A stretch of DNA of 64,000 nt from Anaerolineae bacterium. Its GTDB lineage: Bacteria; Chloroflexota; Anaerolineae; Promineifilales; Promineifilaceae. Positions 1-64,000 of this stretch are shown piece by piece. Numbering within the stretch: position 1 is the first letter of the stretch; every line of letters starts with the position of its first letter. A program made the position numbers and the translations under genes. The stretch lies in the NCBI GenBank assembly GCA_023382655.1, contig JAHDWK010000020.1:62001-126000 (forward strand), written 5' to 3'. The notes below the pieces were generated by a model. It was not told the origin of the DNA. It saw only the letters and a list, made by a program, of their open reading frames with translations, and did no database searches.

Positions 1-2
1 AT

Positions 3-512
3 AGCGGCCCGTATGGTTGTGGCAAGGGGCCGGAATCGGCCGATGTGTGGTATTTGCAGGTGGAGCGCATTGTGCAGCCCAATCCGCTGGCGGCCACGAC
101 GGCCGATCCCGCCGCCTTTTTGCTCATGGGTTTAAGTACGCCCATGTTCCCCACTGTTGGCCCCACCGGCACAGCCCGCCCCACAAACCAGGCGACGCCG
201 ACGCTGCCTGCCAGCCCAACCCTGACTGTGCCCGGAGGAACGGGTACGGCCGTGACCGGAACAGTGATGCCTACCTTGACTTCTACCACCATCGGGGGGG
301 TAACGGCCACGCCAACCGGTTCGTTAACAGCCACGGCGACCGGGACACGGCCGTCCACCCCCACCATTACTCCCACCGGTACCTTAACCACGCCGGGCGC
401 TACCAGCCCACCGCCCCCTGCTACGCCCACGCCGCCCGGCAACCCGTATCCAGGGGCAACTAATACCCCGCCGCTGCCGGGTGGCACGCCCACCCCGACG
501 CCAGGGTATTAA
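3..512 (+). CDS. C-terminal part of a Thr/Pro-rich surface or secreted protein (5' partial)
   Basis: The frame is already open at the left edge, so only the last 169 or so residues are visible. About 40 ordinary residues are followed by a long low-complexity tail of Thr, Pro and Gly (units such as TPT, GTA and TATGT) ending in PTPTPGY. There is no C-terminal hydrophobic anchor and no sortase motif. Such tails are common as wall or linker regions of exported proteins in Chloroflexota, so an extracytoplasmic location is inferred; the function of the upstream part cannot be judged. Two ACGGCCGT octamers fall inside the tail, one read as TAV. No terminator hairpin was seen before the convergent gene at 550. 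Confidence 0.6.
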   Translation, partial: SGPYGCGKGPESADVWYLQVERIVQPNPLAATTADPAAFLLMGLSTPMFPTVGPTGTARPTNQATPTLPASPTLTVPGGTGTAVTGTVMPTLTSTTIGGVTATPTGSLTATATGTRPSTPTITPTGTLTTPGATSPPPPATPTPPGNPYPGATNTPPLPGGTPTPTPGY

Positions 513-549
513 GAGATGTGGCACAATTTGCTCAATCGCCTGACGCCGG

Positions 550-1104
550 TTAAGTGACCACCAGCAGCCCAACAGCAACCAGCATCGCCACAATAACCCA
601 GCCGGTTTTTTGGGAAAGGGGGAGCAATTGTGTACACGCCCATTGGATGGTGGCGGTAGACAGTATGGGGCGGGACATATTGGCCCGACATTGGTCGCTG
701 GCCCAGACATAGGCAAAGGTGAGCAGCGCCGGAATGAGCGCCAACCCAGCCGCCGGTATGAGGAACCAGAGGGGAAGGACGGGGATGATTTGGGGCGTTA
801 ACATCGTAAGGAGGGCCAGGGTTAATACATGAATGGCCTGGTCTAGGATGAAGCCAGGAGTGAGAGGATCATTTGCATAGCGTAGTTTGGCCCAATCCGT
901 CAGGTAATGCAAGATGCCCAGAATGAACAATGTTGGCCATACCTGCCAGAAGTTCTGGATGAGTAAGGCTGTAACCAGAACATGAATGGCGGCGTGCAGC
1001 GCCAGCCCCTTTGGCCCCTGGACTTTCATGCGAAAGATGCGATTCGTTTGTAGTGGGAAATCTCCTAGCAAGTGTGCCAGCAGGAGGGTAAGAAAAATGG
1101 TCAT
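550..1104 (-). CDS. DUF3307 family membrane protein
   Basis: A 184-residue protein that is almost entirely hydrophobic, with about five membrane segments. The N-terminal motif AHLLGDFPLQ (residues 10-19), a later HAAIH, a HYLTDW and a DQAIH match the conserved His/Asp pattern of DUF3307 proteins. The role of that family is unknown; the buried His and Asp residues suggest metal binding or proton handling, but this is inference. The start is an ATG without a clear Shine-Dalgarno. It converges with the partial gene on its left, and 187 bases without a gene separate it from the MFS gene. It does not appear to be in an operon. Confidence 0.7.
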   Translation of the reverse strand: MTIFLTLLLAHLLGDFPLQTNRIFRMKVQGPKGLALHAAIHVLVTALLIQNFWQVWPTLFILGILHYLTDWAKLRYANDPLTPGFILDQAIHVLTLALLTMLTPQIIPVLPLWFLIPAAGLALIPALLTFAYVWASDQCRANMSRPILSTATIQWACTQLLPLSQKTGWVIVAMLVAVGLLVVT

Positions 1105-1291
1105 GTCAGATCACGTTGGCAGCAGCGCCGGGCACAGTGCAACCTTGTATGGGCGATTTGTTACTACTCTGTGTCTGGCGTCCGCCCCCAAAAGGGAGGA
1201 TTCTGTGGTTAATAAAGCTTGCAGAAAACCTGTTTCCGCAAGAATGTCATTATAAAACGGCCGTCAGCGCAAACTGTGTTTTATTTTACAG

Positions 1292-2527
1292 TTAGTCGGT
1301 TAGGGCCGTCGCCGGATTCGTTTTCTGCTCAACTGGCATGACTTTGTGCAGCACGATAACCAGGGGCAGGGTGAGGATGGACAACAAGGCGCCGGTGGCA
1401 TAGGGTAGCGTGGGGCTGAGGGCAAAGATGGTGCCGGAAATGGCCGTGCTGATAATGGTGGAGATACTGACCACCGACTGGTTCACGCCCAGCACCTCGC
1501 CGCGCACTTCATCCGCTACCGTGCGCGTAGCCGCCGATTGCAGCGGGGGCATGAGCAGCCCCATGCCCAAGGCAAAAAACACGCTGCCAAAAGCGCCCAG
1601 CCAGGGGGAAGTGACCACCACAAAAATGAACAAACCGATGGCCCGTATAACCAGGCCCAGAGCAATGATCACTGTTTCATTCAGCCGCTTGATGGCGCGG
1701 GGCAACACGAGTAATTGGGTGATCAGTTGGGTAATGCCGACGACCGTGAGTAACAAGCCAATGCCCAGGTCGGTGATCTGCTGTGTGTAACCGGCAAACA
1801 GCACCGCCGCGCCATAGAGGGCAAAAGTAGATTGTAATAGCCCCAAGGCAAATTGCCCCACAAAGGAAAGCAGTAAGACGATGACTAATGGGTAATTGCT
1901 GAGGATGTGTCGTATGGAAAGAGTCCCACGACCGCGCTGGCGGTTTTGCTGGCGCTGTTCGGGGGAAAGCGTTTCATCAAGGGTGAAGTAGGTCAAAATT
2001 ACCACGGCCGTAGCCGCCAGCGCCGCTATGTAGAAGGGGATGGCTGGCCCAAATAAACCGGAGAGCAGCCCCCCCAAAGCGGGGCCAAAAACGAACCCCA
2101 GGCCAAAAGCGGCAAAAACCAGCCCCAAAGATTGGGTGCGTTTTTCGCGGGGAGTGATGTCGGTGATGTAAGCCTGGGCAACAATGATGTTGCCGCCGGT
2201 AATGCCGTCTAAAATGCGGGCGGCAAACAGCATTTCTACCGATTGTGCCAGGCCGATCATGACAAAACTGACGGCCGTGCCAATTTGCGAGACAATGAGA
2301 ACGGGGACACGGCCGTACCGGTCTGATAACCGCCCCAGGTAGGGGCTGGCAATAGCTTGCGCCAGGAAAAAGGAAGCGCCCAGCAGGGTGATCACCTGGG
2401 GTTCCATCTCAAAGCGGCGCAGCGCATACAGCGGCAACACCGGCAGCACCATGGAAGCGCCCAATATGTTCACAAAAACAATGAGGAGAATGGTAAGTAA
2501 GCGACGGTCAATTTGCTTGGTTTTCAT
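1292..2527 (-). CDS. MFS transporter, drug:H+ antiporter type (TetA-like)
   Basis: A 411-residue protein with about 12 predicted membrane segments. The loop between segments 2 and 3 carries motif A (GRLSDRYGRVPVL). Segment 5 carries the antiporter motif C as GFVFGPALGG, which is typical of exporters of the DHA1/TetA group. A polar central loop rich in Arg and Gln separates the two six-helix halves. The likely role is proton-driven export of a small hydrophobic or cationic compound; the substrate cannot be read from sequence. Its ATG overlaps the TGA of the thioesterase gene (ATGA), so the two are almost certainly co-transcribed and translationally coupled, thioesterase first. Confidence 0.85.
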   Translation of the reverse strand: MKTKQIDRRLLTILLIVFVNILGASMVLPVLPLYALRRFEMEPQVITLLGASFFLAQAIASPYLGRLSDRYGRVPVLIVSQIGTAVSFVMIGLAQSVEMLFAARILDGITGGNIIVAQAYITDITPREKRTQSLGLVFAAFGLGFVFGPALGGLLSGLFGPAIPFYIAALAATAVVILTYFTLDETLSPEQRQQNRQRGRGTLSIRHILSNYPLVIVLLLSFVGQFALGLLQSTFALYGAAVLFAGYTQQITDLGIGLLLTVVGITQLITQLLVLPRAIKRLNETVIIALGLVIRAIGLFIFVVVTSPWLGAFGSVFFALGMGLLMPPLQSAATRTVADEVRGEVLGVNQSVVSISTIISTAISGTIFALSPTLPYATGALLSILTLPLVIVLHKVMPVEQKTNPATALTD

Positions 2528-3423
2528 GTGTTGTTTTCAGGTAACGGTTGTTTATTTTCGTGGGTGATATGGGTGGAAATGTCAGCCAGGAAGTCGGCGG
2601 GGATGCGGCGGGGTTGGCCGGTAGCCAGGTCAACACACACGGCCGTAATACAAGCCTGAGCCAACAATGCCCGATCCTGAACACGGGTGATGGCACAATG
2701 GCGCACGGCCGTAGCTCGTCTTACGTCCGTCACAAAGGTGGACACCTCCAGTTCTTCATCAAACAGCGCCGGTTGTTTGTATTCGATGCGGTAACGCCGG
2801 GCCACAATGCCAAAACCGGCTTGCATCAGGCGTGCGATGGGCCAGCCGTAAGTGGCTAACGATTGCAGGCTGCAATCTTCAATGTAAGCCAGGTACATGG
2901 CATTATTCACATGACCGGCGGCGTCAATATCCCGCCATCTGACGGTGGGGCGGGTGGTGAACAGACCTGCCGGCGGCGGGGGCGGTGTGGGAAAGGGTTC
3001 CCGGCGCGGCGCTTGTGCCGGTATGCCGGCCGGCATAAAAGCCAGGATCATCTCATCGGGAATGGTAGCCGGGCGCAAGGTCTGGCTATCCATGAAGATC
3101 CAATCGGTGTGTGCCTGGGCCACCACTTCGCCGCTGGCTGCCTGGCGAATTTCGTAGGCGCGGCGGGAGCGCACCCGGCGAAAGTCTTGCACCCAGGTTC
3201 TGACAACGGCCGTATCGCCATAGTGTAACGGCCGTAAAAAAGTCACGGCCGTCTCCCGAATCAGCCATTGGCGCTGCATCTGTTGATAACGGGGGATGTC
3301 ATACCCCACTACCGCCGAAGCGTCCAACGCCGCTTCCTGCATGTAACGCAGGTAGTTGGTGTGGTTTACATGTCCATAGGCGTCACACTCATAATGGCGG
3401 ATGCGGAAAGAGCGTTCATACAT
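2524..3423 (-). CDS. Tandem hotdog-fold acyl-CoA/acyl-ACP thioesterase
   Basis: Two hotdog domains of the 4-hydroxybenzoyl-CoA thioesterase/FatA type lie in one chain of about 299 residues. The first starts with RIRHYECDAYGHVNHTNYLRYM and the second, at about residue 165, with VRWRDIDAAGHVNNAMYLAYIED. Both keep the Asp-x-x-GHVN active-site pattern. The family hydrolyses acyl thioesters; the acyl chain is not predictable. I chose the ATG that puts the first domain at the N-terminus (MYERSF). An in-frame TTG 13 codons upstream is possible, and neither has a strong ribosome site. Stop and start overlap with the MFS gene, which could export the released acid (inference). Confidence 0.8.
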   Translation of the reverse strand: MYERSFRIRHYECDAYGHVNHTNYLRYMQEAALDASAVVGYDIPRYQQMQRQWLIRETAVTFLRPLHYGDTAVVRTWVQDFRRVRSRRAYEIRQAASGEVVAQAHTDWIFMDSQTLRPATIPDEMILAFMPAGIPAQAPRREPFPTPPPPPAGLFTTRPTVRWRDIDAAGHVNNAMYLAYIEDCSLQSLATYGWPIARLMQAGFGIVARRYRIEYKQPALFDEELEVSTFVTDVRRATAVRHCAITRVQDRALLAQACITAVCVDLATGQPRRIPADFLADISTHITHENKQPLPENNT

Positions 3424-3470
3424 AGCCCGAATTTTGCGTTGTAACCAGCCATCACGCAACAAGTTAGTAG

Positions 3471-3504
3471 AGACCAGACAGGTTTTTAGAAACCTACCTG
3501 GTCT
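3471..3504. repeat. Imperfect hairpin in a divergent intergenic region
   Basis: Two 15-base arms (3471-3485 and 3490-3504) pair with two mismatches around a four-base loop. The element sits between the starts of the thioesterase gene and surE, where a terminator is not expected. It could be a dispersed palindrome or a regulatory element in the leader of either gene. Confidence 0.5.
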
Positions 3505-3618
3505 GCCGCCCGGTTAAACAGTTGTTAACCAAACCTTAGCCGGCTCTTAACCGGCTGTTGATTCAGGCTTAACGCGTGGTGATTACATTGCCACCTGTAT
3601 GAATAGAAGGAGAAAAAG

Positions 3619-4476
3619 ATGCATATTTTAGTAACAAATGACGACGGTGTGACGGCGCCCGGATTGTTGGCTTTGGCCCAGGGAATGCGCCGCCTGGGTA
3701 AGGTGAGTATTTTGGCCCCGGACCACGACTGGTCCGGCGGTGGGCATGTGAAAACGCTGAACCGACCGCTGCGGGTGCGCCGTGTAAAGCTGGCGGATGG
3801 CAGCCCGGCCTTTACCAGCGATGGCGCCCCTTCCGATTGTGTGGCGCTGGCGCTGATGGGACTGCTGAATGAAAAAATTGATCTGGTGGTCTCTGGCGTG
3901 AATACCTCGGCCAATTTGGGGCACGATGTCACCTATTCGGGCACGGTCACGGCCGTGATGGAAGGTATTATCTGGGGTGTACCTGGGGTGGCGGTGTCAC
4001 TGGATGGTCGGGGCACTAGCTCCTGGGAACTGGATTATGACACGGCCGTGGAAGTGGCCTGCCAGGTGGTGCAAACCGTCATTGACAAAGGATTACCAGA
4101 CCGTACCTTCCTCAATGTGAATGTACCTCACTTGCCATTGAGCGAACTCCAGGGTGTGCAGTTGACACGCCAGGGTTTGCGCGTTTACCGGGACCGGTTG
4201 GATAAACGGCAAGACCCGCGTGGTAATGATTATTACTGGATTGGCGGCGACCGCCCTACCGGTGTGCCCAAAGAAGGCACAGATGTGGGTGCGCTGGCTC
4301 AGGGTTATGCATCGGTGACGCCGTTACAGTTAGACCTGACGGCGTATCATGCATTGTCACTCCTGGCTGACTGGGAATGGCCGATGCCCGTGGAAGCGGT
4401 GATGCTGGACGAAACAGGTGGCAGTAACGGCCGTGTCCCCCTTGCGCCACTAGAGCTAGCGGCCATTGCTGCCTGA
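3619..4476 (+). CDS. surE: 5'/3'-nucleotidase SurE
   Basis: A 285-residue protein that starts MHILVTNDDG, the SurE signature with the two metal-binding Asp residues (8 and 9). It continues with the conserved GG.H loop near residue 45 and SGVNTSANLGHDVTYSGTV near residue 95, where the Asn and the TYSGTV stretch complete the active site. SurE dephosphorylates nucleoside monophosphates, and in some bacteria short polyphosphates, in the cytoplasm. The start has a strong Shine-Dalgarno (AGAAGGAGA). The length is slightly above the usual 250 or so. A small coiled-coil gene follows 19 bases downstream and probably shares the transcript, which ends at the hairpin at 4692. Confidence 0.95.
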   Translation: MHILVTNDDGVTAPGLLALAQGMRRLGKVSILAPDHDWSGGGHVKTLNRPLRVRRVKLADGSPAFTSDGAPSDCVALALMGLLNEKIDLVVSGVNTSANLGHDVTYSGTVTAVMEGIIWGVPGVAVSLDGRGTSSWELDYDTAVEVACQVVQTVIDKGLPDRTFLNVNVPHLPLSELQGVQLTRQGLRVYRDRLDKRQDPRGNDYYWIGGDRPTGVPKEGTDVGALAQGYASVTPLQLDLTAYHALSLLADWEWPMPVEAVMLDETGGSNGRVPLAPLELAAIAA

Positions 4477-4495
4477 GAATAAGGAGTGGGAGCCT

Positions 4496-4693
4496 ATGTT
4501 AAACATTGTCCAGGAAGAAAACCGGCGGCTCAAGGCAGAGCTGTCTGCCCTGCGCCGCGTCATTATGCAAGTGGAGCCGGTGGTGATGTTAGACGGCCGT
4601 TTTGAAGAAATGATGACCTCGCCCATTGCCGTCATTGGTGTGGCCCGCCAGATTATTGCCCAAATCCCCCAGGCCCAAACGTCCCAAAATTAA
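4496..4693 (+). CDS. Small coiled-coil protein of unknown function
   Basis: A 65-residue protein beginning MLNIVQEENRRLKAEL, a clear heptad coiled coil for the first 25 residues, then a more hydrophobic segment. The ATG is chosen because AAGGAG stands at the right distance; the frame is open a little further upstream into the end of surE. I do not recognise the family. The short distance from surE and the shared terminator suggest co-expression. It may be an oligomerisation or adaptor peptide, but that is conjecture. Confidence 0.65.
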   Translation: MLNIVQEENRRLKAELSALRRVIMQVEPVVMLDGRFEEMMTSPIAVIGVARQIIAQIPQAQTSQN

Positions 4694-4722
4694 AAGACCT
4701 CTGCTCTGGCTAGAGGTCTTTT
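4692..4722. terminator. Bidirectional intrinsic terminator
   Basis: A perfect 11-base stem (4692-4702 with 4712-4722) runs from AAAAGACC to GGTCTTTT, giving a U-tract on both strands. It lies exactly between two convergent genes, the surE transcript and the surface-protein gene ending at 4734. Confidence 0.9.
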
Positions 4723-4733
4723 AACTGCCAGCT

Positions 4734-5387
4734 TTATGCTTTTCGGCGCCCCCATTGCAGGTAAAGACCGGTGGCGATGAGCATGAGTCCGCTCACGGCC
4801 GTGAGCAGCAAAACTCCGGCCCATATCGAATCCATCTGTGTGGTCGTTTGCCGTTCGGCATAACTGGCCCCAGATTCCGGCAATAAGACCGTGCCGCCGG
4901 CGCCCGGCAGCTGAATGACGGCATTGGTGCCTCTGGTCAGGCAGAAATTGATATTGGCATGGTTGGGGCTTTCGGGGTAGACAGGCACATAGACGGTGCT
5001 TTGTGTGGTCACAGTCCAGCCCGCGCCGGGCAGTACGGTTACTTCCCAGTAACTTTGCCCGGCAGCATAGAGACCAAAGTCACCCTTGTCGCCGGAGTAA
5101 TTGGTGATCACCGTTTCCCGGTCACTGCTGACAAAACGCACATCAATGCCCCGGATGGGATTTTCGCCGGTGACGCCGGTATTGACGCAACGGCCGTCGC
5201 CATTCACATCCTCATACACAAACCCCGAAATGGAGCCACGTTGGTCATCAACTTCTTCCGAGTCGCCACCGCCGCCGGGAGGGGCCACATTGGTGGGGGT
5301 GGGGCGCGGTTCTTGCGCCCAGGCCACACCGGTTGCCAGGAACCAGACCAACAAAGCCAGTAATCCTACAGTTGTTTTTTTCGCCAT
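4734..5387 (-). CDS. Exported SdrD-B-like surface protein with C-terminal anchor
   Basis: About 217 residues. A lysine-containing N-terminus and a hydrophobic run ending in VAWAQE form a Sec signal peptide. A Pro/Gly-rich spacer follows, then one SdrD-B/SpaA-like Ig-type domain beginning GSISGFVYEDVNGDGRC, with the calcium-loop-like DVNGDGR. Near the end LPESGA resembles a sortase motif, followed by a membrane helix and WGRRKA. The layout (signal, Ig domain, motif, helix, basic tail) is that of wall- or membrane-anchored surface proteins. Three consecutive ATG codons follow a GGAGG; the third is the best spaced and is used here. A sortase was not seen in the window. Confidence 0.75.
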   Translation of the reverse strand: MAKKTTVGLLALLVWFLATGVAWAQEPRPTPTNVAPPGGGGDSEEVDDQRGSISGFVYEDVNGDGRCVNTGVTGENPIRGIDVRFVSSDRETVITNYSGDKGDFGLYAAGQSYWEVTVLPGAGWTVTTQSTVYVPVYPESPNHANINFCLTRGTNAVIQLPGAGGTVLLPESGASYAERQTTTQMDSIWAGVLLLTAVSGLMLIATGLYLQWGRRKA

Positions 5388-5576
5388 CATCATAACCTCC
5401 CAGCTTATCAACTGCCGGCTCATTTACTTGTAGCGAGCAGTTCAAGTGAGCAACATTATGCAAAGTACGTCTCTATTATACATATTTTTGCATTTATGTT
5501 AAGACCTGAAAAGTGATTTAGGGTGGGTAAGAAAGGGCTATTGACGACGGCCGTACTCCCTGCCCATAATGCAACC

Positions 5577-5855
5577 ATGTTTCAAGCGATACGACAAGTG
5601 ATATTTGCGTTTACGGCCGTGTGTTGCGGCCTGATTGGGTTGTTCTGGCTCTGGTTTATGTATCAGTTTAGCCTGAGGTGGCTAGATGCCAATGGCGAAG
5701 TGGGGCCAATGGTGGGGGCGACCGTTGTCTTTGGCCGCGAAGGCGCTTTTTGGATCGGCGCAGTCGCCGTTGGTTGGCTGCTGCTGGCGCTGTTTTTTGG
5801 TTTTATGCAGTGGCGTGTTTCGCGTAATCTGTCATCCGTTACCCGTGAGCCATAA
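5577..5855 (+). CDS. Small two-helix membrane protein
   Basis: About 92 residues with two hydrophobic segments (roughly 5-30 and 60-83) and a short polar loop between them. The ATG after GCAACC is preferred over an upstream in-frame GTG because the extra residues look non-coding. I do not recognise the family. The last residues (SSVTREP) are encoded by the start of a repeat built from CCGTTAC-like heptamers, the same pattern as at other gene ends in this window. Confidence 0.5.
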   Translation: MFQAIRQVIFAFTAVCCGLIGLFWLWFMYQFSLRWLDANGEVGPMVGATVVFGREGAFWIGAVAVGWLLLALFFGFMQWRVSRNLSSVTREP

Positions 5856-5893
5856 TCCGTGAGCAGAAGTCCGATTACGGATTACCGATTACC
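5836..5893. repeat. Heptamer-type repeat at the ends of two convergent genes
   Basis: Imperfect units such as CCGTTAC, CCGTGAG, CCGATTA and CGGATTA alternate across the junction of two convergent genes. It supplies the last codons of both, SSVTREP on the plus strand and KVIGNP on the minus strand. It belongs to the same class as the elements near 30100, 33154, 35130, 43310 and 45148. Confidence 0.65.
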
Positions 5894-6804
5894 TTCCGCT
5901 CCGTCCAGGTCTGGCGGTTGGCATCGAAGTGGGAGACGGCCGTTTCCGCAAAGGGCGCCATCTTGCGGCTGAAGTAGCTGGGTAGTCTTTCGGCAGACAG
6001 ATTATCCAGTGTTTGGGCATAGCTGCGCAAGATATGTTCGTCGAGTAATTCACCGCCGGTCTGGCCTACGGCCGTTATCGTCTCCATTCCCTTCTTGCCC
6101 CATTCCACCAAATCCAACGCCATCAGCCCGCTGACTTTGGCCGGACTCGTCCCTTCTTCGGCAGAGACCGTTTCCATTTCTGACCAGAGTGTTTCCAGGC
6201 GGGGGAGAAGATTGCCGGTGTTGGCAAAGAGACGGCCGTAGCTCTGGCGCAGCTCTTCGGCCGTTTGTTTAATGTCTTCTGCGGACAGTGGAGGGATGTT
6301 GACGGTTTGGGCGCTTTTATCAGAGGCGGCATGTAAGGCATCCAACAATTCATCCAGACTGTTGATCTGCGTCTCTTCTGCCAGCACGCCGTTTTCTTTC
6401 AACTGGGTGGTCAGCCGGTGCAGGAATACTTTGCTGCCGGTGGCGGCGTCACTGGCAATGGCAAAAATCCACAGCGGGGAGAAGCGTATCCACAGCAGTC
6501 CGGCCATATCAACCAATGAACCGGCCATACGCCGGGACATAAAGTTGCCTTCCAGATTGCGAGTGGGCAGGGCCGTCAGCACACTGCTATCCATCTGCGC
6601 CACCTGCTCAATCAAGAACTGCTGCAAATCACCCAGAGTCACACGGTAGAGGGTAGATTGTTGTAGGGTGGGGGGGATGAGTGTTTCGGAGAGCAGGACG
6701 GCCGTGCCGCCGCCTACTGCCGCCAATGACCGGATGGTGCGCTCTGGGATTGAGAGTAAAAAACCAAGCTGCTTACGGGTTTCTGGGTTCAGATTGTTGA
6801 ACAT
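5875..6804 (-). CDS. Conserved-looking hypothetical protein
   Basis: A 309-residue protein that I cannot place in a family. The start has a good AAGGAG seven bases before the ATG. It has an amphipathic N-terminus, a hydrophobic stretch near residues 95-120 (AGSLVDMAGLLWIRFSPLWIFAIA) and then mostly helical, charged sequence to the end. That is compatible with one membrane-associated segment. The final residues KVIGNP are encoded by the heptamer repeat. It could be grouped with the aminotransferase cluster on its right by direction, but a cruciform repeat separates them. Confidence 0.55.
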   Translation of the reverse strand: MFNNLNPETRKQLGFLLSIPERTIRSLAAVGGGTAVLLSETLIPPTLQQSTLYRVTLGDLQQFLIEQVAQMDSSVLTALPTRNLEGNFMSRRMAGSLVDMAGLLWIRFSPLWIFAIASDAATGSKVFLHRLTTQLKENGVLAEETQINSLDELLDALHAASDKSAQTVNIPPLSAEDIKQTAEELRQSYGRLFANTGNLLPRLETLWSEMETVSAEEGTSPAKVSGLMALDLVEWGKKGMETITAVGQTGGELLDEHILRSYAQTLDNLSAERLPSYFSRKMAPFAETAVSHFDANRQTWTERKVIGNP

Positions 6805-6819
6805 GATCTTCTCCTTGTA

Positions 6820-6878
6820 GTTTGTAGTGGGCGATTTATCGCCTGTTGTTTTACACCGCTCAAGCGGTTACTACAAAC
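6820..6878. repeat. Cruciform mini-element: outer stem with two inner hairpins
   Basis: A 9-base outer inverted repeat (GTTTGTAGT at 6820-6828, ACTACAAAC at 6870-6878) encloses two perfect hairpins, GGCGATTTATCGCC (6830-6843) and ACCGCTCAAGCGGT (6855-6868). A second element of the same plan lies at 49384-49440 with different inner sequence. It lies between the aminotransferase stop and the 5' end of the next minus-strand gene. Confidence 0.8.
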
Positions 6879-6920
6879 ATGCCTCTTTGTACGCAGCCTG
6901 CAATAATGGGTTGCATCCTT

Positions 6921-8168
6921 TCACCTCAACATAGCGGTCACGGCCGTAAACGCCCCATCCAATCGCTGCAATACCTCACCGACCTGGGTCTCGTTAATAA
7001 TCAGCGGCGGCAGCATTTGAATGACTGATGTGTCATTGTTGGCGTAGATGATCAGCAGCCCGGCCTCAACACCCGCCACCGTCATCATTGGCCCCAACAG
7101 TGGATTTGTCAGTTTCAACCCCATCATCAGCCCCTTTTGCCGCACCTCATGGATGATTGCCGCGTGTTTGTGTTGCAGTTCGGCAAATCCCCCGGCGAAA
7201 AGTTCGGCCATGTGGCGTACGTGGGGCAGGAATTCCAGCTCTGTCAAAATATCCAGCATGGTTAGCGTCACCGCACAGCCCAATTCTGCACCGCCACAGG
7301 TGGAAATGTGAATGAAAGGGTTTTCGTGCATAACCGGATTGAGATGATCGCGGTAGAGCGTGGCCGACATAGGATAGAGGCCGCCAGACAGTCCTTTGCC
7401 GCTGACGATGATGTCGGGGATGACGCCATACAGGTCAATGCCCCATATCTGGCCGCAACGCCCCAGCCCTGTTTGCACTTCATCCACAATCATCACCGCC
7501 CCGTATTGGTCGCAAAGCTGGCGCACCCCGGCGAAAAAACCCTCCGGGGGAATGGCAATGCCCAGGGTAGCCGGGATGGTTTCAAAGATGACGGCCGCTA
7601 CCTGTTCATTCATCGCCTGCGCCAATGCCGCCAGATCGCCAAAAGGCACCTGGATGAAATCGGCTGACGATGAGTGAAAGGGTTCCCGATATTGGGCATC
7701 GCCGGCAGCCAATGCCAGCCCGGTGTGCCCATGATAACCACCCTGGGCGGAGATAATGGTTTGGCGGCGGGTGTGGGCGCGGGCCAACTTGATAGCCATG
7801 TCTATAGCCTCGCCACCGGAAACGCCAAAGATGACATGGTTGATGTCGCCGGGTGACAATTGCGCCAAACGAGCGCCCAGATTGGCGCGGGCTTCGCTGA
7901 CCAGGTGGTGGTTGCCAATGTCTAGCTCGGTCACGGCCGTTTGCAGAGCCTCGACCACACGCGGATGCCGGTGCCCCAGGTTGAACACACCGCCGTTACT
8001 GTGGCAGTTAATCAGGCGACGGCCGTCAATATCCCACATATAAATCCCTTCCCGTTTCCCTAAAATAAAATTGATGCCCACCCGTTCATAAAACGCCACC
8101 TTGCCACTGGAAACATGCGCGGCAAAGCGGTCGGTAATGACAGATTTTTCATCTTGAGCAATGTACAT
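6921..8168 (-). CDS. Class III PLP-dependent aminotransferase
   Basis: A 415-residue protein with the fold-type I class III pattern: phosphate-loop GVSGGEA (115-121), stacking region YHGHT (145-149), cofactor-binding VDEVQTG with Asp229, and the Schiff-base lysine in SGKGLSGG (Lys258). These enzymes move an amino group from an omega-amine or amino acid to a keto acid. Candidates include ornithine, putrescine or beta-alanine type substrates; the sequence does not decide. It is the last gene of a leftward set with a kinase-like protein, a GPH symporter and a nitrilase-fold enzyme. That suggests processing of an imported amine or amide (inference). Confidence 0.9.
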   Translation of the reverse strand: MYIAQDEKSVITDRFAAHVSSGKVAFYERVGINFILGKREGIYMWDIDGRRLINCHSNGGVFNLGHRHPRVVEALQTAVTELDIGNHHLVSEARANLGARLAQLSPGDINHVIFGVSGGEAIDMAIKLARAHTRRQTIISAQGGYHGHTGLALAAGDAQYREPFHSSSADFIQVPFGDLAALAQAMNEQVAAVIFETIPATLGIAIPPEGFFAGVRQLCDQYGAVMIVDEVQTGLGRCGQIWGIDLYGVIPDIIVSGKGLSGGLYPMSATLYRDHLNPVMHENPFIHISTCGGAELGCAVTLTMLDILTELEFLPHVRHMAELFAGGFAELQHKHAAIIHEVRQKGLMMGLKLTNPLLGPMMTVAGVEAGLLIIYANNDTSVIQMLPPLIINETQVGEVLQRLDGAFTAVTAMLR

Positions 8169-8186
8169 CTTGTTTCTCCTCTAAGA

Positions 8187-8249
8187 AATCCACAGATTAC
8201 ACAGATTCCGCAGATTAAAAATCTGTGCCATCTGTGTAATCTGTGGATT
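8187..8249. repeat. Long palindrome with 20-base arms
   Basis: The arms 8187-8206 and 8230-8249 are perfect reverse complements made of the alternating words AATC, CACAGATT and ACACAGAT. The space between them holds degenerate copies of the same words. It fills the whole gap between the kinase-like gene and the aminotransferase. A decayed relative (CGCAGATTTTGGGGATT...) lies at 9265-9340 upstream of the kinase-like gene. Confidence 0.85.
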
Positions 8250-8250
8250 A

Positions 8251-9240
8251 TTAACGGCGGACTTTGCCGGGCAGGATGTAGGGGTATTGTTTGCGAAATA
8301 CCCGGTTGTGTAAAAACCGATCCAGCTGGCGCATGGAGGCGTATAAAGACCAGATCTGTTTGTCTTCCCGGTAATAGGCGGCCACTTCATCCGGGGTGAT
8401 GGGGTGTAAGCCCAGGTCTGCTAATTCCTGCTCAAAAAACTGATTGGCCGCTTGAATGAAGTCTGGTATCAGATGAGTTAGCTGCTCTTTATACAAGTTA
8501 GCCAACAGGTCAATAATCACGCGCCGTAAATCGTAATAACGGCCGACGACATCGGCTAAAAAGAAACGGCGCAATATCCAGCGCAGGAAGGAGGGCGCGG
8601 GGCGCAGAAACAGTTCGGCGTTAATCTGTTCCACACTGCTGATGCGGTAAAGGGGCGTGCTGGTGTCAATATAGAGCAGGGTTGACTGCGTGGGGTCAAA
8701 GTGGGCGATGGCCCAATTGGAGATTTGGCCGTCCAAAGCTACCTGGTAGGTTGTTTGCGATTGGTTGTAGACCCACACTTTGTTCATTTCCCGCAAAACC
8801 TGGTTGAATACGATGGCGGCGTCATTGGGGGAGAGGGAGGCCAGGGCGTGGTTGCCAATGGCACGGACGTCCACCTTTTGCTGCATGATGTAGAAGATGG
8901 GAGGGCGGTTTTTATTGCTCAGGGCGGCATAACCGTGTGCGGGTAGTTTGATGCCAATTTCATCTTCCAGCAACCAATGGTATTCGTTGTAGGCGGTGAG
9001 GTAGGTGGTTAGTTCTACGGCCGTTTCAAAGACTGCCATCCGTTTCAGGGCCAAACCGGCAAAGGGGGCCACTTTAATCTCAAAAACCGTGCTGATTTCG
9101 CCATACCCCAACACTTGGCTGGGGATAGCATGTGTTTCTGGTGCGGCCGGATTCAACTCATCCTCAAAGCGGCGCAGCAGATCCATATCTATCTCCACCC
9201 CGGCCGGATGGCGAATATAATGTTCCCTAGAGAATGTCAT
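8251..9240 (-). CDS. Kinase-like fold protein, possibly DUF6206 family
   Basis: About 329 residues from the ATG giving MTFSREHYIRHP. The frame is open for another 43 codons, but those run through repeat sequence. GYGEISTVFEIK resembles a glycine-rich loop, LALKRM supplies a possible ATP-binding lysine, and NWAIAHFD followed by LLYIDTSTP resembles a catalytic and DFG-like region. This suggests a protein-kinase-like or small-molecule phosphotransferase fold. From memory it resembles DUF6206, a family without known function. Its position between a symporter and an aminotransferase points to a metabolite substrate rather than a protein one (inference). Confidence 0.55.
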   Translation of the reverse strand: MTFSREHYIRHPAGVEIDMDLLRRFEDELNPAAPETHAIPSQVLGYGEISTVFEIKVAPFAGLALKRMAVFETAVELTTYLTAYNEYHWLLEDEIGIKLPAHGYAALSNKNRPPIFYIMQQKVDVRAIGNHALASLSPNDAAIVFNQVLREMNKVWVYNQSQTTYQVALDGQISNWAIAHFDPTQSTLLYIDTSTPLYRISSVEQINAELFLRPAPSFLRWILRRFFLADVVGRYYDLRRVIIDLLANLYKEQLTHLIPDFIQAANQFFEQELADLGLHPITPDEVAAYYREDKQIWSLYASMRQLDRFLHNRVFRKQYPYILPGKVRR

Positions 9241-9405
9241 TCTCTTGCACCTATCCTCAAAATAGAACCCGGATGAACGCAGATTTTGGGGATTTTCAAG
9301 ATAAAAATCCGGGAGTATCTTAGAAATCGGGGAAATCTGCACCCTATTTTCTCTAGTTGCGATGGACAAATGTCAATGATTCACTCTTGGAGATAGTACC
9401 ACACC

Positions 9406-10800
9406 TTAAGCAGTGCCCTTGCGGGCGGCCAGTTCGGCGCGGATTTCGGCGTGGCGTTGGCGCGTGATGGGGTATTTGTAGGCAACGGGCAAACTGAGCA
9501 GCAAAATGACCAGTGGCGCAAAGCTGATAAACAGGCGGAACGACAGCAAAACTGTATCGTTTTGCACCGGAAATGGTTCACCCGGCACGGCCGGGACGTA
9601 ACGGACAACTTGCAAAACCAGATTGGAAATGGCCAGCCCCAGCGAGATGCCCAATTTCTGCAAGAAGACAAAAAAGCCGTAGTAAACCCCTTCCCGGCGC
9701 AGACCGGTGTTCAATTCATCCACATCTACCACATCGGGCAGCATACTCCAGGGAATGAGGTAGGCCACGCCAGCGCCAGCCCCGGCCAACACCGCCAATA
9801 CGGTGAGCAACAGCATTTGCCCTGGCTGGACGAAGAAAATGAATATCTCAATCAAAATCCAAAAGCCGACGCCGCAAAAATAGGCGTGTCGTTTGCCAAT
9901 GCGCCCGCTCACTTTGGCCCAAAAAATGAGGGATACAAAGATGGAAATTTGCAGGGACATGGCCAGAATAATGAAATTGTCTTCGGCGTTCATCCAGTAC
10001 CGCACATAAAAGAGCATGTTGGCCTGGATGAATTGGATGGCTAACCAGGAGAGGAGGTAGATGCCGGTGACCATAAGGAACGCCCGATTGCCAAATGCGA
10101 TCTTGAAGCCTTCAACAAATCCTGGCTCGTCTTCATCTTCGGCTTTTTGGTGGGTTTCTTTGGTGGCGGCGAAGGTAATCCAGTTGGTGACAATAATAAC
10201 CGCGCCCAACAGTGCGGCGCTCACCATGTAGCCGGTGGTAATGTCGGGGAAGGATTTTAAGATGGTGTCGTGTAGCAGCAGGGCGAACATGCCACCTAAA
10301 ATGGAGAAGCTGAAACGAAATGTGTTCAGGCTGGTGCGTTCATCGTATTCCGGGGCGATTTCCGGGGTGAGGGCGGTGTAAGGCACGTTGACACAAGTTA
10401 ACGAGGTGTCTAGGAGCAGGGCGACCACCAAGTAGTAGATGAATAACCAGGCCGTACCCAGATCGGGCACCAGCCATTGTAGGAACCAGGCCAGGCCAAA
10501 GGGAATCGCGCCAAACAGCAGCCACGGCCGTCGGCGTCCCCAGCGTGTATTGGTGCGGTCTGTCAGGGTGCCAATGATGGGATCGTTGAGGCTGTCCCAC
10601 ACTTTGACAATGAGAAAGATAATGGCCGCCAGATACGGTTCCAGACCAGCCACATCCAGCAAAAAGACATTCAGGAAGAAGCCGGAAATGGTCGCCACCA
10701 GCGCCGGCCCCACATCCCCCACGCCATAGGCTAACTTACGGACAAAACTCAGCTGCGGTGATTTCACTTCACTCGCCGGTAATTGATGTGCGATTGTCAT
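9406..10800 (-). CDS. GPH-family (MelB/YicJ-like) cation:glycoside symporter
   Basis: A 464-residue protein with about 12 membrane segments. The N-terminal half carries the family pattern: KLAYGVGDVGPALV, then VKVWDSLNDPIIGTLTDRTNTRWGRRRPW, which contains the conserved Asp residues of the cation site and the R-W-G-R-R-R-P loop. The central loop is charged (AEDEDEPG). GPH members import sugars, glycosides or related organic solutes with Na+ or H+. The ATG third in a run (M-I-M) is used because the Shine-Dalgarno GGAGAG abuts the first. It precedes the kinase-like and aminotransferase genes in one direction and follows the nitrilase gene. Confidence 0.85.
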   Translation of the reverse strand: MTIAHQLPASEVKSPQLSFVRKLAYGVGDVGPALVATISGFFLNVFLLDVAGLEPYLAAIIFLIVKVWDSLNDPIIGTLTDRTNTRWGRRRPWLLFGAIPFGLAWFLQWLVPDLGTAWLFIYYLVVALLLDTSLTCVNVPYTALTPEIAPEYDERTSLNTFRFSFSILGGMFALLLHDTILKSFPDITTGYMVSAALLGAVIIVTNWITFAATKETHQKAEDEDEPGFVEGFKIAFGNRAFLMVTGIYLLSWLAIQFIQANMLFYVRYWMNAEDNFIILAMSLQISIFVSLIFWAKVSGRIGKRHAYFCGVGFWILIEIFIFFVQPGQMLLLTVLAVLAGAGAGVAYLIPWSMLPDVVDVDELNTGLRREGVYYGFFVFLQKLGISLGLAISNLVLQVVRYVPAVPGEPFPVQNDTVLLSFRLFISFAPLVILLLSLPVAYKYPITRQRHAEIRAELAARKGTA

Positions 10801-10826
10801 GATCATCTCTCCTTTTATAAGATGGC

Positions 10827-10897
10827 TAACCGCGAAGGGCGCGAAGGACGCGAAGAAAAAGTATAAAACTTTGCGTTCTCAGCGTTCTTTGCGGTTA
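10827..10897. repeat. Palindromic repeat of GCGAAG words
   Basis: One arm reads TAACCGCGAAG followed by two further GCGAAG words; the other reads GCGTTC twice and then TTTGCGGTTA. Together they form an imperfect 30-base stem. It lies in the gap upstream of the symporter gene and downstream of the nitrilase stop. It belongs to a different sequence class from the palindrome at 8187 but has the same layout. Confidence 0.75.
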
Positions 10898-10908
10898 AAA
10901 ACGGAGCA

Positions 10909-11970
10909 TTACAGCCATACATTCACCAATGCTGCCTTTTCCACATGAGGTGCGGCATAGGTCACGCCCTCATGCACCATAATTGTTTGACCGTCGCCGA
11001 CCTGATCCCACATACGGCCGTGAAAAAAAACATGCATCCCGGCCACCGCGTCCGTTATTCCGATGCGCCCCGGCAGGGCATACTTCAACCACGCTTCACG
11101 CTCGGTAATCGCGCCCACATCTTGCGGGCTGAAATCGGATGGTCTGGTAGCGGTACGATAACCAGGCCAGGGTTCGTGCCAATGCTCCTGATTGTTGGGG
11201 ATGGCAATGAGGGCTACATCCTGCGCGGCCAGCGCTTCGTAGGCAGCGGAATACCAGGAGTCGGCGCAGATCAGAACGCCCAATCGGCCGGCCGGGGTGT
11301 CATAAACCGGTAAATCGGCTGGCGTGCCTGCCTTGAGGAAGCCGGTTTCGGCAAAGACGGGGGTGTTTTTGCGTGTGATGTGGGGATGGAGACGGCCGTC
11401 CCCATCAAAGACACAGGCGATATTTTGCAGCCAGCCGGCGCCGGGTTGCAGACGGCCGTCCACAATGGTCGGCTCCGGCAAAAAAATAGACCCGGCCACA
11501 ATGGTCACGCCATAGTGCCGGGACAGATGGGCAAAGGTCTCCTGATACAGGTGGGCCATCGGGTGTGCTTTCAGGCGAAACAGAGCATCCACGCTGCGGT
11601 TTTGCCCTCTGGCCTGTAACAGCGTGGCCAGAAAACGGAGCAGGTTATGGCGCACCATACATTTGCTCGCCTGCGCCGTTGTCTCTGCCTGGTAAATGCT
11701 GGCATGTTCGTCCACGATGAGCAGCCAGGTGCCAATGTTTTCGGGGAAGATGACGATGGTGTCCGGTTGCAGCCAGCCCTGTGCCTGGGCGGCCGCCAGG
11801 TAACCATCCAGCCGGGTTTGGAACTGCACGGCCGTGGCGTAGTGCACGGCCGTCATATAAGGCTGTATGCCCACCAGATTGCCCCGCCCCCGATTGACGC
11901 CATAACTTTGCACCGCTTCAATGAACAGGTCTGGCTGAACGGTTACGGAAAGTCGTGTTAACTGTTCCAT
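10909..11970 (-). CDS. Nitrilase-superfamily carbon-nitrogen hydrolase
   Basis: A 353-residue protein carrying the Glu-Lys-Cys triad of the superfamily: Glu77 in FPENIG, Lys201 in TRKNTPV and Cys235 in GVLICADSWYS. The fold hydrolyses amides or nitriles, or transfers acyl groups to amines. An insert of about 50 residues (roughly 85-140) makes it longer than typical amidases of about 270, and no membrane segment is present. It is the first gene of the leftward cluster and is separated from the symporter by a palindrome. With an aminotransferase downstream, release of an amine from an imported amide is a reasonable guess. Confidence 0.85.
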   Translation of the reverse strand: MEQLTRLSVTVQPDLFIEAVQSYGVNRGRGNLVGIQPYMTAVHYATAVQFQTRLDGYLAAAQAQGWLQPDTIVIFPENIGTWLLIVDEHASIYQAETTAQASKCMVRHNLLRFLATLLQARGQNRSVDALFRLKAHPMAHLYQETFAHLSRHYGVTIVAGSIFLPEPTIVDGRLQPGAGWLQNIACVFDGDGRLHPHITRKNTPVFAETGFLKAGTPADLPVYDTPAGRLGVLICADSWYSAAYEALAAQDVALIAIPNNQEHWHEPWPGYRTATRPSDFSPQDVGAITEREAWLKYALPGRIGITDAVAGMHVFFHGRMWDQVGDGQTIMVHEGVTYAAPHVEKAALVNVWL

Positions 11971-12001
11971 TATCTCACCTCAACTGCTACCTAAAACAGA
12001 A

Positions 12002-12913
12002 TCAGGCTAGCTGTGGCTTAGGCACAGTGGGGTTTGCCAGATGTAATTGCACAAATAACCAGGGCGCCCCTAAGCTGATCCATAAGCCCAGTAACCCGTA
12101 ACGTATGAAGCGGAGCAGGTAATATAAGCCGCCATCCGTTTCGGGGAAGAGTGCTGATAAGCCCAGATAGATACCCATCATCACGGCCGTGCCAATGACA
12201 TAGCGCAGCAAACGCAACCACCACACGCCACTGGCCGAGAAGGGCACATACCGCCGCGCGATTGCCAGTCCGCAGCCAAACCCGGCCATCACGGCCGTGG
12301 CCGACACCGATGAATCATCCGCATGAAAAGCCACCGCCATCAGCACCGGCACGAAGAAAGCGACCGCCAGTTGCTGCCAGAGCGGCAATCCGCCCAGCCA
12401 CGGTTCAACGCGGGGATCAAGCAGCAGATAGACTGCCAGAATGACGATGCCCACCGTCCAACCGGCCAACACCTGATGGGGAAAATGCACACCCAGAAAT
12501 ACGCGGGAAAAGCCGATCAGCAGCATGAACGCGAGGGCAATGCCCCAGAACCATTTTTTGCCAACCTGCCAGGCCAGCACCCCCCACACCATCACACTCG
12601 TCTGGGCATGGCCGCTGGGCATACCGCTCCCGTCTGCTTCTGATAGTTTGACGGTGGAGTCGAGGAAAAACGGCCGTGGTTCCTGGAAAAGTTCCTTGAG
12701 TACCGGGTTCAGATACGCTGACAACAAGAAGGCAAGGCCAACTCGTGCCCCAATGACCATGTCTACAGACCAGACGAGGAAGGGGATGGCCAGCAAGTAA
12801 AACATCTCCTCGCCCATAAAAGTGATACCCCGAAAAAAGCCATCAATGATGGGGCCGTGTAGTTGTTGCAGGGTCATGATCCATTTCAATTGCAATTCAA
12901 AAATCGTATCCAT
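12002..12913 (-). CDS. PAP2-family membrane phosphatase
   Basis: A 303-residue protein with several membrane segments and the three phosphatase motifs: K73-x6-R80-P81 (KELFQEPRP), PSGH at 99-102, and SR-x5-H with His143. The third motif reads HFPHQ, so the usual Asp of lipid phosphatases is Gln147, the form known from glucose-6-phosphatases. The catalytic His pair is intact, so activity is expected on a lipid or sugar phosphate at the membrane. The C-terminal 130 residues add extra hydrophobic helices. A strong AGGAGG precedes the ATG. The first 17 bases overlap the end of the next gene, so the two are coupled. Confidence 0.85.
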   Translation of the reverse strand: MDTIFELQLKWIMTLQQLHGPIIDGFFRGITFMGEEMFYLLAIPFLVWSVDMVIGARVGLAFLLSAYLNPVLKELFQEPRPFFLDSTVKLSEADGSGMPSGHAQTSVMVWGVLAWQVGKKWFWGIALAFMLLIGFSRVFLGVHFPHQVLAGWTVGIVILAVYLLLDPRVEPWLGGLPLWQQLAVAFFVPVLMAVAFHADDSSVSATAVMAGFGCGLAIARRYVPFSASGVWWLRLLRYVIGTAVMMGIYLGLSALFPETDGGLYYLLRFIRYGLLGLWISLGAPWLFVQLHLANPTVPKPQLA

Positions 12914-13622
12914 GATGTCCTCCTATGGATAACTTACCGCTGGGGTTTTTGGCTGTGGCCTCAATCGTCTGGCGCATCCGCACCGTTATGACGGCCGCCA
13001 GCCCCAACGACAGCAGGTAGACGGCCCCGTAAATGGTCATGAAGTCACTTTCCAGGGTGTAGACCAGCACCAGGAAGATGAGGAAGAGGATGGTTTGCAC
13101 GGCCGTCCACACCTTCAACGAGCGCACCCGGCCCAAATCCGTACCCTGCCGCTGTGCCAGCGCAATCAATCCGCCAAAGTAGAGAGCGAAAAACAACATC
13201 TCCACCGGCATCATCAATTGGCTGAACCATTCTGGCGGCGTCACCCCTTCCCAAAAATTGACCCACAAGGGCAGCGGCCACAAAATTTGCACCCCATCAA
13301 ACCAGATGAGCAGGTCGAGCAGGGCGTGGAGTACTACGCCAATGCCCAACCCCAGACCTAGATTGCTCCAGGACGGCCGTTTGCTCAACCGGCCAATCAG
13401 TTGAAAGACAATAACAATGGCGGCCGCCGTCAAAAAACTGTGCGTAAATGTGCGGTGCAGCCCTTCAGTAGAACCGCCGGTGACGGTAGCGATGGCCACT
13501 GCCAGGTTATCGGCGTCAGGCAGTAAACTGCCCAACACGATGCCCAGTACCAGCCACGGCCGTGCCGGTGACCATTTGCGCACGGCCACCCCAACGATAC
13601 TGTGAATACCTGCTTGAGCCAT
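12897..13622 (-). CDS. Membrane-bound metal-dependent hydrolase (YdjM/DUF457-like)
   Basis: A 241-residue membrane protein. The N-terminal SLLPDADNL and HRTFTHSFL, followed by HALLDLLIW, are the Asp/His pattern of the YdjM-like metal-dependent hydrolases, with metal ligands at the membrane face. About five more hydrophobic helices follow. The substrate is unknown. The start MAQAGIHS is close to the conserved part. It overlaps the PAP2 gene, a pairing that suggests membrane lipid or envelope phosphate metabolism. Its own 5' end lies inside the possible small gene at 13516-13830. Confidence 0.75.
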   Translation of the reverse strand: MAQAGIHSIVGVAVRKWSPARPWLVLGIVLGSLLPDADNLAVAIATVTGGSTEGLHRTFTHSFLTAAAIVIVFQLIGRLSKRPSWSNLGLGLGIGVVLHALLDLLIWFDGVQILWPLPLWVNFWEGVTPPEWFSQLMMPVEMLFFALYFGGLIALAQRQGTDLGRVRSLKVWTAVQTILFLIFLVLVYTLESDFMTIYGAVYLLSLGLAAVITVRMRQTIEATAKNPSGKLSIGGHHGYDF

Positions 13623-13830
13623 GATAAACCTCCTGGAATTGCTCTACCCATCGTCCGGCTATAGCTCCTCCCAAAGTCATCGCTGTTACCCTAGCCAAAG
13701 GTGCATAGAGCAATAGCCACATAAAAAGGGTTATGTACCAACCCCCAATACCCCCACCATAGCCAAATGCGCCAAACAACACCCAACTGCGCCAAAATCT
13801 CCAATCTCTAGATTTCTGATTCTTGTTCAT
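13516..13830 (-). CDS. Possible small membrane protein overlapping the hydrolase gene
   Basis: A frame of 104 codons starts at an ATG with GGAGTC eight bases upstream. It gives MNKNQKSRDWRFWRSWVL, a glycine-rich turn and one or two hydrophobic segments (roughly 12-55). The last 35 codons overlap the start of the hydrolase gene in another frame and look compositionally like out-of-frame sequence. The good ribosome site and membrane pattern favour a real start. The overlap suggests the 3' part is not original, for example after a deletion that joined two genes. Confidence 0.35.
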   Translation of the reverse strand: MNKNQKSRDWRFWRSWVLFGAFGYGGGIGGWYITLFMWLLLYAPLARVTAMTLGGAIAGRWVEQFQEVYHGSSRYSQYRWGGRAQMVTGTAVAGTGHRVGQFTA

Positions 13831-14417
13831 GGTGCCGACTCCTTTTCCGTCATCGGTATCATTTGTTAATACCAAGGACTGAACTCAGCATAGGAGTGAC
13901 CAGGTGGAAATAGAATAGGGTGATGCTTAAATTTGCTTAAGTCCTGCTTAAAACGAGCGAACCACTCCCTGTTATAAATTGACTTGACAATGTGCTGGCC
14001 TGGAAAACCACATGCTCCTGTCACCAAAGCTATGGCACGCTGAATCTACGTGATTGAGCAGTACTGCGTGCTCTAAAAACGAAACGCTTTATTTTTACTT
14101 TTGAGTTTTTTGGCCTTTGTCAGTGCGGGAGCGGTAGAAATATGGACACAACTATTTCTGGTTATGCTGACAGCATCCGCTGTCCCAAGTTTAGTTACCA
14201 CCGGGCGGGCAAGACAGTGATGTTCGACACAAGAAGGGAATGAGTTTTATCATTCATTTGCTCACCGTACTTCCAAATGATCTGTTATGAAATGGGAAAA
14301 GCGCATGGTTTGTTACGGCACGGCCGTACTTGCCCCCCCGTTACTCTCCAACACCCCAAACATGTGATTGCAAGTGGCCGATTGCTCGCAACCGGCCACT
14401 GGCAACCGGCCACCTTT
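13831..14417. other. Intergenic region without a recognisable gene
   Basis: Nearly 590 bases between two leftward operons. It holds only very short frames (the longest plausible is 34 codons at 14142, without ribosome site). It is A+T-richer than its surroundings and has no ACGGCCGT before 14320. A cluster of CCGGCCAC words lies at 14378-14412. TTGACA at 13985 could be a promoter element on the plus strand, but no gene follows it. No RNA gene was recognised. Confidence 0.5.
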
Positions 14418-16076
14418 TTACCGCCCCACCCCCACACTGCCGCCAAATGCCGCCGACATTTCTTCATAAATCGCCGCGATACTGGCTTCATCCCCTTCAA
14501 AAAAGTTGCCGTTTGATTGACTGGCTAAAGTACGCAACGTGTTATCGTCGGCATCACTGCCGTAGGCGATGGTGAAAACGGTCAGGTTATTCGCCAGCGC
14601 CATGTCAGAAGCAGAACTGGCGTCGTAGCGGTAGCTGCGTGTATCCTGCCCATCGGACAAAACCACCAGCGCATTGGTGGTTTCTGGTTGGGTGGTACTC
14701 TGGAGAACCACCGCCCCATCACCAATAGCGTCAAAAAGGGTGGTATCCCCTTCGGCGCGTAAATCTTCAATGGCGCTGATGATCTTTTGGCGGTTGGGGC
14801 CAACCTGCGCATGGTTAATAATCAGGTACGGTTCAGTGTTAAAAGAGATGATGGAGAGGTAATCATCGTCTCCCATCTGTTCCACAAACTGGATGGCCGC
14901 AGTACGCATACTTTCCATCTTGCCGCCGCGCATACTGCCGGAAGTGTCCAGCAGCAGCGCCAGGTTGACATCCTTGCGCGCTGCCTGCCACAACTCTTGC
15001 GCGGCATACACAGCGGCGACGGAGGGAGCATTAAAAACCACTTCCGGTTGGGAAGGGTCTACACCATGGGCTTCATCTAGAGGAGAGGCGAGGGACACGG
15101 CCGTGTTCACCGGCCTTAACCCCCCCGCTACTGCCAACTGCTGGCCCGTTTCACTGAGTAAATAATCTCGAAACAGGCGGGTGGCTTCTTGCTGTACGGC
15201 CGTTGCTGCGCCGTTGATGCAGGCCGGGTGCGTAGCCATAAATGTGCCTTCAAAGGGATACACGGCCACAAGCTGCCCATTGCCGCTGTTCACCACGTCA
15301 CTTTCATACATCACGCCACCGCTCAAGTAATTCAGGCCGCGACTGCTCATGGCGGTACTCAGGGCGCGCGTGTTGGGGCTAAACCAGGTAACGCCCCCTT
15401 CAAATGCTCCCACCGAAGCCTGCACAATGGGCTGCTGAAGGTCCGTTTCCGTCACCGCTTCCGTTTTAGATTGGGCGGCCTGCACCAGCGCCAGCAACGT
15501 GCCTGCGCCGCTGCCAGAGAGGCCAGGATGGGTATGCCCCAGGCGGAACGCATTGCCCAGTTCGCCGCCACTGTAATAGTTCCACAGCGCAGTATCAGAG
15601 GCCAGGCTGCCGATATCCAGCCAGCCTAGTGGCAGCCCAGGCCAGCCGAGAGCTTCCGCTACCTCCCGCCACATGCCAATAACCAGTGGACTTTGGGCAA
15701 CACTGGTACAATCACCTTGAAAGCTGTTGTTTCCCTGATCGGCCAGAATGTTGACCCAGACCATGTCGTCGGGTATCCACAAGGATGTTTCTGCGCCAGC
15801 GGAAATATCGCTGATGGCTTGCCCGGCATCAGCAGCCGTTAATTGCACAAAGACGGGCTTGCCCTCACTGGTCTGGGTTTCGCTGGCGTTGAATTGGGTC
15901 ACGGCCGTGTCCAGCCACGGCCCCAAACTCGTATTGGCTACCATCTGCACCACCTCCGCATTGCGCGGTGGCTCCGGCGTCGCATCATCAGCTCCATTCC
16001 CAAACCCGCAGGCCAACGTAGTCAGCCCCACCATCAACAAAAAAGCGAAAATACCGCTGTACCGGTTCTTTTTCAT
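14418..16076 (-). CDS. Solute-binding lipoprotein with C-terminal VWA domain
   Basis: A 552-residue protein with a signal peptide and lipobox (TTLAC, Cys23). It is therefore exported and lipid-anchored. The first 330 residues resemble a type 2 periplasmic binding protein of the molybdate/phosphate kind (NTSLGPWLDTAVTQFN, later GVMYESDVV and VAVYPFEGT). The C-terminal 190 residues are a von Willebrand A domain with the MIDAS motif DTSGSM (about 374-379) and the later TLFDAIGDG and LVVLSDGQD. The protein could bind a ligand and a metal-dependent partner outside the cell. Last gene of the four-gene leftward operon; its start has GGGAGAAG. No ABC permease or ATPase gene is nearby. Confidence 0.8.
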   Translation of the reverse strand: MKKNRYSGIFAFLLMVGLTTLACGFGNGADDATPEPPRNAEVVQMVANTSLGPWLDTAVTQFNASETQTSEGKPVFVQLTAADAGQAISDISAGAETSLWIPDDMVWVNILADQGNNSFQGDCTSVAQSPLVIGMWREVAEALGWPGLPLGWLDIGSLASDTALWNYYSGGELGNAFRLGHTHPGLSGSGAGTLLALVQAAQSKTEAVTETDLQQPIVQASVGAFEGGVTWFSPNTRALSTAMSSRGLNYLSGGVMYESDVVNSGNGQLVAVYPFEGTFMATHPACINGAATAVQQEATRLFRDYLLSETGQQLAVAGGLRPVNTAVSLASPLDEAHGVDPSQPEVVFNAPSVAAVYAAQELWQAARKDVNLALLLDTSGSMRGGKMESMRTAAIQFVEQMGDDDYLSIISFNTEPYLIINHAQVGPNRQKIISAIEDLRAEGDTTLFDAIGDGAVVLQSTTQPETTNALVVLSDGQDTRSYRYDASSASDMALANNLTVFTIAYGSDADDNTLRTLASQSNGNFFEGDEASIAAIYEEMSAAFGGSVGVGR

Positions 16077-16087
16077 ATGCTTCTCCC

Positions 16088-16120
16088 AACATCCCGGAGG
16101 TTCAAAACCTCCGGGATGTT
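16088..16120. promoter_or_regulatory. Perfect 15-base hairpin inside an operon
   Basis: Arms 16088-16102 and 16106-16120 are exact reverse complements with a three-base loop and no U-tract. It lies between the OmpA-fused binding protein gene and the VWA lipoprotein gene, where it could limit read-through or stabilise the upstream mRNA segment. Confidence 0.6.
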
Positions 16121-16132
16121 ATGGTCTGCGGA

Positions 16133-17764
16133 TCACCGCCCCGCCGTCACCAACGTTAACTCCACATACCGGTCTTCTGCCTGAATATTCGGGTCATCTG
16201 TGTTCCGGTGATCTTCAGGTGGAAGCGTAGCCTCCACCACAAAACGGGCCGGATCGATCCCCTGTGAAACCAGATAATCTACCACCGACTGCGCCCGTCC
16301 CTCGGCCACTTCCAAGATGTCAGCTTCCGTCCAGGGCGGATCGTTAACGGGCCAGGCGGAAGAGCCTTTCACACGTAAGAACAGGCCGATGCTTTGCGAC
16401 AATGTGGGCACGACACAGTTATCCAGAATCCGGCGCGATTCCAATGTCAACTCGGTAGATTCGGGCAGGAAGGTGAAAGTGCGGCAGGGTAGTATGGCCA
16501 AAGTAGCCGCATCACCGGTACTCACCGTGCTTAAATCCAGTTGGGAGGAAATCGAAAACGTGTCATTGACCGGCGTTCCGTTAGGCTGCAAGCTGGCTTG
16601 CTCGGCCGCGCGGGTCACGAATCCAGGGTTAATCAGCTCTTCCACGTTATCACCAGGTACGGGTACATCGGAAGCAGCCCAGACGCGCCGGGCAATGGAG
16701 AGCCGGTTGAGAATGGGGCGCGTGTCACGCATGACAAAAGCGTTATCGCCCAGATCGGCCTGGGCCACGCTTTCCAGCCAGAGGCGTAAATCGTCACTGG
16801 CGGATTCCGGGTAAACAAAGCTCCAATCGTTGTGCCCCCAATTGGCGATGTGGACGGCGGCCGTGTCAAAATTTTCCACCTGGTCTTTGAGCGTGGCAAA
16901 CCAGGCATTGTGGAAGTTTTGCACCAGGTTGGCATCGTTGGCGATGGTGTCCCGCGAGGTGACGATCACATCCATGACGATGCGTAGCTGGTTGGAACTG
17001 AGCAGCGGTTGACCGCCGCTTTGTTCGGCGTCGTAAATGTCTGGTTCCCAGCCGGAGACAACATCCGCCTGACCGTTGTTGAAGGCGGCCACAGCATCGG
17101 CCACACTGTCTTGGGGCACCAGCGTCACCTGGGAGCGCGGGCTGAGTTGGGCAATGGAAAGAACATAGTAGACAAAGTATTCACCGACGCTGCCGCGTGA
17201 GAAGGCGATGCGTTTGTCTTGCAGGTCGTTGATGGTGGGAGTGTCACGACCCCACAACTGGTCGGCGCCGGCGCTTTCGTCTACAACGGCCGTGACCACA
17301 CCGGGACTGGTCAGCGCCACCGAATCCAACGTGGTCAGCAGGCAATCCCAGATGCCGGCGTTCAGCAGAGCCGTGCGCTGTTCCTCGGATACGTCGTAAG
17401 CGGGGTCTTCGTCCAGAAAGAAGGGGACAATGCCCAGGTGGAAGCCATTGGCAATGTCTTGCCCGGACATTTGCAGTTGTTGCAAGGTGAAGTAGCTGCC
17501 AAAGGCATCCGCGCCACAGATGTAAGTGGGACGGCCGTCGTTGGGATCATAATTTGGCCCCCAAATCGGCTCCGGGGATTCCAGACTGACGTTAACGGTC
17601 TGGGTGCTGACGGGGGCGGTGGTGGATGCGGCCACGGCCGTGGCCACTCCCTCGGCCGTCTGGTCTTCCATGGCATTGTTGATCAGGCTAAAAGTGATGA
17701 AACCACAAACGGCCACCAGGGCCACACCGACAATGCCGATAAAAATGAGACGTGTTCTGTCCAT
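16133..17764 (-). CDS. ABC-type solute-binding protein fused to an OmpA-like domain
   Basis: A 543-residue protein with one N-terminal membrane anchor (residues 6-28), followed by a low-complexity linker and then a binding-protein domain of the taurine/phosphonate type (YICGADAFGSYFTLQQL, GRDTPTINDLQDKRIAFSRGSVGEYFVYYVL). The last 130 residues are OmpA-like (FLPESTELTLESRRILDNCV ... GRAQSVVDYLVSQGIDPARF), a fold that usually grips peptidoglycan or a wall polymer. The protein thus seems tethered to the membrane and to the wall while binding a ligand. It forms a pair with the VWA lipoprotein gene 57 bases downstream. I recall similar pairs in other bacteria near toxic-anion (TelA-like) genes; none is visible here. 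Confidence 0.75.
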   Translation of the reverse strand: MDRTRLIFIGIVGVALVAVCGFITFSLINNAMEDQTAEGVATAVAASTTAPVSTQTVNVSLESPEPIWGPNYDPNDGRPTYICGADAFGSYFTLQQLQMSGQDIANGFHLGIVPFFLDEDPAYDVSEEQRTALLNAGIWDCLLTTLDSVALTSPGVVTAVVDESAGADQLWGRDTPTINDLQDKRIAFSRGSVGEYFVYYVLSIAQLSPRSQVTLVPQDSVADAVAAFNNGQADVVSGWEPDIYDAEQSGGQPLLSSNQLRIVMDVIVTSRDTIANDANLVQNFHNAWFATLKDQVENFDTAAVHIANWGHNDWSFVYPESASDDLRLWLESVAQADLGDNAFVMRDTRPILNRLSIARRVWAASDVPVPGDNVEELINPGFVTRAAEQASLQPNGTPVNDTFSISSQLDLSTVSTGDAATLAILPCRTFTFLPESTELTLESRRILDNCVVPTLSQSIGLFLRVKGSSAWPVNDPPWTEADILEVAEGRAQSVVDYLVSQGIDPARFVVEATLPPEDHRNTDDPNIQAEDRYVELTLVTAGR

Positions 17765-17854
17765 AATCGCTCTCCACTCCTTTCACAATGGGAAATGATT
17801 AACGGGTAGTACGTGTACAGTTGATGGCTGGTTGCTGAGTCAAACCAGCAAATC

Positions 17855-19348
17855 CTATGATGAAATGACACTGAGCGGGATGAAACCGACGAGGCGTTGA
17901 TCGCTGTGGGCACGGCCGTGTCCATCCACTGCACACATCGCGTCATCCTCACTCGCAAAAATGCGCACCCCATCCCGCGCCTCGCGTTCAATCCGGCAGC
18001 CGCCGCCACATAGCGGCAGGTCGGGGCAGTGGTGGCACTTGGTCGGCAGCCCGGCCCACACCGGGTCGTCTTCCCGCTCGCGGAAACTGCGGAACAACTC
18101 ACTGCGCCAGATTTGTTCCCAGGGGTCACGCAATATGTTCCCGGCGGCCACATAAAAAGACTGGCAGGGCAGCACATCCCCGTTTGGCTCAATGCAAATG
18201 GAATACTCGCCCGCGTTGCAGCGTTTCGCGCCAATTTCCAGTTCCACGGGCGACATACGGCAGTATTCGGTGGGTGTGTACCAGAGGAAACGCATCCCCT
18301 TTTCCTGGGCATGGTCGCGCACGCGGATGAGCAGCGGTGGCATTTCCGCTTCCGCGATGGCGTTGGGGTCGGCAAACCCCCCGCCACTGTAGATCATGCC
18401 GTTCATGGCAAAGGTGCGGATGCCCAGATCGTAGAGAAAATCAATAATCTCTTCGGCGTGATCCATGTTGCAGCGCATGAGGGTGGTGTTGGTGATGGTG
18501 TGCAGGTTGCTGGCGACGGCGTTTTTAATGCCGCGCACGGTCTGATGGAAGGATCGGGCGTTCATCACCGCGTCATGCACATCGGGGCGGTTGGAACCGA
18601 GGGTGATTTGCACGTGGTTCAGCCCGGCGGCTTCCAGTTCTTGCAGATAGGGCAGGTGGGCCAGGCGACGGCCGTTCGTATTCATCCCCACCACATGCCC
18701 CAAGCTATCCGCATACCGAATAATCTCCGGTAAATCTGGGTGCAGCGTCGCCTCGCCGCCGGTAATTATCAGGTGGGGCACACCTACTTCGTGCAATTTG
18801 TCAATCACCCGGAACCACTCGGATTTGCCCAGCGAGGGCATGTCAAAACGGGCCGGTTCGTTGTAACAATGGTTGCAGCCATTGTTGCAGCCGTAGGTAA
18901 TCGCCAGGTCGGCTTTGTAGGGCGCATCGGCGCGGTGGCTGAACAGGGCCGTGCGCTGCAAATCTTCGACGGCGCAGGTGGGGCAGCCTGTCTCCGGCTC
19001 ACGGAAACGGTGTACCATCTCATACATCTGCCCCAACTCTTTCTGTAACTGCGGCCAATCCTGGCGATGCACCTGGCGGCGTAAATTGGCCTTCACCTGC
19101 GGCTGTGGCAGGTCACACAGTGCCAGATAAGCCATGTGCAGGGCGGTGGGGTTCAGGTGAATGGCGTCGGTGACGTCCACAAAGAGGACGCCGCTGCTGT
19201 CTGGTTCCACCCGCAAATGGATGCGCTTCTGGCCGCCGGGCAGCGCCACGCGAAAGGTGTGCATCCCTGGCGTGGGCCGGGGTAGGTCGCCAAAAACGGC
19301 GCGGAATCCCTGCCAATCTTGCCGGACACTTTGCAGCAAATTTACCAT
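17855..19348 (-). CDS. Radical SAM/SPASM protein with PqqD-like N-terminus
   Basis: A 497-residue protein. The radical SAM cluster motif is CNNGCNHC (Cys154, Cys158, Cys161), followed by GGEATLHPDL and NTNGRRL, typical of the fold. The C-terminal third is SPASM-like: PNGDVLPCQSFYVAAGNILRD, then KCHHCPDLPLCGGGC with further cluster cysteines. Residues 50-90 (GVLFVDVTDAIHLNPTALHMAYLAL) resemble a PqqD-type peptide-recognition domain, and CPTC at 122-125 could add another site. Such enzymes modify ribosomal peptides or mature proteins. No precursor peptide was recognised, so the target may be one of the operon's exported proteins. It shares 7 bases with the upstream zinc-ribbon gene. Confidence 0.85.
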   Translation of the reverse strand: MVNLLQSVRQDWQGFRAVFGDLPRPTPGMHTFRVALPGGQKRIHLRVEPDSSGVLFVDVTDAIHLNPTALHMAYLALCDLPQPQVKANLRRQVHRQDWPQLQKELGQMYEMVHRFREPETGCPTCAVEDLQRTALFSHRADAPYKADLAITYGCNNGCNHCYNEPARFDMPSLGKSEWFRVIDKLHEVGVPHLIITGGEATLHPDLPEIIRYADSLGHVVGMNTNGRRLAHLPYLQELEAAGLNHVQITLGSNRPDVHDAVMNARSFHQTVRGIKNAVASNLHTITNTTLMRCNMDHAEEIIDFLYDLGIRTFAMNGMIYSGGGFADPNAIAEAEMPPLLIRVRDHAQEKGMRFLWYTPTEYCRMSPVELEIGAKRCNAGEYSICIEPNGDVLPCQSFYVAAGNILRDPWEQIWRSELFRSFREREDDPVWAGLPTKCHHCPDLPLCGGGCRIEREARDGVRIFASEDDAMCAVDGHGRAHSDQRLVGFIPLSVISS

Positions 19349-19683
19349 TTGGGGGCCTCCTCAAACTGGTAGGATGCGCCGCAGAAGGGGCAGTTGACAA
19401 AAATGGCCCCGGCCTTAATTTCAATCGAGTCCTTATCCAACACGCCGCCGCAATTCTGGCACTTGATTTGCTCCAGATTCATGTCACCGCTGAGATCAAC
19501 TTTTTGCACGATGGTGGTTTGGGAGGGCTGGGGTTTGACGCGGGCCATGTAGACGAAGGCCGCGGCCGCGCCCAACAAAATCACGCCGAAAACAATGCGC
19601 AAAGGCACCCCCTGCGACCCGGCAATAAAAACAAAACCAAAAAACACCAACACGGCTGCAATTCCATATGAGAGGTATTTCAT
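19342..19683 (-). CDS. Membrane protein with C-terminal zinc ribbon
   Basis: A 113-residue protein with two N-terminal hydrophobic helices (about 5-25 and 30-47), a linker, and a zinc ribbon of the CxxC...CxxC type (IKCQNCGGVL and VNCPFCGASY). It is the first gene of the radical SAM operon and its end overlaps the next start. It could place a zinc ribbon at the cytoplasmic face as a docking site for the radical SAM enzyme (inference). The family is not recognised beyond this. Confidence 0.7.
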   Translation of the reverse strand: MKYLSYGIAAVLVFFGFVFIAGSQGVPLRIVFGVILLGAAAAFVYMARVKPQPSQTTIVQKVDLSGDMNLEQIKCQNCGGVLDKDSIEIKAGAIFVNCPFCGASYQFEEAPKW

Positions 19684-19712
19684 GTTGCCTCCTTATCCTA
19701 TATTCTGGGGGG

Positions 19713-20081
19713 TCACCTGCTAATTGGCAAAATGCGGGCACGGAGTTTGTGTTCATCTACAATAATTAGAGCGCCCGTTTTCAAAATTGCTTCATGTTGT
19801 TTGACGGCCGTGACCAGCAAATCCTTGAGAGCTTCTGGAGTAACATCTTGGGTACGAACTTGTACCACACTGGGGGATTTGGCCTGTGTGGCGGTCAAGA
19901 TCGCGCCAAAATCCAGATCATGCGTAAAAACAATATGCTCGTTTTCTCTAACCCAGCGCAGGATTTCCACGTCAGTGGCGCTTATTGCGCCGATATTTGA
20001 CCAGTGGCTTGCTTCCCAACCCTCGTCTTCAAACACTTTCACCCAAAGCGGGGACAAATTCATATCAATGACAAACTTCAT
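19713..20081 (-). CDS. DUF5615 PIN-like toxin
   Basis: A 122-residue protein beginning MKFVIDMNLSPLWVKVFEDEGWEASHW, followed by VFTHDLDFG and the C-terminal GALIIVDEHKLRARILPIS. This is the DUF5615 (Mut7-C/PIN-like) pattern with the acidic residues expected of a nuclease. Members are toxins paired with DUF433 proteins. The antitoxin gene ends two bases upstream, so the two are translated together. The ATG is fixed by the conserved N-terminus. A frame extension upstream exists but overlaps the antitoxin. Confidence 0.85.
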   Translation of the reverse strand: MKFVIDMNLSPLWVKVFEDEGWEASHWSNIGAISATDVEILRWVRENEHIVFTHDLDFGAILTATQAKSPSVVQVRTQDVTPEALKDLLVTAVKQHEAILKTGALIIVDEHKLRARILPISR

Positions 20082-20083
20082 GG

Positions 20084-20308
20084 CTATGCCAGAGGGACCT
20101 CCACTTCTTCTACTCGCCATGCAGCGTAGGTTAATGCCTGTGTGACATCTTCTTCTTCAAGATAAGGGTACAAAGCTAATATCTCGGCTGTCGTATGCCC
20201 TGAAGCAACCAACCCTACTACTGTGCCTACGGTCACCCGCATCCCTCGGATGATTGGTTTGCCACCCATAATCTGAGGATCAAAGGTAATGCGTGTTAAT
20301 TCATTCAT
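20084..20308 (-). CDS. DUF433 antitoxin
   Basis: A 74-residue protein: RITFDPQIMGGKPIIRGMRVTVGTVVGLVASGHTTAEILALYPYLEEEDVTQALTYA, the full DUF433 helix-turn-helix domain with the GKPxIRGxR motif. It neutralises the DUF5615 toxin encoded just downstream and very likely represses their shared promoter. The start has AAGGA ten bases upstream. A second DUF433 gene of the same kind, with a broken partner, stands at 61881. Confidence 0.88.
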   Translation of the reverse strand: MNELTRITFDPQIMGGKPIIRGMRVTVGTVVGLVASGHTTAEILALYPYLEEEDVTQALTYAAWRVEEVEVPLA

Positions 20309-20439
20309 AATATGTTGTCCTTCTGTACGCCTGCCAGATAATGTCTGGTTTGCCAGATAATGCCTGGTCATTGTATCACGAATCTTGCTGATGGTGGCGA
20401 GATGGCTGGTAATACCAGTTGGGTAAACACCAAAGATAT

Positions 20440-23400
20440 TTACCCAACTGTGTCTGCCCCACATTGTGGCCACAATTGCACGATTTCGCGGTGGAAGGGC
20501 ACGGCCGTCAAAAACCGCTCTCTCATCTCCACATCCACAATACCGGCGGCCCGTTCTTGCAGCAGGTGGTAGGCCTCAGTGAGGATGGTGGCGGCACGGC
20601 CGTCATCCGCCGCTTGCAACACCTGGTAACAGGTCAGGTAGACGCGCAGCGGTTCATCCGTACCGTGCAGGTTGCCCGTTTGCAGGTAGGTGAGAATGGT
20701 ATTCACGTGGGCCACGGCCGTGTCCAGATTCCCCTGCGCCAGCGCCAGCCGCGCCAGCCCTGCCAGCGACTCCTGCTCCCAATTCAAATTACCCACTTCC
20801 CGGCACAATGCCGCTGCCCGCTCATAGGCTGCCGCCGCTTCTGCCCACTGGCCCAACGCCACCTGCGCATGGCCGATAGTACGCCAGGCCAGACTACCCT
20901 CTGAGCGCAGCCCCACTTTTTCGGTAATTTCCACTGCCTGCTGCGCGTAAATCAATGCCTGCGCCTGGTCTCCTTGCTGGTGGTGTAGCAGAGAGAGGTA
21001 AACCAGTACCTCTACTTCACTTTGGGCATTATTCGTTTCCCGGTATTTGCTGAGTAGAGGCTCATACAGAGTCATCGCCTGGGCATAATCACCTTGATAC
21101 AAGGCGAGCGTGCCCAGGTTGAGCAGAGACAGATTTTCGCCGTAACTGTCCGACATTTCCTGGCGCAGACGCAGCGATTGCCGTTGGTATGTTTCGGCGA
21201 TGCGGTATTGTCCCAGATGGGCCGCCACTAACCCCAGGTTGCCTAATACAAAACTTTCATTGCGCCGGTCGCCGATGGCCTGCATAACAGATAAAGCCGC
21301 CTCATAATGTGTGCGGGCGGTGGCATAGTCGCTTTGGGAGAGGGCCACCACGCCCAGATTGTTCAGTAAGATGCTCTCACCGCGCCGGTTGTTGGCCTGC
21401 TGTTTCAGGGTAAGCGACTCCTGGTACTGCTGCTGTGCTTCGGCATAATCCCCTTTGGCCCAGGCCACATTGCCCAGGTTCATCAGGCAGTCGGCGGCCA
21501 GGTCGGTCTGGCGGGCACGGGCGGCCAGGTCGTGGGCGTGGCGGAAACAGCGGCGCGCCTTCTCGTAGTCTGCCTGGCGGAAGAGGGCGCGCCCCCATTG
21601 CAAATAGGCGGCGGCCTCTTGCTCGGCGTGGCGGGCCAGGCGGGACATGGCCAGGGCTTGTTGGGCGGCTTCGCAGGCGGCGTCGTAATCGCCGGTGACT
21701 TCGGCGTAACGGGCCTGGCGCAGAGCGACATCGGCTTCTTTGCTGTGGTCGCGTAGCAGACGGGCCAGCCGGTGTAGGGCGGTCAGGTCGGTCTGCTGTT
21801 GGCTGCGGTCGCCTTGCAGGTCAAATAGTTGTTCGCGGTGTTGGTGCAGGTCGTAGAGACGGCCGTACTCCCCTTCCGGCATCAGCGTCAATGCCCGGCT
21901 CAAGTAATCCACCGCTTCTTCATTGGCAAAGCGGTCGGCGGCGGCCAACGCCGCTTTGACCAGGTATTCTTGTTTTTTGGGCAGGTTTTCGCTACGGTCG
22001 TAATGAAACGCCAGCAAATCTACAAACCGTTCCGCATCCAATTCCTCGATATACTGCGCCAACTGTTCGTGCAAAATGGCGCGGGTGGCATAGGACAGGC
22101 TGGTGTAGGTCACTTCCTGGGTGACGATGTGTTTGAACATATAGACCAGTTCTGGCTCTGGCTGGTCCACAGGCGTCAGGTCTAGCTTTTCCAGTTCCAC
22201 TAGATGGCTGCGCACCTGCTCGGCCGTACCCAGTTCCGGGTAATAACCCAACAGCCAGCCAAAACGGAAGAGGCGGCCGATGATGCTGGCGATTTTCAGG
22301 GTAAGTTTCTGGTCTTCGTTCAACTGGTCAATGCGGCTGAGGATGAGGCTGTGCAGACTGCTGGGCAGTTCCAGATTTTGCAGGGCGGCGGCGTCGCGCA
22401 AATTGAGGCCACGATCATGCAGGTAGTTGATCAGCTCTTCCACGTAAAAAGGATTGCCCTGGGCGCGCTCGATAATCTGGCTGATGAGGCTGGCGGGTAC
22501 GGCCGTGGCGCTGGCGGCAAATAGCTGTTTGAGTTTGATCTGTGTTAATTCCTGGGCTTCGGCAGGAGAGAGTTCGGTGAGGGGCACGGCCGTGAAATGA
22601 GGCAGCGCTTCCAGGCGAGGCTTTTGCAGGCGCGTGTATTCCGGCGGCCGGTAAGCCATGATGATCAGCACTGGCAGAGGCACAATCACCCGGCCCAGCG
22701 CTTCCAGCAAATCGTGGGAAATGGGGTCAATCCAGTGCAAATCTTCAAAGACAAACACCAGCGCCGCCCCCTCGGCCCGCGTCTGCCCGGCTCGGCTGTG
22801 CATACAGGCCAGCAGCAATGCCTCCAACGCCGAGCGGCGCGCTTTGGCGTCCAGCGATTGGGTGAAGGTGTTTTCGGTGACCGGCAGTCCTAAAACGGCA
22901 GCCAATAGCGGGATCGCTTCCTGCCGCTCTGGGGCCAGCCGCGCCACCTGCGCCTGCAAGGTTTGCATTTGCTGCGCCAGCGAATCGGCGGGATTGATGC
23001 CCAGGAAGGCAAACCAGATGGGCAGCCAGACCAGGTAGGGGATGTTCGCGCCGTAAGATTGGCACTCGCCCAGGTAAATGGGCAGACCCTCGGCTTCGGC
23101 CAGCCGCGTGATTTCGTTGACCAGGCGGGATTTGCCCATGCCGGCTTCGGCCGTAATGCCAATGATCTGGCCGTGTCCCTGGCGGGCCAGCGCCAGCTTT
23201 TGCCGGATGCGCTCTAACTCGGCGCGGCGGCCGACCAGGGGAATGCTGTAATCGGGCGCTTGCAGGAAGCCGGTTTGCGGCCGCCGCCGCCGGGTGAGGG
23301 AGAAGACGGGCACGGTTTCGCTCTTGCCTTTGAGAGGCACGGCCGCGACCGGTTCCAGGTAATAACCGCGCCGCAGCAGCTTTTCTACCGTTTCGCTGAC

Positions 23401-24576
23401 GAGGATTTGGCCCGGTTCGGCGCGTTCCATGAGGCGGGCGGCCAGATTGACATGATCGCCCAACACGCCATAGGTGCGCCGGGATTGGCTGCCGTAGGAA
23501 CCGGCGCGCATGACACCCCGGCTCATGCCAATTTGTACGGGCGCAGCCGCCAGGAAGGGTAGTTTTTCCAGTTCCAGGGCGGCGTTGGCGGCGCGGAAGG
23601 CGTCGTCTTCATGGGCAATGGGTGCGCCAAAGGAGGCATAGAGGTAGCTGCCTTTGTCACCGATGGTCAGTTGTAGCAATGCGCCGCCGTATTGGGTGAG
23701 GATGTTTTGCACGCGGTGGACAAAATCGTCTAGTTTGTGGGCAGCGTCGGGATCATCTTCGTAGTTGAGGCCGGTGAAGCGGAGGAAGAGAGCGACTGAC
23801 GGCCGTAACTCCGTCAAAAACTGTCCCTGCCCGGTCTGTTCGCGCTGGTAGACGGCCGTGAGCAGCCAGGGGCGGGTCTGGGCCAGCGTCAGGGCGTCGG
23901 TGGGTAGGGGGGGCCATTGCTGGGCGGGTACGGCCGTCAGCAGATCGGCAATAACGGCAAAGGCGTAGCCGGAACTGGCCTCACGGCGCCATTCGGCCAG
24001 GGTGACGGCTTTGCCCAATGACTCCACAGTAGCCTGGTCGGCCAGGACTTCGCCGGGTTGGGCCAGCTTTTCGGCGGCGGCCAGGCGGGTTATAGTGCGC
24101 CCGGCCAGGGTATCGAGCAGTTGGATGGTTGGGTCGCCCACCAGAAAACGACGGGCGCTGCCGCTGGTGACGGCCGTTTTCATCGCCAGCCGCGCCGTAT
24201 GCCCGTCGGCCAGGGTGATTTCGCTAAAGGCGGCCATGACGGTCTGCAAGGCCAGTGCCGCCGCCACTGCCCGTTTGCCGGCCGACCCGTGCCGTTCATC
24301 AAACCAGCAGGTGATGGAATCCCCGGCAAAACTGATGACGCTGCCGCCGAAATACTCTACCTGGGCGATCAACGCGTCATAGACGGTGTTCAGGTGGCGG
24401 GAGAGTTCTTCCGCGCCGCGCCGGGGGCCGAAGAGCAGCGCCAGCCGTTCGGTGAGGGGGGTGAAGCCGGAGATGTCGGCAAATAGGGCGGCGCCGACGG
24501 CCGTGTCTGGCAAGGTAATACCCTGCCACAGGGCCAGGCGGCGATCAACGGGTATGTAGGCGGCAAATGTGTCCAT
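20440..24576 (-). CDS. Tandem class III nucleotide cyclase / STAND ATPase / TPR protein
   Basis: About 1378 residues, soluble. Cyclase domain 1 (25-200) has metal Asp34 in LFADISGFT and Asp86 in AGDS. Cyclase domain 2 (258-428) keeps GDKG but has Arg266 where the first Asp belongs, so it is likely a regulatory half. A STAND/AAA ATPase follows (Walker A AEAGMGKS near 476-483; VFEDLHWID as Walker B), then a winged region. About 400 residues of TPR repeats (such as LNNLGVVALSQSDYATARTHYEAAL) end the chain. The C1/C2-plus-ATPase plan is that of soluble adenylyl cyclase. It probably makes cAMP on binding a partner through the TPRs. The chosen ATG matches the paralogue at 51107. Confidence 0.9.
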   Translation of the reverse strand: MDTFAAYIPVDRRLALWQGITLPDTAVGAALFADISGFTPLTERLALLFGPRRGAEELSRHLNTVYDALIAQVEYFGGSVISFAGDSITCWFDERHGSAGKRAVAAALALQTVMAAFSEITLADGHTARLAMKTAVTSGSARRFLVGDPTIQLLDTLAGRTITRLAAAEKLAQPGEVLADQATVESLGKAVTLAEWRREASSGYAFAVIADLLTAVPAQQWPPLPTDALTLAQTRPWLLTAVYQREQTGQGQFLTELRPSVALFLRFTGLNYEDDPDAAHKLDDFVHRVQNILTQYGGALLQLTIGDKGSYLYASFGAPIAHEDDAFRAANAALELEKLPFLAAAPVQIGMSRGVMRAGSYGSQSRRTYGVLGDHVNLAARLMERAEPGQILVSETVEKLLRRGYYLEPVAAVPLKGKSETVPVFSLTRRRRPQTGFLQAPDYSIPLVGRRAELERIRQKLALARQGHGQIIGITAEAGMGKSRLVNEITRLAEAEGLPIYLGECQSYGANIPYLVWLPIWFAFLGINPADSLAQQMQTLQAQVARLAPERQEAIPLLAAVLGLPVTENTFTQSLDAKARRSALEALLLACMHSRAGQTRAEGAALVFVFEDLHWIDPISHDLLEALGRVIVPLPVLIIMAYRPPEYTRLQKPRLEALPHFTAVPLTELSPAEAQELTQIKLKQLFAASATAVPASLISQIIERAQGNPFYVEELINYLHDRGLNLRDAAALQNLELPSSLHSLILSRIDQLNEDQKLTLKIASIIGRLFRFGWLLGYYPELGTAEQVRSHLVELEKLDLTPVDQPEPELVYMFKHIVTQEVTYTSLSYATRAILHEQLAQYIEELDAERFVDLLAFHYDRSENLPKKQEYLVKAALAAADRFANEEAVDYLSRALTLMPEGEYGRLYDLHQHREQLFDLQGDRSQQQTDLTALHRLARLLRDHSKEADVALRQARYAEVTGDYDAACEAAQQALAMSRLARHAEQEAAAYLQWGRALFRQADYEKARRCFRHAHDLAARARQTDLAADCLMNLGNVAWAKGDYAEAQQQYQESLTLKQQANNRRGESILLNNLGVVALSQSDYATARTHYEAALSVMQAIGDRRNESFVLGNLGLVAAHLGQYRIAETYQRQSLRLRQEMSDSYGENLSLLNLGTLALYQGDYAQAMTLYEPLLSKYRETNNAQSEVEVLVYLSLLHHQQGDQAQALIYAQQAVEITEKVGLRSEGSLAWRTIGHAQVALGQWAEAAAAYERAAALCREVGNLNWEQESLAGLARLALAQGNLDTAVAHVNTILTYLQTGNLHGTDEPLRVYLTCYQVLQAADDGRAATILTEAYHLLQERAAGIVDVEMRERFLTAVPFHREIVQLWPQCGADTVG

Positions 24577-24750
24577 CGTTTTGACCTGCCCATTTGTACT
24601 GCAAGCGGGCGGTAAATTCAACCGGGGCGACGTGAAAATTGGCGCGCCGCCAAATGGTTTTTCGCACGGCCGTGATCCTCGGCGTAAAATCTGCTGCCTG
24701 GAGATGGTATTGACGGCCGTGACGTGGTAGGCAAGCAGGTCTCGGTGAGC

Positions 24751-24845
24751 AAAGGTGGGGCGGCACGGTGGGGACAGCATCCCTACGGGCTGAGAGGCGG
24801 CCGCAGCACAACCACAGCAACCAGAAGACCGCGCCAGAGCAGGGA
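24751..24845. repeat. REP-like repeat, left flank of the RAYT gene
   Basis: It starts AAAGGTGGGGCGGCACGGTG and ends AGAAGACCGCGCCAGAGCAG. The same two end blocks, in the same order and orientation, recur at 25576-25640 to the right of the transposase gene. The middle differs. Confidence 0.75.
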
Positions 24846-24900
24846 TGGTATTCTGTATTTAGATAGCAGCCCTGCTGGGGCGAGGTCTTCCCCGGTCGTT

Positions 24901-24925
24901 GTGGCCGGTCTCCCGACCGTGCCAC
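24901..24925. repeat. REP palindrome
   Basis: A 25-base imperfect palindrome running GTGGCCGGTC ... GACCGTGCCAC. The same unit occurs twice inside the coding region of the gene at 51107, and related halves (GCGGCACGGTC ... GACCGGCCGC) lie at 25644-25675. Confidence 0.8.
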
Positions 24926-25009
24926 ATGTGTTTGCCAGTCACCAGCCTTTTGCCATTGGCATTAGTTTGCTTTTAGCGCGGCATTGTTCCCTGACGTACA
25001 ATTTGTGGC

Positions 25010-25555
25010 ATGGAAACGTACCAGATTCAGGAGGGCGCCGTCCTCTACTACCTCACCTTCACCGTCATCGAATGGCTGCCTGTCTTTGTGGCCGCAGAAC
25101 CATGCAAAATCCTCACCGACAGCCTGAATTACTGCCACCACCACAAAGCGTTGCGCATCAACGCTTTTGTCCTCATGCCCACCCATGCCCACGTCATGCT
25201 GTTTGACGCTGACTTCGACAATGACCGCCTGCGTAACACTGTCCGCGATATGCGCCAATTCACCGGGCGACAACTGGCCGACCACAGTGAAAAGCACCTG
25301 CCCGCCGCCTTTGCCCAGGTGATGCAAGGCACAGCCCGCACCGACCGTGCCCGGCAGTTCTGGCAACAAAGCAAACATGCGGTGGCGATCTGGACGGCCG
25401 AATTCTGGCAGACAAAAGTACGATATATCCATGACAACCCGGTGCGCAAGGGGCTGGTGTGGGAGACAACGGCATGGCGGTTTTCGTCGGCGGCTTATTG
25501 GCTGCTGGACCCGCCGGGAGAGACGGATGTGATATTGACGGAGGTGGTGTGGTGA
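25010..25555 (+). CDS. REP-associated tyrosine transposase (RAYT)
   Basis: A 181-residue protein of the Y1/HUH family. The HUH motif is MPTHAHVML (His59 and His61), and the C-terminal signature KVRYIHDNPVRKGLV is characteristic of RAYTs rather than IS200. RAYTs recognise and cut REP palindromes and spread them. This gene is flanked on both sides by REP-like repeats, which supports the call. The length (181) is within the family range and the frame is intact. Unlike true insertion sequences these genes are usually kept as single copies. Confidence 0.88.
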   Translation: METYQIQEGAVLYYLTFTVIEWLPVFVAAEPCKILTDSLNYCHHHKALRINAFVLMPTHAHVMLFDADFDNDRLRNTVRDMRQFTGRQLADHSEKHLPAAFAQVMQGTARTDRARQFWQQSKHAVAIWTAEFWQTKVRYIHDNPVRKGLVWETTAWRFSSAAYWLLDPPGETDVILTEVVW

Positions 25556-25575
25556 GTAAAGAGGTTCCGGTTGGC

Positions 25576-25679
25576 CAAGGTGGGGCGGCACGGTGAGGAC
25601 ACCGGCCGCAGCCGCCAGCAGAAGACCGCGCCGGAGCAGGGGTGGGGCGGCACGGTCTGGAAGACCGGCCGCAGCACAG
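25576..25679. repeat. REP-like repeats, right flank of the RAYT gene
   Basis: Two successive units. The first (25576-25640) repeats the ends of the left-flank element. The second (25639-25679) reads GGGGCGGCACGGTC, a short spacer, then GACCGGCCGCAGCACAG and folds back on itself. Confidence 0.75.
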
Positions 25680-25680
25680 G

Positions 25681-25860
25681 GTCATTGGAAATGGTAATTC
25701 ACAATTTGTTGCTGAAAGGGCAGGCATAGACGGCTTTCAGCGATTGACCTATCTTGTCGACCCATCCGGTCGAACACTGAGTATACTTCAACAAGCCTAT
25801 AATAGTGCGGGAGTTTTAGTTCATGAACACGAATGGCTCAGCAACGTTATCATCAAATGA
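25681..25860 (+). pseudogene. C-terminal remnant of a polymorphic-toxin-like protein
   Basis: Directly after the REP unit a frame without its own start gives VAERAGIDGFQRLTYLVD, then PSGRTLSILQQAYNSAGVLVHEHEW. This reads like the very end of a secreted toxin effector domain (compare the common pattern V.D..G....V.Q.A....G.L.H). The upstream part is missing, replaced by REP sequence. The region is A+T-rich and lacks ACGGCCGT. It overlaps the start of the next gene by 38 bases. The call rests on pattern only. Confidence 0.4.
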
Positions 25861-26296
25861 AATAGATGGTATAAGGCAACTACTTACTGATTTTGTTGAA
25901 GGAAAGATATCGATCCGACAAATTCAGAAGGGGATGCATGGCTATCTGTTCCTAAATTTTGATAATGCTCCAGATGGTCGCGAAATTGGACACGGCTCTG
26001 ATTTGGACTTAAGTAAAGTTATACGAGTACAAATCGGAAAAAGGCATCTTTGCCACATGCTGCAAAGGTATATAGCTGGGCAGATAGCAGAATTGGATTT
26101 GTCCAATTGGGCAGCTTTTGTCTTCATGTCTGAACTGTTTGTTTCAGAGGAAGATTATGAATCTATGCAAGAACTGGTATGGGACATTATTCAGAAGCTG
26201 ATGACGCCAAAGATATTCGGAGGCATAAATGAGAGTGTTGCACAACAATATCTTGAAAGTCTATATGACTCTGATGGAACAGAGTCTCTGCTGTAG
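25823..26296 (+). CDS. Immunity-protein-like hypothetical
   Basis: A 157-residue soluble protein with a GGGAG ribosome site at a good distance. It has no membrane segment and is rich in acidic and aromatic residues. I do not recognise the family. Size, acidity, low G+C and the position right behind a toxin-like C-terminal tail are typical of immunity genes of polymorphic toxin loci. If correct, it is an orphan immunity gene that outlived its toxin. Codon use differs clearly from its neighbours (many AAA, GAA and ATA codons), which indicates transfer. Confidence 0.5.
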   Translation: MNTNGSATLSSNEIDGIRQLLTDFVEGKISIRQIQKGMHGYLFLNFDNAPDGREIGHGSDLDLSKVIRVQIGKRHLCHMLQRYIAGQIAELDLSNWAAFVFMSELFVSEEDYESMQELVWDIIQKLMTPKIFGGINESVAQQYLESLYDSDGTESLL

Positions 26297-26350
26297 GTGG
26301 GTCTTCCTGAATCGGTGTGGCTGACCGTACCCCATCATGTCACATTCCCT

Positions 26351-26391
26351 TGCAAGGCACCGGCCTGTTTGTCAACAGCCGGAGCCTTGCA
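26351..26391. terminator. Hairpin downstream of the immunity-like gene
   Basis: Arms TGCAAGGC-A-CCGGC and GCCGG-A-GCCTTGCA pair almost completely across a loop of about 13 bases. Only a short T-run follows, so it may be a weak terminator or a dispersed hairpin. Confidence 0.45.
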
Positions 26392-26488
26392 TTTCGTCCG
26401 GCATCGTTTCTGGCATACCAGCCCAGGGGCAACGAATGGGGAAAGCTGATAAACGGATGGGGGGCACGGCCGTGACCCCTTCACCCCC

Positions 26489-27124
26489 TCACCTGCTCAC
26501 CCCATCAAGAAAATAGTAGGGGTAGACATTGATGACGGTGGTGTCCAGGTAGCGGGTGATGCGGGGGGTGTCCTGGCGGTAAATATGGATGTGCCCGTGC
26601 AGCAGATATTGGGGGCGGAACCATTGCATGAAGTTGAGGAAGATTTTGAAGCCGGTGTGGGGAATGTCCGGTCTGTCGTGAATACCAAAAGGGGGGGAAT
26701 GGGTGATGAGGATGTCCAGGTAACGGCCGTGTTTCACCTTGTTGCGCAGTAGTTTGGGCAGCATCCCGGCTACCACCAGGCGCATTTCCGTCTCGGTGTA
26801 CATGTAGGGCGCATGGGGGCGGTAACGCATAGAACCTTCCAACCCGGCAATGAGCAGCCCCTCCCGTTCTACACAGCGCGCGTGAATGTCCGCGCCGCCT
26901 TCGACATGTGTCAGGCGACGGCCGTCTACCGTATACTGCGGCCCCTTATCATGGTTCCCCCGCACATACACCAGCCGCTTATCCAGCGCCGAAATGAGAA
27001 ACTCCAGGTAATAAAATGGCAAATCCCCACAACCCACAATCAAATCAATGTCCGGATACTTCTGGCGTACATCAGCGCAGTACAACTGATCCATCACCCG
27101 GTCACTGACCGCCAAAATTTTCAT
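26489..27124 (-). CDS. Metallophosphoesterase
   Basis: About 211 residues with the calcineurin-like motif series: SDR at the start (where most have D-x-H), GCGDLPF, GNHDKG, THSPPFG and HGHIHIY. The first motif lacks the usual His, so one metal site may be altered; the rest is intact. These enzymes hydrolyse phosphodiesters or monoesters; the substrate is unknown. The ATG MKILAVSD overlaps the MazG stop as ATGA, which fixes the start and indicates coupled translation with the nucleotide pyrophosphohydrolase-like gene. Confidence 0.85.
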   Translation of the reverse strand: MKILAVSDRVMDQLYCADVRQKYPDIDLIVGCGDLPFYYLEFLISALDKRLVYVRGNHDKGPQYTVDGRRLTHVEGGADIHARCVEREGLLIAGLEGSMRYRPHAPYMYTETEMRLVVAGMLPKLLRNKVKHGRYLDILITHSPPFGIHDRPDIPHTGFKIFLNFMQWFRPQYLLHGHIHIYRQDTPRITRYLDTTVINVYPYYFLDGVSR

Positions 27125-27426
27125 GGAGCGGGCCAATCTCGCGTCTGGTTATGCGCCAGTTTGTCCAGGATCGCCTGTTCCAGGTCAATACCGGTGACGC
27201 TGGCAAGCTGGAGCAAATAAAGCGCCACATCGGCCAACTCCCCGGCTAATTCCTCTGGTTGCGTGGCTTCCTCCCGCCACTGAAAATGCTCCAATACCTC
27301 GGCCGCTTCAATGGCCAGCGAAGCGGCTAAATTACGTGCCGTTTGCGGTTTGGGGGAATCGGGTTCATACCAGCCCTTACTGCCCACAAATTGGTGCATC
27401 AGGGTTTCCAGTTCACGTAATTCCAT
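27121..27426 (-). CDS. MazG-like nucleotide pyrophosphohydrolase
   Basis: A 101-residue all-helical protein with the MazG metal pattern: IEAAEVLEHFQW (E-x-x-E type) and ELADVALYLLQLA (E-x-x-D). Small members of this group cleave dCTP or other (deoxy)nucleoside triphosphates to monophosphates. The ATG MELRELE is chosen; the frame upstream runs through a heptamer repeat and gives a non-natural Leu/Arg-rich sequence. No ribosome site is visible because the repeat comes right up to the start. It is paired with the metallophosphoesterase. Confidence 0.8.
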   Translation of the reverse strand: MELRELETLMHQFVGSKGWYEPDSPKPQTARNLAASLAIEAAEVLEHFQWREEATQPEELAGELADVALYLLQLASVTGIDLEQAILDKLAHNQTRDWPAP

Positions 27427-27433
27427 GAAAAAA

Positions 27434-27504
27434 GATGGGAGATTAAGAGATTGAGAGATTAGGAGATTTAGTCTCTCAATCTCCCGGTCTCTCAATCTCA
27501 ATGC
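27434..27504. repeat. Heptamer-unit hairpin (GAGATTA / CTCAATC type)
   Basis: Units such as GGAGATTA, AGAGATTG and AGGAGATT are followed by the complementary TCTCAATCTCC and TCTCAATCTC, which makes a long imperfect hairpin. The same word family is found at 34015-34073. It lies between gap and the MazG-like gene. Confidence 0.8.
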
Positions 27505-27517
27505 CAAAGACGGCCGT

Positions 27518-28534
<1,017 letters not shown>

Positions 28535-28540
28535 TTAACT

Positions 28541-28572
28541 GTGTAGGGCAATTTGATAAATTGCCTTACAGT
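28541..28572. promoter_or_regulatory. Hairpin in the gap leader
   Basis: GTAGGGCAATTT at 28545-28556 pairs with AAATTGCCTTAC across a short loop, upstream of the gap ribosome site and downstream of the yvcK stop. It could be the yvcK terminator or a processing site; the T-run is weak. Confidence 0.45.
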
Positions 28573-28633
28573 ACTAAATCTCAACTAGTAATTATCGCCC
28601 ACAATTGGCTGTTGCCAATGCCGGATGTCATGC

Positions 28634-29956
28634 TCAGGCCAGACAATTCATCACTGCCTGGGCTAATTTGGCGCTGTCATGTCGCCACGGCCGTTGCTCG
28701 TCTACCAGGTCGGCCAGGATCAAGGGAATGTCAGTGGGTGGGTCTGGCTGCACAAAGATGGTATGCCCGCCCCCCGTTTCCGGGGGAATAGATAGATTAT
28801 TATTGGCTAATACCATATCCAGACAGCCGGTGGGAACATGTTCTAAAATGGTGGCCACATGATCGGCCACACTGTAATTATCCGTCTCTCCGGGCTGGAT
28901 GGCAAGGTTACACACATACACTTTGCGGGCGCGGGTGTGCTGCAAGGCGGCGGCCAGATCGGACACCAGCAGGTTGGGCAGGATGCTGGTATACAGGCTG
29001 CCCGGCCCCATCACAATCAGATCGGCCTGCAAAATGGCTTGCAGGGCGGGGGGATAGGCTGGCACGTTGGGCGGTTCCAGATAGACGCGCTGGATACGGC
29101 CGTGCGCCTCTGGAATAGCCGACTCGCCCGACACGCGTTGTACGACGCCAGCCGCCAGCAAAACATCTGCCGTCAGGGTCACATTCGCCAGCGTGGACGG
29201 CAGTACCCGCCCGCGAATGGCGAGAACCTGCTGCGCCGCCAGCAACGCCTCGTCAAAACTGCCGGTGATGCCCGTCAGCGCCGCCAGCAGCAAATTGCCA
29301 AAGGCGTGCCCTTGCAGGTCGCTACGGCCGTTGGCTGATGATTTCCCATTGGCCTCTACCGGATTACCAAACCGGTATTGGAGCACCTGGGTCATCAACG
29401 CTTCATCCCGCGCCAATGCCGCGATGTTGTTGCGAAAATCACCTGGCGGCAGCACGCCCAATTCGCGCCGCAGCCGCCCGCTGCTGCCGCCATCGTCGGC
29501 GACGGTGACGATGGCGGTGATGTTGGCCGTGTGTTCTTTCAGGCCGCGCAGCAGGCTGGGCATGCCAGTGCCGCCGCCAATGGCCACAATATGCGGCCCG
29601 CGCTGGCGGCGGCTGTAGTGGTAAACGGTTTCAGCCACGTCAATATCTGCCGGGGAAAAGGGGGCCACCAGATTGCGCCCAATTTTGAGAACGCTGATGA
29701 TGATGAGCAGCGCACCCAGGGCAAAGGCGGTCAAAACCCGCAGCGGCAGGGGGAGGAATTGCAGGGTGAGGGCGTTGTCCACGGCCGTTGGCAGCCAATC
29801 ATGTTCCTTTGCCGTCGTCAACAAGATGCCCAGCCCCATGCCGATGACGGCCGTACCGATCCCCATTACCACCAGCCACCGTTTGATGCCTATACCTGGT
29901 GTTAACCAGCGGCTGCTGGAAACAAAAATAAAGCGCCGGAATGGATTGCGTATCAT
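28634..29956 (-). CDS. YvcK/GlmR-family protein with N-terminal membrane anchor
   Basis: A 440-residue protein. The N-terminal 95 residues contain two membrane helices (about 27-47 and 74-93). The remainder is a CofD-like/YvcK Rossmann domain: IVAIGGGTGMPSLLRGLKE, TVADDGGSSGRLRRELGVLPPGDFRNNIAAL and DLIVMGPGSLYTSILPNLLV. Soluble YvcK proteins bind UDP-GlcNAc and steer carbon towards cell-wall precursors under gluconeogenic growth. Membrane-anchored versions such as this occur in several phyla. The neighbourhood with gap fits a carbon-partition role. Confidence 0.85.
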   Translation of the reverse strand: MIRNPFRRFIFVSSSRWLTPGIGIKRWLVVMGIGTAVIGMGLGILLTTAKEHDWLPTAVDNALTLQFLPLPLRVLTAFALGALLIIISVLKIGRNLVAPFSPADIDVAETVYHYSRRQRGPHIVAIGGGTGMPSLLRGLKEHTANITAIVTVADDGGSSGRLRRELGVLPPGDFRNNIAALARDEALMTQVLQYRFGNPVEANGKSSANGRSDLQGHAFGNLLLAALTGITGSFDEALLAAQQVLAIRGRVLPSTLANVTLTADVLLAAGVVQRVSGESAIPEAHGRIQRVYLEPPNVPAYPPALQAILQADLIVMGPGSLYTSILPNLLVSDLAAALQHTRARKVYVCNLAIQPGETDNYSVADHVATILEHVPTGCLDMVLANNNLSIPPETGGGHTIFVQPDPPTDIPLILADLVDEQRPWRHDSAKLAQAVMNCLA

Positions 29957-29977
29957 CGGTGGAATGATAACAAATTA

Positions 29978-30190
29978 ACTTGGTGATCGGTAATCCGTGA
30001 TGTGTGATGCGTGACCCGTGACACCTCACGCGTCACGCATCACGCATCACGGTTAACCGGGTGGCAGTGGTCTGGGGGCTGTGTTATGATCGCGCCGCGT
30101 TCCGGTAATCGGTAATCAGTAAACGGTAATCGGTGAGCAATACATTCCCGCCGATAACCGACAACTGATAACCGACAACCGATTACGGAG
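29978..30190. repeat. Two successive heptamer-unit hairpins in a divergent region
   Basis: 29978-30056 is built from units like GTGATGC and CGTGACC, then the complement CACGCGT and CACGCAT. 30100-30190 is built from CGGTAAT-type units, then CCGATAA and CCGACAA. Both lie between the divergent yvcK and mtnA genes and use different words in the same architecture. Confidence 0.8.
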
Positions 30191-30195
30191 AAAAG

Positions 30196-31251
30196 ATGCG
30201 TACCGTATTTTGGGATTCTGACCACAACACGCTCAAGATGATTGACCAGCGGCGGCTGCCGTTTGCACTGGTGATTGCCGAATATACCGATTACCGGGCG
30301 GTGGCCGAGGCGATTACGGCAATGGTGGTGCGCGGCGCGCCGGCTATTGGTGCGGCCGCGGCCTTTGGCATGGCGTTGGCGGCGCAGCAAAGCAAAGCGA
30401 CCAATGTAGTCGCCTGGCGGGCGGATCTGGCAGCGGCGGGGCAGGTGTTAAATGGGGCGCGGCCTACGGCCGTGAACCTGGCCTGGGCGGTGCAACGAAT
30501 TCTGCGCGTAGCCAATAGCGGTGAAGTGACGACGGTTGATGCGGGGTGTACGGCCGTTCTCACCGAAGCGCAGCGCATTGCCGATGAAGATGTCGCTTTG
30601 AACCGGCGCATGGGTTTCCACGGCGCGGAATTGATTCGAGATGGTGATACCATTTTGCATCATTGCAATACCGGCGCGCTGGCGACGGTGGATTGGGGCA
30701 CCGCCTTAGGCGTTATTTTTGCCGCCCACGAACAGGGGAAGAAGATTCATGTGCTGGTAGACGAAACCCGCCCGCGCCTGCAAGGGGCACTGCTGACCGC
30801 CTGGGAATTGCAGCAGCGCGGCATCTCCTTTGACCTGATTGCCGACAACGCCGCCGGTCATTTTATGCGCACCGGGCAGGTGAATATCGTCCTGGTGGGT
30901 TCAGACCGCACGGCGGCTAACGGTGATGTGGCCAATAAAATTGGCACGTACAAGCTGGCGGTGATCGCCAAAGAAAACGGCGTCCCCTTTTACCCGGTGG
31001 TACCCACCAGCACAGTTGACCTGGCGCTGGCGCACGGCGATTTGATCCCTATTGAAGAACGGCCGATGGATGAAGTGCTGACGGTCTTAGGCCAACCCAT
31101 CGCCCCGGCGGGCATCACGGCGCGCAATCCGGCTTTTGACGTGACGCCGCATCGTTACGTGACGGGCATTGTCACCGAAGCGGGCATTGTGTACCCGCCG
31201 TTTGAGTTGAATTTACGCAAGGCGGTAGAAATGGAGAGGAGTAAGCAGTGA
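30196..31251 (+). CDS. mtnA: S-methyl-5-thioribose-1-phosphate isomerase
   Basis: A 351-residue protein of the eIF2B-like isomerase family. The signature [17 protein letters not shown] (42-58), catalytic Cys157 in HHCNTGAL and Asp237 in [19 protein letters not shown] match bacterial MtnA. It converts methylthioribose 1-phosphate to methylthioribulose 1-phosphate in methionine salvage. The ribosome site GGAG is next to the heptamer repeat. No other mtn gene is in the window. The last residues ERSKQ are encoded by the start of the next repeat. Confidence 0.93.
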
Positions 31252-31306
31252 GCGGTAAGCAGTGAGCAGTACACACCGCTCACTGCTCACTGTTCACTGC
31301 TCGCTG
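31240..31306. repeat. Heptamer-unit hairpin (AGCAGTG / CACTGCT type)
   Basis: GTAAGCA, GTGAGCG and GTGAGCA units are followed by CACTGCT, CACTGTT and CACTGCT. It begins inside the last codons of mtnA and ends just before the next start. Confidence 0.8.
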
Positions 31307-31309
31307 AAT

Positions 31310-32104
31310 ATGAACATTCCGGTGGTCATCATGTGCGGCGGGCAGGGCACGCGCATGGGCAATACGTTGACGAAGAAGGAACTGGTGGATATTGGCGGAC
31401 GGCCGTTGCTGTGGCACGTCATGCGTATCTTTTCGGCGTATGGGCACAATCGTTTTATCCTGGCGTTGGGGCACCAGGGCGATCAGGTGCGCCGTTATTT
31501 TTTGGAATATGAAGCGATGAGCCGGGATGTGACCCTTCATCTGGCGGATGGGGACAATGGCAACGGCCGTCCCCATCTCACGTTTCAAGGCGACTATGAA
31601 CACCCCCCCTGGGAAGTCACGTTGGTAGATACGGGCCTGGAAACGGGTCGTGGCGCCCGGTTGGTGAGGCTGGCCGACTATCTGGCTCACGGCCGTTTTT
31701 TTGTGGCCTATGGCGAGGCGGTGGCGGATATTGATCTGGCGGCGCTGCTGGCTTTCCATGAAGGGCATGGAGCGCTGGCGACGGTGACGGGCATTCAGCG
31801 CCATTCGCAGTATGGGTTGATCGCGGCGGATGGTGACGGCCGTGTCACCCATTTTCAGGAGAAACCGCTGCTGCCATATTGGGTGAATGGCGGGTTTATG
31901 CTGTTTGAGACGGCCGTGTTAGACCTGCTGCGCCAAAACTACCGTGACGATCTCTTTGAAACAGACATCATGCCCTTGCTGATGGCGCAAGGCCAACTGC
32001 ATCTTTATCGGCATCATGGTTACTGGCAATCCATGAAAACCTTACAAGATTACATCACGCTCAAAGAAGCGTGGCAGGCAAACCAACCCTGGCGGGTGTG
32101 GTAG
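31310..32104 (+). CDS. Glucose-1-phosphate cytidylyltransferase-like nucleotidyltransferase
   Basis: A 264-residue protein. VVIMCGGQGTRMG is the nucleotide-binding loop, and KKELVDIGGRPLLWHVMRIFSAYG matches the RfbF region that binds the sugar phosphate. VNGGFMLFE and HHGYWQSMKTLQDYITLKEAW near the end also fit RfbF. It should make CDP-glucose from CTP and glucose 1-phosphate. The next gene encodes the matching dehydratase type. The start ATG follows the heptamer repeat; a longer frame from the repeat is not credible. Confidence 0.82.
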   Translation: MNIPVVIMCGGQGTRMGNTLTKKELVDIGGRPLLWHVMRIFSAYGHNRFILALGHQGDQVRRYFLEYEAMSRDVTLHLADGDNGNGRPHLTFQGDYEHPPWEVTLVDTGLETGRGARLVRLADYLAHGRFFVAYGEAVADIDLAALLAFHEGHGALATVTGIQRHSQYGLIAADGDGRVTHFQEKPLLPYWVNGGFMLFETAVLDLLRQNYRDDLFETDIMPLLMAQGQLHLYRHHGYWQSMKTLQDYITLKEAWQANQPWRVW

Positions 32105-32105
32105 G

Positions 32106-32170
32106 TTCGTAAACCGTAATCCGTGAACCGTAATCGGGTAACGGATTAGGGCTTACGGATAACGGATAAC
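32106..32170. repeat. Heptamer-type repeat (CCGTAAT / CGGATTA)
   Basis: Units CCGTAAT, CCGTGAA and CCGTAAT, then CGGATTA, CGGATAA and CGGATAA. It fills the 76-base gap between the two nucleotide-sugar genes and ends next to the ribosome site of the second. Confidence 0.8.
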
Positions 32171-32180
32171 GGAGAGAACA

Positions 32181-33176
32181 TTGGACAATCAATTCTGGCA
32201 AGATAAGCGAGTTTTTATCACCGGCTGCACCGGGTTGTTGGGATCATGGCTGACGGAGGCATTGGTGGCGGCTGGGGCCGATGTGGTGGGGCTGGTGCGC
32301 GATTATGTACCGCAGTCACAGCTTTATCGCTCCGGCACGGTGGAGCGCATCAAGGTAGTGCGTGGTGAGTTGTGTGATTATGACCTGCTGGAACGTACCC
32401 TGGCTGAATACGAGATTGAGTACGTCTACCATCTGGCAGCACAGACGATTGTGGGCATTGCCAACCGCGCGCCCATGTCTACTTTTGAGACCAATATCCG
32501 GGGCACCTATATGCTGCTGGAAGCGGCGCGGCGGAATCCAACCGTGCGCGGCGTTATTGTCGCCAGCAGCGACAAGGCCTACGGCGACCAACCCGATTTG
32601 CCTTACCTGGAATCGGCCCCTTTGCAAGGCAGACACCCGTATGACGTGAGCAAAAGCTGCGCCGACCTGATCGCCCAGACGTATGCGCACAGTTACCAAC
32701 TGCCGGTGATTGTTATTCGTTGCGCCAATCTGTATGGCGGTGGCGATTTGAACTGGAACCGCATTTTGCCCGGCACCATTCGCAGTGTGCTGCAAGGCGA
32801 ACGTCCGATCATCCGCTCCGATGGCACATTTAAGCGGGATTACCTGTATGTGAAGGATGCGGTGCGGGGCTACCTGATGGCGGCGCGTTGTTTGGGTGAT
32901 GCACAGTTTTACGGGCAGGCGTTTAATTTTGGCGTGGGCCACCCGGAAATGGCGCTAGATGTGGTGCAGGCGATTATCAAGATTTCCGAACGTTCGGATT
33001 TGATGCCCATTATTTTGAATGAAGTGAAAAACGAAATTCAAGATCAGTACCTTTGCTCAGACAAGGCAGGCAAAATACTTGGGTGGGAGCCGCAGTATTC
33101 GCTGGAAGAAGGGCTGGCAGAGACGATGGCCTGGTACCAGAAGTTTTTAGGGTTATCGGTAATCGATGAACGGTGA
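32181..33176 (+). CDS. CDP-glucose 4,6-dehydratase-like SDR
   Basis: A 331-residue extended short-chain dehydrogenase: [15 protein letters not shown] (NAD loop), [18 protein letters not shown] with Asp/Lys, and catalytic [16 protein letters not shown] also matches the RfbG type. It would form CDP-4-keto-6-deoxyglucose from the product of the previous gene, on the way to dideoxy or branched sugars. The start is TTG, preceded by GGAGAG six bases upstream; no ATG with a site exists nearby. No later enzymes of such a pathway are in the window. The C-terminal SVIDER is encoded by the following repeat. Confidence 0.82.
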
Positions 33177-33222
33177 TCGGTGCAAATGCCAACTACCGAT
33201 AACTGATTACCGATAACCGATC
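33154..33222. repeat. Heptamer-type hairpin (CGGTAAT / CCGATAA)
   Basis: CGGTAAT, CGATGAA and CGGTGAT units are followed after a short spacer by CCGATAA, CTGATTA and CCGATAA. It overlaps the last codons of the dehydratase gene and precedes the YdcF-like gene. Confidence 0.8.
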
Positions 33223-33225
33223 GCC

Positions 33226-34011
33226 ATGTTTTTTTTCCTCTCCAAAACACTCCCCCTTTTTATTTACCCCATTGGCCTGGTATGCGTCCTTATTTTGCTG
33301 GCGATTTTTTTGTGGCGGCGGCGGGGGTGGCAAACGGCCGTGCTCCTCTCTGCTTTTTTCCTCCTCTACCTGGCGGCTAATCCATTGGTCTCGTTGTGGT
33401 TGGCGCGCTCGTTGGAATGGCGTTATTTGCCACCCGACCCACTACCGCAGGCGGATGTGATTGTGGTGTTAGGCGGTAGCACGACCATGGAAGGGTATCC
33501 ACAGACCACCGTCGGCCTGAATGACGCCGCCGACCGATTGTGGTATGCCGCCTGGCTGTACCATGAAGGCGCGGCGGACTATCTGCTGCTGACCGGCGGC
33601 AAATTGCCGGGTAATACGACCTCGGAAGCGGAGCGGATGGCCGAAGCATTGCGGCTGATGGGTGTACCTGACGCGGCGATGTTGCTGGAATCAGAATCTA
33701 TGAATACCTATGAAAACGCGGTACTGAGCAAGCCCTTGTTGCAGGGGCATGATCTGGAGATGGTTTTGCTGGTGACATCGGCGATTCATATGCCCCGGTC
33801 GATGGCGATTTTTACGAAGCAGGGTATGGATGTCATCCCGGCGCCGACGGATTATGAGTTTGTGCAGCCAGATTGGGCAGAGGGCGAAAATGCGGGCTGG
33901 TTTTATTGGGTGCTGAGCCTGCTGCCGGATGCCAATTCGCTGGAACTGACGACCAGTGTGATGAAGGAGTATGTGGGGATTGTGATTTATCGGTTTCGGG
34001 GGTGGTTGTAG
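33226..34011 (+). CDS. YdcF/ElyC-like (DUF218) membrane protein
   Basis: A 261-residue protein with two N-terminal membrane helices (about 6-28 and 37-54), then the DUF218 domain: DVIVVLGGSTTMEGYP, ADYLLLTGGKLPG, ESESMNTYENA and VTSAIHMPRSMAIF. ElyC and SanA act in envelope biogenesis, around lipid carriers and peptidoglycan precursors; the biochemical activity is unclear. It stands last in a plus-strand run with two nucleotide-sugar genes, which fits envelope polysaccharide work. Confidence 0.85.
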   Translation: MFFFLSKTLPLFIYPIGLVCVLILLAIFLWRRRGWQTAVLLSAFFLLYLAANPLVSLWLARSLEWRYLPPDPLPQADVIVVLGGSTTMEGYPQTTVGLNDAADRLWYAAWLYHEGAADYLLLTGGKLPGNTTSEAERMAEALRLMGVPDAAMLLESESMNTYENAVLSKPLLQGHDLEMVLLVTSAIHMPRSMAIFTKQGMDVIPAPTDYEFVQPDWAEGENAGWFYWVLSLLPDANSLELTTSVMKEYVGIVIYRFRGWL

Positions 34012-34014
34012 GTA

Positions 34015-34073
34015 GGAGATTGGGAGACTGAGAGATTGAGAGATTACCTAATCTCCTAATCTCCTAATCTCCA
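34015..34073. repeat. Heptamer-unit hairpin (GAGATTG / CTAATCT type)
   Basis: GGAGATTG, GAGAGATTG and GAGATTA units are followed by CTAATCTC three times. It separates two convergent genes and encodes the last residues (EIRRLGD) of the WYL regulator. The same words are used at 27434-27504. Confidence 0.85.
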
Positions 34074-35052
34074 TTCTTCCATTCTCTGCATAAAAAGCGG
34101 CCAACTGCACGGCCGTCACCCGTATCTGTTCACGTAATTCAGATGGGGCGACGATTTCCACGGCCGTGCCCAGCCCCATCAACGCTTCACACGCCGCCTG
34201 TGCCGAGTCAAAGGGCAGCGAGAGTGTGGCGTAACCCTGCGCGTCGGTGACTCCCGGTTGGGCCAACAGACCATACAAACTTTCGCCAACAAAGCGCAGC
34301 ATGTGGGAAATAGCTTCGGGAACAACCCGCACGGTGACGGTATACCGCTCCCGGCGGTTTTCAAATTGGGCGCACCATTGCTCCCAGTAGGCGGCCAGTT
34401 GAAAGTTTGGCGGGCGACGGCCGTGTCCCTCTGACAATTCCGCCTCCTGAATACGTGACACGCGGTATGTTTGCGGGTAGGGAAAGTTGGTGAGGCCCAC
34501 CAGATACCAGATGCCGGCTTTGGCCACCAGCCCCAGCGGATCAACCAGTCGTTTCACCCATTGGCCGTCGGCGCGGCGGTATCTCATGCGCAGGCGGCGG
34601 TCGGTGAAGACGGCCGTTTGCACCAGCGATAGAAACGGCGTCGGCTCTTCATGCTGGAACCAGGCCGCCGGGTCCAGGTAAAGCCTTTCCTGGATGCGTT
34701 GCGCGTCTTGCTGGAAAGGGGCCGGCAACGAGGCGGTCAGCTTGAGCAGGGCGCTTTCGCCAGCTTTGTCCGCGCCCAGGTCGGCCAGCAGACCAGGCAC
34801 GGTGAACATGAACAGGGCGCGCACCTCATCTTCCTTCAGGCCGGTCAGGTTGGTGCGGTAGCTCTCCATGAGCATACAGCCCCCCTGTGGCCCGCGTTCG
34901 GCATACACCGGCACACCGGAGGCGCTGAGCGCGTCCAGGTCCCGGTAAATGGTGCGGGGGGAACATTCCAGCCGCTCAGCCAGTTCGTCGGCCGTGAGAC
35001 GGCCGTGTGTTTGCAGCAGCATCAGCAGGGAGATAAGACGGTCGGCGCGCAT
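34048..35052 (-). CDS. WYL-domain transcriptional regulator
   Basis: A 334-residue protein. The N-terminal DeoR-like winged helix is MRADRLISLLMLLQTHGRLTADELAERLECSPRTIYRDLDAL. The WYL domain lies at about 140-215 (RRLRMRYRRADGQWVKRLVDPLGLVAKAGIWYLVGLT), followed by a WCX C-terminal extension. WYL regulators respond to nucleic acid or nucleotide ligands and often control DNA damage, defence or metabolic genes. The target cannot be seen; the gene is flanked on both sides by repeats. The C-terminal tail reads into the heptamer repeat. Confidence 0.88.
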   Translation of the reverse strand: MRADRLISLLMLLQTHGRLTADELAERLECSPRTIYRDLDALSASGVPVYAERGPQGGCMLMESYRTNLTGLKEDEVRALFMFTVPGLLADLGADKAGESALLKLTASLPAPFQQDAQRIQERLYLDPAAWFQHEEPTPFLSLVQTAVFTDRRLRMRYRRADGQWVKRLVDPLGLVAKAGIWYLVGLTNFPYPQTYRVSRIQEAELSEGHGRRPPNFQLAAYWEQWCAQFENRRERYTVTVRVVPEAISHMLRFVGESLYGLLAQPGVTDAQGYATLSLPFDSAQAACEALMGLGTAVEIVAPSELREQIRVTAVQLAAFYAENGRMEIRRLGD

Positions 35053-35069
35053 GGGGGAAGTTTACAGGT

Positions 35070-35172
35070 GGTGGGAGGGGGTGACAAGGTGACAAGGTGA
35101 CAGGGTGCGGGGGTGATGGGGTGATGGGGTGACGGATTACCGATTACGGGTTACGGATTACGGATTACGGGT
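35070..35172. repeat. Composite heptamer repeat
   Basis: A first block of GGTGACA and GGTGATG units (35082-35136) runs into a second block of CGGATTA and CCGATTA units (35136-35172). The second block encodes the last residues PVIRNP of the VOC protein. Confidence 0.8.
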
Positions 35173-35561
35173 TTCGGCCACTGTGGGTCTAAAAAGGTTT
35201 GGATTTCAATCAGGTAGCCGTTGGGGTCGCGGGCGAAGAGTTGGTAGATGTTGAAGTGGGTGTTGCGTGTGGGCGGTTTTTCGATGGGTACATGGTGTGC
35301 TTGCAGATATTCATACCAGGCGTCCACTTCCGGGGAGACCAGCGTCAGGATAATACCCTGAGTAGGTGGTAAGCTGCCCGCCTCTGTACTGAGTGCCTGA
35401 CAAAAACCCAGGTAGGCGTCGCCGCCAGTAGCGTAAATCCGGCAGACGCCCTGGTCGAGGACGAGGGGAAGTTGCAGGATGCTTTCGTAGAACACGGCCG
35501 TTGCAGCCAGATCGGCCGTGTACAAAAAAGTTACTTGTTGTTCTATAGGAGGTCGCTGCAT
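35151..35561 (-). CDS. VOC-family (glyoxalase-like) protein
   Basis: A 136-residue protein with two beta-alpha-beta-beta-beta units: EQQVTFLYTADLAATAVFYESILQLPLVL, then GIILTLVSPEVDAWYEYLQAH, ending ARDPNGYLIEIQTF with the Glu that normally binds metal. The family includes glyoxalases, dioxygenases and antibiotic-binding proteins; this one is not assignable. The C-terminal RNP is encoded by repeat sequence. Confidence 0.75.
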   Translation of the reverse strand: MQRPPIEQQVTFLYTADLAATAVFYESILQLPLVLDQGVCRIYATGGDAYLGFCQALSTEAGSLPPTQGIILTLVSPEVDAWYEYLQAHHVPIEKPPTRNTHFNIYQLFARDPNGYLIEIQTFLDPQWPKPVIRNP

Positions 35562-35645
35562 AGTAACGATTATACCCTCTAGTTTCTATAAGCTGTTGGC
35601 TAAAGCCTCTCCTCCCGTTCTCAATTCTTCGCGTCTCTTCGCGGA

Positions 35646-37121
35646 TCAGAACTGGCGACTCCATTCGCTGGGCCAGCGTTCGACGACGACTTTGGTTTGG
35701 GTGTAGAACTCGACGCCGTGCCGCCCCTGGGCGTGCAGGTCGCCGTAGAAGCTCTCGTTCCAGCCGCTGAAGGGGAAAAAGGCCATCGGGGCGGCCACGC
35801 CAATGTTGACGCCGATGTTCCCGGCGTCGGCGGCGTAGCGGAAGTGGCGGGCGGTGGCGCCGCTGCCGGTGAAGATGCAGGCCATGTTGCCATAGGCACG
35901 GCCGTTCACCACCGCAATCGCCTCGTCCATATCCCGTACCGGCGTCAGGCTGAGCACCGGGCCAAAAATCTCCGTGCGGGCCAGTTCGCTCTGCGGATGC
36001 ACACCATTGAGGACGGTGGGGAAGACAAAGGTGCCCTCTTCGTAGCCGGAAACATGGCGGCTACGGCCGTCTACCAATACCTGCGCCCCTTCCTGTTCCC
36101 CCAACCCAATCAACTGCTCAATCCGGTTTTTGCTCGCCGGGCTGATCACCGGTCCCATTTGCACACCCGCGTCCAGACCATAGCCCACTTTGCGGCTGGC
36201 AGCGGCATCGGCGATGGCTTCGGTGAAAGCGGTTTGGGCGTGGCCGACGGTGATGGCCACCGACGCTGCCAGGCAGCGCTGCCCGGCGCAGCCAAAGGCG
36301 GAATCGGCCATAATGCGCACGGCCGTGTCCATATCGGCATCGGGCATGATGACCACCGGGTTTTTGGCCCCACCCTGGCATTGTACGCGCTTGCCGTTGG
36401 CGGCAGCACGGCCGTAGATGTACTGCGCCACCGGTGTAGACCCCACAAAACTGATGGCCCGCACCGCCGGATGATCCAACAGCGCATCCACCACCTCCTT
36501 GCCGCCATTCACCAGTTGCAAAACGCCCGGCGGCAGGTCAAGCTGCGCCACCAGATCAAAAAAGCGCTGCGTGGACATGGGCACGCGCTCGCTCGGTTTG
36601 AGGATGAAGCAGTTGCCGGTGGCGATGGCGTAAGGCAGGAACCAGAGCGGGATCATGAGGGGAAAGTTGAAGGGGGTGATGGCGGCGACAACGCCCAATG
36701 GCTGGCGAAACATATGTTCATCAATACCGGGGGCGATGTCTTCGTTGTTGAACCCTTGCATCAGGGAGGGGATGCCGCAGGCGACCTCCACGTTTTCAAT
36801 GCCGCGCCGGATTTCGCCCACGCTTTCGGCATAGGTTTTGCCGCACTCGTTGGTAATGATGCGCGCCAGCTCGTCCAGATGTTCTTCCAACAGCATCTTC
36901 AATTTGAAGAGGTATTGGATGCGGTCGCCGGCGGGGGTGCGTCGCCAATCGGGGAAGGCGGACTGGGCGGCTTGCACGGCCGTGTCCACATCTGCCGCCG
37001 GTGAAAGAGGGACGTGGCTCAGGGTCACGGCCGTGGCCGGGTTCACCACCTCCAGATATTGTTCAGTGTGGGCATGTTGCCAACGGCCGTTGATGAAATT
37101 GCGCAATGTGTAGGCGCTCAT
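35646..37121 (-). CDS. mmsA: Methylmalonate-semialdehyde dehydrogenase (CoA-acylating)
   Basis: A 491-residue aldehyde dehydrogenase. [47 protein letters not shown] and the catalytic Cys in [12 protein letters not shown] are characteristic of the MmsA/IolA subgroup rather than general ALDHs. It converts (methyl)malonate semialdehyde to propionyl- or acetyl-CoA in valine, inositol or thymine breakdown. The ATG with AAGGAA gives [14 protein letters not shown]; the open frame upstream is repeat sequence. No valine or inositol pathway partner is adjacent. Confidence 0.9.
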
Positions 37122-37137
37122 GGATGTTTCCTTTGTT

Positions 37138-37226
37138 GTCATTAGTCCTTTGTCATTAGTCATCAGTCCTTTGTCATTTGCCAATGACCAATGACCAATG
37201 ACCAATGACCAATGACCAATGACCAA
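37138..37226. repeat. Heptamer repeat (CCAATGA) with inverted partner words
   Basis: TCATTAGTCCTTTG-type words are followed by at least five perfect tandem CCAATGA units. In the opposite sense TCATTAG and TCATTTG are complements of the same motif. The word family equals the STRR heptamers known from filamentous cyanobacteria. It lies in the leader of mmsA. Confidence 0.85.
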
Positions 37227-37348
37227 AACCAGTTTGAGAAATCTTATCAAAATTTTACGTGGCCTCTATAGCATACCGATGTCGCATTGTCAAACAAGGG
37301 TGCGACCGCTAAAATACCTGTGCGAAATTAATTGGTAGGAACTGAATT

Positions 37349-37678
37349 ATGCCTGTATACACTTATAGATGCCGATCCTGTGAATATGAGTTTGACCGCA
37401 ATCAGCGAATGTCTGAAGCGCCACTGGTAGATTGCCCCTCCTGCGGCGAGCCGCAGTTGCGCAAAGTTCTCAATTCGGTGGGGGTGGTGTTCAAAGGCAG
37501 CGGCTTTTATGTGACCGACAACCGGAATGGTGCGGCAAAAGCAGCCAGCAAAAATGACAACGCCAACAAAGCTGCCACTGAAAGCAAAAGCGATGGCGCG
37601 GCTGCTAAGAGTGAATCGAGTACCGAGACGGCTAAAAACAGCGCCCCGGTCGAAAAAGCAGCAGCGGCAGCAGCGTAA
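37349..37678 (+). CDS. FmdB-family zinc ribbon protein
   Basis: A 109-residue protein that starts MPVYTYRCRSCEYEFDRNQRM and DCPSCG, the FmdB zinc ribbon (CxxC...CxxC) in the first 45 residues, then KVLNSVGVVFKGSGFYVTD, which is standard for the family. The last 45 residues are Ala/Lys/Ser low complexity. FmdB-like proteins are proposed regulators; their real role is unknown. It has its own terminator at 37701. Confidence 0.88.
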   Translation: MPVYTYRCRSCEYEFDRNQRMSEAPLVDCPSCGEPQLRKVLNSVGVVFKGSGFYVTDNRNGAAKAASKNDNANKAATESKSDGAAAKSESSTETAKNSAPVEKAAAAAA

Positions 37679-37700
37679 ACGGCCGTGTTCCCTTATATAA

Positions 37701-37731
37701 AAAAAGCCTGCACCATCTGTGCAGGCTTTTT
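37701..37731. terminator. Bidirectional intrinsic terminator
   Basis: A 13-base stem, AAAAAGCCTGCAC with GTGCAGGCTTTTT, and a five-base loop. T-runs on both strands serve the FmdB gene and the convergent gene at 37742. Confidence 0.92.
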
Positions 37732-37741
37732 AGTGACCACA

Positions 37742-38044
37742 TTACAGTTGAAATCCCCCGGTGGCGGCGACCACCTTCTTGTGAAAATTTTCTACATATT
37801 GCTGCAATTGGCCGGACAGAGCCTCCCATTCCGGGCTGTTCAGGGCCGCTCGCATCTTTTCGGCCGTCGGCGCAATGCCACTGGCTAACTTCTGTTCACA
37901 ATCTCCATACTGCGTATACCACACCTGAATATCCATAATGCCCAGTTTATTCAGGCCAGGAATAAACTCGTGAACCAGAAATTCAAAATACTCTGCTTCC
38001 GAATCCGGGCGAATATCCCAGCGCATCAATAATTTGGTGGGCAT
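37742..38044 (-). CDS. Small ferredoxin-like-fold hypothetical protein
   Basis: A 100-residue protein: LLMRWDIRPDSEAEYFEFLVHEFIPGLNKLGIMDIQVWYTQYGDC, resembling a dimeric alpha/beta-barrel (EthD/NIPSNAP-like) strand-helix pattern, then a helical second half. The family is not certain. Three bases separate it from the MBL gene upstream, so they form an operon. Confidence 0.6.
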   Translation of the reverse strand: MPTKLLMRWDIRPDSEAEYFEFLVHEFIPGLNKLGIMDIQVWYTQYGDCEQKLASGIAPTAEKMRAALNSPEWEALSGQLQQYVENFHKKVVAATGGFQL

Positions 38045-38047
38045 GAT

Positions 38048-38677
38048 TTATATCCTCGGCGTTAACAGCACCGTTTCCGTTTCTTCCGGCAGATTAGCCA
38101 GACTGATTTTTAAGCTCTCTTCCTGGCGCATATCGGTGACGCCCATTTCCTTGAGGAAGCGGTCTACCTCGTCCAGTTCCAGTTGTAATTGAGGTAGGCG
38201 ATAATGCATAGGGATGACGATATTTGGTTCCAACATGGAGACCAATTCCGATGCCTGGGCTGCATTCAGACTTTGGCCACCGCCAACCGGAACCAGTAGA
38301 ACATTCACCTGTTCCAATGCCTCAATTTGTGTTTGGGACGGCACGGACTGCATATCACCCAGGTGGGCAACGGTCAACCCGTCATAATCAAACACATAAA
38401 TCACATTTCGATTGGTTTTGGCGTCGCTGCTGGTGCGGATGCCGGTAATAAAAACACCGCCAATCTCATACTCGCCAGGGCCGGTCAATTGGTGTGTGAT
38501 CCCACTGACACCATCCACAAAGTTGTGCCCACGTGCGTCGTGACTGATAGTGACGACATCTGCCTTTAACTTAAGCGTAGGCAGCCCCAAATGGCCGTTG
38601 TACGGGTCTGTCACCACCGTTGTAAACTTCCGTTCCGTCAAACGAAAACAGCTTAATCCATACCAGGTTAATTCCAT
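38048..38677 (-). CDS. MBL-fold metallo-hydrolase (UlaG-like)
   Basis: About 209 residues. It begins MELTWYGLSCFRL and continues with ISHDARGHNF, HLGDM and IPMHYRLP. Instead of the canonical HxHxDH it has SHDARGH, as in UlaG-like and stand-alone beta-lactamase-fold proteins of Chloroflexota. The metal site is therefore probably partial. AGGAG stands nine bases before the ATG. The substrate is unknown. Confidence 0.8.
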   Translation of the reverse strand: MELTWYGLSCFRLTERKFTTVVTDPYNGHLGLPTLKLKADVVTISHDARGHNFVDGVSGITHQLTGPGEYEIGGVFITGIRTSSDAKTNRNVIYVFDYDGLTVAHLGDMQSVPSQTQIEALEQVNVLLVPVGGGQSLNAAQASELVSMLEPNIVIPMHYRLPQLQLELDEVDRFLKEMGVTDMRQEESLKISLANLPEETETVLLTPRI

Positions 38678-38821
38678 GAAAAGCATCTCCTTAACGGCCG
38701 TAATTATACCTGATACCTGATATGCGGCGACAAACGGCCGTAAACCAAAAACGGCCCGTCCTCACGCCCAACGATGAGAACGAGCCGCCTGTAATCGCTC
38801 ACTGCTTACTGCGCACCTTCC

Positions 38822-39652
38822 CTATCCTTTCAACGCCCCCGACATCAATCCCCGCAGGAAATACCGCCCCAGAATGATATATACAATGAGCGTGGGTAGA
38901 GCCGCCAGGAACGAACCGGCCATCTGCACATTCCAGGCAATAATCTGGCTGCCGGCCATATTGTTCAGCGCCACCATAATCGGCCAGTTAGCAGAATTGG
39001 TGAGGATGACGGCAAACAAAAAATCGTTCCACGATGCCGTAAATTGCCAGATCAGCACCACCACAAACGCCGGGATAGACAGCGGCAGAAAAATGCTCAC
39101 ATACGTTTGAATCAGGCTGGCGCCATCAATGCGCGCCGCTTCCACCATTTCCGTGGGCACACCGGCATAATAACCCCGAAAAATAAGGGTGGTGATGGGA
39201 ATGCCATAAATTATGTGCGCCAGCGCCAGCCCCGGAATGCCACCTGCCAGGCCGAGCCAACTCATAAATTGCACAAGGGGGATAATGATGCTCTGGTAAG
39301 GGATAAACATGCCAAACAAGATGAGTGGGAAGAGGATGCCCACCCCAGGAAAACGCCACTTGGTCAGGATGTAGCCGTTAATCGAACCAACCATGGCCGA
39401 AATCATGGCGGTGGGAATGACCAGCCGAATGCTGTTCCACAGATGAGGGGATAACACTTCATAAGCAGCCCGGAAGTTTTCTACAGCCAGCCCGGAAGGC
39501 AAATCCCACATGGTGCGCAGGCTGACTTCATCAAAGTTCTTAAACCCCGTGACCAGCATCACATACATGGGGATCAGGTAAAACATGGAAAAAAAGAGCA
39601 GCAAAATGTAGATCAGGGCACGAGTAGGGATACGGCGATATGAAGCGGTCAT
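38822..39652 (-). CDS. Sugar ABC transporter permease, MalG type
   Basis: A 276-residue protein with six membrane helices and the EAA loop TEMVEAARIDGASLIQTYVSIFLPLSIPAF, which docks to the ATPase. Second permease of a CUT1-type importer. The ATG overlaps the stop of the MalF-type gene by four bases. No ATPase gene is in the cluster; a shared MsmK-type ATPase encoded elsewhere is likely. Confidence 0.92.
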   Translation of the reverse strand: MTASYRRIPTRALIYILLLFFSMFYLIPMYVMLVTGFKNFDEVSLRTMWDLPSGLAVENFRAAYEVLSPHLWNSIRLVIPTAMISAMVGSINGYILTKWRFPGVGILFPLILFGMFIPYQSIIIPLVQFMSWLGLAGGIPGLALAHIIYGIPITTLIFRGYYAGVPTEMVEAARIDGASLIQTYVSIFLPLSIPAFVVVLIWQFTASWNDFLFAVILTNSANWPIMVALNNMAGSQIIAWNVQMAGSFLAALPTLIVYIILGRYFLRGLMSGALKG

Positions 39653-40545
39653 ACTTCTGCCTCCTGGCGCAGGGTGAAATAGAGGTACGGAATTACCAAC
39701 ACAGCGACGGTGATCAGCAGAAAGATGCCAATGGCAGCGCCACGGCCGTAAAACAGCCCATCAAACGTTGTCGTCCACATGTACACGGCCGGCACGTCCA
39801 GCGCTACCTGCTTTCCCGCCACCGCTACAATCAGATCAAACACCTTCAGCGAAATATGCCCCAGAATAATCATAGCGCTCAGCGTCACCGGGCGCAGCAG
39901 CGGCATAATGATGCGCCGGTAAATCTGATACTCCGAAGCCCCATCAACCCGCGCCGCCTCGCGCAGTTCCTCGGGTATGGCCCGCAGTCCACCCAGGTAT
40001 AGGGCCATCGTAAAACCGGACATCTGCCAGATGGCCGGAATGGCAATGGCGGCAATGCCCCAGGTCGGCGTGGTATACCATTGGTTGATCAGGAAATCCA
40101 GCCCCAGTGAATCAAACAGCAGGTTCAGGCCGCTGATGCGAGAGCCACCGGCCGGATTCATCAGCCAGCGCCAGACCACCCCCGTCACGATAAAGGAGAT
40201 GGCCATGGGGAACAAAAACAAACTGCGAAAGAACGTTTCCCCGCGCAATCCCTGATCTAACAGCAGCGCCAACACCAGCCCCAGCAGTAGGCAGCCTACC
40301 ACAAACAACAGCGTGAAAGTGAACGTGTTGCGCACATCAATGTGGAAGCGCGGATCGTTTATCAGGCCCACATAGTTATCCAAACCGGTCCAGGTGAAGT
40401 CAGGCGTCAGCCCTTTCCACCGGCTGGTGGATACCCGCAGCGTCCAGAAAATGAAGCCATAAACAAAGATCGCCAGCGCCACAATGGAAGGGGATATGAG
40501 CAACACGGCCGTGACCGTATCCCGATCAATCTTTTTTCGATTCAT
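39649..40545 (-). CDS. Sugar ABC transporter permease, MalF type
   Basis: About 298 residues with six helices. The EAA loop is EELREAARVDGASEYQIYRRIIMPLLRPV. First permease of the importer. I chose the ATG giving MNRKKIDRDT; the frame is open 11 codons further, but those come from the hairpin region. No clear Shine-Dalgarno precedes the start. A strong hairpin lies between this gene and the binding-protein gene. Confidence 0.92.
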   Translation of the reverse strand: MNRKKIDRDTVTAVLLISPSIVALAIFVYGFIFWTLRVSTSRWKGLTPDFTWTGLDNYVGLINDPRFHIDVRNTFTFTLLFVVGCLLLGLVLALLLDQGLRGETFFRSLFLFPMAISFIVTGVVWRWLMNPAGGSRISGLNLLFDSLGLDFLINQWYTTPTWGIAAIAIPAIWQMSGFTMALYLGGLRAIPEELREAARVDGASEYQIYRRIIMPLLRPVTLSAMIILGHISLKVFDLIVAVAGKQVALDVPAVYMWTTTFDGLFYGRGAAIGIFLLITVAVLVIPYLYFTLRQEAEV

Positions 40546-40558
40546 AATGGGGAGGAAT

Positions 40559-40588
40559 TGTAGGACAGGTTGCGTCACCTGTCCTACA
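40559..40588. promoter_or_regulatory. Hairpin between the binding-protein and permease genes
   Basis: Perfect 12-base arms (TGTAGGACAGGT and ACCTGTCCTACA) with a six-base loop. There is no U-tract. Such elements in importer operons lower permease expression relative to the binding protein or protect the upstream mRNA. Confidence 0.8.
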
Positions 40589-40599
40589 ATTGATGTTAT

Positions 40600-43158
40600 T
40601 TACTGACAAGCACCCGACGCAGCACAGGCAGATACCAGTGCCTCCTGGAACGCAGCCACATCACCGGTGCCCAGGAACAGTCCCAGCGCCGTGTCAATCT
40701 CCGCCTTCCAGCTATCGTTAGCTACCACACCATGTGTCAGGCTGCCGACCACACGGTCATTGGCCCAATCATCCATCGCCGACAGCAGGTATTCGCCATA
40801 CAGACTGCGGTCACCATCGCTGCGGGCGGGGATAGAGCCTTTGACGGGGTTAAAGGCATCCTGCCCTGCCTGCGAGCCGGCTACCGCCAGCCAGGCAATA
40901 GCTGCTTCCCGGTTGGGTGCGCCCACCGGCAGCACAAAGCTATCAGACAGGAACTGGAAGTTACCGGCTGTGCCCGGCACCGGCGCCCACACGTAACCCT
41001 CCTGTGGGGTCAGGCCCAATTCACGGAAGAACCCTTCCTGCCAGTCACCCATCACATTAAAAGCGGCGTCGCCGTCTACGACCAACTGCCCGGCATCCTG
41101 CCAGCTTAACGCCGAAGCGTCACTATTGGTATAGGTCAACGCTTTAGCAAAATCCTCAATGGCTTGTGTCACTTCCGGGCTGCTCCAGTCGTCCGTGCCA
41201 TTCCAGATCGCGTCGTACCCCTCTGGACCGAGGGATGCCAGCAAAATGGTCTCAAACAGGTGCATGGCCGTCCATTGCTCACCCATTGCCAGTGGTGCAT
41301 CCATGCCCGTTGCCTGCAATTCGTCCATCGCGGCAAACCATTCATCCAGGGTGGTCGGCATTTCCACGCCATACTCGGCCAGGACAGTGGGGTTGGCCCA
41401 CAAGACATTGGCGCGGTGAATGTTCACCGGTACAGAGTAGATATCGCCATCCTGGGAGATGAGGGGAATAAGCGTTTCCGGCATCACATCCAGCCAGCCA
41501 TTTTCTTCATACAGGAAATTCACCGGTTCCAGTTGATTGGCAGCGACGTAAGTGCCGATGAGTTCCTGCCCGGCGTGGCCCTGCCAGCTATCAGGCGGGT
41601 CACTGGCTTGCAAACGGGTGGCCAGCACGGCGCGGGCGTTGGTACCGGCGCCACCGGCTACGGCCGCATTGATGAATTCCACATCGGGGTATTGCGCCTG
41701 GAAAACTTCGATCATCGCTTCCAGACCGGCCGCTTCGCCGCCACCTGTCCACCAGGAGAAGATTTCAACCGGGCCGCTAACGGCCGTTGTCTCCACCGGC
41801 GTCGTTGTGTCAATCGTTTCCTGGTCTGCGCCCGTGGCTGCTGCCGTCAGCGCTGCCTGCAAGTCAGCCACATTGCCGCCAGCCAGATAGAGGCCCAGCG
41901 CCGTGTCAATTTCGGACTTCCAGCTGTCGTTGGCTACCACGCCGTGTGTCAGGCTGCCCACCACCCGGTCGCTGGCCCAATCATCCATCGCCGATTGCAG
42001 ATATTCACCATACAAACTGCGGTCGCCATCGCTGCGGGCGGGGATGGAGCCTTTGACGGGGTTGAAGGCATCTTGCCCTTCTTTAGAACCGGCCAGACGC
42101 AGCCAGTTAATAGCCGCTTCGCGGTGGGGTGCGCCCACCGGCAGCACAAAACTGTCAGAAAGGAATTGGAAATTACCATCCGTGCCGGGTACGGCCGCCC
42201 AAAGATAATCCTCATTCGGCGCCAGCCCTAATTCACGGAAGAACCCTTCCTGCCAGTCACCCATCACATTAAAAGCAGCGTCGCCATCCACCACCAACTG
42301 CCCGGCGTCTTGCCAGCTTAAGGCAGAGGCGTCACTGTTGGTGTAACTGAGGGCTTTTTCAAAGTCGGCCAATGCCTGGGCTACTTCGGGTGTGTTCCAA
42401 TCGCCGCCTGTCCATAATGTTTCATACCCATCGGGGCCGAGCGAGGCCAGGAGGATGGTTTCAAAGAGGTGCATGGCCGTCCATTGTTCGCCTAAGGCCA
42501 ACGGCGCTTCCATGCCGGCGGCTTGCAGCGCATCCATGGCCGCGAACCACTCGTCGAGACTGGTGGGCATGTCCAGACCGTTTTCCGCCAGGACATCAGG
42601 GTTAGCCCACAAAACATTAGCGCGGTGGATGTTGACGGGAACGGAGTAGATATTGCCGTCTTGTGACATCAAGGGAATGAGGGTATCGGGCATCACATCC
42701 AGCCAACCTTCCTCTTCATAGAGGAAGTTCAGCGATTCCAACTGGTTGGCGGCGACGTAGGTGCCGATGAGTTCCTGCCCGGCGTGACCCTGCCAGCTAT
42801 CGGGCGGGTCATTGGCTTGCAGGCGGGTTGCCAACACGGCGCGGGCGTTGGTGCCGGCGCCGCCAGCCACGGCCGCGTTGATGAATTCTGTATCCGGGTA
42901 TTTTTCTTTGAAGATGGCGATCATGGCGTCCAGGCCGGCTGCTTCGCCGCCGCCCGTCCACCAGGAGAAGACCTCGACAGCGTCCATGCCGCCTTCGACC
43001 GGTTCAGTGGTTTCGGTGGTGGTTTCTTCTGTAGTTTCAACGGCCGTGTCCGTCGTTGTCTCCGTAGTTGTTTGGGTGTCGCCGCCGCAGGCCGCCAACA
43101 GCAGCCCAAACAAGAGTAGAAGTACAAAAAGGGTAAATCTCGATTTTTTGACTTGCAT
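40600..43158 (-). CDS. Sugar-binding lipoprotein made of two fused copies
   Basis: 852 residues. The signal peptide and lipobox LLLAAC give Cys24, followed by a Thr/Glu linker. Residues 61-440 and about 461-852 are two nearly complete copies of a family 1 solute-binding protein. Each begins VE(V/I)FSWWTGGGEAAGL and contains NAAVAGGAGTNARAVLATRL, WQGHAGQELIGTYVAANQLE, YSVPVNIHRANVLWANP, VMGDWQEGFF and GVVANDSWK. They are identical at most positions. The sequence is close to the Thermus glucose/galactose-binding protein, so a monosaccharide is the likely ligand. The linker between the copies repeats the Thr-rich style of the N-terminal linker. The ATG has GAGGAG upstream; an upstream TTG frame is rejected. 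Confidence 0.92.
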   Translation of the reverse strand: MQVKKSRFTLFVLLLLFGLLLAACGGDTQTTTETTTDTAVETTEETTTETTEPVEGGMDAVEVFSWWTGGGEAAGLDAMIAIFKEKYPDTEFINAAVAGGAGTNARAVLATRLQANDPPDSWQGHAGQELIGTYVAANQLESLNFLYEEEGWLDVMPDTLIPLMSQDGNIYSVPVNIHRANVLWANPDVLAENGLDMPTSLDEWFAAMDALQAAGMEAPLALGEQWTAMHLFETILLASLGPDGYETLWTGGDWNTPEVAQALADFEKALSYTNSDASALSWQDAGQLVVDGDAAFNVMGDWQEGFFRELGLAPNEDYLWAAVPGTDGNFQFLSDSFVLPVGAPHREAAINWLRLAGSKEGQDAFNPVKGSIPARSDGDRSLYGEYLQSAMDDWASDRVVGSLTHGVVANDSWKSEIDTALGLYLAGGNVADLQAALTAAATGADQETIDTTTPVETTAVSGPVEIFSWWTGGGEAAGLEAMIEVFQAQYPDVEFINAAVAGGAGTNARAVLATRLQASDPPDSWQGHAGQELIGTYVAANQLEPVNFLYEENGWLDVMPETLIPLISQDGDIYSVPVNIHRANVLWANPTVLAEYGVEMPTTLDEWFAAMDELQATGMDAPLAMGEQWTAMHLFETILLASLGPEGYDAIWNGTDDWSSPEVTQAIEDFAKALTYTNSDASALSWQDAGQLVVDGDAAFNVMGDWQEGFFRELGLTPQEGYVWAPVPGTAGNFQFLSDSFVLPVGAPNREAAIAWLAVAGSQAGQDAFNPVKGSIPARSDGDRSLYGEYLLSAMDDWANDRVVGSLTHGVVANDSWKAEIDTALGLFLGTGDVAAFQEALVSACAASGACQ

Positions 43159-43307
43159 TGCGTTTCTCCTCAATCAAACAAAAAGGGGTGGATAAAATGC
43201 CGCCACCGGGAAATAGGGTGCGACAAGTTTACTGTACTGCTGATCCGCCTGGTTCACAATGCCTTTTGTGCCACGTTGCTGACAGCGGTGTGACATGGGG
43301 CGGTAAT

Positions 43308-43350
43308 TCGTCATCCGTAACCCGTAATCCGTAATCGGTAATCGGGTATA
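43308..43350. repeat. Heptamer-type repeat (CCGTAAC / CCGTAAT)
   Basis: Units CCGTAAC, CCGTAAT, CCGTAAT, CGGTAAT and CGGGTAT lie in the divergent region between the binding-protein gene and the Clp-N gene. Confidence 0.75.
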
Positions 43351-43408
43351 ATGCGGGCAGGTTTGTATGCCCGCAATGGTGCAGTGTGCGCGGGAAAGGA
43401 TGAGAACG

Positions 43409-43861
43409 ATGGAACAGTTGAATCTTCTCCCATTGACGCCACAAGCGGAGGCGGCAATGTGGTTTGCCTACCACGAAGCGGTACGGTTGCATCACCAGGA
43501 ATTAGGCACTAAACATATTCTGATTGGCCTGATTGCGGCGCGCGAGAGCGCGGCCGGGAAAGTTTTGTACCGGCTGGGGTTGGAACTGGAACCAACGCGC
43601 CGCATGGAAGAACGTTTGAAACATACGGACGAATTAAAAGAGCCGGTCAAACCGGAATTGAACCAGCCGGCCAGAGAACTGCTGGAAATTGCCCTGAAAG
43701 AGGCCAGAGAAACTGGCCAACAACAAATTAGCACAGGACATCTGCTGCTGGCATTGACAAAAGTGGAAAATGGGGTGGCGCTGGACACGCTGCGCCACTT
43801 TGAAATTACCCCGGAACAGGTGCAATCATATCGCCAGGAGTTGCTTTACGGAGGCGGCTAA
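43409..43861 (+). CDS. Stand-alone Clp N-domain protein
   Basis: A 150-residue protein consisting of two Clp-N repeats: PQAEAAMWFAYHEAVRLHHQELGTKHILIGLIA and the later PARELLEIALKEARETGQQQISTGHLLLALTK. There is no AAA+ module. In ClpC the same domain binds adaptors such as MecA and ClpS or phospho-arginine. A stand-alone copy may act as adaptor or decoy. The ATG chosen has AAAGGA eight bases upstream. The stop codon lies inside the terminator stem. Confidence 0.85.
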   Translation: MEQLNLLPLTPQAEAAMWFAYHEAVRLHHQELGTKHILIGLIAARESAAGKVLYRLGLELEPTRRMEERLKHTDELKEPVKPELNQPARELLEIALKEARETGQQQISTGHLLLALTKVENGVALDTLRHFEITPEQVQSYRQELLYGGG

Positions 43862-43896
43862 GACCGTCAGGGTTTGAGAAAACCCTGACGGTCTTA
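43859..43896. terminator. Perfect 17-base terminator hairpin over a stop codon
   Basis: Arms 43859-43875 and 43880-43896 are exact reverse complements with a GAGA loop. The left arm begins with the TAA of the Clp-N gene. There is no strong U-tract on either side. It lies between two convergent genes. Confidence 0.8.
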
Positions 43897-43903
43897 GCCA
43901 CTA

Positions 43904-45133
43904 CTACCTTTGCACCACGCCTAGTTCGTGCAGGGTTTCCAGGATGTGGTCGCGGCTGATGGGTTTGGGCAGGAAGCGGGTCGCACCCAGGGCGTAGGCC
44001 AGGTCGGGATCGTTGAAGACGGAGCAAACGATAATGGGGATGGTGGCGGTGGTGGGCTGGCTGCGGAGGGTTTGCAGGATTTCCCAACCGCTTTTGCCGG
44101 GCATCATTACATCCAAAATCAAGGCATCAGGGATGAGTTCTTGGGCCAGTTGCAGCCCCACCGCGCCGCTGGTGGCGGTGACAACACGGCAGGCGTGGCC
44201 GGTGAGGTAACGGTCGAGCAGTTCCACCAGCCCTTCATTGTCATCTACCACCAGGATGAGGGCACCGCTGTTGCTCAGGTTGAAGACGAGGGCACGACGG
44301 CCGTCTACCCCTCCTTCCTGCCGCACCACCCAACCCAATCGCCCGATGAGCTGGTCTAATACATCGTCTAAAATCTCCGGCGCGGCGCTGGTCTGGGGGG
44401 TGTAGCCGATAGTCAAGGTGGTTTGCGCTTCCCGCTGCGCCAGCCGGACATGCACACTATTTTTCTGGGCAGTCCTGAGAATGCGGCTGAAAATGCTGAC
44501 AAAAATTTGCCGGGCCACGGCCGTGTCCACCGGCACAATCACCGGCGTCTCCGGCAGTTCCCACCCAAACGCCATGCCCACCGACTGCGCCAATGGCTGC
44601 ACGGCCGTATGCGCCTCGGTGAGTAACGGCCGTATATCCGTTGGTTGCAAGTGCGTTTCCAGGTGGGCCATTTCGGATTGGACAGAGGAGAGTTCTTGTG
44701 CAGAAGTGGAGGGATGAGGTGATGGCGGCGAAGATGGCGGCGAAGACGCCGGGGGGAGGCGGTTCCAGAGGAGAGCGGCCACGCTCTCTTCGCCGCGCCG
44801 CAGGGAGCGATGCGCCTGGCGGGTGGACAGCCCCAGCCGGTTGGCCGCTTCCTGTACGGTAATGCCCTCGATGTAACGCAGGTGCAGCAGATGGTAGATG
44901 CGGGCGTCGGGCGTATCCTGGCCGGAGCGGGCGTCGGGGCTGAGGGTTTCCACGGCCGTGATCAATTCCCGCCGCAGTTGGTGGCTGGCCGGTTGGCTGC
45001 TTTGCGGTCGTGCCCCGGCCACCTGCTGCGCCAGTGGCAGCCGCTGCAAGAAAGCAAAATCATACAAGTGATCCAGCGCCTGCTTCACCTGTTCGATAAA
45101 TTCGTCCGAGGGAGTGTCTTGTGTTTGGAGCAT
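43904..45133 (-). CDS. Response regulator with sigma-like HTH and degenerate kinase core
   Basis: A 409-residue protein. Residues 1-130 are helical and include a region-4-like helix-turn-helix (RYIEGITVQEAANRLGLSTRQAHRSLRRGE). A proline-rich linker follows, then a HATPase-like segment without clear N, G1 or G2 boxes. The C-terminal 120 residues are a receiver domain (LILVVDDNEG, phospho-acceptor Asp in LILDVMMP, Lys in LPKPIS). Phosphorylation could gate DNA or RNA-polymerase binding by the N-terminus (inference). Encoded 46 bases after the hybrid kinase. Confidence 0.8.
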   Translation of the reverse strand: MLQTQDTPSDEFIEQVKQALDHLYDFAFLQRLPLAQQVAGARPQSSQPASHQLRRELITAVETLSPDARSGQDTPDARIYHLLHLRYIEGITVQEAANRLGLSTRQAHRSLRRGEESVAALLWNRLPPASSPPSSPPSPHPSTSAQELSSVQSEMAHLETHLQPTDIRPLLTEAHTAVQPLAQSVGMAFGWELPETPVIVPVDTAVARQIFVSIFSRILRTAQKNSVHVRLAQREAQTTLTIGYTPQTSAAPEILDDVLDQLIGRLGWVVRQEGGVDGRRALVFNLSNSGALILVVDDNEGLVELLDRYLTGHACRVVTATSGAVGLQLAQELIPDALILDVMMPGKSGWEILQTLRSQPTTATIPIIVCSVFNDPDLAYALGATRFLPKPISRDHILETLHELGVVQR

Positions 45134-45147
45134 AAGGAAAACGAAGT

Positions 45148-45196
45148 CCGAAGCCCGAAGTCGGACTTCCGATTACGAATTACGGATTACGAATGA
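45148..45196. repeat. Heptamer-type repeat (CCGATTA / CGGATTA)
   Basis: Units GTCGGAC, TTCCGATTA, CGAATTA, CGGATTA and CGAATGA. It fills the gap between the two signalling genes and encodes the PVIRNP tail of the kinase. Confidence 0.75.
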
Positions 45197-47342
45197 CGGG
45201 TCTCAAACTCTTCAAAATTGCCTCCAGATAGCGTAGTGTATCGCCGGGGTGCCAGGGAGCGGCCTGGCTTACCCTGATCTGGCTGCCCGCCTGTGCCAGC
45301 CGGTCTTCCACAAAGTTAGTTGCCGTCAGCAAAATAACGGGCACATCAGCCAGCGCCATATCAGCCTGCATGGCCGCCAACACCGCCAGGCCGTCCATTT
45401 GGGGCATGATCAAGTCCAAAATCACCAGGTCGGGCCGTTCTTGCTGCATGGCGTTGAGGGCGGCACGGCCGTCATACGCCACCTGCACCACCAACTCCGC
45501 CTGAATCGCGGCCAACCCTCGCTCCACCAACTGGCAAACGCCGGGATTATCGTCCACCACCAGCACGCGCTGCATCGGTCCGCACTGCGCCATTTCCGCC
45601 CGCAACTGCTCAAAATTGATCGGCTTTGTCAGACAGGCAACCGCGCCTAATGTGTCGGCCATCCACGCCTGGCTGGGCAGCGAACATTCAATGATAGGGA
45701 TGGTCAGGCCGTCCACCCATTCCAACGGCGCCGTCTGCCCCGGTGGCAGATTGTAAATAGCTGCCAGCGGGTGATAGGTGGCGATTTGTGCGGCCATCCC
45801 GGTGGGGCTGCCCATGGGAATGATTTCAAATTCGGTCAGATGGCGCTGCATCAGGCTGATAACCAGCGGGTCGGGGTCGGCGGCAAGTAGATACGGCCGT
45901 ATCGTCTGTGGCAACGGTTCAATGGGGCGGGTCTGGTATGGTTTGGGCAGCGGGCGATGATGGGGCAGCGGCAGGCTGAAAGCAAAGGTGGAGCCTATGC
46001 CCGGTTCACTTTTGGCCCAGATACGGCCGTCGTGCGCTTCCACAAAACGCTGGCAAATGGCTAAGCCCAACCCCGCGCCGCCATGCTCCCGACTGAGTGA
46101 ATGATCCACCTGGTAAAACTCGGTGAAGATGTTGGCCAATTGCTCTGGGGCAATGCCCGGGCCGGTATCTTGTACCTGAATGATGACTTCGTCTACGGTC
46201 GTTTGCGCTCGCAGCGTCACCACACCCGTTTCTGTGTAGCGGCGCGCATTGTTAAGCAGGTTGAGCACCACCTGCCGGACCCGCGTCTGGTCAACCTCTA
46301 GGACAGGCAGGTCGGCTGGTATTTCCAGCCGCAGGGCAATGTCGGGTGAACTCTCAAACAGGTTGGTGACAATGGCCGCTGTCTCTTGTAGCAGGGGGCC
46401 TAACGTCGTCGGCTCTTTGTGCAGCGTGAAACCAACCATTTCAAAACGGGACAGATCGAGAATGTCATCAATCATCCCTAACAGGTGGCGGCTGTTGCGG
46501 TAAATCTGGTAGATGTCGCGCATCAGTTTGGGCGGCCAGCTTTCACTGCCATATACTTCCGGCGATAGCACCATCACCTCACTGAAACCGAGGATGATGG
46601 CCAGAGGAGTGCGTAATTCGTGGCTGATGTTGGCGGCGAATTGCTCCTTGAGGCGTTGCGCTTCACGCAGTTGTTTGTGCGCCAACAACAGTTCATTTTC
46701 GGCGTGTTCACGCAGGTCGTTGACAATTTTGAGCGACTTATTAACCAGGCGCAGGTCGGCTTGTTGGCTGCGTGTGGTGTCCAGCAGGGCAGCGGCGCGC
46801 TGGTTCATGTGCCACACCCAGTCCAGGGTGATGGTAAGCTGGCGGGCGGTGAGCCAGGCTGCCGCCAGCGCCAGCGCCAGCACAGTGAGAACGCCGGTGA
46901 GGTCATAAACGCGGCTGCCCTGGTTGGTGAGCCACACGGCCGTACCGCCCACAATTACGACCGTGACCACCTCACCACCGCTGACCAATACGGCCGTGAC
47001 AAAAATGAGAATGGCGCCCACAAACGGCAGCCAGGCCACCGGAAAGAGTACCATCATCACCGCCAGCGCCGCGGCCAGTCCCCAGGCCAGTAACCGCCGT
47101 GCCCACCGGGGGCGCCTGGTATTAAGCACCAACGCCAGTAAGCACAAGCCGGTTAATCCTGTCCAATAAAACAGCATGTCCAGGGGAAAACTGACCGGCG
47201 GATCATAAAACAGCAGCATCAACTGGGCCGTCACCAGCGCCAGCAAAGCAATACGGGTAGTCAACTGGCCGCGTAAATCGTCCAGGTTATCCCGGATGCT
47301 ATCCGGCGGGAAAAGGGTAGGTTTGGGAATGAGACCAATCAT
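45180..47342 (-). CDS. Membrane hybrid histidine kinase
   Basis: A 720-residue protein with about six membrane helices in the first 175 residues and a short coiled coil. A HisKA domain with FAANISHELRTPLAIILGF follows, then HATPase motifs NLLNNARRYTE, DTGPGIAPEQLANIF and GGAGLGLAIC. A pseudo-receiver comes next (PYLLAADPDPLVISLMQRH, without the acceptor Asp) and then a complete receiver (VLVVDDNPGVCQLV, LVILDLIMPQMDG). It transfers phosphate within itself and probably to the next gene's product. The signal is unknown. The last residues come from a heptamer repeat. Confidence 0.9.
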   Translation of the reverse strand: MIGLIPKPTLFPPDSIRDNLDDLRGQLTTRIALLALVTAQLMLLFYDPPVSFPLDMLFYWTGLTGLCLLALVLNTRRPRWARRLLAWGLAAALAVMMVLFPVAWLPFVGAILIFVTAVLVSGGEVVTVVIVGGTAVWLTNQGSRVYDLTGVLTVLALALAAAWLTARQLTITLDWVWHMNQRAAALLDTTRSQQADLRLVNKSLKIVNDLREHAENELLLAHKQLREAQRLKEQFAANISHELRTPLAIILGFSEVMVLSPEVYGSESWPPKLMRDIYQIYRNSRHLLGMIDDILDLSRFEMVGFTLHKEPTTLGPLLQETAAIVTNLFESSPDIALRLEIPADLPVLEVDQTRVRQVVLNLLNNARRYTETGVVTLRAQTTVDEVIIQVQDTGPGIAPEQLANIFTEFYQVDHSLSREHGGAGLGLAICQRFVEAHDGRIWAKSEPGIGSTFAFSLPLPHHRPLPKPYQTRPIEPLPQTIRPYLLAADPDPLVISLMQRHLTEFEIIPMGSPTGMAAQIATYHPLAAIYNLPPGQTAPLEWVDGLTIPIIECSLPSQAWMADTLGAVACLTKPINFEQLRAEMAQCGPMQRVLVVDDNPGVCQLVERGLAAIQAELVVQVAYDGRAALNAMQQERPDLVILDLIMPQMDGLAVLAAMQADMALADVPVILLTATNFVEDRLAQAGSQIRVSQAAPWHPGDTLRYLEAILKSLRPVIRNP

Positions 47343-47663
47343 GGGTTTGTGTTATGGGGATGGGGGGATATTGGGTTCAATTATTATCTCAATACCCCCA
47401 TGCCCCACTATCGTCTCCGATTGCTTGACGCCTCAAACAAAATTATAGAACGCCAGAAGCATCGTTAGAAAAGCTGCCTATAGTTACCACCAAGCACTCC
47501 TTTGGCCGGTCAGGGTTAATAACCACCAGCCAGGTGGAAAATTAACAATTGAGAAACCAACCGGGCGCCAGGGACATCCCGCCACTTTCAAGATTGAATT
47601 TCGCACACATAACGAGATGAAAGGGAATTTACAATCAGGAAGATATGGGGTGGCCGAGGCCGT
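47343..47663. other. Intergenic region, nothing recognised
   Basis: About 320 bases upstream of the kinase gene and past the terminator of the next gene. No frame with a ribosome site, no RNA and no repeat of the classes above. It presumably holds the promoter of the kinase operon. Confidence 0.5.
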
Positions 47664-47707
47664 AAAAATCCCCGGCAGCGTACCCGCTACGCTGCCGGGG
47701 ATTTTTA
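47664..47707 (-). terminator. Intrinsic terminator of the doubled cyclase gene
   Basis: A long stem, AAAAATCCCCGGCAGCGTA with TACGCTGCCGGGGATTTTT, and a five-base loop. It starts at the stop codon of the leftward gene. Confidence 0.92.
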
Positions 47708-49363
47708 TTTGTAGGCGACAAAACGGCCCCACATGGAGGCGTTGTCTACGCCCCGTTGCAGGAAAGCGGCGATGTAGTAACGGCCGTTGCCCGCCGCCGC
47801 GATCTCCTTGCCCAAATTCTCCGCATGAACAATCCCCTTCGGGAACAAATTCAAGTGCATGTCCTGGTAATACTTATCCAGCGGATACATCTCGTCCCAA
47901 TCCTGGCCGAACTGGTCAATGAGTTTCTGGTTGGCTTCGGCAAACGTTTTGGGGTGCCAGTTGCGCTGGATGGTGTTCATGGGGTGTTCCATGGCCACAC
48001 AGTCAATGCCCAGCCACTTGATCTGGCGAGTAATGCACCAGTCGCCAAAGTCCGGCGAGGGGCCGGGATGTTTGATCATGTAGCGGAATTCGTCGGAGTC
48101 GGGGCTGTTCCAGCCGTAACGATACCAGCCGGTTTTGATGACCAGGATATCGCCGTCGTGCAAATCTACCCGTTCTTCAATCATTTGTGGCGTGTAGACA
48201 CTGGAATTGCTAACCACGTCGGAGATGTCCACGATAACGCCAGGGCCATGCCAGTAATCGAGGGGCACCTGGCCGATGGTGCGGCCGGCGGCCCAGAAAT
48301 GTTTTTCGCCGTCCATGTGGCTGGCCAGGTGGAAACTGGCGCGGCAGTGGGCGTTGTTGCGCCCCAGGCCGAAGTATTGCCCGCCGACACGCTTGGTGTA
48401 TTTGATGCTCAACGGTTCGTAGTTGGCCCACTGCGGCGTTTGCACGCTGAAGGGCAGGGTCATATCCAGTGCTTGCGTCTGCTGCATGGCGGCGAAGAAG
48501 TCGGTCTGGCTCATGCCGTCCGGTGCTTGCAGAGCGACGGCGCGGCACCAGGCGGATTCCACTTCCATGAAGGGGATGGGCTGAATCATGATCCAGGCGC
48601 GCTGATTGCTCAGTTCGGCAATCTGCCCGCCCAGAGATTCGGCCAGCAGCAGCCCGGCTTTGGGCATGGAGATGTGCGTCAGTTCGTGGTATTGGTCGGG
48701 CGGGAAAAGGTCGTCCCAGGCGGCCCCGTGTGTTTCTTTTAATTTGGCTTCGGCTTTGTCAAATTCACGGCCGTGCAAATTCCGTATATTCGTGTTCATC
48801 GGATGTTCGGCGCAGCCACAATCCACGCCAATCAGCTTCAATTTCATGTCCAGCGCCCATTGGAAAAAGTCCGGCGAAGGGCCGGGGTGGCGCACGTAAT
48901 AACCAAACTCCTTGTTTTCAATGCTGCCCTGCGCCTGTGGGTTGGGCGTATCCGGTTGATCCCAGGCGTATTTGTGGTAGCCGGTGTTGATGATGAGAAT
49001 GTCGCCGGGCTTTACCTCTACGCGGTCGGTAATCATCTGCGGTGTGTACAGGCTGTAATCAGAGACGGCGTCGCTGATGTCCACGACCACGCCTTCACCG
49101 CACAAGGCGCTGAGCGGGATGTCGGCAATAGCCTGCGCCCCGGAGTGGAAGGCGCGTGGCCCCACCAGGTGGGTGCCTGTGTTGTTGCTCCATTCGATAA
49201 GCTGCCCATTGGCCCCCTGCCCACCGCCATAAGCGCCGGTGAGCCGTTTGAAAAAGTGGACTTGCAGCGGCATTTCGCCGGGCCAGGGTGGGGTGAAGAT
49301 GCTGAGTGGTTGGGTCAGGTCAAACCATTTGGCTTGACTAAGGGTCTGGATAATTGTGTTCAT
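47705..49363 (-). CDS. Doubled cyclase-family (kynurenine formamidase-like) protein
   Basis: 552 residues made of two homologous cyclase-family domains (about 1-275 and 285-552). Both contain PQMI..RV....GDIL.I.TG, RHPGPSPDF or KHPGPSPDF, and EHPMNT. The metal motif of the family is HxxxHxD. The second copy has HLASHMDGEKH and is intact. The first has NTGTHLVGPRAFH, losing the first His and the Asp, so it is probably inactive. Family members hydrolyse amides or lactams (kynurenine formamidase, isatin hydrolase). The start is the second of two ATGs after AAGGAG. It has its own terminator. Confidence 0.85.
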   Translation of the reverse strand: MNTIIQTLSQAKWFDLTQPLSIFTPPWPGEMPLQVHFFKRLTGAYGGGQGANGQLIEWSNNTGTHLVGPRAFHSGAQAIADIPLSALCGEGVVVDISDAVSDYSLYTPQMITDRVEVKPGDILIINTGYHKYAWDQPDTPNPQAQGSIENKEFGYYVRHPGPSPDFFQWALDMKLKLIGVDCGCAEHPMNTNIRNLHGREFDKAEAKLKETHGAAWDDLFPPDQYHELTHISMPKAGLLLAESLGGQIAELSNQRAWIMIQPIPFMEVESAWCRAVALQAPDGMSQTDFFAAMQQTQALDMTLPFSVQTPQWANYEPLSIKYTKRVGGQYFGLGRNNAHCRASFHLASHMDGEKHFWAAGRTIGQVPLDYWHGPGVIVDISDVVSNSSVYTPQMIEERVDLHDGDILVIKTGWYRYGWNSPDSDEFRYMIKHPGPSPDFGDWCITRQIKWLGIDCVAMEHPMNTIQRNWHPKTFAEANQKLIDQFGQDWDEMYPLDKYYQDMHLNLFPKGIVHAENLGKEIAAAGNGRYYIAAFLQRGVDNASMWGRFVAYK

Positions 49364-49383
49364 CATATTCTCCTTCGTAAATA

Positions 49384-49440
49384 CGTTCGTAGTAGGCGAT
49401 TCATCGCCTGCTAACGGCACTAAAGTGCCTACTACGAACG
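49384..49440. repeat. Cruciform mini-element, second copy of the plan
   Basis: Outer arms CGTTCGTAGTAGG and CCTACTACGAACG enclose two perfect hairpins, GGCGATTCATCGCC (49395-49408) and GGCACTAAAGTGCC (49416-49429). The outer GTAGT and the first inner hairpin are nearly the same as in the element at 6820. Confidence 0.85.
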
Positions 49441-49587
49441 GTTATTGTAACGCTGCCGGGGTAGGGGAACAAAGGGGGCGGGCTACGGCCGTGACCCACC
49501 CCTCTCATTGCGCTATACTGTGCCCGTAAACAGACCGTCACCGATCCATACAACCTCGTCACCACATAAATTCTTGCGGAGAGAAAA

Positions 49588-51072
49588 ATGAAATCATCCC
49601 GTTGGTCTCACCTGGTTTCACTGACATTCTTCAGCCTCTTGATCGTATTTGCCGCCCTCTTTATCCTCTGGTCAAACGCTCATGCCGCCCGGCTGATGGA
49701 TGGCGCCGGTAACTGCGGTAACTTTGCCGATGCCATTCAACTGGCGCAGGACGGCGATGAAATTACCCAAATGTTGCCCGCCAGAGATTCTGGTGGCGCG
49801 GTGATCACAAAAAATCTGCGCATCAGCGGCGGCTGGTTTCCTACGCTAAACTGTGAGGAACCGAATCAGGTTTTTACCGACCCGGTGGAGTTTTTTAGCT
49901 ATGGTTTCACCTACAACGCCCCGGCTGAACGCTCCGAACTCAACCACAATGGCTCTGTGTTAGTAATTGAGGACGCAAATGACCCCGGCTTTCCCAATCT
50001 GAGTAAGCTGGTCATAGATAACATGATCTTCCGCACATCGGGATCGCCCTTAAATGGCGGCGGTATTACCGGGATCATTAGCGATCAGGCCGAGATTCAT
50101 CTGGATAACAATCTCTTGAATGGTAATTTTGTCTTAAACAATGGCGGCAGCCTTCGGCTGGCATTACATGGCCAATCTCATTTGTTTATTGAAGATAGCC
50201 AGTTTATCACCAACACGGCCGATGTAAACGGCGGTGGGCTTTACGTGGAATTATGGGACAACTCGCGTTTAACGATTATCAACAGCGCCTTTTACTCTAA
50301 CACAGCCTTGAATGGGGGCGGACTGGAAGTTCACGTTCATGACGGCAGCCAACTCATTATTAGCAATACACACTTTACCGGTAACAATAACTACAGCTCG
50401 TTGGGCGTGGGCGCTGGTGGGCGTATCTTTGTCAATGGGGGTCACGTGGCCATCAACGGCAGCACTTTTCAGAATAATGTGGCTGGTGAAAGAGGCGGGG
50501 GATTATACGTGCAAATGGATGGCGGCAATGTTAGCATTGTCAATAGCCAGTTTAGTGGCAATGAGGCCAGCACCGCCGGTGGTGGCTTGTATGTAGAAAG
50601 TGTGGGGAACGCACCGGCTCACGTGAGCCTGGTTAATACTCATTTCGCCGGCGACACGCCCAACGCTTATCAATTTGTGCAAAGTGGGAGTGGGACATTG
50701 CACACGGCCGTACTCGATCACACCACCTTCCTACCCGTCATCCTCGACAATCCGACTTATTCAGAACAGGCCCGCATCCTGAGCATTACTCTGGACGAAA
50801 ACTTCAATTATCTGGTCGAATTTGAGACTAATTTTCAACCGGACGTCCAGCATGTACACGTTCACTTTTTCTTCGACACGGTAGCTCCTGAAGATGCCGG
50901 TGTACCCGGCAGCGGCCCCTGGATTTTGTATGGCGGCAGTTCCCCCTTTACCGGCTATAACTATGCCGACCGCCCGGATGGGCCTTTTGGCGCTGAAAAA
51001 ATGTGCGTTTTGGTAGCCAACCCTGACCACTCGGTGCGCCTGAACACCGGGAACTGCGTCAAACTTCCATAA
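49588..51072 (+). CDS. Secreted right-handed beta-helix protein
   Basis: A 494-residue protein with a signal peptide (hydrophobic to about residue 33, cleavage near AHA). A beta-helix follows with at least six coils of the polymorphic-membrane-protein type (NNGGSLRL, GGGLYVEL, GGGLEVHV, GGGLYVQM, GGGLYVES, about 40 residues apart) and a C-terminal beta domain. Such proteins bind or cleave polysaccharides or act as adhesins; no lyase active site was recognised. A strong GGAGAG precedes the ATG. Only one ACGGCCGT in 1.5 kb suggests recent arrival or a constraint. Confidence 0.8.
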   Translation: MKSSRWSHLVSLTFFSLLIVFAALFILWSNAHAARLMDGAGNCGNFADAIQLAQDGDEITQMLPARDSGGAVITKNLRISGGWFPTLNCEEPNQVFTDPVEFFSYGFTYNAPAERSELNHNGSVLVIEDANDPGFPNLSKLVIDNMIFRTSGSPLNGGGITGIISDQAEIHLDNNLLNGNFVLNNGGSLRLALHGQSHLFIEDSQFITNTADVNGGGLYVELWDNSRLTIINSAFYSNTALNGGGLEVHVHDGSQLIISNTHFTGNNNYSSLGVGAGGRIFVNGGHVAINGSTFQNNVAGERGGGLYVQMDGGNVSIVNSQFSGNEASTAGGGLYVESVGNAPAHVSLVNTHFAGDTPNAYQFVQSGSGTLHTAVLDHTTFLPVILDNPTYSEQARILSITLDENFNYLVEFETNFQPDVQHVHVHFFFDTVAPEDAGVPGSGPWILYGGSSPFTGYNYADRPDGPFGAEKMCVLVANPDHSVRLNTGNCVKLP

Positions 51073-51106
51073 AGTTGGAGGGTTGGCATGGTGCAGATGC
51101 CACCCC

Positions 51107-54100
51107 TCATGCCGCCACCACGTTCTTAAACTTGATGCCGCCGCGCACAATTTTGCTTGCACCCGTCAAAGTAAATCCGGCGCGCAATAAACCATAGGCC
51201 TGTAAGTAATATAAAGGAACCATCACGGCCGTCTCCGCCACCAATACCCTGTCTGCTTGATGATAGAGATTGAGCCGTTCTTGATGGTCTGTTACCCCAG
51301 GTATGCGTTCAATGATCGTGTTAAACTGTTCAACATCCCAACCCAGGCCACTGAATGGCCCTTCTGTTTGTCCGGCTATACTTAAAATATCATTTGGGTC
51401 AGGATAATCCAGACCAATTCCCATCAATACCATATGGGCTGCACCTTGCTGCATCAGGGATAGTGCCTCTACAGAAGGCACATTTTCTAAGACCGTCACA
51501 TCAACACCCAGATGTTCACGCCAATTTTCCACCAGAAAAGCGGGAGTTTGTTTAAACCCGGATGGCGCAACCAGCCGAATGTCTGGCAGAATCGCCAGAC
51601 CATCTGGCAGGGACTTCTCAAGCAAGGTTTTAGCAGTCTGCACCGCGAAAGGCAGACTTATCTCTGGTGAATGTCCGGCCATGCCCGGAGGCGCTAACCC
51701 CCCGGCTGCCGCTCTCTGGACGCCATTCCAAACAGATTGAACGAGTGCTTTTTTATCAATACTCTGGGCAAATGCCCGGCGCAATAACGGCCGGTCAAAC
51801 GGTGGGCAATGACAGGCAAATCCCAATATAAATGTGGATAAATCCTGCACCAGATATGTTTCTGCCGGGTAATGGGTAAAGAGGTCCGCCTGATCATCTA
51901 CACGACACCAGTCAATGTGACCCGCCAGGTATTCTTCAAAACCAGGATGTATAAATTTAAGGACGATGTTTTCCAGATTACCGGCCATAAATCGGTGATA
52001 GGTAGGGTTCCGCACCAGCCGGATCTCTTCGTCGCTCCCGTCGTCGCTCTGGCGGCCGCTCTCGCCAATTTTCAGTTGAAACGGGCCGTTACTCACCAGA
52101 TTTTGTGGCTCGCTCCACCTGCTGCCTGCCTGTTGAATGAGGTGGGCCGGTTGGGGGTAGGTAATGGGGTCAGCCAATAAGTAGAGAAAATAATGCGAAG
52201 GCGATTCGAGGCTGATTTCCAGTGTTAAGTCATCTATGGCTTTGATGCCGATTAAAGCGGGGTCAGCGGTTTGCCCATGATAAAAAGCCGCCGCGCCGGC
52301 CACCAAAAAAAGCTGGTAAGCTAAATTCGCTTCGGTTTGTGGGTCTAAATTGCGCCGCCAGGCAAAAACAAAGTCATGCGCCGTCAGGGGATGTCCGTCG
52401 CTCCATTGCAGGTTTGGCCGCAGCCTGAAAAGATATTGTTTACCACCAGCCAGCACTTCCCATCGTTGGGCCACCGCCGGAATCAGGTTCCACTCGTCGT
52501 CAACTTCCACCAACCCTTCAAACAGATTTGCCAGAAGCTGTGAGGTTTCACGGGCATCAGCCTTGCCGGGGTCGAAATGAGCATATTTTTTGATAATCCC
52601 CCAATGAAAGAGACGTTCCTCATCAGACGGTATGCCTTCGGGCTGCGCGCTTTCAATCGTTAGTCGGGCGCGTTCAAACAGGGTGAAAGCCATTTCATAG
52701 TAATCTTGGGCTTTGCTGAAATCCAGGGAATTGGATCGGATTTGGGCCAGTTTCAAGTAGATTTTGGCTTGTTGCTCAATGGTGGAGATGTCTACGGCCG
52801 TGTCTGTCTGGCCCAACATGGCTAAGATTTTGTGGTACAGCGCTTCCGCCTCTTCATTGGCATAGAGTAAACGGGACTGATCGGCGGTATGGGAGTAATA
52901 ATAAATCGCCTTGTCCAGCGCTTCCGCCTGCTCCCAATGATAGGCCAGGAAGGCCACCTGCTCGGCGATGGCCGCCGGGAACAACTGCTCAAATGCTTCG
53001 GCCACCTGCCGGTGGTAGGCGCGGCGGCGTTCGTGCAGCAGCGTGCTGTAAGCCCCCTCCTGAATGAGCGCATGGCGAAAGGTGTGCGCCGCGCCCAGGT
53101 CAGCCTGGTCAGGGCGGATGTAGTCCTGCCCTTCCAGTTCCGCCAGCAGGTTGTCCACCTGCTGCTCGGCGGTGCTGATGCGGGCCAATACCTGATCCAG
53201 AAACGTTTTGCCGATCACCGCCGCCAGTTGCAGCGTGTGGCGCGTCTCCACCGCCAGCCGGTCTAGCTGCGCCAGCAGTAATCCCTGCACCGAGTTGGGT
53301 AAATCCAGGGCGTCCAGTTCCACCTGTGCCAGGTCATCGGCTCTGGTTAGCTGCAAGGTGCGCACCAGTTCCACCAGGAAGAGGGGGTTGCCGCCGCCTT
53401 TGGCCACCAGATAATCCACTACCGGCGGCGGCAGGTGGGGGGCCTGGGTGGTGATCAGAGCGGCGGCGGCGGCAGCGCTGAGTGGGGCCAAAGTGAGGCG
53501 GGTGAGGGGCAGCACGGCCGTGTCCCATCCCCAGACCATTTCCCAGGCGCGGGTCTCCATCTCCGGGCGCAGCGCCAGCAGCAGCAGCAAGGGCAGTTCG
53601 GCCGTCAGGGGGGCGATGCGCTCTACCAGTTGCAGCGACGTGGGGTCGGCCCATTGCACATCATCCAGCACCAGGACAACGGGATAGTGGCGGCACAACT
53701 GGCGCAGCAGGTCAGGGATGAGTTCAAACAACTGCCAGCGGCGGCTCTCCCCGGCCAACCCTTCCAGGCGGGCGGCCACTTCGTCGGGCAGGGGCAGATT
53801 CATAAACGCCGCCAGGTAGGGATAGACGCTTTCCAGCCGCGCCGCGCCAAATAGCTCTGCGCAAAAGTCGCGCAGACGTTGGCTGGTCTGGTGCGGCGTG
53901 GCCGCGGGCGGCAGGTTGAGCAGGTCGCGCAGCAGTTCGATGAAGAGGTAGCCGGTGATGGTGTGGCCGTAGGCCAGGCTGATGCCGCTGGCCCATATGC
54001 CCCCGGTGCGGTCAGATTGCCAGGCCGCTTCCGTTTCGGTGCGCACATTGTCCAGCAGCAGCGTTTTGCCCTGCCCCACTTCGCCGATGATGGCGAGGAT

Positions 54101-55690
54101 GCCGCCGGTGTTCGGTAATCGGTAATCGGTAATCGGTGATCGGTTACTGATTACCGATAACCGATTACCGATTACCTCTAACTCTTCGTCGCGGCCAAAC
54201 AGGCGCTCGACGCGGCGGGGTTGGCGGGTGGGTGGTTCGTAGGTGATGGCGGTGTAGATGTGGATGGGGGCGGCTTTGCCTTTGACCTGGATGAGGCCCA
54301 GGTCGGTGACTTTGAGGGCGGGGCTCAGCTGGCTGCGCACGGCCGTGTCCAGCAATAGTTGGTCAGCGGCCGCGTTTTGCATCAGGCGGGCGGACAGGTT
54401 AATGGCGTCGCCCATGGTGGTGTAGTCGTGGCGGTGGGGGGAGCCAACCGGCCCGGCAAACACGCGCCCGCCACTGATACCAATGCGCTGCATGGTGATG
54501 AAGGGCAGGCGGCCACATTCCGCCTGCAAATCCAGGGCGCAGCGGATGGCCCGTTCTTCCTGCTCTTCCACACTGCGCGGCGCGCCAAAGATGATGTGCA
54601 GCAGGCTGCCTTTGTCCCCGGTGATGAGGCGGTTGAGACGGCCGTCGTACCGCCCCACAATCTCTTGCGCCAGGCTAAAATAGCGTTGTAATTTGGCGGT
54701 AATATCCGGGTCAGCGTCGTAATCCAGCCCATGAAACTGCACAAAGAGGCTCACCACCGGCTTCAGTTCGGCCACCTGCGTTTGCCCCGCTTGCAGCGTC
54801 TCCACAATGGCGCGGGGCACATAAGCCGCCAGTTCCGCTACCAACTCTTCCGCTGTGGCCGGTCTCCCCCCTTCTGCTATGGCCGGTCTCCCCTCTTCTG
54901 CTGTGGCCGGTCTCCTGACCGTGCCACCCGGTCTTTCTGCTATGGCCGGTCTCCCCCCTTCTGCTGTGGCCGGTCTCCCGACCGTGCCACCCTCTTGCTC
55001 TCCCGACCACGCAATTTCCAGCGGCGGCCAGGGTTTGGCGCGAGCAACGCGGCGCAGTTTCCCCACCACCGCCACCCCCTCGCGCCATGCCTGCACCGTG
55101 ACCACATCCCCCACCACCTGCAAGGTGGCCGCGTCGGCCATGATGTCGCCCGGCTCGGCGTGGTGTTCATTGTCGGCCATGCGGTCCAGCGTGGCCCCGG
55201 CCAGCACATCTTCAAAGCCATAAGCAGGCAGCCCCAGGTTAAACCGTTTCACCGGGCCATACGTGAGGCCGATTTTCATGCGCAGGGTGACGGGGCCGAT
55301 GGGGGTGGGGATACGGCCGTGCTGCTGCATGACCCGCTGCATCCGTTGGGCGGCAGTGAGGGCGCGGTGGACAACGGCCGTGTGCCGGCTCCCTTTCTCT
55401 CGCCCAAACCAGACAATCAGGGCGTCGCCGCCAAACTTGATGACGCTGCCCCGGTAACGATGAATCTGGGCGATGAGCGGCGTGAAGACCGAATCCAGAG
55501 CGCGGGTCAATTCTTCCGCGCCATGATCGGCCTGTAAACCCTGGGTCAGCGCCTCTGTCAGCGGCGTAAAACCGGAAATGTCGGCGATGAGGGCCACGCC
55601 ATCGCTCGCCAGCGGCGCGCCGGTCAGGATATGATTTACCCGGTCATGAGGGATGTAGGCGGCTAAGGAGGCAATGAGGTCGGCGGTCAT
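51107..55690 (-). CDS. Tandem nucleotide cyclase / STAND ATPase / oligopeptide-binding fusion
   Basis: About 1527 residues without signal peptide or membrane helix. Cyclase 1 (30-215) has Asp37 in LIADISGFT and Asp89 in FGGDA. A translated REP stretch follows (231-282). Cyclase 2 (about 312-490) has Gln where the first Asp belongs but keeps GDKG. A STAND ATPase follows (Walker A GEVGQGKT near 535; LVLDDVQWAD), preceded by a translated heptamer repeat (505-527). After an alpha-helical region, residues from about 1025 to the end are a complete SBP family 5 (OppA/DppA) domain: LFEGLVEV, LRPNLQWSDGHPLTAHDF, LVSNGPFQL and YYLQAYG. The sensor domain is thus intracellular. The ATG matches the paralogue at 20440. 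Confidence 0.9.
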   Translation of the reverse strand: MTADLIASLAAYIPHDRVNHILTGAPLASDGVALIADISGFTPLTEALTQGLQADHGAEELTRALDSVFTPLIAQIHRYRGSVIKFGGDALIVWFGREKGSRHTAVVHRALTAAQRMQRVMQQHGRIPTPIGPVTLRMKIGLTYGPVKRFNLGLPAYGFEDVLAGATLDRMADNEHHAEPGDIMADAATLQVVGDVVTVQAWREGVAVVGKLRRVARAKPWPPLEIAWSGEQEGGTVGRPATAEGGRPAIAERPGGTVRRPATAEEGRPAIAEGGRPATAEELVAELAAYVPRAIVETLQAGQTQVAELKPVVSLFVQFHGLDYDADPDITAKLQRYFSLAQEIVGRYDGRLNRLITGDKGSLLHIIFGAPRSVEEQEERAIRCALDLQAECGRLPFITMQRIGISGGRVFAGPVGSPHRHDYTTMGDAINLSARLMQNAAADQLLLDTAVRSQLSPALKVTDLGLIQVKGKAAPIHIYTAITYEPPTRQPRRVERLFGRDEELEVIGNRLSVISNRSPITDYRLPNTGGILAIIGEVGQGKTLLLDNVRTETEAAWQSDRTGGIWASGISLAYGHTITGYLFIELLRDLLNLPPAATPHQTSQRLRDFCAELFGAARLESVYPYLAAFMNLPLPDEVAARLEGLAGESRRWQLFELIPDLLRQLCRHYPVVLVLDDVQWADPTSLQLVERIAPLTAELPLLLLLALRPEMETRAWEMVWGWDTAVLPLTRLTLAPLSAAAAAALITTQAPHLPPPVVDYLVAKGGGNPLFLVELVRTLQLTRADDLAQVELDALDLPNSVQGLLLAQLDRLAVETRHTLQLAAVIGKTFLDQVLARISTAEQQVDNLLAELEGQDYIRPDQADLGAAHTFRHALIQEGAYSTLLHERRRAYHRQVAEAFEQLFPAAIAEQVAFLAYHWEQAEALDKAIYYYSHTADQSRLLYANEEAEALYHKILAMLGQTDTAVDISTIEQQAKIYLKLAQIRSNSLDFSKAQDYYEMAFTLFERARLTIESAQPEGIPSDEERLFHWGIIKKYAHFDPGKADARETSQLLANLFEGLVEVDDEWNLIPAVAQRWEVLAGGKQYLFRLRPNLQWSDGHPLTAHDFVFAWRRNLDPQTEANLAYQLFLVAGAAAFYHGQTADPALIGIKAIDDLTLEISLESPSHYFLYLLADPITYPQPAHLIQQAGSRWSEPQNLVSNGPFQLKIGESGRQSDDGSDEEIRLVRNPTYHRFMAGNLENIVLKFIHPGFEEYLAGHIDWCRVDDQADLFTHYPAETYLVQDLSTFILGFACHCPPFDRPLLRRAFAQSIDKKALVQSVWNGVQRAAAGGLAPPGMAGHSPEISLPFAVQTAKTLLEKSLPDGLAILPDIRLVAPSGFKQTPAFLVENWREHLGVDVTVLENVPSVEALSLMQQGAAHMVLMGIGLDYPDPNDILSIAGQTEGPFSGLGWDVEQFNTIIERIPGVTDHQERLNLYHQADRVLVAETAVMVPLYYLQAYGLLRAGFTLTGASKIVRGGIKFKNVVAA
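54111..54180. repeat. Heptamer repeat in frame inside a gene
   Basis: Four CGGTAATC-type units (one CGGTGATC) are followed by the complementary CCGATAA and CCGATTAC units. It is a multiple of three in frame and is translated as IGNRLSVISNRSPITDYRL just before the Walker A of the STAND domain. The same word family occurs between genes at 30100, 33154 and 43310. Confidence 0.85.
54855..54990. repeat. REP elements in frame inside a gene
   Basis: Two full 25-base REP palindromes (54903-54927 and 54966-54990) and three half units starting GTGGCCGGTCTCC or ATGGCCGGTCTCC. They are translated as repeats of GRPATAEE and GRPAIAE in the linker between the two cyclase domains. The REP is the one near the RAYT gene at 24901. 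Confidence 0.88.
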
Positions 55691-55839
55691 GGGTGTTACT
55701 GTAGCAAAAGAACGGGGGAGAACCAAGTGTTGTTGATTGACAAAACGGCCGTTTTCCTTCATATTTTGGGCAACTTATCCACTCGCGCGGCAGACGATCG
55801 TAGCTGTTCCTGTCGCCCAACAACATAAGGAGCTAAAAG

Positions 55840-55981
55840 ATGCCAACCAAATATAATGTTATTTCTCGCTGACGGCCGAAACCGTGAATGCGACCAATAT
55901 CACCAACATCAAGCCGTTGTTCTCCCCGGCAAAGAGTTCAAAAAGACGCTCAATAACGCCGAATTCCAAAAAGTTGGGTAA
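55840..55981 (+). pseudogene. Small frameshifted gene
   Basis: AAGGAG followed by ATG gives MPTKYNVISR and a stop. One base off, the frame continues without interruption as FLADGRNRECDQYHQHQAVV and then LPGKEFKKTLNNAEFQKVG. Joined, this would be a coherent 46-residue protein with a normal ribosome site, so one base seems to have been gained. The family is not recognised. Alternatively it is chance. Confidence 0.4.
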
Positions 55982-55991
55982 AAACCAAAGG

Positions 55992-56018
55992 TGCGACGCA
56001 CTTTTGAAGTGCGTCGCA
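55992..56018. repeat. Perfect 12-base hairpin
   Basis: TGCGACGCACTT and AAGTGCGTCGCA with a three-base loop. It is not followed by a T-run. It lies between the small broken gene and the end of the Avs-like gene and may mark the edge of the inserted island. Confidence 0.6.
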
Positions 56019-56138
56019 TCTGGGCGGTAAAAAAGTTCTTTAAGCAACTTTTCTGATTAACTTAAAGAAGGTGGTTGTGATCTACAAAACAGTAGTCGGA
56101 AATGATGGAAGTTTAGAAAAATGAGTGGATGGAAACGA

Positions 56139-59100
56139 TTAATCCCGTTCTTGGGGGGAATGGAATCGAGGCGTGATATCACCTTCAAGTCGTCCATCTT
56201 TTATCCGATAAGCACCATTTATTTCCAGACGTCCTTTCCAGTCATCATCTCTAAATCCGCCCCCTATTAATTGTTTCTCACCCAAGATTGTCCACAAAAT
56301 CGCCAAGTTGTTTTCTTTCAAGAATTCTAGAAAAGCATCCCAATCAATCAAGGTCAGGCTAGGCCCTTTATTTTGTACTGACGGATCAAAAACAATCAAC
56401 TTACCAGACCTATCAAAATATTGACCTTCAACCCCTTGCCAGTGGAGTTTCATCTGTTCAACTATGTACTGGTTTGGAAGGCTGATACTTATTCCTGCAT
56501 CTACTGAGCAATCATAACCACTATCATCTTTAGCACATCTATCCGTCGTCGGCATGATAGGCTTGGGAATACGACCATATGGTTCGCCCTTTTGCCAACC
56601 AATTGTCCGCATGTAAGGATCATTGTAGTATTCATAAGCGGGAGACCAGTAGAATTCGCCCAGAAAAACTTCATTGTAGAGTGCGCTTGTTTCGGGCATC
56701 CATCGCCCCATGTAATTCTGCTCCTTTGCCCAAGTGAGCAATTCATCTATGTCGTCATTATTGACAAGATAACTTCGGAGTATGTACCAAATCTGACGGC
56801 GGGACAGATCATACTTATCTTCTTCTGGCGGCGTTGGTTGTTCCCATTGGTAATGACCATTAAGAGCTAACCATTTAGAATCATCTTTTGGATTTACAAC
56901 TTTAATGAGAGTCTTGATCTCAGGCAAATCACTAAATGCTTGTAACCAATCAACATCTTCTACTAAGGCTTCCCATGAATTGTAGTTGTTCGGAAACCAC
57001 CATGTAGTGGAATGTATCTTCCAACCATCACCCCATCCGGTTTCTTTTATGATACAAGATGGATCTATATCTCGGATATTGAGTTGCCATGGCCCATTGT
57101 ACTGATGTTTATATTGATCTTCGGAATACTCATCCCGAAACTGAAAATTGTCCGCTAACCTTGCCAGAAACTCGTGATAAGCTATCCACTGATATTTCTT
57201 CCCAATACGTTCAGCCTTTCGCGCCTCTCTATAATTATTTTGATTCCGATGTCTATCAAACGAACCGAATCGCTTAACCGTCCAACCCAGATCGAATACT
57301 CGCTTTACAATCCATCTTTGCGCAAGCGATAAATCAAAATACGGTGGCTCTACTCTCAGAAAAGGATCATTAAGATATGGAATAATGTCAGCTTCAAAAA
57401 TTTCTTTCTGGGTTGAGTTCAATGTTTGAATAAAACCACCTTTGACCGATTGCAGGTCTGCCGCAATTTCGTTTATGGCCGTAATATCAACTTCATCCGC
57501 AAATCGTTGAGCAACATGTGGAATCTCATCATCTTCTTTCCCATTGTTCAAGTAGTTAAACAAGATTTCCTGTTCATTTGAGGCAAGTTTTTCAAGAAAT
57601 GATTCCATCAATTTGCTTAATTCATCTTGTCCTTGTTTCTGCTGAATTTGATACTGTTGCCAGGCCTTATATTGTTTTTTTGATAAGGAACTAATGAAAG
57701 AAGTGAACTTTTCTTTCGAAGATTGCCATTTTGGTTCGCTAAGAGGAAGTGATAGCCAACTTGAAGGCTTGAAATTTGTACCAATTATGTAGCGACTGAA
57801 ATCACCCATGTTCATCACTGAAGAATATATTCCCATTCCCCCACGTTCAGCTTCTGGTGTATCTTTCCAATAATTGCTGGGTTTGATTTCTTCGGATTCT
57901 GGAAGTCTTGAAAACCATTCACTCCCATATGGCGGTCGAATTCTATCTACCTCGATTTCCAATTCTATCCCCCTGTACAGAGCATATTCGATGACGCCAC
58001 GAGCATAATCACGTAGTAGGATGTGAGGTGGAGGCGTATTATCCCGAAAAATCCATTCATAAATCTTCTGTGCCAAACCTTCAATTTGGGTATCATTAAC
58101 ACTTCGCAAAGCGCAACCATAGGCGACTGCATATAGCCGTTCGGATATATAAGGATCATTCACATTCCGAAACTGCTCTAGCACCTTTGACAAAACATGA
58201 AGGCGACTTGTAAAGAGATTGACCAAGGCTTTTGTAGCCCTATCACGCAAGAAGCGGTTGGATGTCGCCAAAAACCAAGTCAATGCCACTCCGCAAAGGC
58301 GAATTGATTCATCATCAATATGATGCTTATTTTCGGGTGACCAAGCCCAATCTACCAACCGATCTACGGCATCATGTGCCCCATATTGGTAATGCAGAAA
58401 GATAGACCACCAAGCATCTCGTTCCGCCATCTCATCTTTTATCAACCGCGCATGAAGAAACTCTGCATTATAAGGGTGGTCAAGGTTAGTTGCCACAGTT
58501 AGCAATGCGTTGAGTATCTGATCATTTGCGTCAGATCTCTGGCTGGCATACTTGTTAAGATAATCGCGTGTGACATCCACAATAGCCTTTGGGTTTCGCC
58601 AAATTAGACTCTGAATAAAGCCTTGTCCAACATAATAGAAGTCTGCCATCATTGGTGCGACTTCAGGCAGTTCTTTGCCGATTAACTCTGGCATTTGGAT
58701 GCATAAAGCTTCAATCGCTCCCCTGTGCCGCCACTCCTTCTCAGTTAGAAAAGCCAATGGCTGACCGGGCATAAAGGCTTGTTCTGGTGAATTAATATCA
58801 AGGTGTTTATCGAGCAGATGATTGACGATAATATGATCAGAAAACTTTTCATACGCAAATTGAACAACTTCGACCCATTCATCTTGCCCTAGAAAACGGC
58901 CGTTTTTAACTAAAACCCCCTCTGAAATGAGATGTCTATAAAGAGAGTTTTCATAATTTCGTCCAGGTAAAATTTGATTAATAATCTGTTCTGCATTGTC
59001 TAGCAGTAGCCAATCTTCTTTTTTATCGGCCATCGCTTCAGCAAGTCGATCAAGCGCTTGCCAGACGATTTGACGTCCAAAGTCAAAACCACAATACTCA

Positions 59101-60797
59101 GACTGGGAAAGTTTCTTGTTGACCGTACCAATAAAGAATTTGAAAACGGCCGTAATGCCATGCAACCCAACAGGAAACTTCGATTGATTGCTTTCATGCA
59201 GCCCTTTACATAGCAGTTTTAGAAAAAGCGGATTCTGAAATTCTGGAATTAATAGTGGGACAGAAGGTTGTTCAATTCCATAAAAGTCAAAAAATGTGCG
59301 AGCAGCCTGATATTCATGTTCAGCAAAACCAAGATGTTCAGCCCGAATAAGCTCCTTATCTACCAACTCATCGGCGATGACAACATGTTCATAAGAGGAA
59401 CGCACACTTACTGCTAGGCTGATCCAGGGATAGCGCGTAAGAGTTTGTAATAAAGCGGGTAGATGACTGGGCCAAATTTTCTTGCCCTCACCCTCATTCA
59501 AAGCATCGATCATTATGAGTGCTTTTGAGTTTCTTGCCTGGGCAACGGCCTGGAGTGCTCCTAAAAAATCATCTCTAGTTCTTGTTTCCGGCAAACCTAA
59601 TTGATGCATTATTTGGGACCACGGCTCTGCTTGTGTAAATCGCTGCCCCATTAGCAAAATAGTAGGTAAACCGTTAGCAATTCGCCTTTTCGCAATATCA
59701 CAAAACAGATGGGTCTTTCCCTGTCCTGCTTCTCCGCATAAGAGTAACGCTGGTAAATTACAAAGTTTAGCTTGTAAGCCTTCAGAGAAATCACGCAAGT
59801 CACGTATATTTCGGTTAAATCGGTGAATATAACCGCTTATATCTCTGTATCTCCGGTCTTCATTAGAGTGTGAGGGCTTTTCTTCTTGCCCCTTTCTCTC
59901 ATCCGTCGCATGTTTTTCAAGTTCTTCTAATTGTTCCAGACAATCATATGCTGTCTGAAGGACTTGATCTGCTTGTTTATTAACAAGGGGCCATGGAATT
60001 GGATCAATTAAGGATTTATCAAGTTCGAGTAAGGTGGCGAACAAAAGTTGCACATTTTCATCCAAAGCAGATGCCAATATATCCGTTTTCCCCCCCAGAT
60101 TCTGAAGGCGGATCCAAGAATAGTCCTTTTTTGTATCCCGAAGCATGTGCTTGATCCGTATGAAAAACTCAGAAGTACGTCCTAAGCCTTCAAAAAGTTG
60201 AGCGACAGGAAGATCAACATGGATTTCAGGTGTATAACGAGGACCAGCAACTTGGATTGATTCTTGAAGCCGGTCTTTAAACCAAGATTGGCTGAAAAAT
60301 TCTTTGCCAAACCAAAAGAAAAATCGGCCCCGATGTTCTTCGCGACTCAATCGTTCCAGAATTTGATAACTTCCCCAATATTCAAACTGAACATTCATTC
60401 CCCCATTAGTAGCCCAACCAGACCATTTTGTTACTCGGTTATTCCACTTATCTAGCAGCGATTCTTGTCCAGCGATACGAGCATCTGGGAAATCTAAAGG
60501 AAGGCATACTGTATACTTTACGAGGTTGGAATGTTTTTTCAGAGCAGTTTTTACAGAATGATCTAGCTGAGACCATTGGCTTTTTCCCATTGAGAGGAAA
60601 TATTTCGCCTGCCATCCCCATTCGTTTTTATCTGGCGAGGTGGTGAAACATTCGACGCCAGCGTCCGGTGTGCCTTTGCGAATAAAAGTAGAACCTACTG
60701 GTTTTTCATACTCAGCTAGCTGACAACAAAGCTCTTCAAACGCACTATTTTGCGATCCGTCCAGCGAGCGAAGATTATGCCAATCAATATTAGACAT
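56139..60797 (-). CDS. Avs-like STAND NTPase with N-terminal PD-(D/E)xK nuclease
   Basis: 1552 residues. The N-terminus carries a Mrr-like restriction-nuclease pattern: GTPDAGVEC (Asp45, Glu49) and WGWQAKYF (Gln63-x-Lys65). RYTPEIHVDLP (188-198) precedes the NTPase. Walker A is GEAGQGKT (355-362) and Walker B ALIMIDALNEGEG (Asp431), followed by LAVSVRSSYE. These words, as I recall them, are typical of the AVAST (Avs) antiphage proteins. The C-terminal 900 residues are helical and presumably recognise a phage protein. On activation the nuclease would degrade DNA. Low G+C and only two ACGGCCGT in 4.7 kb indicate transfer. The ATG after AGAAAGG at proper spacing is used. Confidence 0.8.
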   Translation of the reverse strand: MSNIDWHNLRSLDGSQNSAFEELCCQLAEYEKPVGSTFIRKGTPDAGVECFTTSPDKNEWGWQAKYFLSMGKSQWSQLDHSVKTALKKHSNLVKYTVCLPLDFPDARIAGQESLLDKWNNRVTKWSGWATNGGMNVQFEYWGSYQILERLSREEHRGRFFFWFGKEFFSQSWFKDRLQESIQVAGPRYTPEIHVDLPVAQLFEGLGRTSEFFIRIKHMLRDTKKDYSWIRLQNLGGKTDILASALDENVQLLFATLLELDKSLIDPIPWPLVNKQADQVLQTAYDCLEQLEELEKHATDERKGQEEKPSHSNEDRRYRDISGYIHRFNRNIRDLRDFSEGLQAKLCNLPALLLCGEAGQGKTHLFCDIAKRRIANGLPTILLMGQRFTQAEPWSQIMHQLGLPETRTRDDFLGALQAVAQARNSKALIMIDALNEGEGKKIWPSHLPALLQTLTRYPWISLAVSVRSSYEHVVIADELVDKELIRAEHLGFAEHEYQAARTFFDFYGIEQPSVPLLIPEFQNPLFLKLLCKGLHESNQSKFPVGLHGITAVFKFFIGTVNKKLSQSEYCGFDFGRQIVWQALDRLAEAMADKKEDWLLLDNAEQIINQILPGRNYENSLYRHLISEGVLVKNGRFLGQDEWVEVVQFAYEKFSDHIIVNHLLDKHLDINSPEQAFMPGQPLAFLTEKEWRHRGAIEALCIQMPELIGKELPEVAPMMADFYYVGQGFIQSLIWRNPKAIVDVTRDYLNKYASQRSDANDQILNALLTVATNLDHPYNAEFLHARLIKDEMAERDAWWSIFLHYQYGAHDAVDRLVDWAWSPENKHHIDDESIRLCGVALTWFLATSNRFLRDRATKALVNLFTSRLHVLSKVLEQFRNVNDPYISERLYAVAYGCALRSVNDTQIEGLAQKIYEWIFRDNTPPPHILLRDYARGVIEYALYRGIELEIEVDRIRPPYGSEWFSRLPESEEIKPSNYWKDTPEAERGGMGIYSSVMNMGDFSRYIIGTNFKPSSWLSLPLSEPKWQSSKEKFTSFISSLSKKQYKAWQQYQIQQKQGQDELSKLMESFLEKLASNEQEILFNYLNNGKEDDEIPHVAQRFADEVDITAINEIAADLQSVKGGFIQTLNSTQKEIFEADIIPYLNDPFLRVEPPYFDLSLAQRWIVKRVFDLGWTVKRFGSFDRHRNQNNYREARKAERIGKKYQWIAYHEFLARLADNFQFRDEYSEDQYKHQYNGPWQLNIRDIDPSCIIKETGWGDGWKIHSTTWWFPNNYNSWEALVEDVDWLQAFSDLPEIKTLIKVVNPKDDSKWLALNGHYQWEQPTPPEEDKYDLSRRQIWYILRSYLVNNDDIDELLTWAKEQNYMGRWMPETSALYNEVFLGEFYWSPAYEYYNDPYMRTIGWQKGEPYGRIPKPIMPTTDRCAKDDSGYDCSVDAGISISLPNQYIVEQMKLHWQGVEGQYFDRSGKLIVFDPSVQNKGPSLTLIDWDAFLEFLKENNLAILWTILGEKQLIGGGFRDDDWKGRLEINGAYRIKDGRLEGDITPRFHSPQERD

Positions 60798-60914
60798 CTT
60801 GAACATCCTTTCTCATTTTACTGTAAAGGGCTATTCAATTGTATATCCTTGCACGAGTAAACGCGATTGATAACAGAAATATTAAAAGCCCCTGCTATAA
60901 CACAATCTGCCCTG

Positions 60915-60996
60915 ACGGCCGTGACCGTCTCACAACCCACCAGGATGCTGTGCCCACTGTGCCCCATTTGGCAACGGCCGTCAGCAGATAAACGGA
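60915..60996. repeat. 82-base dispersed repeat, copy A
   Basis: It begins and nearly ends with ACGGCCGT and contains TCTCACAACCC and TGCTGTGCCCAC. An 82-base copy with about 12 differences lies at 62272. A shorter third piece (the end, with GATAAACGGATGGGGGG) lies at 26445-26475. Confidence 0.8.
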
Positions 60997-61140
60997 GCTA
61001 TCTGCCACCAGACATCTGATTTCTCATAGCATGTGAACGGGAAGGGAGAGAGGGGGTACGGCCAAATATTTTGTCTTCGCAATTGATAAGCAACTTCAAA
61101 TTCAGCTTTGTGTATTTACACATTGTATGTACAATTGGTC

Positions 61141-61431
61141 ATGCGTTACGAGTGGGACGAAAACAAACGGCAACTCAATCTGCACAAACATGGTCTTGAT
61201 TTTCAAGATGCCCATGAAATCTTTAGCAGCCCTTTATTAGTCCAACTCGATACACGCCAGGATTATGGAGAAGACCGTTGGGTGGCTATCGGTTTTCTCC
61301 GATATCGGGTGGTTGTTATTGTTTATACAGAAGATGATGCGCAAGATGTCCGGCGCATCATCTCCCTGAGGAAGGCTTTGAGTTATGAGCAAAAACGCTT
61401 TGAAGAATATCTCGCAGACCGATTGGGATAA
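61141..61431 (+). CDS. brnT: BrnT-family toxin
   Basis: A 96-residue protein with the family pattern MRYEWDENKRQLNLHKHGLDFQDAHEIF, then EDRWVAIGFLRYRVVVIVYTED and VRRIISLRKAL. BrnT is an mRNA interferase of the RelE fold. The antitoxin start lies inside its end (47 bases overlap). The ATG is placed by the conserved start. Confidence 0.9.
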   Translation: MRYEWDENKRQLNLHKHGLDFQDAHEIFSSPLLVQLDTRQDYGEDRWVAIGFLRYRVVVIVYTEDDAQDVRRIISLRKALSYEQKRFEEYLADRLG

Positions 61432-61651
61432 AGTGGACGCACTCATAGATGAGGAAATTGATACCAGCGACATTCCGCCGCTGGGTGATGATTTTTTTGC
61501 CAACGCGGAACTCCGTCTGCCCCAGGCCAAACAAACCATTACCATCCGTCTGGATAAGGACGTTTTGGAATGGTACAAAACGCAAGGCAAAGGCTACCAG
61601 ACGCGCATCAATGCCATCCTACGCAGTTATATGGAGACGCACTCCTCTTAA
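61385..61651 (+). CDS. brnA: BrnA-family antitoxin
   Basis: An 88-residue protein. The C-terminal QTITIRLDKDVLEWYKTQGKGYQTRINAILRSYM is the BrnA ribbon-helix-helix for DNA binding, and the N-terminal acidic part holds the toxin. It overlaps brnT, as is usual. It should repress the common promoter. Confidence 0.9.
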   Translation: MSKNALKNISQTDWDKVDALIDEEIDTSDIPPLGDDFFANAELRLPQAKQTITIRLDKDVLEWYKTQGKGYQTRINAILRSYMETHSS

Positions 61652-61880
61652 CAGCGTGTGTTTGGCCGTATCCCCCCCCACCTGCTCCCCTCCCTCGTCT
61701 TCATAACCAGCTTCGGTCTGTTTGTGTTGGCGGCAGGTGTGGTACTATTGTTCGTATGGAACAGGCGCCTGCTTACCCCCTATCACCCGCTGCCACACAG
61801 CCCTGGGCGGTCACGGCCTGCGTATCAATCACCGACAGGTTGTGCTAAAATGGGGCAATCCTTGTAAATTGGAGTATAAG
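61652..61880. other. Gap between two toxin-antitoxin modules
   Basis: A 69-codon frame (61658-61867) with one hydrophobic segment starts at GTG without a ribosome site and is not accepted as a gene. Otherwise only a good ribosome site for the following DUF433 gene is seen. Confidence 0.4.
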
Positions 61881-62120
61881 ATGAGCCGAATTCAGTGGCA
61901 AGACCACATCACCATTGACCCCCACATCCACCACGGCGACCCCACGATCAAAGGAACTCGTATTCCCGTGACAATGATCATTGGCAGTCTGGCGGATGGC
62001 ATGGCACCCGCCGACATTCAGGCTGCTTATCCCCAACTTACAGAAGATGACATTCAAGCCGCGCTGGCTTGCGCCGCCGAGGTGATGCGGCAAGAACTAT
62101 TAGTGCCCTTTCCTGCATAA
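61881..62120 (+). CDS. DUF433 antitoxin, orphaned
   Basis: A 79-residue protein: ITIDPHIHHGDPTIKGTRIPVTMIIGSLADGMAPADIQAAYPQLTEDDIQAALACAAE, the DUF433 domain. TTGGAG stands six bases before the ATG. The usual DUF5615 partner gene is broken directly downstream (see 62136). It is a divergent relative of the antitoxin at 20084. Confidence 0.85.
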   Translation: MSRIQWQDHITIDPHIHHGDPTIKGTRIPVTMIIGSLADGMAPADIQAAYPQLTEDDIQAALACAAEVMRQELLVPFPA

Positions 62121-62135
62121 ACCTTTCAAATCATG

Positions 62136-62281
62136 CACATCAACTCTTACGACCGGATGAAGATGGCATCCGCCCTATGTTGAAACTTTTGGAAGATGTG
62201 TTGGAACACGTTGACCTGGAAACATTGTCCGGCACAGTAGCTGGGGCTACACCGCGTGGTTTGCGTGTGCGACGGCCGTAA
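62136..62281 (+). pseudogene. C-terminal remnant of a DUF5615-type toxin
   Basis: After the DUF433 stop a frame gives LLRPDEDGIRPMLKLLEDVLE, then HVDLETLSGTVAGATPRGLRVRRP. The pattern of a helix followed by a strand and R.R.P resembles the end of DUF5615 toxins (compare ALKDLLVTAV and LRARILPI in the intact copy). The N-terminal, catalytic part is missing. The last bases form the start of the 82-base repeat. Confidence 0.5.
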
Positions 62282-62353
62282 TCATCTCACAACCCGCCGG
62301 GGTGCTGTGCCCACCGTGCCATAGTTGGCAACGGCCGTCAGCGGATAAGCGGA
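62272..62353. repeat. 82-base dispersed repeat, copy B
   Basis: Same length as copy A at 60915, about 70 of 82 positions identical, same orientation. The two copies flank the BrnTA and DUF433 genes. Confidence 0.8.
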
Positions 62354-62450
62354 TGGGGGGTACGGCCGCTCACCCATCACCGATTCACCTTATCACCGGA
62401 GGGGTACGGCCGTTATTTTTAGTGATATAATGCTGCCGAGGTATTTTCCT

Positions 62451-62720
62451 ATGATGCTCCAGGTTGATCCATTTCCCAAACTGAACCGGTTACCGGCCAC
62501 ACTCCCGGACGATGGCGCCATCAATATGGCACTGGAAAATGGCGTTCCCATTTTTCGGGCCTCAACTGTCGTACAGACACGAATTGAGCAGCTATTAGCC
62601 AGACAACAAGTACGGACATTGACGGCCGTTGAAGAAGAAGAACTGGACAGGTACGAAGAGATTGATGATTACCTCAGCCATCTCAATCGCCTTGTCCGCA
62701 ACCTGGTTGAAACCCAATAG
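62451..62720 (+). CDS. Small protein next to an HNH-type nuclease
   Basis: An 89-residue soluble protein, helical and acidic at the end (TAVEEEELDRYEEIDDYLSHLNRLVRN). GAGG stands nine bases before the chosen ATG; a TATAAT-like box precedes it (62425-62430). I recall small proteins of this kind preceding HNH nuclease genes in cyanobacteria and Chloroflexota, where they look like partners. The HNH part here is truncated. Confidence 0.55.
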   Translation: MMLQVDPFPKLNRLPATLPDDGAINMALENGVPIFRASTVVQTRIEQLLARQQVRTLTAVEEEELDRYEEIDDYLSHLNRLVRNLVETQ

Positions 62721-62734
62721 CCCCTGATTGATCT

Positions 62735-62860
62735 ATGGCCATGATGGCTACCGAAGCCCAACAATTCATCCACCAACGCGCCAGGCATTTATGTGAGTAT
62801 TGCCACACCTCTGAGCAATGGCAATATGTCCCCTTCACCATAGACCACATCAGTGAATAA
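62735..62860 (+). pseudogene. Truncated HNH endonuclease
   Basis: 41 codons: FIHQRARHLCEYCHTSEQWQ followed by PFTIDHI, the first half of an HNH nuclease (the CxxC zinc knuckle and the start of the HNH helix), and then a stop. Full-length members have at least 60 more residues. The 3' part is lost at the junction with the convergent kinase gene. Confidence 0.7.
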
Positions 62861-62884
62861 GTTGCCTACCCCATGAGGTCTTTG

Positions 62885-64000
62885 TCAAGAAGCCGCCGGG
62901 AACGACAGCGTAAAGGTAGCGCCCTGCCCTGGTGTGCTGTTGACGGCCACACGGCCGTGATGGGCCACCACCATCTGCTTCACAATCGCCAGTCCCAGGC
63001 CGCCGCCGCTGCCATCGGCGCGGGTGCGTGCCCGGTCGCCGCGCCAGAAGCGGTCAAACACAAAGGGCAAATCGGCTTCGGGGATGCCTTCGCCCGTATC
63101 CTGCACCACAATCTGCACCATGCCATCCTGCTGCGCCGCGTGTAAGGTGACGCATCCGCCCGGCGGCGTGTGCCGCAGCGCATTAGCCACCAGATTGCCC
63201 AACACCTGATCCAGCCGCCCCGCATCCCCGCTCATCGTCAACTCGGCCGGTTTGCCATCAAAACTCACCGTCAGCTTCACGCCTTTGGCTTCAGCCTGCC
63301 CGCTAAAGCTGGTCTGCACATCGGCCAGCAGTTCGGTTACGTCCACCGGGGCCAGATGCAGCGACAACTGCCCCGCTTCCGCCTGCGCCAGCGTGTGCAA
63401 ATCGTCCACCAGCCGGGCCAGCAGGTGCGTCTCTTCCAGCGTGGCCTGAATGTGTTCCGGTGTGGGTTCATACACGCCATCGCGGATGCCTTCCAGATTG
63501 CCCTGGATGATGTGTAGGGGAGTACGTAGTTCGTGGGCGACGTCGGCCGTCAGGTTGCGCCGTTGTTCGTCAGCCGCTTGCAAAGCGGCCGTCATCTGGT
63601 TGAAGGAACGGGCTAAACGGGCAAAACGACCACGACGACGGCCGTGCCGCCCCTCTTTTTCCAGCACCCGCACCGTGAAGTCCCCTTCGGCCACCTTGTC
63701 GGCGGCGGCCATCACCTGAGCCACCGTGCCCACCCCGGCAAAAGCCCGCCTGCCGATAAAACGCAGCAGCAGGGGTATCAACAGGATCGAGCCGCAAGCA
63801 CTCAGGAAAAAGGGAAAGGTGCTGTATTTGGATTCGGACACGGCCGTGATCAACAAATAGATAAGCGCCCCGCTCATGCCCAGCAGCAGCACGGCCAGCG
63901 TGCCAAATACAAAGGCAAACCAGACAAACAGCCCCGCCGGTTTGCCCGACCACTGCTCCGGCCAGTTCTCATGCTGCCAATGGTTTTTATGTTTCTTGTC
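62885..64000 (-). CDS. Sensor histidine kinase (5' partial)
   Basis: The visible 371 residues run into the right edge, where the frame is still open (upstream of LLLGMSG the frame continues through WFAFVFGTLAV and a Trp/His-rich cytoplasmic start). Two membrane helices are followed by a HAMP domain (QVMAAADKVAEGDFTVRV), HisKA (LTADVAHELRTPLHIIQGN), and HATPase boxes NALRHTPPGG, DTGEGIPEADLPFVF and GGGLGLAI. It is an ordinary two-component sensor of the BaeS/PhoR type. Its regulator should be just outside the window. Confidence 0.9.
   Translation of the reverse strand, partial: DKKHKNHWQHENWPEQWSGKPAGLFVWFAFVFGTLAVLLLGMSGALIYLLITAVSESKYSTFPFFLSACGSILLIPLLLRFIGRRAFAGVGTVAQVMAAADKVAEGDFTVRVLEKEGRHGRRRGRFARLARSFNQMTAALQAADEQRRNLTADVAHELRTPLHIIQGNLEGIRDGVYEPTPEHIQATLEETHLLARLVDDLHTLAQAEAGQLSLHLAPVDVTELLADVQTSFSGQAEAKGVKLTVSFDGKPAELTMSGDAGRLDQVLGNLVANALRHTPPGGCVTLHAAQQDGMVQIVVQDTGEGIPEADLPFVFDRFWRGDRARTRADGSGGGLGLAIVKQMVVAHHGRVAVNSTPGQGATFTLSFPAAS

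Follow-up and report, generated by a model that had tools for sequence, protein, structure and literature searches.

Solute-binding proteins (SBPs) are textbook extracytoplasmic components. The transcription factors DsvR and SgrR are homologues, and DsvR is predicted to end in an SBP_bac_5 domain (PMC13060122). They set a precedent for SBP_bac_5 as a sensor inside the cell. Among class III cyclases, truncated sAC is reported to be about ten times as active as the full-length form, which is probably autoinhibited by a stretch C-terminal to C2 (PMC11006738). In comQXPA, a quorum sensing system of Bacillus, polymorphism affects the adjacent genes and the part of the receptor that recognizes the signal, and the output part is conserved (PMC5385187). 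Here we describe a gene in the window (the whole 64,000-nucleotide stretch of DNA analysed) that joins an sAC-like cyclase pair to a STAND ATPase and an OppA-like SBP (Table 1). No paper describing cyclase-STAND-SBP_bac_5 proteins was found in the open-access literature.

Table 1 Positions of the features discussed (window coordinates except for the two L097 rows; residues are those of the fusion protein)
Feature	Position	Strand	Remarks
Fusion gene: sAC-like C1-C2 cyclase, STAND ATPase, TPR-like arm, SBP_bac_5	51107..55690	minus	ORF open from 55762
Cyclase C1, residues ~40-215	55118..55645	minus	metal Asp D61, D113; K109 = sAC K95
Cyclase C2, residues ~306-505	54248..54847	minus	T448, N455, R459 = sAC T405, N412, R416; R378 replaces sAC K334
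STAND/AAA_16 NTPase, residues 521-727	53582..54202	minus	Walker A GEVGQGKT at 54062-54085; Walker B VLVLDD
STAND C-terminal arm/TPR-like region, residues 728-1040	52643..53581	minus	TPR matches in homologues
SBP_bac_5/OppA-like domain, residues 1046-1551, without signal peptide	51110..52627	minus	D1452 (51407-51409) = OppA Asp419
Convergent partner gene, secreted right-handed beta-helix protein, 494 aa, signal peptide	49588..51072	plus	34 bp from fusion ORF
Divergent cassette (mature beta-helix protein + SBP)	49700..52880		exchanged with respect to sister lineages; junctions at 52832-52903 (right, codons 954-977) and ~49650-49850 (left)
L097 CHAT-cyclase-STAND-SBP protein	277-7056	minus	
L097 2260-aa ORF, beta-helix similarity, hydrophobic N-terminal stretch	6995-12016	minus	same strand; after, and overlapping, the CHAT fusion

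The gene lies in a single unbroken ORF of 1551 aa (51107..55762, minus strand), and Met25 at 55690, the start taken by the sequence-only reading, appears from alignment to be the likelier start of the protein because the homology of most relatives begins there. Pfam places Guanylate_cyc in two stretches, AAA_16 at residues 521-727 (E 9e-13) and SBP_bac_5 at residues 1093-1463 (E 4.8e-54). In a PDB search both cyclase domains match sAC/ADCY10 and the C-terminal 460 residues match OppA/DppE. A scan of the protein for hydrophobic segments found none of signal-peptide or TM strength: the best 19-residue mean is 1.5, within the STAND domain, and the arm-to-SBP stretch reaches at most 0.6. By contrast, almost every stand-alone SBP encoded in the same genomes is strongly hydrophobic near its N-terminus, with a 15-residue mean that is mostly at least 2.3. 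Judged by its missing export signals, the fusion protein is predicted to be cytoplasmic. Pfam, PDB and hydrophobicity agree with the earlier proposal of one chain that carries cyclase domains, a STAND ATPase and a full SBP family 5 domain without a signal peptide. That proposal had also raised a frame error at about 52.6 kb, which could have joined two genes; this is excluded because the fusion is likewise a single ORF in collinear full-length relatives, which are spread over many families and at least two classes.

These relatives mark the fusion as old: they are 30-76% identical to the window protein and come from several Chloroflexota families, including some beyond the class Anaerolineae. 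With stringent cut-offs, the fusion was found in 13 of the 396 genomes sampled from the class and in about 10 of the 400 sampled from the phylum. The sequence-only reading had called the architecture rare, a description that is not supported: it recurs in ~3% of the sampled class and phylum genomes, and the family to which the window belongs also has versions with a kinase or BTAD. The cyclase versions fall into two subtypes, the sAC-type with tandem C1-C2, as in the window, and a single-cyclase type, most members of which have a canonical FADISGFT-like site. The same STAND-arm-SBP tail stands behind a BTAD regulator (L062, L070 and L089), a Ser/Thr kinase (L087, L088 and L090), a BTAD regulator plus kinase (L086 and L139) or a CHAT domain plus cyclase (L073). 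Because the tail is constant and the outputs are swapped, the SBP looks as an input domain should, and the arrangement fits a role for it as a shared input to varied outputs. One shorter protein (L098:5812-8574, plus strand, 921 aa) has a C1-like N-terminus, an arm and an SBP with no AAA_16 detected; this form could be due to an internal deletion, an assembly gap or a shorter version of the protein. Among the matches listed in a plasmid search there were solely stand-alone SBPs.

The active-site residues of the cyclase pair were compared with those of sAC. D61 and D113 in C1 correspond to D47 and D99, which we take to be the metal-binding Asp pair, and are invariant across the seven sAC-type rows of the alignment. 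N455 and R459 in C2, which align with the presumed transition-state residues N412 and R416, are invariant in all 15 rows. At the positions of K334 and T405, presumably the adenine contacts, the Thr is kept and the Lys is replaced by Arg throughout the branch. At the bicarbonate site, which we take to comprise K95, V167 and R176, K109 and V186 match the first two, and R176 aligns with an Ala in a locally uncertain part of the alignment. Since the catalytic residues match those of sAC, a single composite C1-C2 site is likely to be functional and ATP is predicted to be the likelier substrate; the product would be cAMP and not cGMP. Of the earlier claim of two cyclase domains, the count stands, as both are present, but the PDB matches and the residue alignment indicate that they most likely form one composite sAC-type site and not two enzymes. 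Between C1 and C2 lies an in-frame GRPATAEGG-like linker repeat (window:54848-54992), the length of which varies among sisters.

The central region has the Walker A (GEVGQGKT) and Walker B (VLVLDD) motifs and the AAA_16 match of a STAND protein, followed by a C-terminal arm, with TPR matches in homologues. Immediately before Walker A there is an in-frame palindromic CGGTAATCGGTAAT repeat (window:54106-54176), also of variable length among sisters. A paralogue in the window (20440-24780, minus strand, 1446 aa) has Guanylate_cyc, AAA_16 and TPR without an SBP, and its TPR repeats occupy the place held by the SBP in the fusion protein.

The AlphaFold model of the SBP domain (pLDDT 91.7) has the OppA/DppE fold, with DppE (TM 0.87), OppA and MppA as the best PDB matches, and the full fold and the conserved cores of both lobes are retained. 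OppA Asp419, which we take to bind the alpha-amino group of the peptide, corresponds to D1452 in the window protein. Of 32 fused SBPs, 24 carry D or E at this position, whereas the sisters L021, L022 and L025 have Ala. Several other OppA pocket residues (e.g. W416, R404 and R413) are lost in the window SBP. Given D1452 in the window and Ala in these sisters, the window SBP and its nearest relatives probably differ in ligand, and peptide binding is therefore not a property of every member of the branch. In a 60-SBP tree, with 35 fused and 25 stand-alone domains from the same genomes, all 35 fused domains fall on one side of a branch (bootstrap 97 / SH-aLRT 81), which indicates a common origin for them; nearly all of the 25 others have a lipoprotein-type N-terminus. 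The fused SBPs are preceded by intracellular domains in place of the signal peptide or lipobox of transport-type SBPs, and they differ from the SgrR family in having no HTH domain (NCBIfam SgrR model, E 0.094). A single conversion of an SBP domain into a cytoplasmic sensor appears to have been followed by its joining to at least four output types via a STAND switch. The single clade, the retained OppA fold and the exchangeable output modules support the earlier prediction that a cytoplasmic SBP would serve as the ligand-sensing input of the cyclase.

We consider it fairly probable that the protein is a soluble sAC-type adenylyl cyclase in which a STAND ATPase switch allows a cytoplasmic OppA-like ligand sensor to alter cAMP synthesis. 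The STAND switch and arm would restrain the C1-C2 catalytic pair. The ligand would be a peptide, either an imported or internally made oligopeptide or a muropeptide-like compound, and its binding would close the SBP. Closure would release or drive the ATP-dependent STAND switch, a direction of switching that we infer, and cAMP synthesis would change. The cAMP could then be read by the cell's many cNMP-binding proteins; the genome has 23 cNMP_binding matches.

The sensor could instead respond to a non-peptide metabolite such as a sugar phosphate, an amino acid or an opine-like compound, as proposed for SgrR, which is tied to sugar-phosphate stress. SBP family 5 also includes binders of nickel, opines, sialic acid and haem/glutathione, and sister proteins have Ala at the anchor. 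However, oligopeptide and murein-peptide binders are its nearest solved relatives, both in sequence and in fold, and the alpha-amino anchor Asp is retained in the window, so we regard this as credible but unlikely. That the SBP is a passive tether or interaction scaffold that binds no small ligand, for instance one that holds the cyclase at the cytoplasmic face of an Opp/Dpp permease, seems to us quite improbable: the full fold and the conserved cores of both lobes are kept, most fused SBPs retain D/E at the anchor (24/32) and the same domain works with unrelated output modules, although some OppA pocket residues are replaced and the Asp419 equivalent is missing in sister proteins.

The putative ligand-sensing cyclase is accompanied by a gene for a secreted beta-helix protein. 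This gene is convergent and adjacent in 12 of the 12 sAC-type fusions inspected, the window and distant members included, among them L160, the 5' end of which is cut and which is placed in the branch by its SBP alone. The spacing ranges from a gap of ~80 bp to an overlap of 40 bp, and no terminator was found between the two convergent genes. The beta-helix family was absent beside ~20 single-cyclase, kinase or BTAD fusions, some of which are in loci with short flanks; a CHAT-type locus, L097, has a co-directional 2260-aa beta-helix relative. The beta-helix gene is a conserved partner linked to the sAC-type branch, which suggests a functional link between the fusion and the secreted protein. 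Over all pairs, divergence of the beta-helix protein correlates with that of the SBP with a Spearman coefficient of 0.47, compared to 0.63 with STAND; since the former is no better than the latter, coevolution of the pair is unsupported. A Foldseek search with the partner gave no more than weak, generic beta-helix matches. Its last ~110 residues (window:50725-51072) are shared with numerous other proteins in the bacterial family and are possibly an anchor or sorting domain.

Comparison with the closest loci, L021 and L025, revealed an abrupt change within the fusion gene. The window protein is ~94% identical to theirs over the cyclase and STAND domains and 47% over the SBP, a region over which L021 and L025 share 86% identity. 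At the DNA level, syntenic flanks of ~88-94% identity enclose a divergent island at ~49.7-52.9 kb, and this ~3.1-kb segment covers the SBP together with the sequence for the mature beta-helix protein, leaving the signal peptide of that protein in place. Between the window and its sisters dS is 0.2-0.4 in cyclase/STAND and saturated beyond codon 955-985. The tail tree rejects a grouping of the window with L021 and L025 (AU p 5.7e-5) and the head tree rejects excluding the window from the L021/L022/L025 group (AU p 3.3e-4); a wider clade with all four congeners is not rejected by the tail tree (p 0.09). Rapid adaptive divergence of the SBP was excluded in favour of recombination on two grounds: the junction is also where synonymous sites abruptly become saturated, and the tree of the head disagrees with that of the tail. 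The break in ancestry and GC at 52.83-52.90 kb is an in-frame recombination junction within an already fused gene; because the relative L023 has a comparable GC drop, the drop was not used as sole proof of a foreign join. By these comparisons the fusion gene is a mosaic, in which the SBP and its beta-helix partner have been exchanged as one cassette between syntenic flanks. A similar exchange is seen in a second genus, where L145 and L091 share conserved flanks and C1-C2 and have a divergent beta-helix-SBP-STAND block. In the paralogues L035 and L040 of one genome divergence starts at about the same junction, but gradually. Searches of 396 genomes of the class and 52 of the family found no donor of the cassette. 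An assembly chimaera of two genomes is a very improbable source of the abrupt divergence at codon ~955, even though the source genome is a draft (64 contigs, contamination estimate 5.46), the relatives are metagenome assemblies and the donor allele was not found in the class and family genomes searched, because the 3.1-kb segment is flanked on both sides by ~88-94% identical, syntenic DNA and would therefore require two switches, the frame and domain order are unbroken and a comparable mosaic exists in a second genus.

Two neighbouring genes are also of note. The upstream gene (window:56139-60806, minus strand) strongly matches Avs2 anti-phage STAND proteins (PADLOC, 1821 bits), and it looks inserted next to the cyclase gene because by blastn 55.8-60.9 kb has no counterpart in the syntenic loci L021/L025. 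The gene at window:47705-49420 (minus strand) has two stretches of PF04199, a 'putative cyclase' family that is kynurenine-formamidase-like and unrelated to nucleotide cyclases.

A more far-reaching hypothesis, which we hold to be doubtful, is that the beta-helix protein and the SBP form a co-inherited specificity pair, in which pieces of the secreted protein, from the cell itself or its kin, would be imported and sensed by the cyclase. Exchange of the pair as a cassette with the output kept would then amount to peptide-based self-recognition or communication via cAMP. The fusion gives experimental access to the signals that STAND proteins respond to and a possible path from peptides to cAMP, and the locus is a testable example of sensor-plus-partner cassette exchange.

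The domain architecture is a variation on known kinds, and, as far as we searched, the partner and the cassette exchange are undescribed in the literature. The likeness to comQXPA is one of pattern only, a variable recognition part and neighbour with a constant output; the window genes are convergent and no signal-producing role is known for the beta-helix partner. Like sAC (ADCY10) and bacterial class IIIb cyclases, the window protein has a tandem C1-C2 with one composite site and an NTPase region behind C2, and it retains the metal Asp pair, Thr, Asn and Arg of sAC, with PDB matches in both domains. In contrast to sAC, it adds a C-terminal OppA-like SBP, has Arg in place of Lys334 and, in a locally uncertain part of the alignment, shows no counterpart of the bicarbonate Arg176. 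With SgrR and DsvR (HTH plus SBP_bac_5) it shares an SBP_bac_5 domain at the C-terminus of a cytoplasmic regulator, but its output is a cyclase acting through a STAND switch and its SBP is of the OppA/DppE type (SgrR model, E 0.09). The window SBP has the full fold and the Asp419-type anchor of OppA, DppE and MppA; unlike them, it is fused behind a STAND ATPase without a signal peptide or lipobox and belongs to a clade of its own, apart from the stand-alone SBPs of the phylum. Finally, the cyclase-AAA_16-TPR proteins of Chloroflexota, such as the paralogue in the window, have the same cyclase and STAND modules, but carry TPR repeats where the fusion protein carries its SBP.
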